This document shows, in pieces, positions 1 through 32,166 of a stretch of 32,166 nt of DNA. The stretch spans positions 1 to 32,166 of the forward strand of contig SHWN01000011.1 of assembly GCA_009693795.1 (NCBI GenBank), written 5' to 3'. Below the pieces are notes generated by a model that was given only the letters and a program-made list of their open reading frames with translations, was not told where the DNA came from and made no database searches. The stretch's first letter is position 1; each line of letters opens with the position of its first letter. Both the position numbers and the translations under genes were made by a program. Source of the DNA: Acetobacteraceae bacterium (lineage in GTDB: Bacteria; Pseudomonadota; Alphaproteobacteria; Acetobacterales; Acetobacteraceae).

Positions 1-908
1 AGCCAGCCGGCGATTTCGGCGGCCCGGATGGCATATAATGCATTTGGGCGATCGGCATGCGCCAGGGCCAGCAGATCCAGTAACTGCGCGTTGTCATAGA
101 GCATCTTCTCGAAATGCGGCACCAGCCATTCATTATCTGTGGAATAGCGGGCAAAGCCGCCGCCGAGATGATCGTAAATACCGCCCTGCGCCATCCGGTG
201 TAAAAGTAAATTCGTCGCGTCCTTGCCGGCATCCTGTCCGGTGCGGCAGGCATTTTGCCAGAGGAAGCGGAAAATCGGCGGATTGGGAAATTTGGGCGTG
301 CCGCGTAATCCACCCTGCACGGAATCTATTATTTTTAGTAACCCTTCCGCAATCTCATCCAACATCGCCGGTGTTGGCAAATCACCTGGATGCGCCGCCG
401 CCAGCGCGATCAGGGACTGACGAAGGGAAAATGTATTTTTGGCCACCATTTCATGATCGCTTTGCCAAGCATCGGCAACACCGGATAACACCTGTCGGAA
501 GGAGGGCCGGCCCCAACGTGGTTCGGGAGGAAAGTAAGTGCCACCCCAGAACGGCACGCCATCTGGTGTCAGAAACATCGTCATCGGCCAGCCGCCATCC
601 TCGCCCAAGGCTTGCAAGGCGGACATGTAAATCTGATCGATATCCGGGCGTTCCTCACGATCCAGCTTGATATTGATGAAATGCGCATTCATCAGTGCGG
701 CGGTTTCGAGATCCTCAAAGGATTCATGGGCCATGACATGACACCAATGGCACGCCGCATAGCCAATGGAGAGCAGGATCGGTTTCTTATCCGCGGCGGC
801 GGCCGCCAATGCCTCCAGCCCCCAGGGGTGCCAATGCACCGGGTTGTCGGCGTGCTGCAGTAAATAGGGCGAGGTCTGGTGGCGTAACAGATTTTCGGCG
901 GGTGGCAT
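1..908 (-). CDS. DUF255 / thioredoxin-domain protein (YyaL/SPATA20 family), 5' part
   Basis: The translation of the minus strand from the ATG at 908-906 runs off the left edge of the window, giving about 302 residues of a protein that is normally about 650-700. It begins [20 protein letters not shown] and continues with NPVHWHPWG, then a CHWC redox-type motif at residues 53-56, and [14 protein letters not shown]. This is the signature N-terminal thioredoxin-fold domain (DUF255) of the YyaL/spermatogenesis-associated-protein-20 family. The second, glycosidase-like helical-barrel part begins before the edge ([27 protein letters not shown]). The biochemical role of the family is unsettled. The promoter side faces the inverted-repeat element at 957-1134. 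Family assignment is firm; function is not. Confidence 0.93.
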
Positions 909-956
909 GGATAGATCCTCGTGGCACGGACGTGTAGGGCGGACAGGAAGGGAGAT

Positions 957-1134
957 CGGGGCTTTGCCCCGACCCCCGCTTAGGACGTATCGTCCCTGGG
1001 CCCCGTCCCTTTGGTTAGCATGAAGCGAGGGCCAACTCGGTGGTTATTGCCACATGAGTAGGCCCTCGCTTCATGCTAACCATATGAATGGGTTCTAAGG
1101 GCGTAACGCCCTTAGCGGGGTTCGGGGCAGAGCC
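957..1134. repeat. Nested inverted-repeat element (MITE/REP-like), about 175 bp
   Basis: Outer arms at 960-984 and 1110-1134 are complementary at 22 of 25 positions. An inner pair at 1012-1033 and 1061-1082 is a perfect 22-bp inverted repeat around a 27-nt loop. Two smaller hairpins lie at the ends: CGGGGC-TTT-GCCCCG at 957-971 and a 9-bp stem with a TAA loop at 1095-1115. There is no coding potential inside. The nested symmetry suggests a small non-autonomous mobile or palindromic intergenic element. It could also terminate transcription between the DUF255 gene and the remnants to its right. No clear target-site duplication was seen. Confidence 0.7.
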
Positions 1135-1147
1135 TCGACCTTACCTT

Positions 1148-1420
1148 TCAGGTCACCGTCATCTGAGCATAGCATGTATAATCAGGAAGTGCGCCCAACA
1201 CTAGGCCGCCCACGCCCTTGCGAAGAGCAGCGATTTCAGCGCGTTGCCGCAGCATCACGAAGGGGGATTTGTCCATAAAGAGACGCTGCATCAGCAGCGC
1301 AGGTCTCCACCCACTTGCAGCCATCCAGTTCGCGCGCCGCATGCTCCGCCATCGCCGTCAGCTTTTCATTCACGTAATGATTGCGCCAGGCCAGCATCAG
1401 CAGCTGAACATAATCAGCGT
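1148..1420 (-). pseudogene. 3' remnant of a peptide-type ABC solute-binding protein (SBP_bac_5)
   Basis: Two overlapping minus-strand reading frames carry what look like the last ~80-90 residues of a DppA/OppA-type binding protein. The upstream part reads NHYVNEKLTAMAEHAAREL, then the frame shifts, and the downstream part reads FMDKSPFVMLRQRAEIAALR followed by KGVGGLVLGALPDYTCYAQM and a stop. The order 'pseudo-repeat helix, (Q/M)D..PFV.L.Q....A.RK.V.GF' is the usual C-terminus of SBP_bac_5 proteins. The rest of the gene (over 400 residues) is missing, and the 5' side joins a PhnC-like remnant directly. Identification is by pattern only. Confidence 0.5.
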
Positions 1421-1603
1421 TCCGCGCTTGGCTCGGTCAGATGATTGATCATACGCAGCAACGTGGATTTTTGGGATCCGGAACGACCAATTACGCCAAC
1501 GAACTACCCACGCGGTACGTTCAGGCTTACCCCCTACCAAGCTTACCCCCTGCACGGCACGCGTGCTCCCAAAAATCTTGCCAACCCCTTCAAGAACAAG
1601 CAT
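1421..1603 (-). pseudogene. phnC: Decayed phosphonate-transport ATPase (PhnC-like) fragment
   Basis: From an ATG at 1603 with an AAAGGA-type ribosome site upstream, the frame reads MLVLEGVGKIFGSTRAVQGV, a typical ABC ATPase N-terminus. After a frameshift near 1500 the other frame continues VGVIGRSGSQKSTLLRMINH then LTEPSAER and a stop. That matches the PhnC Walker A region closely (GRSGAGKSTLLRMIN.L.EPS in relatives), but the glycine before the catalytic lysine is Gln. Q-loop, signature and Walker B are absent; sequence switches to a binding-protein tail near 1420. It sits about 300 bp beyond the stop of the leftmost phnM on the same strand, so it was probably part of a phosphonate uptake operon. 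It cannot encode a working ATPase. Confidence 0.65.
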
Positions 1604-1897
1604 GAACGCGATGTCCTTTTTTCTTTCCGAGACGCCTTATGACAGACCTCGATGTGGGTTTTTATAAAGTTTCAATGACTCGAATTCAAACGTTTTTGTC
1701 CGGCTTCCAGATGGCAAAAAATTTAATTCCCCCCGGCTTCTCCGTCAGACCGCACGCGATTCCGACTTCGGCCCTGTCCGGTCAAACAAAGACTATGGGA
1801 AAACCCGGTCACCGCAAGCAGACGGCCGCGCGTTGCTGAAGGCGCCATCTGCCACGCCCACGCGGAATGCTTTTCCCGGAGTCCGTTTAAAAGAAAT
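1604..1897. other. Gene-poor stretch downstream of phnM
   Basis: No intact gene was found. On the minus strand a short frame from the ATG at 1848 contains GRLLAVTG, which resembles the P-loop entry of PhnN kinases but then loses similarity and stops after about 42 codons. An AT-rich patch (1675-1730) lies ahead of the phnC-like remnant and may be its old promoter. Confidence 0.4.
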
Positions 1898-3040
1898 CTA
1901 TCCCAGCCGAACCGCGCCTGCTGCGCTGAGATAGGCAAGTTTTCCGCCAGCAACCGTCGCCACAATGCGCCGCGCGCGCGGGTCCACGAGCAGTACATCT
2001 GCACGTTTACCTTCATCGATGCTGCCGCGATCATCCAATCCTGCCGCGGCGGCGGGGTTGGTGGAAATCAGCGCCCACACTCGCGTCAGATCGAACATGC
2101 CGCGCTCCGCCATGACAAAGGCGGCACGCAGCATAGCGGGGTAAAAGTAATCGGACGACAGGATGGAGCAGATGCCCGCCTCCGCTAACACCGCCGCCGA
2201 AGCCCAACCGAGATGGGATTTTCCCCGCACTACGTTGGGGCTGCCCATGACCACCCAATCTCCAGCAGCGCGCGCGGCGTGGCCAACCTCCTCGGCGATT
2301 GGAAATTCGCAGATGCGCGCGCCACGCTCGCGAAATCTGGCACGGACATCCACGTGGGCATCATCATGGCTGGCCATGGGTATCCCAGCCGCACGTGCCG
2401 CCGCACTTAACATATCCAACGCCGCCGGCACTGCATCGGCACGGGCAGCAATGCGCGCAGCAAGTGTGGAAAAATCCGCCAGACTCATACCAGCGCGATC
2501 GCTGTATTTCGCGCCTTGCACGGGGTCCTTTATTTTCTTCAGGATGGACGGCGTATGGTCGTTGAAAGCAAGAAGGTGCACGCGCCCGGCGGTAATATCC
2601 GCCACTGCGGCGTCCAGCGCGTCCAGGTTAAACGCTTCCCAGCGCAGATGGATCCGCATGTCGCAGACCCACCGCTCGGCCACCAGCGCCGCTTGCAAGG
2701 CGCGCCAGGACTCCAGGCTTCGCAAGCCAGGCTCCCAGGACAATGTGACGCCGTGAAACGCGGTGGTGATGCCATTGGCAAGCAATTGGGATTCGGTATC
2801 GGCCAGCGCGATTTGTGCGGCAAAGCCAACGCCAGGCCGCGGCTGCAACTGCCGCTCGAACGCGTCGCCATGGATGTCCACGATGCCGGGCAGCACCAGC
2901 AGATCGGTAGCGTCCAACGTTAGCGCGTCGCCGCCGGCGCCGATGGGGCCGATACGGCCGTCACTGACCACGATATCGGCATCAGCGAGACCTTCGTCGC
3001 CCAGCAGGACACGACCGCCTTTGATCCGCAGCTTGCGCAT
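1898..3040 (-). CDS. phnM: PhnM-type amidohydrolase, paralogue 1
   Basis: The 380-residue product belongs to the PhnM branch of the amidohydrolase superfamily. PhnM hydrolyses alpha-D-ribose 1-methylphosphonate 5-triphosphate to the 5-phosphate and pyrophosphate, the step before C-P cleavage. Visible motifs are LVLPGIVDIHGDAFERQLQP (first metal-binding loop), FHGVTLSWEPG, FNDHTPS, ASHDDAHVD, GSPNVVRGKSHLG and SSDYFYPAML (late Asp). The first loop has HGD where the other copy in this window (8421-9560) has HTD, so the two belong to different subtypes. An in-frame ATG at 3100 would overlap phnF by 17 bp; I chose the ATG at 3040 because MRKLRIKGGRVLLGD aligns with the usual N-terminus. It follows phnF on the same strand by 43 bp and is probably cotranscribed with it. 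Confidence 0.9.
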   Translation of the reverse strand: MRKLRIKGGRVLLGDEGLADADIVVSDGRIGPIGAGGDALTLDATDLLVLPGIVDIHGDAFERQLQPRPGVGFAAQIALADTESQLLANGITTAFHGVTLSWEPGLRSLESWRALQAALVAERWVCDMRIHLRWEAFNLDALDAAVADITAGRVHLLAFNDHTPSILKKIKDPVQGAKYSDRAGMSLADFSTLAARIAARADAVPAALDMLSAAARAAGIPMASHDDAHVDVRARFRERGARICEFPIAEEVGHAARAAGDWVVMGSPNVVRGKSHLGWASAAVLAEAGICSILSSDYFYPAMLRAAFVMAERGMFDLTRVWALISTNPAAAAGLDDRGSIDEGKRADVLLVDPRARRIVATVAGGKLAYLSAAGAVRLG

Positions 3041-3083
3041 GATGGGCCCCCTGGATTCGACGATGATCAGCCTTGGAAAATGA

Positions 3084-3836
3084 TCAAGGTTCGAAGACAA
3101 TCTGCACGCGCGGCGTGGGATAGCGCGAGGTGGCGAATTCTACCACCAGCCCAGCACGGTCCACATTGGTGTTTTCACAAATCAGTAATGGACGGGTGCG
3201 CGCGGTACGCAGCAGATCCGTTTCCTCCGCGCTGGGCAGGCGGGCGCTGACGCAGCTGCGCAGGCGCCGATAATCCGCGATGCCGACCTGGCGCAGCGCG
3301 GCGGTGATGGAGGCTTCCCCACGCAAGGCCGCCAGCAACCCGGGCAGCCGCGCGCAGGCGAAATAATGATCGGTCAGGCTGACAGGGAGATCATCGGCGA
3401 AACCGAGCCGCCTATAGCGGATAACACGCGCGCCGGGGCGGACGCCCAGACCGGCAGCAATGGCAGCGTCGGCAGCCTGTTCGGCCAACGCCAGAGTTTT
3501 TCCTGAAGGTTCCTTGTTGTGGCGGCGGATCCATTCGGAAAAGCGGGTGCGGGTACCGATAGTGTAGTCTAGGACATCTTCCGCCACGAAGGTGCCGCGG
3601 CCCTGCTCCACCCGCAGCAGACCCGCGCGGGAAAGCTCCTCCAGCGCGCGGCGGATAGTGTGGCGATTGACCCCGAAACGGGCCGCAAAGGCGGCTTCCG
3701 TGGGCAGGCGCTCGCCGGGGGCGTAGCGACCGGCGGCGATGTCGCGCTCCAGGCTGGTAGCGATCTGGCGCCACAACGTCACGCCATCCTGGCGGCGGAT
3801 GGGTGCTGATGATGGCGTCATATAAATTTCATCCAT
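3084..3836 (-). CDS. phnF: PhnF-like GntR/HutC-family transcriptional regulator
   Basis: The protein has 250 residues. Residues about 15-85 form the GntR winged helix-turn-helix (WRQIATSLERDIAAGRYAPG, RLPTEAAFAARFGVNRHTIR, RALEELSRAGLLRVEQGRGT). The rest is a UTRA ligand-binding domain of the HutC subfamily, with DHYFACARLP and SCVSARLPSAEE. The sequence VNRHTIRRA closely resembles the recognition helix of E. coli PhnF. It is divergent from phnGHIJKLM across a 90-bp gap containing a perfect palindrome, so it very likely represses both sides until a phosphonate-derived ligand or phosphate starvation relieves it. The start may also be the second Met at 3821. Confidence 0.92.
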   Translation of the reverse strand: MDEIYMTPSSAPIRRQDGVTLWRQIATSLERDIAAGRYAPGERLPTEAAFAARFGVNRHTIRRALEELSRAGLLRVEQGRGTFVAEDVLDYTIGTRTRFSEWIRRHNKEPSGKTLALAEQAADAAIAAGLGVRPGARVIRYRRLGFADDLPVSLTDHYFACARLPGLLAALRGEASITAALRQVGIADYRRLRSCVSARLPSAEETDLLRTARTRPLLICENTNVDRAGLVVEFATSRYPTPRVQIVFEP

Positions 3837-3864
3837 CGGCGCCTCGAATTGGTATTGCTTCAGC

Positions 3865-3918
3865 TTGACGATACTTTTTATTTTATCTAGTTGTCTAGAT
3901 GATATAACAATATCGGAG
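3865..3918 (+). promoter_or_regulatory. phnF/phnG intergenic control region with palindromic operator
   Basis: A perfect inverted repeat ATCTAG-TTGT-CTAGAT lies at 3885-3900 and includes TTGTCTAGA, similar to the TCTAGA-type cores bound by HutC-subfamily GntR proteins. A possible -35 hexamer, TTGACG, is at 3865-3870; the -10 would then fall at about 3888-3893, on top of the palindrome, consistent with repression by occlusion. GGAG at 3915-3918 is the phnG ribosome site, 8 nt before the ATG. The assignment to PhnF is inference from position. Confidence 0.6.
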
Positions 3919-3926
3919 CCCTAACT

Positions 3927-4403
3927 ATGGATGCCGCCGCCGATCCCCCGTCCCCTGGTCTAACCGAGCGCCAGCGCTGGATGGCGGTGCTGGCACGTGC
4001 CAATGCGGCGGAACTCGCGGCGCTTCTGGAAACCGTGCCGCCCTTGCCCGCCTATCGCCGCTTGCGCGGACCGGAGTCTGGGCTGGTGATGCTGCGCGGG
4101 CGCACCGGTGGTGCCGGCGCCGCCTTCAACCTCGGTGAGATGACCGTGACCCGTTGCACCGTGCGCACCGACGATGGGCTGACAGGCCATGCCTATGTCG
4201 CCGGACGCGATGCGCGCCAGGCGGAACTGGCGGCGCTGGTGGATGCTTTGCTGCAAGACGCAACACGACATAGCGCCGTGCAGCAAGCGGTGATCAACCC
4301 GCTAGCCGAGGCACAGCAGCGCCGACGCGAACGCGATGGGCGCAAGGCGGCGGCCACGCGCGTGGATTTCTTTGCCCTGGCCACGATGCGAGCAACACCA
4401 TGA
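3927..4403 (+). CDS. phnG: C-P lyase core subunit PhnG
   Basis: This 158-residue protein shows the family landmarks RQRWMAVLARA near the N-terminus, FNLGEMTVTRCTVRTDDGL in the middle, and GHAYVAGRDARQAELAALVD before a basic C-terminal helix. PhnG is a subunit of the PhnGHIJ core complex; with PhnI and PhnL it supports transfer of the methylphosphonate onto ribose-triphosphate from ATP. It is the first gene of the rightward operon, has a GGAG ribosome site, and overlaps phnH by 4 bp (ATGA). The length is usual for the family. Confidence 0.95.
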   Translation: MDAAADPPSPGLTERQRWMAVLARANAAELAALLETVPPLPAYRRLRGPESGLVMLRGRTGGAGAAFNLGEMTVTRCTVRTDDGLTGHAYVAGRDARQAELAALVDALLQDATRHSAVQQAVINPLAEAQQRRRERDGRKAAATRVDFFALATMRATP

Positions 4404-4978
4404 GCGCCACGATAGACCTGCCCGGCTTCGCCGATCCGGCACGCGATGCCCAGCGTGCCTTCCGCGCCGTGCTGGCGGCGATGGCGGAACCCGGCAGCCT
4501 GCGTATGGCGGGTGACGATCTGATCGCCCCCGCCCCACTGGCACCGGCCACCGCCGCCGTGCTGCTGACCCTAGTGGATGGAGACATGTCGCTGGCCATG
4601 GACGCGGCCACATATCCGGCCCATCCGTGGGTGATATTCCATTGCGGAACCACCCTAACTGAACCGGCAAAAGCACGCTTCATAGTAGCGCTGGACTGCC
4701 CGGATCTTTCCACCCTGCCGTCCGGCAGCGATGAAGCGCCGGAGGAATCCAGCACCCTCATCCTGCAAGTGCGCGCGTTGGGCAGCGGCACGCCGTATTG
4801 CCTGTCCGGCCCCGGATTGCGCTCCCCCATGATCTTGCGCGCGGACGGCTTGCCGGCAGATTTCGCCGCCCATTGGGCCGCGAACCATGCGCTGTTCCCG
4901 CGCGGCATCGACATCATCCTGTGCGCCGGAGCCACGCTGGTCGCCTTGCCGCGGAGCATGACGGTGGAGAACGCCTGA
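4400..4978 (+). CDS. phnH: C-P lyase core subunit PhnH
   Basis: The 192-residue product begins MSATIDLPGFADPARDAQRA and continues FRAVLAAMAEPGSLR, the typical N-terminal helix of PhnH. The fold is related to PLP-dependent transferases but has no PLP-binding lysine; in the E. coli complex PhnH is a structural subunit bound to the PhnGIJ core. It starts in an ATGA overlap with phnG and ends in a one-base overlap (TGATG) with phnI, so translation is probably coupled. Confidence 0.94.
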   Translation: MSATIDLPGFADPARDAQRAFRAVLAAMAEPGSLRMAGDDLIAPAPLAPATAAVLLTLVDGDMSLAMDAATYPAHPWVIFHCGTTLTEPAKARFIVALDCPDLSTLPSGSDEAPEESSTLILQVRALGSGTPYCLSGPGLRSPMILRADGLPADFAAHWAANHALFPRGIDIILCAGATLVALPRSMTVENA

Positions 4979-6066
4979 TGGCCTATGTGGCGGTAAAGGG
5001 CGGCGAACGCGCGATCGACAACGCGCATGCCTGGCTGGCGGAGACGCGACGCGGGAATCCGGATGTGCCGGAAATCGGCGTGGCCCAGATTGCCGAACAG
5101 ATCGGCCGCGCGGTGGACCGGGTGATGGGCGAAGGCTCGCTGTTCGACCGCGAACTTGCCGCGCTGGCGATCAAGCAATCCCAAGGCGACCTGATCGAGG
5201 CCGCGTTCCTGTTGCGCGCCTATCGTACCACCCTACCCCGCTTTATCCATTCGGAACCGGTGGATACGGCCGGCATGGCGATACGCCGGCGCATCTCCGC
5301 AACCTTCAAGGATCTGCCCGGCGGGCAGATCCTTGGGCCAACCTACGACTACACACACCGTCTGCTGGATTTTGCGCTGGCCAGCGAAGCAACGGTCGCG
5401 GCGGCGCCGGAAGCCTCTCACCCGGTGGGCGAGATGGCTCATGTGCATAGCCTCCTCCGCCATGAAGGTTTGCTGGAAAACGATGAGCCCGCCGCCGCCG
5501 GCGAACCCGGCGACCTGACGCGTCAACCGCTGAGTTTCCCCGCGCCACGCGATGTGCGTCTCCAAGCCCTGGCGCGCGGCGATGAGGGGTTCCTGCTGGC
5601 ACTCGGCTATTCCACCCAACGCGGCTGGGGCGGCACGCATCCCTTTGCCGGCGAAATCCGCATGGGCGAGGCTGTCGTTGAAATCATCCCACCGGAACTC
5701 GGCTTCCCCATTGATATCGGCGATATCACACTAACAGAATGTCAGATGATAAACCAATTCAAAGGCAGCAAGACCGTGCCGGCCCAGTTCACCCGCGGTT
5801 ATGGCCTAGTCTTCGGCCACAGCGAGCGCAAGGCGATGGCCATGGCGCTGGTTGACCGCGCGATGCGCGCCGAGGAACTGGGCGAGGACGTCACAGCGCC
5901 GGCGCAAAACATCGAATTCGTCCTGTATCATTCGGACAATGTGGAGGGCACCGGATTCACCGAACATCTGAAACTGCCGCATTATGTTGATTTCCAGAGT
6001 GAACTGGAAACTGTCCGCCGGATGCGGCGCGATATGGCGGCGCCGATGGCGGAGGTAGCGCAATGA
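4978..6066 (+). CDS. phnI: C-P lyase subunit PhnI (purine ribonucleoside triphosphate phosphonylase)
   Basis: The 362-residue protein starts MAYVAVKGGERAIDNAHAWL, the canonical PhnI start, so I rejected an in-frame start at 4798 that lies inside phnH. Further family blocks include QLGVAQI-like GVAQIAEQIGRAVDRVMGE, FDRELAALAIKQSQGDLIEA, LGYSTQRGWGGTHPFAGEIR and HLKLPHYVDFQSELETVRRM. PhnI catalyses displacement of adenine from ATP by the phosphonate, with PhnG and PhnL. It overlaps phnH by one base and phnJ by 4 bp. Confidence 0.96.
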   Translation: MAYVAVKGGERAIDNAHAWLAETRRGNPDVPEIGVAQIAEQIGRAVDRVMGEGSLFDRELAALAIKQSQGDLIEAAFLLRAYRTTLPRFIHSEPVDTAGMAIRRRISATFKDLPGGQILGPTYDYTHRLLDFALASEATVAAAPEASHPVGEMAHVHSLLRHEGLLENDEPAAAGEPGDLTRQPLSFPAPRDVRLQALARGDEGFLLALGYSTQRGWGGTHPFAGEIRMGEAVVEIIPPELGFPIDIGDITLTECQMINQFKGSKTVPAQFTRGYGLVFGHSERKAMAMALVDRAMRAEELGEDVTAPAQNIEFVLYHSDNVEGTGFTEHLKLPHYVDFQSELETVRRMRRDMAAPMAEVAQ

Positions 6067-6953
6067 AGGGCTACAATTTCGCTTATCTGGACGAACAGAC
6101 CAAACGCATGATCCGCCGGGCCATATTGAAGGCGGTGGCGATCCCCGGCCATCAGATACCGTTTGGCTCGCGCGAAATCCCGTTGCCCTATGGCTGGGGC
6201 ACGGGGGGAATCCAGGTGACCGCCGCCATCCTGGGTGCGGACGACAGACTGAAGGTGATCGACCAGGGTGCGGACGACACCACCAACGCCGTTTCCATTC
6301 GTCGCTTCTTCGCGCGCACCGCCGACGTTGCAACCACGACAAAGACAGCGGACGCGACAGTGATTCAGACGCGGCACCGCATTCCCGAAACAGCTTTGCG
6401 CGACGGACAGATCATCGTCTATCAAGTGCCGCAGCCGGAACCGATGTACCGGCTAGAGCCGAGCCGGGTGGAAACGCGGCGGATGCACGCACTGGCCGAT
6501 TACGGGTTGATGCACGTAAAGCTTTACGAGGACATCGCTCGGCTGGGTCATATCGGCATCAGTTATGATTATCCCGTTATGGTGAATGCGCGCTACCTCA
6601 TGGCGCCCAGCCCGATTCCCGCCTTCGACAATCCCAAGATGCATATGATGCCTGCCTTGCAGTTGTTCGGCGCCGGGCGGGAAAAGCGCATCTATGCGGT
6701 CCCGCCTTATACGGAGGTACGGTCGCTGGACTTCGTCGATCATCCCTTTCACCCCGCGCGCGCGCCGCATGCCTGCGGGTTGTGCGGCGCCGGTGATTCC
6801 TATCTCGATGAAGTGTTAACAGATGATCGCGGCGGACGGTTGTTCGTCTGCTCGGACACCGATTACTGCGAGACGCGGCGCGCGGACGGTCAAGTCGGAG
6901 CCGAGGGGGTGCCCGTCGGCATGCCCGGCGGTGCGGTCGAGGCGACGCAGTGA
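6063..6953 (+). CDS. phnJ: Carbon-phosphorus lyase PhnJ, radical-SAM-type Fe-S enzyme
   Basis: The product (296 residues) is strongly conserved, starting MKGYNFAYLDEQTKRMIRRA. It cleaves the C-P bond of ribose 1-methylphosphonate 5-phosphate, releasing methane from methylphosphonate and leaving the 1,2-cyclic phosphate. Gly29 in KAVAIPGHQ corresponds to the glycyl-radical Gly32 of E. coli. Cys238, Cys241, Cys263 and Cys269 fit the PhnJ spacing CX2CX21CX5C exactly; the first three bind the cluster and the last is the thiyl-radical Cys. Other hallmarks are GWGTGGIQVT, VIDQGADDTTNAVSIRRFF and MMPALQLFGAGREKRIYAVP. All key residues are present, so the enzyme should be active. Confidence 0.98.
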   Translation: MKGYNFAYLDEQTKRMIRRAILKAVAIPGHQIPFGSREIPLPYGWGTGGIQVTAAILGADDRLKVIDQGADDTTNAVSIRRFFARTADVATTTKTADATVIQTRHRIPETALRDGQIIVYQVPQPEPMYRLEPSRVETRRMHALADYGLMHVKLYEDIARLGHIGISYDYPVMVNARYLMAPSPIPAFDNPKMHMMPALQLFGAGREKRIYAVPPYTEVRSLDFVDHPFHPARAPHACGLCGAGDSYLDEVLTDDRGGRLFVCSDTDYCETRRADGQVGAEGVPVGMPGGAVEATQ

Positions 6954-7726
6954 GTGAGACCACGCTTTTATCCGCGCGGGGCGTATCGCTGTCCTTCGGC
7001 GCAATCCAGGCCTTGGTGGGGGTGGATGCCGATCTCTGGCCCGGGGAAGTGCTAGCGATCGTGGGCGAGTCCGGCTCCGGCAAGACCACCTTGCTGAATG
7101 TGCTCTCCGGCCGCGCGGCGCCGGGCACCGGCGCGGTGTGGTATCGAACTCCGGACGGGCAATTGCTGGATGTCCACACGATGCCCGCCCCCGCCTTGCG
7201 CCGGCTGCATCGTTCCGACTGGGGCTTCGTACACCAGGATCCGCGGCAGAATTTGCGCATGGGTGTCACCGCGGGCGGCAATGTGGGGGAACGGCTGATG
7301 GCGCAGGGCAGCCGTCACTACGGCCACATCCGCGATGCCGCGCGCGATTGGCTGGTGCAGACGGAAATCGACCCGAAGCGCATCGACGACCTGCCGCGCA
7401 CCTTCTCTGGCGGCATGCTGCAACGCCTCCAAATCGCGCGCACCTTGGTGACGCACCCACGCTTGGTGTTCATGGACGAACCCACGGGCGGGCTGGATGT
7501 GTCCGTGCAGGCGCGATTGCTGGATCTCATTCGGTCCCTGGTGGCGCGGTTCGGCATCGCGGTGGTGCTGGTGACGCATGATATCGCGGTGGCGCGGCTC
7601 CTGGCGCATCGCACCATGGTGATGCAGGGTGGCCGGGTGGTGGAAACCGGTTTGACCGATCAGGTGCTGGACGACCCGCAACATGCTTACACGCAGTTGC
7701 TGGTCAGCTCGGTCCTTAACGCATGA
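6950..7726 (+). CDS. phnK: C-P lyase ABC-type ATPase subunit PhnK
   Basis: This is a 258-residue ATPase of the ABC superfamily with Walker A GESGSGKTT near residue 40, a Q-loop region FVHQDPRQNLRM, signature TFSGGMLQRLQIARTL, Walker B LVFMDEPTGGLD and H-loop VTHD. PhnK docks as a dimer on the core complex through PhnJ rather than driving transport. The QNLRMGVTAGGNVGERLM segment is typical of PhnK. Translation starts at a GTG overlapping the phnJ stop (GTGA), and the stop overlaps the phnL start. Confidence 0.95.
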   Translation: MSETTLLSARGVSLSFGAIQALVGVDADLWPGEVLAIVGESGSGKTTLLNVLSGRAAPGTGAVWYRTPDGQLLDVHTMPAPALRRLHRSDWGFVHQDPRQNLRMGVTAGGNVGERLMAQGSRHYGHIRDAARDWLVQTEIDPKRIDDLPRTFSGGMLQRLQIARTLVTHPRLVFMDEPTGGLDVSVQARLLDLIRSLVARFGIAVVLVTHDIAVARLLAHRTMVMQGGRVVETGLTDQVLDDPQHAYTQLLVSSVLNA

Positions 7727-8424
7727 ATAACGCCATGTTGCGTACCGAAGGGCTTTGTAAGGCATTCATGCTGCATTTGCAGGGCGGGGTACGAATTCCC
7801 GTGCTTTCTCAAATTGATCTGGACCTGCATGCGGGAGAATGCGTCGCCCTGGTAGGGCCATCGGGGGCAGGGAAGTCCACCTTGATGCGCAGTCTTTACG
7901 GCAATTACCGCGCCGATGTCGGGCGGATTTTGATTCGTCACGGGGGATCTATGGTCGATCTGGCGACCGCCGATCCACGCGTGATCATCGCGGTACGGCG
8001 CCAGACCATGGGCTATGTCAGCCAGTTCCTGCGCGTCGTGCCGCGCGTATCGGCGCTGGACATCGTTGCCGAGGCTGCGATGGCACGCATGCATACACTG
8101 GCGACCGCACGAGGGGCGGCGGCGGCACTGCTGACGCGGCTGAATATTCCCGCGCGGCTGCACGCGCTACCACCAGCGACGTTCTCCGGTGGCGAACAGC
8201 AGCGCGTGAACCTCGCACGAGGTTTCATCGGCGGACATCCGATCCTGTTACTCGATGAACCGACAGCCGCGCTCGATCCCGCCAATCGCGCGGTGGTGGT
8301 GGCGCTGATCCGGGAAGCGAAGGCACGCGGCATTGCCATCGTCGGCATCTTCCACGATGCCGAAATACGCGATGCCGTCGCCGACCGCCTGTTTGCCGTA
8401 ACCCCATGGCAGGACGCCGCATGA
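7723..8424 (+). CDS. phnL: C-P lyase ABC-type ATPase subunit PhnL
   Basis: A second ABC-type ATPase of 233 residues. Walker A is GPSGAGKST, followed by YGNYRADVGRILIRHGG, an insertion region typical of PhnL. Q-loop context is GYVSQFLRVVPRVSALDIVA, signature FSGGEQQRVNLARGF and Walker B ILLLDEPTAALD. PhnL is required with PhnG, PhnH and PhnI for forming the ribosylated phosphonate and can bind the core together with PhnK. It starts within the phnK stop (ATGA) and its own stop overlaps the next phnM start. Confidence 0.95.
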   Translation: MNNAMLRTEGLCKAFMLHLQGGVRIPVLSQIDLDLHAGECVALVGPSGAGKSTLMRSLYGNYRADVGRILIRHGGSMVDLATADPRVIIAVRRQTMGYVSQFLRVVPRVSALDIVAEAAMARMHTLATARGAAAALLTRLNIPARLHALPPATFSGGEQQRVNLARGFIGGHPILLLDEPTAALDPANRAVVVALIREAKARGIAIVGIFHDAEIRDAVADRLFAVTPWQDAA

Positions 8425-9560
8425 GCATGGAAGTCATTCTAAGCAATGCGCGCATCGTCCTACCCGATCATGTGATGCATGGCAGCGTGGCGGTACGCGA
8501 CAGGCGCATCGCCGCGGTTGAGGATGGGCGGAGCAACCTAACCACCGCTCTCGATATGGATGGCGATTATCTGATCCCCGGCGTGGTCGACGTGCATACC
8601 GACAATTTAGAACGCCAGGTGCAGCCGCGTCAGAACGCCCGCTGGCCATCGCGCTCCGCCATGCTGGCCCACGATGCGCAATGCGCCGCCGCGGGGGTAA
8701 CGAGTGTATTGGATGCACTGTGCCTGGGCGATCTCGGGTTCAATGAAGACCGGGTGCGGACCTTCCACGAAGCGGTCGTGGATCTCAACGCATTGGCTGG
8801 TACCGGTTTGTTCAAGGCCGAGCATTTTCTGCATCTGCGGTGCGAATTGCCGGCGCTGGACGTACTGGAATTGTTCGAACCGGTGGCCGATCATCCCCGC
8901 GTTCGCATGATCAGCCTCATGGACCATTGCCCCGGCACCGGGCAATACGCCAACCTTGATTACTATCGTGGCTTGCGGCGAAAAGACGGGCATTCGGAAG
9001 ATTATATCGAACGCCTCATCGCCAAACTGCAGGGCCAGCGCGCCCGCATGCGCGTGCCGAACCGCCGGGCCATCCTGGCCCGCGCCGCCGCGCTGGATGT
9101 CACCCTGGCCAGCCATGACGATCGTACTGAGGAAGAAATCGCGGAAAACCATGCGGACGGCATCGGCATCAGCGAATTTCCCGTTACCATGCTGGCGGCG
9201 CAGGCGGCGAAACGGGCAGGGATGCAAGTGATCGCAGGGGCGCCAAATATCGTGCGGGGCGGTTCGCATTCAGGGAATATTTCTGCCAGCGACCTGGTAA
9301 AGGCCGACGCCGTGGATGCTTTCGCCTCTGATTACGTCCCGGCCAGCCTGGTGGAAGCGGCGTTTCGCTGCGTCACTGATGGGGCACTGGACCTGGCGTC
9401 TGCGATTGCGCTGATCACTGAAAGGCCGGCGCGCATGGCGCATCTGCATGATCGCGGCCACATCGCCCCGGGGATGCGTGCCGATCTGGTGCGCGTACGC
9501 CTATATGAGGGGCTGCCCGTGGTACGTCAGGTATGGCGCGCGGGCGAACGGGTGATCTGA
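8421..9560 (+). CDS. phnM: PhnM, alpha-D-ribose 1-methylphosphonate 5-triphosphate diphosphatase (paralogue 2)
   Basis: The 379-residue amidohydrolase starts MSMEVILSNARIVLPDHVMH and carries PGVVDVHTDNLERQVQPRQN (the HTDNLE form seen in E. coli PhnM), MDHCPGTGQY, SHDDRTEEE, GAPNIVRGGSHSGNISA and ASDYVPASLVEA. It releases pyrophosphate from the triphosphate intermediate before PhnJ acts. I chose the ATG at 8421 because it forms an ATGA overlap with phnL, as all other junctions do; an upstream ATG at 8406 and the ATG at 8427 are alternatives. This copy is the likely orthologue of E. coli PhnM. Confidence 0.95.
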   Translation: MSMEVILSNARIVLPDHVMHGSVAVRDRRIAAVEDGRSNLTTALDMDGDYLIPGVVDVHTDNLERQVQPRQNARWPSRSAMLAHDAQCAAAGVTSVLDALCLGDLGFNEDRVRTFHEAVVDLNALAGTGLFKAEHFLHLRCELPALDVLELFEPVADHPRVRMISLMDHCPGTGQYANLDYYRGLRRKDGHSEDYIERLIAKLQGQRARMRVPNRRAILARAAALDVTLASHDDRTEEEIAENHADGIGISEFPVTMLAAQAAKRAGMQVIAGAPNIVRGGSHSGNISASDLVKADAVDAFASDYVPASLVEAAFRCVTDGALDLASAIALITERPARMAHLHDRGHIAPGMRADLVRVRLYEGLPVVRQVWRAGERVI

Positions 9561-9596
9561 GTAAGGATCCGTCATGCCCCGATCGAAAGCTCACAC

Positions 9597-10148
9597 GTGA
9601 CAGATCCACATCTCCAGGCCCTTGTCATCCTGCTAACCGATCGGGGCAAGGGCCGCTACGGCTTGCATGATGTGCTGCAGATTCAACACGCCTTGCAGGC
9701 AGCGAGGCTGGCGGAAGGCGATGGCCGGCAGCCAGCGCTGATCACTGCAGCGCTACTGCATGATATCGGGCACATGGTCCATGATCTGGGTGAAAACCCC
9801 ACCAATCAGGGCTTCGATGACCGCCACGAAGAGGTTGGCCAGAAATATCTCTCTCGGCTATTCGGCCCGGAGGTCACCGAACCCGTGCGCCTGCATGTAG
9901 CCGCCAAGCGATATCTCTGCGCGGCGGAGGCGGATTACGTCAGTCGGCTCTCCCCCGACAGCGTGCGCAGCCTAGGCCTGCAGGGCGGCCCCATGTCGAG
10001 CGTGGAGATGGAAGTGTTCCGCGACAATCCGCACGCGCAAGCAGCAGTCTGGTTACGCCGTTATGATGAAGCCTCCAAGGTCAAGGACCTGGAAACCCCG
10101 CCGGTCGCGCATTTTCTGTCCTATCTGGCGCAATGCCTGCGCCCCTGA
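9597..10148 (+). CDS. PhnZ-like HD-domain (diiron oxygenase family) phosphonate-associated protein
   Basis: The 183-residue protein belongs to the phosphonate-operon-associated HD/HDIG family that includes PhnZ, a mixed-valent diiron oxygenase cleaving 2-amino-1-hydroxyethylphosphonate. By alignment from memory, the six metal ligands are all present: His31, His55-Asp56 (LLHDIGH), His77 (DRHEEVG), His100 and Asp157 (RRYDEASK). Tyr21 and Lys104 match the active-site Tyr24 and Lys108 of PhnZ. The position of PhnZ Glu27 is His24 here. It begins with GTG, 36 bp after phnM, with no strong ribosome site, so the start is less certain. No PhnY-type hydroxylase is nearby, so substrate is open. Confidence 0.85.
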   Translation: MTDPHLQALVILLTDRGKGRYGLHDVLQIQHALQAARLAEGDGRQPALITAALLHDIGHMVHDLGENPTNQGFDDRHEEVGQKYLSRLFGPEVTEPVRLHVAAKRYLCAAEADYVSRLSPDSVRSLGLQGGPMSSVEMEVFRDNPHAQAAVWLRRYDEASKVKDLETPPVAHFLSYLAQCLRP

Positions 10149-10301
10149 TGATAGCGCGACGATGACGGTCGATACCTGTGCCGTCACCCTTCCCCGCCGG
10201 CTACCGGCGAAGCAATCCCGTCAGCGGGCTCGACAGGTCGGCGCCCATGCGGCGGGGTATACGGCCGGCGAGCTAAGCGAAAACGCGTTTTCAAACAAAC
10301 G
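10149..10301. terminator. Intergenic region between convergent operons, possible terminator
   Basis: This gap separates the rightward phn operon from the leftward ABC-transporter genes. It holds a CGCCGG-CTA-CCGGCG hairpin near 10196-10211 and a perfect 14-bp palindrome GAAAACGCGTTTTC at 10279-10292. Neither has a classical T-tract, so termination is inferred from position. Confidence 0.4.
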
Positions 10302-11594
10302 CTAACCCAATCCTTCCAGGCTGAATTGCTGTTCTTCTTCGTCGTAGCTGAATAATTCCGCGTAGCGGCCCCAGCCAATGGCGGTGCGCAACGTGTTCTC
10401 GGCGTATTCGGGGGACATATGGTCCTCCAACTCATCGCGAAAGCGCATGGCGGCGGCGCGATGGTTCCAGCGTTCGTCCAGCACCTGGCGGATCATGCCA
10501 ACCAGTGGCACCTGGGCACGCAGCGCGTTGGCAAACATCGCCTTGCGATCATCCGTGCCCGCGGCGACGAAGGCGCGCCCGGATAAGGTAAGGTGAATAT
10601 CCCCTTCCGCCAGATCGGCAAAACCCAGCAGATGCAGCACCTCTCCCAGCGGAAACAGATCGTCGACTTCCAGTTGCAGCGGCCCCGCCAGATTGGGCAA
10701 ATCAGCGCGGCCGAGAAACGGCGGCGCCGCCACCGCCTCCATCAACCCGGCCATCTGGTTTGGGTTGATCTCCGGCAGCGGCATCGCTAGCGGATGGTGC
10801 GGCGGCGCGCTGGATGCGGCGACGGCGCGGCGCGTCATCAAGGCATAAATATCATCGACCAACTTGCGGAAGGAGGGTGCCAGCCGGTCGCGCGGATGCG
10901 GCAGGCTCACGGCGATATCATGCGCGACGCGGCCGGGGTTGGAGGCAAACAGCAGAATGCGATCGCACATCAGCACCGCTTCCTCGATGCTGTGCGTGAC
11001 CATCAGCACCGATTTCGCCGGCAAGCGGCCTTCGATCCAGAGATCAATCAGATCGGTGCGTAAGGTCTCCGCCGTCAGCACATCCAACGACGAAAACGGC
11101 TCATCCATCAGCAGCAGATCGGGATGCACGACCAGCGCGCGCGCCAAGCCCACGCGCTGGCGCATGCCGCCGGACAATTCGCGCGGATAGGCGCTCTCAA
11201 AACCACCGAGACCGATAAGATCAATCGCCGTCTCGGCCCGTTTTTCCCGCTCCGCGCGTGCTATGCCCTGGGCTTCCAGGCCGAGTTCGACGTTTTCCTG
11301 CACCGTCAGCCAGGGAAACAGGGCGAAGCTTTGGAACACCATGGCAATACCCGCAGCCGGCCCCTGGACCGGCGTACCGTGCCACAGAACCCGCCCGGCG
11401 CTTGGGGCAAGCAGGCCGGCGACAATGCGCAGCAAGGTCGATTTACCGGAGCCCGAGCGGCCGAGCAGACCCACAATCTCGCCCTCCGCCAAGGTCAGGT
11501 TGACATCGTCCAGCACGACCAAATCAGCACTGGCATCCTTGTGATAGGACTGGCGGCAGGCCTCCACCCGCAACAGGATCGGACGCGTGCTCAT
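10302..11594 (-). CDS. NitT/TauT-type ABC transporter ATPase with AAA-associated C-terminal domain
   Basis: The 430-residue protein has an ABC ATPase in residues 1-260: Walker A GRSGSGKST, Q-loop VFQSFALFPW, signature LSGGMRQRVGLARAL, Walker B LLLMDEPFSSLD and H-loop VTHS. Residues about 285-430 form an extra domain (PLQLEVDDLFPLGEVLHLLG, RNLTLSGR-like HLTLSGRAFVAA) matching the AAA-associated C-terminal domain found on nitrate/sulfonate/bicarbonate family ATPases. I use the ATG at 11594, which has GAGG overlapping the permease stop, over a TTG at 11606. It follows the permease by 8 bp. No solute-binding protein is in the window, so the substrate is unknown. Confidence 0.9.
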   Translation of the reverse strand: MSTRPILLRVEACRQSYHKDASADLVVLDDVNLTLAEGEIVGLLGRSGSGKSTLLRIVAGLLAPSAGRVLWHGTPVQGPAAGIAMVFQSFALFPWLTVQENVELGLEAQGIARAEREKRAETAIDLIGLGGFESAYPRELSGGMRQRVGLARALVVHPDLLLMDEPFSSLDVLTAETLRTDLIDLWIEGRLPAKSVLMVTHSIEEAVLMCDRILLFASNPGRVAHDIAVSLPHPRDRLAPSFRKLVDDIYALMTRRAVAASSAPPHHPLAMPLPEINPNQMAGLMEAVAAPPFLGRADLPNLAGPLQLEVDDLFPLGEVLHLLGFADLAEGDIHLTLSGRAFVAAGTDDRKAMFANALRAQVPLVGMIRQVLDERWNHRAAAMRFRDELEDHMSPEYAENTLRTAIGWGRYAELFSYDEEEQQFSLEGLG

Positions 11595-11602
11595 TCCCAG
11601 CC

Positions 11603-13333
11603 TCAATCGAAGGTCAACCGGCGGGACGCATATTCATGCATCGGGCGCCAGACCAGACGGTTCACCAACAGAACAAAGCTGCACATCATCGCCACCCCCA
11701 GCACGACGCGCGGCAAATCTCCCGCCACCGTCGCGTCCGCGATATAGGCGCCCAGGCCATGCGCCTTCAGCCGGACATCGCCCCAGGAGACGACCTCGGC
11801 CACAATGGCGGCGTTCCAGGCCCCGCCAGAGGCGGTGATCGCGCTGGTCACATAATAGGGGAAAATCCCCGGCAGCATCACCCGCCGCCACCACAGCCAG
11901 CCACCGACGCGAAAATTCTGTGCCGCCAGCAGCAAATCGCGCGGCAACACCGAGGCGCCCGCTACGATATTGAACAGGATATACCATTGCGGCCCCAGCA
12001 TCATTAGCGGACTGAGCCAGATCTCAGGATACAGGTCGTAATGCACGATCAGCAGCACGACCGGCGGAAACAGCAGATTGGCCGGGAAGGCGGCAAAGAA
12101 CAGCGCCACCGGCTGCGCCCGCCGCGCCCAGACCGGACGCAACCCAAGCCAGACACCAATTGGTACCCAGATCAGACTGGCCAGGACCATCAGCAACATC
12201 ACCCGCAGCAATGTCAGGCAGCCCAACCCCAAGGCGGTCAACACATCGCCCAAGCCCAGATCGGCGGCGATCAGCGCGGCGATATGCCAGGCGGCGAACC
12301 CCACGACGCCGGTTAGCGCCACCGCGAACACGACGTCCCCGAGCGGCGAAGCCTGGCGTCCCGCGGGGGTGAAGGCCGTTGTCCCGGCCAGGCGCATCCC
12401 ACCGAGGTTGGTCAGTAACTGGCCGAACGCTTCGCCGCCGCGGCGCAGCAGCCTGGTGCGGCGCAGCAGGCGCAACAGCCAAGGTTCGGGGATTGTGGCG
12501 GCAGGCGAATCATCGACCCGGAATTTGGTAGACCACGCGACCAGCGGGCGAAACAGCAACTGGTCATAGGCCAGGATCACCGCAAGCATCGTCACGATCG
12601 TCCACATCACCGCGCCGATATCGCGCTGTTCCAGCGCCAGGGCGACGAAGGACCCGATCCCCGGCAGCTTCCAGTTCTGATCGCCGACGGAAATCGCCTC
12701 CGCCGCGACAACAAAGAACCAGCCGCCGGACATGGAGATCATGGTGTTCCACACCAGCCCCGGAATGCCGAACGCCACTTCGACGCGCCAGAAGCGCTGC
12801 CAGGGGCTGAGCCGGAAACTGCGTGCGGCTTCCCGCAATTCCGCTGGCACGTTGCTGAACGATTGATACAGGCTGAACGCCATATTCCAGGCTTGGCTGG
12901 TGAAGATGGCGAAAATCGCCGCCAGCTCCAGCCCCAGCACGCGACCGGGGAACAAGTTCATAAAAAACACGACGGTGAAAGATAAAAATCCGAGGATCGG
13001 CACCGATTGCAGGATATCGAGTGCGGGGACCATCACCAGCGCCGCGCGCCGGCTTTTCGCCGCCGCTGCCGCGTAGAGCAACGCAAACAACAGCGACGCC
13101 AGAATGGCGGCGAACATGCGCAAGGTGGTGCGCAGAGCGTAATAAGGGAGCCAGGTGGGGTCGAGATAGATCGCCACTGCTTCCGGCGCATCCAGCGGCA
13201 CCAACGTGCTCCGCGCCGTCTGCGCCAGCACCACCAGCGCACCGAAGACACAGATCAGCACCGCCAGATCCCAGCGGTTCGGCAGCCGCGCCGTCGTGGC
13301 GAAGGCTGGATGGGTGGAGGGGAACAGGCGCAT
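11603..13333 (-). CDS. Double-domain ABC transporter permease (NitT/TauT type)
   Basis: About 576 residues with roughly a dozen hydrophobic segments and two BPD_transp_1 halves. Each half has an EAA-type cytoplasmic loop: REAARSFRLSPWQRFWRV in the first, and LAAQNFRVGGWLWWRRVMLP in the second. A fused permease of this length next to an ATPase with the AAA-associated domain is a recognised arrangement of the nitrate/sulfonate/taurine class. A TTG at 13360 could extend the start by nine residues; the ATG at 13333 is preferred. The gene heads the leftward transporter pair and is divergent from the hydrolase at 13434. Confidence 0.9.
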   Translation of the reverse strand: MRLFPSTHPAFATTARLPNRWDLAVLICVFGALVVLAQTARSTLVPLDAPEAVAIYLDPTWLPYYALRTTLRMFAAILASLLFALLYAAAAAKSRRAALVMVPALDILQSVPILGFLSFTVVFFMNLFPGRVLGLELAAIFAIFTSQAWNMAFSLYQSFSNVPAELREAARSFRLSPWQRFWRVEVAFGIPGLVWNTMISMSGGWFFVVAAEAISVGDQNWKLPGIGSFVALALEQRDIGAVMWTIVTMLAVILAYDQLLFRPLVAWSTKFRVDDSPAATIPEPWLLRLLRRTRLLRRGGEAFGQLLTNLGGMRLAGTTAFTPAGRQASPLGDVVFAVALTGVVGFAAWHIAALIAADLGLGDVLTALGLGCLTLLRVMLLMVLASLIWVPIGVWLGLRPVWARRAQPVALFFAAFPANLLFPPVVLLIVHYDLYPEIWLSPLMMLGPQWYILFNIVAGASVLPRDLLLAAQNFRVGGWLWWRRVMLPGIFPYYVTSAITASGGAWNAAIVAEVVSWGDVRLKAHGLGAYIADATVAGDLPRVVLGVAMMCSFVLLVNRLVWRPMHEYASRRLTFD

Positions 13334-13433
13334 GCCGGGGATCACCAGAGCTGGTGACAATCAGTAACCCAAGCCATGTGCCTAGAACAAGCCGACACGT
13401 GCCACCTTGCGCCCACTTCGCTATCATGGCCGC

Positions 13434-14327
13434 ATGCAAACAATCCTGAAGCGCGCGCAAACCGCGACCCTGGATATCGCCTATGAGGAAACCGGGCCGG
13501 CGGATGGCAGGCCGGTTTTCCTGATGCATGGATTTCCAGACGATGTGCGCGCCTGGGATGGCGTGGTCGCACCGCTCGCGGCCAATGGGCATCGTGTACT
13601 CGCGCCCTATCTGCGCGGCTATGGCCCAACCCGGTTTCTGCGCGCCGCAACCCCGCGTTCCGGCCAGCAGGCCGCGCTGGGCGACGATTTGCGGGCATTG
13701 ATGGATGCGCTGCAAATCGAGCGCGCGGCACTGGCGGGATATGATTGGGGTGGCCGGGCCTGCTGCATTGTCGCGGCATTATGGCCACAGCGGGTCACGG
13801 CGCTGGTGACGATCGGTGGCTACAACATTCAGAATATCGCCACCGCCATCCAACCCGCCGCGCCGGATCATGAAATGCGGCACTGGTACCAATGGTATTT
13901 TCATACCGAGCGCGGGCGCGAGGGATTGCGCGCCAATAGCCGCGAGCTGTGCGGCTTGCTGTGGCAACTTTGGTCGCCAAACTGGCGCTTTGACGCGGCA
14001 ACCCTGGATCGCACCGCGCGGTCGTGGGAAAATCCGGATTTTGTCGATGTGGTGATCCAATCCTATCGCCATCGCCATCGCGCCGCGCCAGGCGATCCGG
14101 CGCTGGATGCGATCGAGGCCTTACTGGCCGCGCAACCCGATATCACGGTGCCGACGATCAATCTGCATGGTGCGGCCGATGGAGTTGGCCCGGCGGAACC
14201 CAGCGACAGCGCGGCGAAAAAATTCACTGCCCGCTATGAACGCCGCATTATTCTCAGTGCCGGCCATTTTTTACCGTGGGAAACGCCGGAAGCGGTAGTG
14301 CAGGCCTTGCGCGACCTCGGCGCCTGA
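13434..14327 (+). CDS. Alpha/beta hydrolase, epoxide hydrolase/haloacid-dehalogenase-like
   Basis: The 297-residue enzyme has the oxyanion motif HGFPDD (residues 32-37), a nucleophile elbow GYDWGG with Asp104 in place of the usual Ser, and a late catalytic His278 in SAGHFLPWE. An Asp nucleophile within GxDxG is typical of soluble epoxide hydrolases and haloalkane or fluoroacetate dehalogenases. A cap region with HWYQWYFHTERGREGL follows the elbow. The ATG at 13434 was preferred to an upstream TTG at 13407. The substrate cannot be told from sequence. Confidence 0.87.
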   Translation: MQTILKRAQTATLDIAYEETGPADGRPVFLMHGFPDDVRAWDGVVAPLAANGHRVLAPYLRGYGPTRFLRAATPRSGQQAALGDDLRALMDALQIERAALAGYDWGGRACCIVAALWPQRVTALVTIGGYNIQNIATAIQPAAPDHEMRHWYQWYFHTERGREGLRANSRELCGLLWQLWSPNWRFDAATLDRTARSWENPDFVDVVIQSYRHRHRAAPGDPALDAIEALLAAQPDITVPTINLHGAADGVGPAEPSDSAAKKFTARYERRIILSAGHFLPWETPEAVVQALRDLGA

Positions 14328-14380
14328 TCGCTGAGATCCGGTGCCAGACTTCTGATACCAAGCCCAGTATTAAATGGACC

Positions 14381-15511
14381 CTACGCGCCGATTCCCAAAA
14401 TTTCGGCGATATGCGGCGTCGCTTTCAGGCCAGAGCCGGTCAGGACAACGACCGTTGTCTGCGCCACCGTAATGGTTCCAGCCGCCAAAAGTTTACCGAA
14501 GGCGGCGGCAGATTGCGCGGCGGTGGGCTCCACATACAGCCCCATACCGGCGAGATCGCGGGTGGCGGCAATGATCTCGGCCTCAGATAGCATTATCGCG
14601 CCGCCTTCGGTTTCGCGTAACGCGCCAAGCACCTCGCGCAACCGCAACGGCTGGGCGATGGCGGTGCCCTCGGCGATGGTGGGACTGATATCGGGGTGCG
14701 CATTTTCATCGCCCGTGATGAAGGCAAGCGCGATCGGCGCGCAATTGCGCGGCTGGGCGGCGAAAATACGCGGCATCTGCGTGATTGCGCCCACACGGAG
14801 CAATTCGGAAAATCCGATCTCGCAACCGAGGACATTGGAGCCAGCGCCGCAGGGCACGATGACATTGTCGGGGGCGGTAAAGCCGAGATCTTCCCATAAT
14901 TCATAGGCGAGCGTTTTCGTGCCGTGCAGAAAGAACGGGTGCCAGTTATGACTGGCATAGAAAATCTTCCCGGCCCGTGCGACGGCGGCATCAGACGTGT
15001 CCTGGCGAGTGCCGGGGATCAGTTCCACTGTGGCGCCATGGGCGTGCATCTGCACCGTCTTGGCCGGGCTGGTGGAAGCCGGCGCCATGATAGTGGCCGC
15101 CATGCCCCCGGCGGCGGCATAGGCGGAGACCGCCGCGCCGCCATTCCCTGAACTGTCTTCCAGAACGGCGGTGACGCCCTGGGCACGCAGGAGGGACAGC
15201 ATCACGCTGGCACCGCGATCCTTAAAACTGGCGGTGGGCATGAACCATTCGCATTTCAGCAACGCCGTCGCGCCGTACAGGGACCGTGCGAGCAGCGGCG
15301 TGCAACCCTCGCCCATGGTGATCGGATCGTCCGGGACAAACGGAAAGGCGGCGCGATAGCGCCACAGGCTGCGTGTGGTTGTGTCGATGGCCACGCGGGT
15401 GATGCCTGGCATCGGCGTCAGCAGCAGCGGTGCCCGGTTAGGCCCACACCAGCGCGGTGTGTGGAGGGGGAAATGGTCACCCGTGCGCGGGTCCAGATAT
15501 GCGATGTCCAT
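14381..15511 (-). CDS. Threonine-synthase-like PLP-dependent enzyme
   Basis: The 376-residue protein is a fold-type II PLP enzyme. Lys97 in MPTASFKDRGAS is the Schiff-base lysine, EDSSGNGGAAVSAYA binds the cofactor phosphate, and VPCGAGSN is the glycine loop. MGEGCTPLL near residue 66 and the domain order resemble threonine synthase. True ThrC normally sits with hom or thrB; here the neighbours are unrelated, so it may be a paralogue acting on another O-phospho-amino acid. A GTG at 15535 is an alternative start; no clear ribosome site supports either. Confidence 0.85.
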   Translation of the reverse strand: MDIAYLDPRTGDHFPLHTPRWCGPNRAPLLLTPMPGITRVAIDTTTRSLWRYRAAFPFVPDDPITMGEGCTPLLARSLYGATALLKCEWFMPTASFKDRGASVMLSLLRAQGVTAVLEDSSGNGGAAVSAYAAAGGMAATIMAPASTSPAKTVQMHAHGATVELIPGTRQDTSDAAVARAGKIFYASHNWHPFFLHGTKTLAYELWEDLGFTAPDNVIVPCGAGSNVLGCEIGFSELLRVGAITQMPRIFAAQPRNCAPIALAFITGDENAHPDISPTIAEGTAIAQPLRLREVLGALRETEGGAIMLSEAEIIAATRDLAGMGLYVEPTAAQSAAAFGKLLAAGTITVAQTTVVVLTGSGLKATPHIAEILGIGA

Positions 15512-15597
15512 GATGACGTCAGTTTGAACGCACACGGGGTGTGGCTCAAGCGCCCGATCCTTGCCATAGTGACCGGTCGCTAAGCAGGGGTAGATGC

Positions 15598-16056
15598 ATG
15601 GGTTACGTCGAAAAAGCGCTGCAACCGGAGGAGACCGTCACTTACAAGACCACGGTGCATTGGTTTCTCTATATCCCTGCCGCCGCCTGGGGCGTAACGG
15701 CCTTTGCCTTCATGGTGTACTGGTGGCATGGCAATATCGGCGCAAGCGTGCTGGGCTGGCTCAGCCTCGCCAGCTCCGGCATGGCCGTGCTGAAGGGATT
15801 ATATGCCTGGGTGAAACGGCTGACGACGGAGTTGGCGGTCACCAGCCGGCGCGTGATCTACAAGACCGGGTTGTTGCGCCGACACACGCTGGAAATGAAT
15901 CTTTCCAAGGTGGAAAGCGTCGGCGTGACGCAGACCGTGCTGGGTCGCGTGTTCGGCTATGGGCGAATCGAGCTGAAAGGCACCGGGGCCAGCGACAGCA
16001 CCTTGCCGATGATCTCCGATCCATTGAAATTCCGCAGCCATATTACCGCCGGCTAA
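15598..16056 (+). CDS. PH-domain (bPH_2/YdbS-like) membrane protein
   Basis: The 152-residue protein has two adjacent hydrophobic segments (WFLYIPAAAWGVTAFAFMVY and a second around ASVLGWLSLASSGMAVL), then a soluble bacterial pleckstrin-homology-like domain: LAVTSRRVIYKTGLLRRHT, MNLSKVESVGVTQTVLGRVF, GYGRIELKGTGAS. This is the single-domain YdbS/DUF304 layout. AGGGG lies before the ATG. The role of such proteins is not settled. It ends 4 bp before the M20 gene, so the two are probably cotranscribed. Confidence 0.88.
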   Translation: MGYVEKALQPEETVTYKTTVHWFLYIPAAAWGVTAFAFMVYWWHGNIGASVLGWLSLASSGMAVLKGLYAWVKRLTTELAVTSRRVIYKTGLLRRHTLEMNLSKVESVGVTQTVLGRVFGYGRIELKGTGASDSTLPMISDPLKFRSHITAG

Positions 16057-16060
16057 AGCG

Positions 16061-17215
16061 ATGGCGCACCCCCCCAGAGGTCTTCCCAATGATGTGCTGG
16101 CTGCCGTCACCGCGCTGACGCGCGAGCTGGTGATGATCGATAGCCGGAGTTTTGTCTCCAACATTCCCGTGGCCTGTCGGGTGGAAGTCGCGCTGAACGG
16201 GTTTGAGATCGAGCGGTTGGATTATGTCGATGCGGCCGGCGTGGCCAAGCGGGTGCTGGTGGCGTTCAAGGGCCCGGCCGGGGCCACCGGCGGGCTGGCC
16301 TTGTCCGGCCATATGGACACGGTGCCCGATACCGGCTGGATGGAAAATCCCTGGGCGGCATCGGTGGATGCGGATGGTTGGATGCACGGCCTCGGCACCA
16401 CCGACATGAAAGGTCCGGTGGCGGCATTGATCACGGCAGCACGGGCCTTGCCCGATAGCGTGCCAGTGACGTTGCTGATCACCACCGATGAGGAAACTAC
16501 GAAGGAGGGCGCGCGATTGATCGCCACGCACTCGGCGCTGGTGCGGCGCATCCAACCGCGTGCGATCATCATCGCGGAGCCCACCAGCCTGGCGCCCGTG
16601 CGGGGCCATCGCAGCCATATCGGCTTTACCTGCGTGGCGACCGGGGTGCAGGCGCATTCCTCCACGGGCAAGGGGCGCAATGCGAACTGGGATCTTCTGC
16701 CGTTTTTGATGGACATGAAAACCGTGTTCGAGCGGCTACGCACGGATACAACGTTACAAGATAAAAATTACAATCCACCATTCAGCGATTTTAACCTGAT
16801 CATCGATAATCACGGCGTGGCGACGAATGTCACAGTGCCGAAAGCGACGGCACGGATAAAGTTTCGCTATTCGGCGCGGGTGGACCCGACGCCCGTGCTG
16901 GCAGCGGTGCATGGCGCGGCAGAAAAATTCGGCATTGACGTGACCGAGGCACGGGAAGGCTTTCCGCCCGAATTGCCGGAAGATCATCCGTTTGTACGCC
17001 TGTGCGAACGCCTGACCGGGGCCATGGCCGGCACCGCGCCTTATGGCACCGATGCCTCGGAATTGCAGGCCATCGCACCCTGCGTCGTGCTGGGACCAGG
17101 CGATATCGGCCAGGCACACACGCCGACGGAGAAGGTGCGGCTGACGGAGCTGGCGGATGCGGTGCCCTTGTTCATGCGCCTGGCGGAACACGTCGCGCGT
17201 GGCGGCGAAATCTAA
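16061..17215 (+). CDS. M20-family amidohydrolase/peptidase (ArgE/DapE-like)
   Basis: This 384-residue metallohydrolase has the co-catalytic zinc set of the M20 family: His84 with Asp86 in LSGHMDTVP, Asp115 in GLGTTDMKG, Glu144-Glu145 in TTDEETTKEG, Glu173 in IIAEPTS and the late His353 in GQAHTPTEK. A lid/dimerization domain occupies about residues 185-295 (GVQAHSS). The closest family pattern is acetylornithine deacetylase or succinyl-diaminopimelate desuccinylase, but the gene is not next to arg or dap genes. The start lies 4 bp after the PH-domain gene. Confidence 0.88.
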   Translation: MAHPPRGLPNDVLAAVTALTRELVMIDSRSFVSNIPVACRVEVALNGFEIERLDYVDAAGVAKRVLVAFKGPAGATGGLALSGHMDTVPDTGWMENPWAASVDADGWMHGLGTTDMKGPVAALITAARALPDSVPVTLLITTDEETTKEGARLIATHSALVRRIQPRAIIIAEPTSLAPVRGHRSHIGFTCVATGVQAHSSTGKGRNANWDLLPFLMDMKTVFERLRTDTTLQDKNYNPPFSDFNLIIDNHGVATNVTVPKATARIKFRYSARVDPTPVLAAVHGAAEKFGIDVTEAREGFPPELPEDHPFVRLCERLTGAMAGTAPYGTDASELQAIAPCVVLGPGDIGQAHTPTEKVRLTELADAVPLFMRLAEHVARGGEI

Positions 17216-17235
17216 CGAAGCTTAAGAAGCGAGCG

Positions 17236-18054
17236 ATGGCGAATTTTCAAACACGTGATCTGGTCTATTACTGCCCCGATGGGCGGCCTTTGCTGGCGCG
17301 GCTATATCAACCTGCTGGCAGTGGTCCGCTGCCCGCCCTGGTGGAAGCGCATGGCGGCGCCTGGGTAGGCGGTGACCGACTGAACAATGTCTCGATCGCC
17401 GAAAATCTGGCGGCGGCGGGGATTGTCGTGTTCTCTCTTGATTTTCGTATTCCACCGGAGAAAGGTTATCCGGATACGGTGGCTGATATTAACTTTGGCA
17501 TTCGCTGGTTCAAAGCCCATGCGGCGGAGTTTTCCACGCGCGCGGATCTGGTGGGTGGGCTCGGCACGTCATCGGGTGGGCATCTGTTGCAATTGAACGT
17601 GCTGTGCCCACGTGATGCGCGCTATGCGGCCGCACCTTTGCCGGGCGCGCCAGATGCCAGCCTGGCCTATGCGATGTTCTGCTGGCCGGTGGCCGATCCG
17701 CTGACGCGCTATCGCGTACAACAGGAACGCCGCAATGACCGGCTGGTGGCCGCGCATCACGCCTTCTGGCCGAATGTCGAGGCGATGGAGGAAGGCAGCC
17801 CACAACATATCCTGGATCGCGGCGAGAAAGTTTCGTTGCCGCCGGCGCTGATCATGCAGGGCGACAATGACGATAACCTGACACCGAACATGGCCTCACG
17901 CTTCGCCGCGTCCTACCGGCGCGCGGGCGGGGACATCACATTGGAAATGTTTCTTGGCGAGCAACATGCCTTCGTGCCGCGCGATCCAACATCGGACAAT
18001 TCCGTGCGCGCATTACGGCTGATGCGCGATTTCGTGCTACGCCAGACGCGGTGA
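17236..18054 (+). CDS. Alpha/beta hydrolase (alpha/beta_hydrolase_3-like esterase)
   Basis: A 272-residue hydrolase with the oxyanion signature EAHGGAW (residues 37-43) and a nucleophile elbow GTSSGGH with Ser112. The acid is probably in MQGDNDDNLTP and the base in LGEQHAFVPR. The overall order is that of the HSL/acetyl-esterase group. The ATG at 17236 lies 20 bp after the M20 gene; an in-frame opening from 17002 is inside that gene and was rejected. The last four bases overlap the decayed membrane gene (ATGA), implying an earlier operon. Confidence 0.85.
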   Translation: MANFQTRDLVYYCPDGRPLLARLYQPAGSGPLPALVEAHGGAWVGGDRLNNVSIAENLAAAGIVVFSLDFRIPPEKGYPDTVADINFGIRWFKAHAAEFSTRADLVGGLGTSSGGHLLQLNVLCPRDARYAAAPLPGAPDASLAYAMFCWPVADPLTRYRVQQERRNDRLVAAHHAFWPNVEAMEEGSPQHILDRGEKVSLPPALIMQGDNDDNLTPNMASRFAASYRRAGGDITLEMFLGEQHAFVPRDPTSDNSVRALRLMRDFVLRQTR

Positions 18055-18730
18055 CCAATACTACGCCGCCGGACCCGCCCAGGGGCCTGGGTGGGCGCGG
18101 CTGGGAGTTTCTGATGATCGTCGGCGTGGTGTTTGCCGCCCATAACGGACTGCATCTCACGACCTTCATGCTGCTCGGCGATACAGTCTTTACCGATTAT
18201 GTCGGGCTGTGGAGTTTTGGCCGTTTCGTGTGATTTCATCCGCCGGTGGAGATCTATCAGAAAGCGGTGTTGCGGCCGTTCCAACGCGCCAAAGTGCCAG
18301 GGTTCGATAATTTTCTACCCTATCCTTATCCGCCGTTTTCCTGTTGGTGCTGGCGCCATTCCGAGCCTTACCGATCGGGGCAGCCCGGCTGCTCTGGCTG
18401 GGCCTGAGCGGAATGGTGATGCTGGTGCTGGTCTAGCGGGCGTAGCGGCGCGATACGGGGGTTGAGCTCAGTGGTCTGATCGCGAGGACCCGTCTCTCAA
18501 CACCCTATGGCTTTGTCTATGGCATGCCGGCGGTAGGGGTGGCGATTTGGACGTTGCTGGCGCGGCGACTGATGGCGGACGGCGCCTTGCCGATGGCGGA
18601 ACTGGCCTTACTGCTGGCCGGCCAAATGGCCGCGGCGGTGAAATCGTGGGGTCCGCCCGGTGGCACGGTGATGGTGGAGGCAGTGCTGTGTCTGTTGCTG
18701 TTGCTGCTGCTGTTGCTGGCCTGGGGGTAG
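18051..18730 (+). pseudogene. Broken GT87/DUF2029-type integral membrane glycosyltransferase
   Basis: Starting at an ATG in the stop of the hydrolase, the frame reads WEFLMIVGVVFAAHNGLHL, DYVGLWSFGRFV and then TGA at 18231-18233, after which the same frame carries FHPPVEIYQKAVLRPFQRA and NFLPYPYPPF. A one-base loss near 18340 moves the match to another frame (LLVLAPFRALPIGAARLLWL) that stops at 18434. A third block (PYGFVYGMPAVGVAIWTLLA and a Leu run) ends at 18730. Order and motifs (DY..LWS..RFV, PYPYPP) fit the GT87 family, but roughly half of the ~400-residue protein is missing. Clearly not functional. Confidence 0.75.
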
Positions 18731-18783
18731 ATCCCGCACGGCGTTCATACCAGAGCTTAGTGAGTGTTGCGTTCGATGCATTG

Positions 18784-18876
18784 TGGCGGAAGCGGATGGG
18801 AATCGAACCCACCACCCGCTTGTGGCGGGCCACTGGTTTTGAAGACCAGGGGGGCCACCAGACCCCGATCGCTTCC
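18784..18876 (-). tRNA. selC: tRNA-Sec (anticodon TCA)
   Basis: The minus strand from 18876 folds as a selenocysteine tRNA of 93 nt with encoded CCA. The acceptor begins GGAAGCGA and pairs with CCGCTTCC; seven pairs are canonical and the eighth is A-C. The D arm has a 6-bp stem with tetraloop TGGT (GGGGTC/GGCCCC), diagnostic of tRNA-Sec. The anticodon loop is CTTCAAA with anticodon TCA (plus-strand 18840-18842). A long variable arm has CCCGC/GCGGG paired around CACAA. The T loop is TTCGATT. It lies 30 bp downstream of selA and is probably on the same transcript. Confidence 0.96.
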
Positions 18877-18905
18877 ATCGTGCCATTGTCCGCGCTGGCG
18901 GGCGG

Positions 18906-20300
18906 TTAGGCAATCAGGGCGTGGAGGGCCTGAGTGATTTCGCTGGCATCCGCGTCCGTGATGGTCAGCATGTCGAGATGCAGCCGACCCCCGGCGATCC
19001 GCCCGACAATGGCGGGCCGGTGCGCGCGCAGTTTTGCGGCGAGGGCTTCGGTTCCCTGGCTAGGGATAGACAAACAGACGGCGACGGAGGCAATGGCATC
19101 GGTGGGCAACGCGCCACCACCGGCATAGCCGCGCGAGGGCTCGATGCGGATATCGGCGATGTCAGCGAGGGCCCTGGCCAGTGTCTCGGCGCGCGCCTGC
19201 AAGACGGTGCGAGGTTGGGCGAGCATGCGCAGAACAGGGATGTCGCGAATGGCTGTCGCCGGATCGCGCAGCAGGCGAAGCGTCGCTTCCAGCGCGGCGA
19301 GCGAAATTTTGTCGATCCGCACAGCGCGCAACAATGGATGCCGGCGCAGCTGCGCGATGGCGTCAGCCCGGCCGACGATGATGCCGGCCTGCGGGCCGCC
19401 CAGTAATTTATCGCCGCTGAGCGTGACGATATCGACACCGGCGGCGATGGATTCTTGCACCGTCGGCTCGTGCGGGCGGCCAAACGGTTCCAGGTTCAGG
19501 ATCGTGCCGCTACCCAAATCTTCAATCAACAAAAGGTTTTTATCATGCGCGAGGCGGGAAAGCTCTTGCAGCGACGTGGATTCCGTAAAGCCGATGACCC
19601 GGAAATTACTTTGATGGATCTTAATCAATGCCCGCGTGTGTTCGGTGATAGCCGTGCGGTAATCGGCGAGGCGTGTCTTGTTGGTGGTGCCAACTTCCAC
19701 CAATCTTGCGCCACCTTGCACAATCACGTCAGGCACGCGAAAGCCGCCGCCGATTTCCACCAATTCGCCACGCGAGACGATCACCTCGCCGCCGGCGGCA
19801 AGGCCAGAAAGTGTCAGCAGCACTGCCGCAGCATTGTTGTTGACGACGAGGGCGGCTTCGGCGCCAGTCAGTTCACATAACAGCGCCTCAATATTTTGCA
19901 GGCGCACGCCACGCTTTCCGGTGGCGAGATCGAATTCAAGATTGGTGTAACCGCGCGCAGCCTCCGCCATCGCCGCAATGGCCGTCTCCGCCAGCGGCGT
20001 GCGGCCGAGATTGGTGTGCAGGATAATGCCGGTCGCGTTGATCACCCGGCGCAGGATCGACTGGTTGTCGGCGTACAGCCGTGCCGCGGCGCGCGCGATG
20101 ATATTTTCGACCGTAGGTAACATCACCCCAGGCGCATGGGCGGTGCGAATGTCGACTAATACCTGGCGCAAGGCGCTTGTGGTGGCGCTGTGCGATGTGG
20201 CGGCGATCAGCGCCTCAGCATCCTCCAACAGACGCTGCACAGAGGGCAGCGCGCGCAGGGCATTTTTATCGGGCTGCATGGGAGAAGTATCTTGTGGCAT
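18906..20300 (-). CDS. selA: L-seryl-tRNA(Sec) selenium transferase SelA
   Basis: SelA is a PLP enzyme that turns Ser-tRNA-Sec into selenocysteinyl-tRNA-Sec using selenophosphate. The protein (464 residues) has [77 protein letters not shown] and [16 protein letters not shown], whose lysine corresponds to the PLP lysine of E. coli SelA. The start is at 20300 or 20279 (Met-8); neither has a good ribosome site. An in-frame extension to 20531 overlaps selD antisense and was rejected. selC lies directly downstream. Confidence 0.96.
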
Positions 20301-20332
20301 GCTGCATGGGACCGTTGTTAGGACGAAAAGCC

Positions 20333-21379
20333 ATGGACCATCCTTTTCCCCGCCTGACCAGCCTGGCGCATGGTGGAGGCTGCGGCTGCAAGCTGGCCCC
20401 GGCCGTATTGCAGGACATTCTGCACAAAATGCCCACCGGGGCGATGTGGAGCAACCTGATGGTCGGCACCGAAACCTCCGACGACGCCGCCGTCTATCGC
20501 CTGAACGACACCCAGGCGCTGGTGGCGACAACGGATTTCTTCATGCCAATCGTCGATGATGCGTTCGATTTTGGCCGCATCGCCGCCACCAACGCCATCT
20601 CCGACGTTTATGCCATGGGCGGCACGCCGATCCTCGCACTGGCCATTGTTGGCATTCCGGTGGGCAAAATCGCGCTGGCGGATGTGCAGGATATTCTCGC
20701 CGGCGGCGCGGCGGTGTGCACGGCGGCCGGCATTCCGGTGGCTGGCGGACATTCCATCGACAGCCTGGAGCCGATCTACGGGCTGGTAGCCCTTGGCCTC
20801 GTGCATCCGGACCGGGTGCAACGCAATTCCGGCGCGCGCGCGGGCGATGTGCTGATCCTCACCAAGGGCATCGGCGTCGGCATTTACAGCGCCGCCCTGA
20901 AACAGGAATTGCTGTCACCCGATCTCTACGAAGTGATGATCGCCTCCACCACACAATTGAACGCGGTGGGCGCGCGGTTACCCGATTTTCCGGGCGTGCA
21001 CGCGGTGACCGATGTCACCGGCTTCGGGCTGCTGGGGCATGGGCTGGAATTATGCCGGGGCTCCGCGCTGACCGCGACGATTCAGGCCGCCAATGTGCCT
21101 GTGCTACGCGATGCCGACCGACTGGCGCGCGAGGGGTTCATCACCGGCGCTTCCAACCGCAACTGGGCGAGCTATGGCGCAGATGTCAGCCTGCCCACCG
21201 GCATGGCGGACTGGCAGCGCGGCTTGCTGTGCGACCCCCAGACCAGCGGCGGATTATTGATCACCGTCGCACCCTCCGAAGCCGCCGCGGTCCTCGACAT
21301 GGTACGCGCCAGCGGCTTCTCCCAAGCCGCCGTAATAGGCACCCTCGCCACCGGCCCAGCCGGGATCGTGGTGCGTTGA
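20333..21379 (+). CDS. selD: Selenide, water dikinase (selenophosphate synthetase) SelD
   Basis: The 348-residue enzyme makes selenophosphate from selenide and ATP. It starts [20 protein letters not shown], with Cys17 and Lys20 at the same positions as in E. coli SelD; the catalytic site is a Cys version, not Sec. Other landmarks are [55 protein letters not shown] and [15 protein letters not shown] precedes the ATG at 20333, so longer in-frame starts were rejected. It is divergent from selA with only about 32 bp between starts. Confidence 0.97.
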
Positions 21380-21382
21380 TGC

Positions 21383-21424
21383 GAGGTGTGAGGTGTGAGG
21401 TGTGAGGTGTGAGGTGTGAGGTGT
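21383..21424 (+). repeat. Six tandem copies of the heptamer GAGGTGT
   Basis: Six exact, uninterrupted 7-bp units fill 21383-21424, starting three bases after the selD stop and leading straight into a long hairpin. Copy number of such short repeats usually varies between strains by slippage. Confidence 0.95.
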
Positions 21425-21425
21425 G

Positions 21426-21470
21426 AGAGAAAATTAAGGCCAGGGCTCTGCCCTGACCTTAACTTTCTCT
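21426..21470. terminator. 21-bp stem-loop between selD and the XRE gene
   Basis: Arms 21426-21446 and 21450-21470 pair at 19 of 21 positions around the loop TCT; the core is GGGC-TCT-GCCC. The arm edges are AGAGAAA and TTTCTCT, so each strand ends with a T-rich side. It lies between convergent selD and the XRE regulator and can act as a bidirectional terminator. The GGGCTCTGCCC core also resembles the outer arms of the element at 957-1134, so it may be a member of a dispersed repeat family. Confidence 0.7.
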
Positions 21471-21487
21471 CCACCCCAAACCCAGAA

Positions 21488-21826
21488 TTACTTCTTCGCC
21501 TTGCCCAGGCGCCGGGCCGTGCGCAGAAGCAACTGGCGGTCTTTGGCTGTTGCTTCGCGGCAGAGCCGCACCAGAGCTATTTCATCGCCAGTGAGTTTAC
21601 TGGGTAGTGCGCCGCGCGGGCTGGCGCCCAGCAGCGTGGCAACATGCACGGCCAACACATCGGCCACCCGGGTTAAATTCCCGGTCACCTGCCCGGCCCG
21701 ACCGGTTTCCCATTGCGCGACGGCAGAGCGTGAAACGCCCACAGCTTCAGCTAGGCCTTCCTGGGTGATGCCACGCTGGCGGCGGATTTTCCGAATACGT
21801 TCGCCGATGGCTTCCGGTGTATCCAT
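21488..21826 (-). CDS. XRE-family helix-turn-helix regulator
   Basis: A 112-residue protein with an N-terminal HTH_3 domain at about residues 6-62: IGERIRKIRRQRGITQEGLA, VGVSRSAVAQWETGRAG, LTRVADVLAVHVATLL. The C-terminal ~45 residues are helical and basic (LVRLCREATAKDRQLLLRTA) and not a recognised domain. It is convergent with selD. Two inverted repeats just upstream may be its own operators. The target genes are unknown. Confidence 0.88.
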   Translation of the reverse strand: MDTPEAIGERIRKIRRQRGITQEGLAEAVGVSRSAVAQWETGRAGQVTGNLTRVADVLAVHVATLLGASPRGALPSKLTGDEIALVRLCREATAKDRQLLLRTARRLGKAKK

Positions 21827-21866
21827 GCCTCTGCCTCCATTGTCCCGGGCAGGTTAGGTCATTGGG

Positions 21867-21929
21867 ACTAAAGATGTCTAGTAAGATTCTTAGGCAAGGG
21901 GCGGACACTTTATTAGTCATTTATACTAA
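21867..21929. promoter_or_regulatory. Candidate XRE operators upstream of the regulator
   Basis: Two related dyads lie 40-100 bp before the regulator's start: ACTA-N8-TAGT at 21867-21882 and TTAGT-N7-ACTAA at 21913-21929. Both share ACTA/TAGT half-sites in an AT-rich patch, as expected for autoregulation or for control of a divergent transcript. This is inferred from symmetry and position only. Confidence 0.4.
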
Positions 21930-21941
21930 CTAATTTAGGAT

Positions 21942-22301
21942 GTAGGAATAATTCCCCGAACATCACCCCCGAGCCCCCCACGCCACAAAAACTCACCTGG
22001 TCCGAAGCCGCCGACACCATCCTGCGCCATCTTCGGCCTGTTCCGTTGGACCGTGATCGATCGCCGCCAGCGCATCGGCGCGCGCCGCCCACCGCCCGAA
22101 TTCGTCGCCAAGCCAGATCCTGCCCGCCCGCCGCCCCCCACCGGGCATCCGATCAGTTGAGGCCTGTTAACGCAGGGGACCGTGCCGGAAGATACGCCCT
22201 ATTTGACCCCCGAAAAGTCACCACGCCTGCAAACACACCCTCGACAAACGCCACGCTAACGGGAACAACATCGCCCTGCTCGCAGTCGGGGAGGAATAAT
22301 T
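21942..22301. other. Gene-poor stretch upstream of glcB
   Basis: No convincing gene was found. Several short, Pro/Arg-rich frames are open simply because of high G+C. One plus-strand frame reads AIFGLFRWTVIDRRQRIGAR before a proline-rich tail and a stop at about 22160, but I do not recognise it and it has no clear start. The last 15 bp hold the strong glcB ribosome site GGGGAGGAA. Confidence 0.5.
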
Positions 22302-24509
22302 ATGGATTACGTCGCCGTCCATGGCCTGAAAGTCGCACGCCCACTCTTCGATTTCGTCAACAATGAAGCCCTGCCTGGCACCGGTCTCACGCAAGCCAAT
22401 GTCTGGGACGGGCTGGCCCGCCTGATCGGCGATCTGGCCGGACGCAACCAAATGCTACTGGATCGGCGGGACGCGTTGCAAACCCAAATTGACAATTGGC
22501 ACATTGCCCATCGCGGCAAGCCGATCGATATGGCCAAATATCTCGGCTTCCTTCGCACCATCGGTTATTTGCTCGACCCGCCGCCTGCCTTCGCCGTCAC
22601 CACCACCAATGTCGATCCGGAAATTGCTTCCATCGCCGGCCCGCAACTCGTCGTGCCGGTGATGAACGCCCGCTATGCCCTGAACGCCGCCAATGCGCGC
22701 TGGGGCAGCCTATATGACGCGCTCTACGGCACCGACGCGATCTCCGAGGATGGCGGGGCGACCCGCGCGGGCAGTTACAACAAAATCCGCGGCGCCAAGG
22801 TCATCGCCCGCGCACGCGAAATCCTCGATGAGGAAGTCCCGCTCGCCACCAGCAGCCACGCCGAGGCCGCGCTTTATACCGTCGTCAATGGCACCCTCGC
22901 CATCACCCGCAAGAATGGCGCGCCGGCGGCCCTGCTCGCCCCCAGCCAGTTCGTCGGCTACCAGGGTCCGGCCAATGCTCCCAATCGCATTCTTCTGCGC
23001 CATAACAATCTGCACATCGAAATCCACATCGATCACGCTCATCCGATCGGCCAGGGCGACCCCGCCGGCATCGCCGATGTCGTGCTGGAATCTGCCATCA
23101 CCACGATCCAGGATTGCGAGGATTCCGTTGCCGCGGTCGATGCCACGGACAAGGTGGATGTATACCGCAACTGGCTTGGCCTCATGCAAGGTAGCCTGGT
23201 AGAAAGCTTCGATAAAGGCGGCCAGACCGTCATCCGTCGCCTGAACCCGGACCGCATCTACACAGCGCCCGAAGGCGGCACTTTAACTTTGTCGGGCCGC
23301 AGCCTGATGCTGGTTCGTAATGTCGGCCATCATATGTATACCGACGCAGTGCTCACATCCGATGGTAAGGAAACCCCGGAAGGCATCCTCGACGCCGCCA
23401 TCACCGCGCTCTGTGCGCTGCATGATCTGAACAGCACGGGCCCCATCCGCAACAGCCGCGCTGGCTCCGTCTATATTGTCAAACCGAAAATGCACGGCCC
23501 GGAAGAAGTCGCCTTTACCTCAGACATTTTTGCTCGCGTGGAAGATTTACTTGGCCTGGCACGCAACACGCTAAAGGTTGGCATTATGGATGAGGAGCGC
23601 CGCACCTCGGCCAACCTTGCCGCCTGCATCCATGCCGTGCGCGAGCGCGTGGTGTTCATCAATACCGGCTTCCTAGATCGCACCGGCGATGAGATGCACA
23701 CGGCCATGGAAGCCGGCCCGATGATCCGTAAGAACGATATGCGCGACACCGTCTGGATCAAAACTTATGAGGACCAGAACGTCGATATCGGCCTCGCCTG
23801 CGGGCTGCGCGGCAAGGCGCAGATCGGCAAGGGCATGTGGCCGATGCCTGATCGCATGGCCGACATGCTGACTAAGAAAATAGGCCATCCGCGCGCCGGC
23901 GCCAACACTGCCTGGGTGCCCTCCCCCACCGCCGCCACTCTGCACGCGCTGCACTACCACCAGGTCAATGTAGCCGACCAGCAAACCGAGATCGCGTCAC
24001 GCGCCCCCACCAAACTGTTAGATCTTCTCACCCTCCCCATCGCCGATCGCGTCAACTGGTCGGCCGAAGAAATCCAGCCGGAACTTGATAACAACATCCA
24101 AGGCATCCTCGGGTATGTCGTACGCTGGATCGAGCAGGGTGTCGGTTGCTCGAAAGTGCCCGACATCCACGATGTCGGCCTGATGGAAGATCGCGCCACC
24201 TTGCGTATCTCCTCGCAGCACATCGCCAACTGGCTGCATCACGGCATCACAAATGAAACCCAGGTCATGGCAACCATGCATCGCATGGCCGCGATCGTGG
24301 ATCGCCAAAACGCATCCGATCCCGCCTATAAACCCATGGCCCCAAACTTTACCGGCCCCGCCTTCGCCGCCGCCCGCGACCTTATCTTCCAAGGCCGCAC
24401 CCAACCCAACGGCTACACCGAATTCATCCTCCACGCCCGCCGCCGCGAAGCGAAAGCGGCGGCTATGATAGCACGACCCGTTCACCCGCACCGGCACGTG
24501 CTATCATAG
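22302..24509 (+). CDS. glcB: Malate synthase G
   Basis: The 735-residue protein condenses glyoxylate and acetyl-CoA to malate (glyoxylate cycle or glycolate use). Length and motifs fit isoform G: an N-terminal helical clasp, [69 protein letters not shown] with the metal-binding Glu, [20 protein letters not shown], and [17 protein letters not shown] containing the catalytic Asp. GGAGGAA precedes the ATG. No isocitrate lyase or glc genes are in the window. Its last 17 or so codons lie within a long inverted repeat and overlap the convergent flavin-oxidoreductase gene by 6 bp. Confidence 0.97.
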
Positions 24510-24514
24510 CCGCC
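24458..24514. terminator. Perfect 18-bp inverted repeat at convergent gene ends
   Basis: Arms at 24458-24475 and 24497-24514 are exact complements (GGCGGCTATGATAGCACG) separated by 21 nt. The structure covers the last codons of glcB (stop 24507-24509) and of the convergent oxidoreductase (stop 24504-24506), so both transcripts would form the same stem. It probably works as a bidirectional terminator or 3'-end stabiliser. Confidence 0.75.
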
Positions 24515-25571
24515 ACATCACCTGGCGGGTGAAATCTTCGGCGAGGCGATATTTGCCTGGTGTGCCGACGGCGAACACCAGTTCTTGCAGGCCGTCTTGT
24601 TCCAGTTGGCGGATGCGTTCGACCAGTTCGTCGCCAGTGCCGATCAGGCAGGTATCGCGGATTAGTTGCGCGTCGATCAGCTCGGCCTCGCCGCGATGCA
24701 GAGCGGTGTAATGGTATTCGTGCGTTCGAAAATGGCGGTGTTCCACGGGCGTTTCTTCGACGAGGGCACAATATTTCTTCCAGATTCGTTCCAGAAAAGG
24801 CGGCGGCGAGATGCCTTTCTCATGCACCTCGTCGTAAAAATAATAGACGCTGGCCATCACATTGGGGCCAATCAGCGCCTTGATGCGATCGGAATCCACC
24901 GCCTCGCCCTTCTCCAGCACGGCGACAGAGGACAGCGAGGCATTCAGATATCCGTCCATGTCGCGCCCCGACCGCGCCGCCCCTTGGCGCGCATGGCCCA
25001 ATGCCTGCGCCACCGGCACACCGCGCGGTGGAATGGCAAAGATAATGCCGTCGCCGTGTTCCCCCGCCAGGGCCATCGCGCGCGGGCCGAAGCCGGAGAC
25101 ATAGAGGGGAATTTTGGGCGTTAGTGTCATGCAGCTTGCATCGTGCACCAGCATCTGGATGGGTTGCGGCGCGCGCCCTTCGAAGGCGTAATCCACGACT
25201 TCCCCGCGCAGCAGGGCCGCCAGCACGCGCAGATATTCAGAAAATGCCGCCATGCGCATCGGTTTTTGTCCCATGCTGCGCAAGGCAGTGTTGCCGGTGC
25301 CGATCCCGAGGAACAGCCGCCCTGGCGCGATGCGATTTACACTCGCCATGGCCGCCACATGCACGGGTGGAATCCGCGTGCCGCAAATCGCCGTCCCCGG
25401 CCCCAGCCGCAATGTCGTCGTAGCCCGCGCCGCCAGCGCCAGCACCGCATAGCAATCGGAAAACAACATCTGGCTATCGGCCACCCAGGCGGAGGAATAG
25501 CCCAGGGATTCGATATGCGAATAAAACCCGATATCGCTGATATCGGCCATCACGCAGAAACCAAACTTCAT
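24504..25571 (-). CDS. LLM-class flavin-dependent oxidoreductase (luciferase-like, F420/FMN)
   Basis: The 355-residue protein has the bacterial-luciferase-like TIM-barrel pattern: [96 protein letters not shown] and DGIIFA. This resembles the 5,10-methylene-tetrahydromethanopterin reductase-like branch. Cofactor (FMN or F420) and substrate cannot be fixed. It starts 12 bp after tldD, and its AAGGGA ribosome site overlaps the tldD stop, so the two are probably an operon. Confidence 0.88.
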
Positions 25572-25583
25572 ACTGGAAATCCC

Positions 25584-27053
25584 TTAAGCCGCCGTGCCAC
25601 CAACGGTGAGGCCGTTGAGTTTCATCGTTGGCTGACCCACCCCCACCGGCACGCCCTGGCCATTCTTGCCGCAGGTGCCGATGCCGGGATCGAGCGCCAT
25701 GTCATTGCCCACCATGCTGACTTTGGTCAGCACATCCGGCCCATTGCCAATCAACGTTGCGCCTTTCACAGGCGTTATTACTTTGCCATCCTCGATCAAA
25801 TAGGCCTCGGACGTCGAGAACACGAATTTGCCCGACGTGATATCCACCTGCCCGCCGCTGAAGCCCACGGCATATAATCCATGCTTAACCGAACGAATCA
25901 TTTCCTCCGCGGTGTGGGTGCCGTTCTGCATCACGGTATTGGTCATGCGCGGCATCGGCGCATGGGCAAAGGATTGGCGGCGGCCATTGCCGGTAGGTGC
26001 GACGCCCATGAGCCGCGCATTCTGCCGGTCCTGCATATAGCCGCGCAGAATGCCATCCTCGATCAGCACGGTGCGGCTGGTCGGTGTACCTTCATCATCC
26101 ACCGAAAGACTGCCCCGCCGATCCGCGATGGTGCCATCATCCACCACTGTCACCCCGGGTGAGGCGACGCGCTGGCCCATCAGCCCGGCAAAGGCAGAAG
26201 TCCCCTTGCGGTTGAAATCGCCTTCCAGCCCATGGCCGATCGCTTCGTGAAGGAGAATACCGGGCCAGCCGGAGCCCAACACCACTTCCATCTCCCCGGC
26301 GGGAGCCGGCTTCGCGGTCAGATTAACCAGGGCGATGCGCAACGATTCCTGCACCGCGTGCTTCCAGCTGGCTTCGCCAGTGACCTGTTCATAGCCGAAG
26401 CGCCCGCCACACCCGTAGCTGCCGCTCTCGCGCCGCCCATCCTGTTCCACCACCACGCTGACATTCAGCCGCACCAGCGGGCGCAGATCGGCCACCCGCG
26501 TGCCCTCGGCGCGCAGAATCTGCACCGCCTGCCATTCCCCGGCAATGGAGGCGGAAACCTGCACTACGCGCGCATCCTGGCCACGCGCATAGACATCGAT
26601 TTCACCGAGCAGCGTGGTGCGGGCCGAAAACGCCATGCCAGTCAGCGGATTGGCATCCGAATAGAGCCTGGTGTTCGTCGCCCGCGGCGCCTCCGCCCGG
26701 GAGCCGGCATAGCCATCGGCCACGGCGGAGACGGTCCCGGCAGCACGTTTCAGGGCCGGTTCGGAAATCTCCCCGGCATGCGCATAACCGGTCGCTTCCC
26801 CCGCGACCGCACGCAGCCCAAAGCCGAGCGCGGTATTGAACCCGGCGGCGCGGATACGCCCGTCATCGAGGGAGACCTGCTCGCTTTCGCGATATTCCAG
26901 GAACAGCTCCCCATCATCGCTCTTGGCCAAGGCGCCCGCGGTGATGCGCGCGGCCTGGTCGCGATCCAGCGTGGCATCTGCGCGCTCAAAGAACAGATGG
27001 TCAGTCACCGCCAAGGGTGAAGGGGCGCCAGACGAAAAAGTTGCGGATGTCAT
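25584..27053 (-). CDS. tldD: TldD metalloprotease subunit
   Basis: The 489-residue protein is TldD of the TldD/TldE (PmbA) Zn-dependent protease. The metal motif HEAIGHGLEGD (HExxxH) is intact, with GSGWPGILL before it, TPTSRTVLIEDGILRGYMQD after it, and GTCGKNGQGVPVGVGQP near the C-terminus. In other bacteria TldD works only together with TldE, processing microcins or modified peptides and degrading unfolded ones; tldE is not in this window. AGGAG lies 5 nt before the ATG at 27053, so this is preferred over the GTG at 27059. Confidence 0.95.
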   Translation of the reverse strand: MTSATFSSGAPSPLAVTDHLFFERADATLDRDQAARITAGALAKSDDGELFLEYRESEQVSLDDGRIRAAGFNTALGFGLRAVAGEATGYAHAGEISEPALKRAAGTVSAVADGYAGSRAEAPRATNTRLYSDANPLTGMAFSARTTLLGEIDVYARGQDARVVQVSASIAGEWQAVQILRAEGTRVADLRPLVRLNVSVVVEQDGRRESGSYGCGGRFGYEQVTGEASWKHAVQESLRIALVNLTAKPAPAGEMEVVLGSGWPGILLHEAIGHGLEGDFNRKGTSAFAGLMGQRVASPGVTVVDDGTIADRRGSLSVDDEGTPTSRTVLIEDGILRGYMQDRQNARLMGVAPTGNGRRQSFAHAPMPRMTNTVMQNGTHTAEEMIRSVKHGLYAVGFSGGQVDITSGKFVFSTSEAYLIEDGKVITPVKGATLIGNGPDVLTKVSMVGNDMALDPGIGTCGKNGQGVPVGVGQPTMKLNGLTVGGTAA

Positions 27054-27074
27054 GTACACTCCTGTGGCTATGCC

Positions 27075-28600
27075 TCAGCCGCTGGCAAGGCGCCTGGCGG
27101 GCATGCGGATTTCAGCAATCGTGCCTTGGCCGAGAACACTACGCAGCGTCAAGGTCCCGTCATGCGCCTGCACCAGGGCACGTGAGAAATAGAGGCCGAA
27201 GCCAGAGCCCTCAAACCGCCGCGCTAGGCTGCTATCAAGCTGGGTAAACGGCTGGAACATATGTGTGATCTGTTCCTCGGCAATGCCAATGCCAGTATCG
27301 CTGGCCTGCACGACAAGAGCGCCTTGGTCGTTCACAGCGGAGGAGAGCGTGACGTTGCCGCCCGGCTCGGTGAATTTCACCGCATTGGAAACCAGGTTAA
27401 CCAGGACCTGCTGCATGCGCCGCTGATCGCCGCGCACCAAAGGCAGGCCAGCTGGCACGTGATCGAACAGATCAACCTCCGCAACGGCAGGCACGTTGCG
27501 GAACTGGCGCACACAGGATTGCGTCATACGAAGCACATCGATGTGGTCAGTGCCGAGATCGAAGCGCCCGGCCTCGGTGCGCGCGACATCGAGCATATTA
27601 TTGATCAGCAGCAACAGCCGCTTGCCAGCATTGTTAATGTCTTCGGCATATTCGCGCACCTGCCCCGGCTCCGTCGTGTCGTGATCGCGCATCAAGGTGG
27701 CGGAAAAACCGATGACGGAATTCAACGGGGTGCGCAGCCAATGGCTCATGGTGGCGAGGAAGCGTGCCTTGCGGGCATTCGCCTCCTGCCCGCCGCGACG
27801 GCTTGCTCCAATTCCTGCGCCCCGCGTTTGCTCTCGGTGACATCCGTATAGGTCACGACGGTATAGCATTGTTCCACCGCAGGCGAGGAGCAGACTTCCA
27901 GGATCTTTCCCGCCGAGGTCAGCCGCTCGGGCACCCATGGCGGGTAGGGGGCGCTATCAACGTTAACGAACACCCAGTTCGGACGTTGCCGGCGCGGGCG
28001 CGTGAAATCCAGATCGGCCACGGACTGGAACACGGAGCCCATACCACGCGGACCGAACTCCCCCGCCCCGCTGCGCCGCTGAATGATGTCGTTCAGGTGG
28101 TCGCCGATGGCCACCGACGTGCCATCCATGACCTTCGCATAGGCCCGGTTGAACATGCGTATGCGCTGGTCCGGGCCAAAGACGATGATGCCATGCGGGA
28201 TCTATTGCACCAGCACGTCTGACATCAGCACGCGCCGATGCGCATCGTCCTTAGCCCTGGCCAGGGCACTGACATCGGAGACGGTGATCGTCCAGCCACC
28301 CTCGGGCACAGGATCCGACGCCAGATCGACGACCAAACCATTTGATACAAACGCATCGGGTATTGCTGGGCAAGGCGCGTTCCAGGCTGACCTAGTGATC
28401 CAGAAAACTCTGATCATCGCAGCCGCTATATTCGTTTCTGACGCACAACGTCTCTAGCAGATCCGTGAACGCCACGCCCTGGCGCTGCTGATCGGCCAAC
28501 AGGCTCAGCAGTTCGGCAAAGCGTGGATTGAACATCGACAGGCTGCCCTCAGATCAGACAATGCCAGGCCGGACAGAAGGTTGGTGGACAAATCGCTCAT
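27075..28600 (-). pseudogene. Decayed multi-PAS sensor histidine kinase
   Basis: Pieces of one kinase lie in order on the minus strand but in different frames: PAS (SMFNPRFAELLSLLADQQRQ), a second PAS piece (GLVVDLASDPVPEGGWTITV), a third (IPHGIIVFGPDQRIRMFNRA, ADLDFTRPRRQRPN, TYTDVTE), then the kinase core. Frame changes occur near 28555, 28350-28400 and 27785, with in-frame TAG at 28392-28394 and 28201-28203. The last 864 bp are an open frame with FLATMSHWLRTPLNSVIGFS, where the H-box Glu is Trp, N-box VNLVSNAVKFTE, DTGIGI and EGSGFGL. The ATG at 28600 overlaps the ctaA stop (ATGA). The 3' kinase fragment might still be translated, but the gene as a whole is dead. Confidence 0.82.
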
Positions 28601-29766
28601 GATCCAACCCGCATATCAGTCCGCGGGGCGGCACGAGCGAGCATCCCGTTACCACCGGGCGCGGCGTCAGGGATCGCCGTGACCAGAAATGGCGGCGGGC
28701 GCAGCGCATGGAGGGCGGCCAGCGCGACGGACAGCACGATCACCGCCATGCTCTGATGCAAGACCCCCATATCCACCGGCACCACCAGCAGCAGGGTCAT
28801 CACGCCGATCATATATTGCAGCGCCGTCAGTACCCCAAACGCCACCATGGCCAGTCGCGCCGGATGCTGGCGCGGCACAAACCACGCACCCGCGCACACC
28901 GCGCCCGCCCCGAGCAGGGCCAAGCTGGCGAGGAGACGGTGATTGAACTGTACCGCGGCGATATTTTCGGTAAGGTTCCGCAGCATCGGTTCCAGCCGCG
29001 CATAACCCGCCGGGATCAGCCGGCCATCCATGAGCGGAAAACTGTTATAATCGAACCCCGCCCGTAGGCCGGCGACGAACCCACCGGCCAACAGGGTGAG
29101 TGCCAGCAGCGCGACGCAGACACCAACCAGCGCGCGCAGGCCCCGATAAGCGAGGCCAACCACGGGCAACGGGCGCCACACCTGCAAGCCGGTCCAGAAC
29201 ACGGCCGCATAAAGCAACAACGCTAACGCCAGATGCGCCACCAGCCGATACGGCGACACCGCCACACTGTCCGGCATAAATCCAGACGCCACCATGATCC
29301 ATCCGACCGCTGCCTGTAAGCCGCCCAGCACCAAAATCCCTAGTAGGCGCCAACGCACCCGCGGTGCAATCCACCCTATGGCCCAGAACCATATCAGCGG
29401 AACCACGAACGCCAATCCAAGCATCCGGCCCCAGGAACGATGCGTCCATTCCAACCAAAAGATCCGCTTAAACCCCACCAAATCCATGTCCGGGTTGAGC
29501 AAACCATATTGTGGAATTGTTTTATAAAGGGCGAACAGGCGCTGCCATTCAGCGCCCGAGAGCGGCGGCAGCGCGCCCATCAGCGGGGCCCATTCCATGA
29601 TCGACAAGCCAGAGCCGGTCAGCCGCGTCGCGCCACCCAGCACGATCATCACCCATAGCAGGGCGCACATCACGAACAGCCATGTGGAAACCCACCGGCG
29701 ATTGCGAGGTCCAGACGCCTTATCTTCAGGGGGCACTTCCGAGAAATCGCGCACGTCGAAGGACAT
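28597..29766 (-). CDS. ctaA: Heme A synthase CtaA (COX15)
   Basis: The 389-residue integral membrane protein converts heme O to heme A for aa3-type cytochrome oxidases. It has eight predicted hydrophobic segments and the paired heme-binding regions of the COX15/CtaA family: WVMIVLGGATRLTGSGLSIM, WLEWTHRSWGRMLGLAFVVP, RLVAHLALALLLYA, QFNHRLLASLALL and LHQSMAVIVLSVALA (His residues in TMs 2, 4, 6 and 8). GFDYNSFPLMDGRLIP is also characteristic. It heads the leftward group; its stop overlaps the ATG of the decayed kinase. ctaBCDE genes are not in the window. Confidence 0.95.
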   Translation of the reverse strand: MSFDVRDFSEVPPEDKASGPRNRRWVSTWLFVMCALLWVMIVLGGATRLTGSGLSIMEWAPLMGALPPLSGAEWQRLFALYKTIPQYGLLNPDMDLVGFKRIFWLEWTHRSWGRMLGLAFVVPLIWFWAIGWIAPRVRWRLLGILVLGGLQAAVGWIMVASGFMPDSVAVSPYRLVAHLALALLLYAAVFWTGLQVWRPLPVVGLAYRGLRALVGVCVALLALTLLAGGFVAGLRAGFDYNSFPLMDGRLIPAGYARLEPMLRNLTENIAAVQFNHRLLASLALLGAGAVCAGAWFVPRQHPARLAMVAFGVLTALQYMIGVMTLLLVVPVDMGVLHQSMAVIVLSVALAALHALRPPPFLVTAIPDAAPGGNGMLARAAPRTDMRVGS

Positions 29767-29844
29767 CGCTTATTCTAAGCAGATTTTCGCCCATGATAAC
29801 AGCATCTCTCACCGCATGGGCGGGCCGAGGCCATATGGGAGAAG

Positions 29845-29859
29845 ACCACCCAGGGTGGT
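29845..29859. promoter_or_regulatory. Palindrome in the ctaA / glycosyltransferase gap
   Basis: ACCACCC-A-GGGTGGT is a perfect 15-bp dyad in the 175-bp gap between divergent ctaA and the GT2 gene. It could be an operator or a small hairpin. A second stem, GGCGGC-TT-GCCGCC, lies at 29897-29910. Confidence 0.35.
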
Positions 29860-29941
29860 GCCGCGGTCCATGTCCGCTGCCCCGCGCCCCGTGCAAGGCG
29901 GCTTGCCGCCCTTCCTGCCGAGGTGTAACGGGCGACGGAAC

Positions 29942-30715
29942 ATGCATCACGAGGCCCCCCCCTCTCCCTCCGCGCCGCTGGTGTCAGTCATCGTGCCGGT
30001 GCGCAATGAGGGGCCGAATATCCTGCCGTTGATCGCGGAAATCCGCGCGGCGCTGGACGGCACAGCCTATGAAATCATCTATGTCGATGATGGCAGCACC
30101 GATGACACCGCGGCACGCCTGGCCGAGGCCGCCGCGGCGGCACCCGTAATCCGCCGTCACCACCGGCTCAGCTGCGGGCAAAGTGCTGCCGTCGCCACCG
30201 GTGTCGCGGCGGCGCGCGGCATGTGGATCGCCACCCTCGATGGCGATGGGCAAAATGATCCGGCAGATATTTCCTTTCTGCTGGTGCACGCGCGCGCCGA
30301 GACAGCGAAGGGAGGACCGATCCTGATTGCCGGACATCGCACCACCCGCCGGGACGGGCCGGCCAAGCGGATTGCCTCGCGCCTCGCCAATACCATCCGC
30401 GCGTGGCTGCTGCACGACGCTACCCCCGATACCGGCTGCGGCCTGAAGGTCTTTCCCCGCGCGGCCTTCCTCGATCTGCCGCGTTTTGACCATATGCACC
30501 GTTATTTGCCGGCTCTGTTCATCCGGGCCGGCGGGCGGGTTGTCTCCGTCCCGGTCAATCACCGCCCGCGCAATCTGGGAAAATCCAAATACGGCACCTG
30601 GGACCGGCTCTGGGTCGGGATTTTTGACCTGATCGGCGTGGCCTGGCTGCAACGACGCGGTCGGCGCCCCGATCTTATAAACCCGGATGGCGAGAACCCG
30701 GATGACCGCCCATGA
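29942..30715 (+). CDS. GT2-family glycosyltransferase (dolichol-phosphate-mannosyltransferase-like)
   Basis: The 257-residue protein is a GT-A fold family 2 enzyme: VSVIVPVRNEGPNILPLI, EIIYVDDGSTDDTAARLAEA, and DGDGQND as the DxD metal/nucleotide site (residues ~102-108). GCGLKVFPRAAFLDLPRFDH and PVNHRPRNLGKSKYGTWDRL near the C-terminus are typical of DPM1/ArnC-like polyprenyl-phosphate glycosyltransferases. One C-terminal amphipathic segment is present but no paired TM helices. It overlaps the VTT-domain gene by 4 bp. The ATG at 29942 was preferred to an opening from 29597 that covers ctaA antisense. Confidence 0.9.
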   Translation: MHHEAPPSPSAPLVSVIVPVRNEGPNILPLIAEIRAALDGTAYEIIYVDDGSTDDTAARLAEAAAAAPVIRRHHRLSCGQSAAVATGVAAARGMWIATLDGDGQNDPADISFLLVHARAETAKGGPILIAGHRTTRRDGPAKRIASRLANTIRAWLLHDATPDTGCGLKVFPRAAFLDLPRFDHMHRYLPALFIRAGGRVVSVPVNHRPRNLGKSKYGTWDRLWVGIFDLIGVAWLQRRGRRPDLINPDGENPDDRP

Positions 30716-31398
30716 CCAAGACGCCCGCCACACCGTGGCAATCGATCTGGCGTCTGTCCCTGTTGTTGTTGGGTCTGCTGGGGGCCGGGCTGGCTTTGCA
30801 ACAACTCGCGGGCGGTCTGGAGACGGCCGTGATCGACCGGCTCGTGATCAACCAGGGCGCATGGGGGATGGCCGTATTTGTGATGCTGGGCGGCGTCGCC
30901 TGCGCCAGCGGCGTGCCGCGCCAAGCGGCCGGTTTCACCGCTGGCTATATCTTTGCCGACGAGTTCGGCCTGGGCGGGCTGACCCTGTTTCTCGCGCTTG
31001 TCCTGGCCACGCTTGCCCAGCTGCTGGGGTGCGCGCTGGATTTTTTCTGGGCCCGGTTGGTGGCCCGCAACTGGGCCCGCGCACGCTTGCGTGGACGCCT
31101 GGCAGGGCTTGAGAGGGTTTTGTGCGGCCACCCATTCACCATCACGCTGATCATCCGGCTGCTGCCGGTCGGCAATAATACGGCGTTTAGCCTGCTCGGT
31201 GGCGCATCATCGGTCGCGGCGGGGCCGTTTTTGGCGGCATCCGGGCTGGGCTATCTGCCGCAGACTATTGTGTTTGTCTTACTGGGTGGCGGCGCGCGGG
31301 TTGCTAGCTGGCAGCGAATCGCCCTGGCTGGGGGATTGTTCGCGGCCTCCGTCGTGCTGGGCTTGTGGCTCCATCAGCGACATCGCGCGACGGCCTAG
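30712..31398 (+). CDS. VTT/DedA-type (TVP38/TMEM64) membrane protein
   Basis: A 228-residue membrane protein with about five hydrophobic segments. The conserved VTT core is visible: ACASGVPRQAAGFTAGYIFA, LAQLLGCALDFFWARLVARN, and the re-entrant helix region with FTITLIIRLLPVGNNTAFSL and GGASSVAAGPFLAASGLGYL. The RLLPVGNN sequence matches the R-x-(L/I)P motif of TVP38/TMEM64 proteins, which are linked to lipid scrambling and polyprenyl-lipid traffic. Its ATGA start overlap with the GT2 gene suggests both work on a lipid-linked glycan. Confidence 0.88.
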   Translation: MTKTPATPWQSIWRLSLLLLGLLGAGLALQQLAGGLETAVIDRLVINQGAWGMAVFVMLGGVACASGVPRQAAGFTAGYIFADEFGLGGLTLFLALVLATLAQLLGCALDFFWARLVARNWARARLRGRLAGLERVLCGHPFTITLIIRLLPVGNNTAFSLLGGASSVAAGPFLAASGLGYLPQTIVFVLLGGGARVASWQRIALAGGLFAASVVLGLWLHQRHRATA

Positions 31399-31500
31399 AT
31401 AGGGTGCAGCCGTACCGGAGATATCAGTGCGCCCAAAGATCAGTGCAGCGTCAGATCAGAAAGGTGCTGAGTGCCCGATATAGTGCCGGATAGTGCCGGC

Positions 31501-31716
31501 CTAGTAAGCTTCGCGGAAGCTACGCGCACGGAATGCACCTTGGCCATCCAGCTCCCGGTCCCAGAAGGCGAGGAATTTGCGCAAGGCGGGAAATTGCGGC
31601 GTGCGATCGAGATCCTGCCGGGCGAAGGTTTGCAGAAGATCCTGATGATCGGGCAGCCGGTACAGGATCTCGGCGGTCGTCAGCCGGAAATCGTTCAATT
31701 GCATCCATAGCGTCAT
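31501..31716 (-). CDS. Usg-family small protein
   Basis: A 71-residue protein with MTLWMQLNDFRLTTAEILYR, LPDHQDLLQTFARQDLDRTP and FPALRKFLAFWDRELDG. This is the signature of the alphaproteobacterial Usg family, named for its place in tryptophan operons, with no established function. AAGG lies 9 nt before the ATG at 31716; the frame is open to 31830, where earlier Mets could be used. The C-terminus (QGAFRARSFREAY) departs from the usual ending and is about 15-20 residues short, so mild truncation is possible. It is not next to trp genes here. Confidence 0.82.
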   Translation of the reverse strand: MTLWMQLNDFRLTTAEILYRLPDHQDLLQTFARQDLDRTPQFPALRKFLAFWDRELDGQGAFRARSFREAY

Positions 31717-31847
31717 CGCCAGATACCTTTTTCCACTTAGGCCGTCACAATGGTCCATCTGCCACATATTCCCCCGTCGGAATGAATGAAAAATATACAT
31801 AATATCAATATTATAGAACTCAACGAGCAAAAATGCTGCTGGTTTGC

Positions 31848-31876
31848 TTGACTCTTGGCACAGCCCCGCCTAGATC
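31848..31876 (+). promoter_or_regulatory. Candidate groES promoter
   Basis: TTGACT at 31848-31853 and TAGATC at 31871-31876 are 17 bp apart, preceded by C as in the CTTGAC form used by sigma-70 and RpoH at alphaproteobacterial heat-shock genes. The CIRCE element starts two bases after the -10. Confidence 0.55.
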
Positions 31877-31877
31877 G

Positions 31878-31904
31878 CTGGCACTCCTCACCGGGGAGTG
31901 CTAA
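31878..31904 (+). promoter_or_regulatory. CIRCE operator (HrcA binding site)
   Basis: Arms CTGGCACTC (31878-31886) and GAGTGCTAA (31896-31904) flank a 9-bp spacer. The right arm is the exact consensus and the left matches 7 of 9. CIRCE is the binding site of the heat-shock repressor HrcA and is expected before groESL. Confidence 0.93.
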
Positions 31905-32017
31905 CAGCCCGCCCCGATGCCGCCATTATAGCGGCCATCCGGTCCGGTCTGTGATGCGTGACGCGTAACCAACCCAGCACCCGCAAGGGTGAGTATCTTA
32001 TTCATGGAGCTAATCGG

Positions 32018-32166
32018 ATGAAATTCCGTCCCCTACATGACCGGGTCGTGGTCCGTCGGCTGAACGCCGAGGAAAAGACCGCGGGCGGCATCATCATCCC
32101 CGACACGGCGCAGGAAAAGCCGATGGAGGGCGAGGTGATCGCTGCTGGCCCTGGTGCCCGCAACGA
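32018..32166 (+). CDS. groES: Co-chaperonin GroES, 5' end
   Basis: The first 49 codons are visible before the window ends. [40 protein letters not shown] and IAAGPGARN are the GroES N-terminal half including the mobile loop (TAGGIIIPD) that binds GroEL. GGAG lies 8 nt before the ATG. The 113-nt leader follows the CIRCE site, so HrcA control is expected; groEL should follow. Confidence 0.98.

Follow-up and report, generated by a model that had tools for sequence, protein, structure and literature searches.

A PhnZ/TmpB-like HD-domain oxygenase gene at the end of a C-P lyase operon in an Acetobacteraceae bacterium and its probable role with hydroxylated phosphonates

The C-P lyase operon of an Acetobacteraceae bacterium ends in a gene for an HD-domain protein that lacks the glutamate contacting the substrate amine in its characterised relatives. 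Its sequence and those of its homologues suggest, with a probability of roughly 60%, that the protein is an accessory diiron oxygenase which cleaves 1-hydroxyphosphonates that are already hydroxylated, having been imported or otherwise made. It would work with no dedicated hydroxylase and probably make no amine contact of the kind seen in PhnZ and TmpB. Sequence comparison confirmed that the gene is a real one and belongs to the PhnZ/TmpB-type oxygenase family.

The window analysed is the whole of a 32,166-base contig, from a 2.36 Mb assembly that is 86% complete and was placed in Acetobacteraceae by its nearest relatives. In it phnF is divergent from a complete phnGHIJKLM operon, with the HD gene at the operon end (Table 1). 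The open reading frame listed for phnI begins at an upstream TTG at 4798, the likely start being 4978. No terminator-like site was found on the + strand between phnM and the HD gene, and no phnCDE genes were found in the annotated part of the window. After the HD gene, on the opposite strand (10302-13360, -), lie genes for an ABC ATPase with a C-terminal AAA-associated domain and for a double permease; these are absent at the DNA level from G077, a genome of the same genus, and are 70% similar in another genome, G096.

Table 1 Features of the window discussed in the text
Feature	Position	Strand	Basis
PhnM-like amidohydrolase paralogue, adjoins phnF	1898..3100	-	PF01979; relative beside C-P lyase in L053
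phnF regulator, divergent from operon	3084..3836	-	TIGR02325 over cut-off
phnG	3927..4403	+	TIGR03293 over cut-off
phnH	4400..4978	+	TIGR03292 over cut-off
phnI	4978..6066	+	tblastn vs other C-P lyase loci, 66-71% identity; G-H-I-J order
phnJ, C-P lyase catalytic subunit	6063..6953	+	PF06007, E 1.8e-142; CX2CX21CX5C cysteines in translation
phnK	6950..7726	+	TIGR02323, 337 bits vs cut-off 303
phnL	7723..8424	+	TIGR02324, 318 bits vs cut-off 256
phnM	8406..9560	+	TIGR02318 and PRK15446.1-5 over cut-off
Segment common to window and G077 HD/thiG site	9578..10280	+	703 bases, 81% identity; flanks differ on both sides
PhnZ/TmpB-like HD-domain diiron oxygenase (Phn-HD type, YxxH variant)	9597..10148	+	TIGR03276; TmpB and PhnZ structures; metal ligands in 112 homologues
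thiG remnant, last 26 codons	10204..10281	-	81% identity to residues 244-269 of ThiG beside sister HD gene

The HD gene runs from a GTG start at 9597 to a stop at 10148 and encodes 183 amino acids. A preliminary description of this DNA had recognised a PhnZ-like HD protein with all six metal ligands and the active-site Tyr and Lys, encoded 36 bp after the end of phnM (9560) with no PhnY in the window, and both alignment and profiles agree with it. The protein matched TIGR03276 over almost the whole profile (NCBIfam; E 8.8e-62, positions 4-178 of 179), its 207.8 bits being borderline at 7 bits below the curated cut-off of 214.6; the same-genus orthologue in G077 scored 214.8 bits and counts as over the cut-off. 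Scores with the NCBIfam profile for TmpB (167.7 bits) and with NF052439 for GmPhnZ1 (150.9 bits) were far below the cut-off of 300 in each case. Sequence matches in the PDB were limited to TmpB (6npa, E 6.5e-36) and PhnZ (4mlm, E 4.3e-24).

Pairwise alignment placed the six diiron ligands of PhnZ (H34, H58, D59, H80, H104 and D161) at H31, H55, D56, H77, H100 and D157 of the window protein, the iron-binding Tyr (PhnZ Y24) at Y21 and PhnZ K108 at K104. H31, H55, D56, H77, H100 and K104 are invariant in 112/112 homologues, while D157 is retained in 110 and Y21 in 111 of them. In PhnZ and TmpB the Glu of a YxxE loop moves to hydrogen-bond the amino group of the substrate, while the Tyr leaves the iron (review PMC8177086). 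This loop is absent from the window protein, which reads Y21-G-L-H24, H24 aligning with PhnZ E27. The alignment therefore upholds the earlier assignment of His24 to the position of PhnZ Glu27, but not as a fixed feature, for position 24 is variable among the 112 homologues (S 43, E 31, H 20, A 10, T 7, N 1). For the same reason the 'fifth conserved histidine' that PMC11203657 describes for TIGR03276 was judged not to be His24; H62, found in 95/112 homologues and absent in PhnZ and TmpB, or H59 is a better candidate.

The superposition on PhnZ and TmpB that had been suggested at the outset was made with an AlphaFold model (pLDDT 90, pTM 0.88, from a 58-row alignment), and it bore out the relationship. 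The model gave Z 26.1 with PhnZ and 25.9 with TmpB (TM 0.85-0.88), followed by MIOX at 11.3 and then by all others, hydrolases included, at 9.5 or below. As fold (Z and TM) and metal site both match, the protein is, on this model, a PhnZ-type oxygenase, its cofactor state being presumed. HD proteins are mostly phosphohydrolases (PMC8177086) and phnP is not among the annotated genes of the window, yet it is very improbable that the protein is a hydrolase or phosphodiesterase standing in for PhnP on a C-P lyase by-product such as a cyclic ribose phosphate. As structural matches PhnZ and TmpB, both oxygenases, come far ahead of any hydrolase, the Tyr and Lys typical of these oxygenases are conserved, and the HD gene occurs in genomes without phnJ and in phnW and phnX clusters with no C-P lyase detected nearby. 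Nothing was found in support of the idea, raised in the preliminary description, that C-P lyase intermediates or cyclic ribose phosphates are processed.

In a tree of 85 homologues the protein grouped with a same-genus orthologue (L002; support 99*) in a 57-row branch from which Glu at position 24 is entirely missing. When the tree was rebuilt without column 24, Glu and non-Glu sequences were separated by one change (support 93); within the non-Glu branch the position drifts among S, H, A, T and N, with 16 changes. Placement inside a characterised clade had been considered beforehand as a possible outcome; the TmpB rows instead form a separate group that excludes the window protein, which also stands apart from PhnZ, itself a single very long branch whose position in the tree is unsure. 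All 14 TmpA-paired rows carry Glu, and no TmpA-like or PhyH-like hydroxylase adjoining any non-Glu gene was detected with the queries used. Because TmpA and Glu both belong to one part of the tree, their pairing is a correlation along the tree and not a series of many independent events. In the literature searched, outside which the TmpB and PhnZ structure papers lay, no description was found of a single branch without the YxxE glutamate or of its lack of hydroxylase partners.

Neither PhnY nor TmpA is encoded in the window. In the genome, at its 86% completeness, a TmpA profile gave no match at E up to 1, and no TmpA adjoins the HD gene. There are 18 TauD-domain matches in the 2.36 Mb, several of them interrupted by stops, and the five intact TauD proteins tested gave no match with the TmpA model; the two intact PhyH proteins resemble ectoine hydroxylase and a chlorinating enzyme. 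Resting on the TmpA profile and the PhyH and TauD matches, the search partly excludes PhnY* from this genome; any of the 18 TauD-domain proteins could make the hydroxylated substrate, and this counts against an oxygenase without a dedicated hydroxylase. A TmpA elsewhere that co-varies with the HD gene, which would have argued for a partner, was not found: TmpA-like proteins occur in 8/150 Acetobacteraceae genomes, only 4 of which are among the 44 with the HD gene. PhnW (TIGR03301), considered as a partner, matched in 92/150 genomes and in 10/14 controls, at an E-value too loose to discriminate. A divergent PhnW-like aminotransferase gene paired with a gene of 556 aa, in one locus a formate-THF ligase, is conserved between the two species of the genus (L157 8547-11336 in G000:C26, where the ligase was recognised, and L158 6670-9471 in G077). 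On the sequences, the earlier suggestion of a PhnZ-like oxygenase with a changed specificity residue and no PhnY or TmpA still appears best read as an enzyme handling hydroxylated phosphonates.

The company kept by related genes bears on the substrate. In seven Burkholderiales-type loci phnW lies just upstream of the HD gene, with phnA in 7/7 and a phnCDE-type transporter in most. Non-Glu genes are found in this phnCDE-phnA-phnW company and also, on an Asticcacaulis plasmid (YGLH), with phnX and a TIGR03364 FAD oxidoreductase; Comamonas shows the HD gene in the latter arrangement too. Glu-type genes on annotated plasmids adjoin gamma-butyrobetaine-type and PhyH-type dioxygenases. PhnZ homologues without PhnY* have been reported in phnWX and phnWAY clusters (15 and 24 cases) with R-HAEP as the proposed substrate (PMC8154272). 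The window protein might likewise be an R-HAEP oxygenase like PhnZ, acting on environmental (R)-1-hydroxy-2-aminoethylphosphonate with His24 or solvent in place of Glu27 and the substrate unchanged. The occurrence of non-Glu genes in 2-AEP operons (phnCDE-phnA-HpnZ-phnW) and phnX-FAD oxidoreductase clusters favours this, as do the published proposals of HAEP for homologues without PhnY* (PMC8154272, PMC11203657), but it is rendered rather doubtful by the loss of Glu on the whole branch and the drift that followed, which is unlike a conserved amine contact. The proposal in PMC8154272 that PhnZ homologues of phnW clusters deal with R-HAEP separately was counted in favour of the preferred reading, an accessory oxygenase for substrates that arrive hydroxylated.

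The tie of the HD gene to C-P lyase is loose, because G077 (same genus, 100% complete) has the HD gene without phnJ and most Acetobacteraceae copies are not close to known phosphonate genes, their neighbours having no obvious part in phosphonate metabolism (for example genes for pimeloyl-CoA dehydrogenases, an M17 peptidase, or tonB and thiG). Leaving aside the window's own record, just 4 of 80 loci retrieved by similarity (L053, L065, L068 and L073) showed C-P lyase within 10 kb, L073 having the same order as the window, phnGHIJKLM-HD. The HD gene of G096 is also linked to C-P lyase, and among the Acetobacteraceae genomes G096 and the window genome are the only two with the HD gene and phnJ within 5 kb. 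On a Nostoc plasmid the HD gene is inside the C-P lyase operon, in the order phnG-H-...-phnI-...-phnM-like-HD-phnJ-K-L-M. The genes inserted between phnH and phnJ on this Nostoc plasmid, pNsp_b (L161), comprise a GNAT acetyltransferase, a FosA-like gene, a PhnM-like gene and the HD oxygenase, and this operon holds several accessory phosphonate genes together. With most loci unlinked (4/80 linked) and the G077 orthologue beside thiG in a genome without phnJ, a rule that the HD gene always travels with C-P lyase, or with phnGHIJKLM (a point the preliminary description had put forward for survey), was rejected. Across Acetobacteraceae, phnJ was present in 39/44 genomes with the HD gene and in 35/106 without it (Fisher p 2e-10), or by genus in 31/32 and 22/70. 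This association is partly a genome-size effect, since among genomes of at least 3.8 Mb p was only ~0.02, the double-negative cell being only a lower bound.

The G077 orthologue is 82% identical to the window protein and faces thiG. Upstream of 9578 and downstream of 10280 the window has nothing in common with that site. The shared segment shows the same level of identity as the syntenic core does (78-80% over 14,403-20,000), and for this reason the HD gene looks native to the genus and moved behind phnM, rather than brought with the operon. The remnant at 10204-10281 is the assembly's sole match to ThiG and, by its sequence, a trace of the ancestral HD/thiG neighbourhood, apparently carried along in a within-genus move; thiazole synthesis may have been lost from the species, or thiG may sit in the missing 14% of the genome. 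No repeat was noticed at the joints, which were read from the assembly alone, so that misassembly is possible. In the literature searched no earlier description of a relocation with a thiG scar was found. Separately, G000:C114:1-565, at a contig start, is 100% identical to G077 over 565 bases where shared genes are otherwise ~80% identical, a possible case of cross-contamination or of a very conserved element.

These observations raise the question of whether the position behind phnM is an accident, a rearrangement having joined a 0.7-kb piece (HD gene and thiG tail) to an operon with which it shares no function. In favour of an accident, neither flank matches the sister genome, the assembly holds a clear relic of thiG in that tail but no intact copy was found in it, and the orthologue is retained in a genome without C-P lyase. 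An accident is nevertheless unlikely, given that there are separate linkages to C-P lyase in several lineages, that the two genes lie within 5 kb of each other in 2 of the 39 genomes that carry both, against ~0.1 expected by chance as estimated from genome sizes, and that the piece sits in operon orientation directly behind phnM.

The protein is not a new kind, because TIGR03276, 'phosphonate degradation HD-domain oxygenase', is an existing NCBIfam family, and the literature already records PhnZ homologues that lack PhnY* as well as genes for particular substrates within C-P lyase operons (PMC9381506). The family name itself is based on phosphonate operons, PhnHD without PhnY* has been modelled in Achromobacter (PMC11203657), and phnZ and C-P lyase occur together in 21% of marine genomes (PMC9381506); these precedents and those of PMC8154272 leave the earlier idea of a peculiar or fixed association with C-P lyase without support. 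The window protein resembles the Phn-HD type of TIGR03276, such as PhnHD of Achromobacter, in its full-length profile match, metal ligands, phosphonate-gene company (phnFGHIJKLM, 3084-9560) and lack of a hydroxylase partner, but a Comamonas PhnHD relative keeps YGGE where the window branch has YGLH. With TmpB, the (R)-1-hydroxy-2-trimethylaminoethylphosphonate oxygenase (6npa), it shares fold, six ligands, Tyr and Lys (39% identity over the structural alignment), but has no TmpA partner, carries His for the Glu of YxxE and falls in a separate clade. PhnZ, the 2-amino-1-hydroxyethylphosphonate oxygenase (4mln), has the same fold and diiron site but is more distant in sequence (~33%), and the window protein has no PhnY* partner seen and His24 for Glu27. 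GmPhnZ1, the hydroxymethylphosphonate dioxygenase (NF052439), is of the same family by profile, and its amine-free substrate may be similar. The phnO gene of the E. coli C-P lyase operon is likewise an accessory gene, widening or protecting the substrate range (PMC3463581), although it encodes an unrelated N-acetyltransferase.

The preferred reading implies the following course. Downstream of phnM and separated from it by no terminator, the HD gene probably shares a transcript with the C-P lyase operon that PhnF controls. Its substrate would arrive already hydroxylated, imported or from another route, with no dedicated PhnY or TmpA. A diiron site, presumably mixed-valent, would then split the C-P bond of the 1-hydroxyphosphonate with O2, giving phosphate and a carboxylate. 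Because the YGL[S/H/A/T/N] branch lost the amine-contacting glutamate, the substrate probably has no ammonium group or is held differently, a reasonable guess being hydroxymethylphosphonate or some other 1-hydroxyalkylphosphonate that lacks an amine. The physiological role would be to widen the range of the C-P lyase operon, as phnO does in E. coli.

The gene thus comes from an ordinary family, its location makes sense, and it carries a change relevant to specificity. A broader and more tentative proposal is that the YGL[S/H/A/T/N] branch may form a distinct, widespread class of diiron C-P oxygenases for amine-free 1-hydroxyphosphonates, working without a dedicated hydroxylase and repeatedly taken up by C-P lyase, phnW and phnX operons, where they would give oxidised phosphonates a second way in. 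Surveys of ocean and soil count phnZ to gauge 2-aminoethylphosphonate oxidation. Such counts mix enzymes of different substrates if a large phnZ-like branch lacks both the amine-binding glutamate and a hydroxylase partner, and the presence or absence of Glu at PhnZ position 27 would provide a one-residue criterion by which phnZ-like genes could be sorted.
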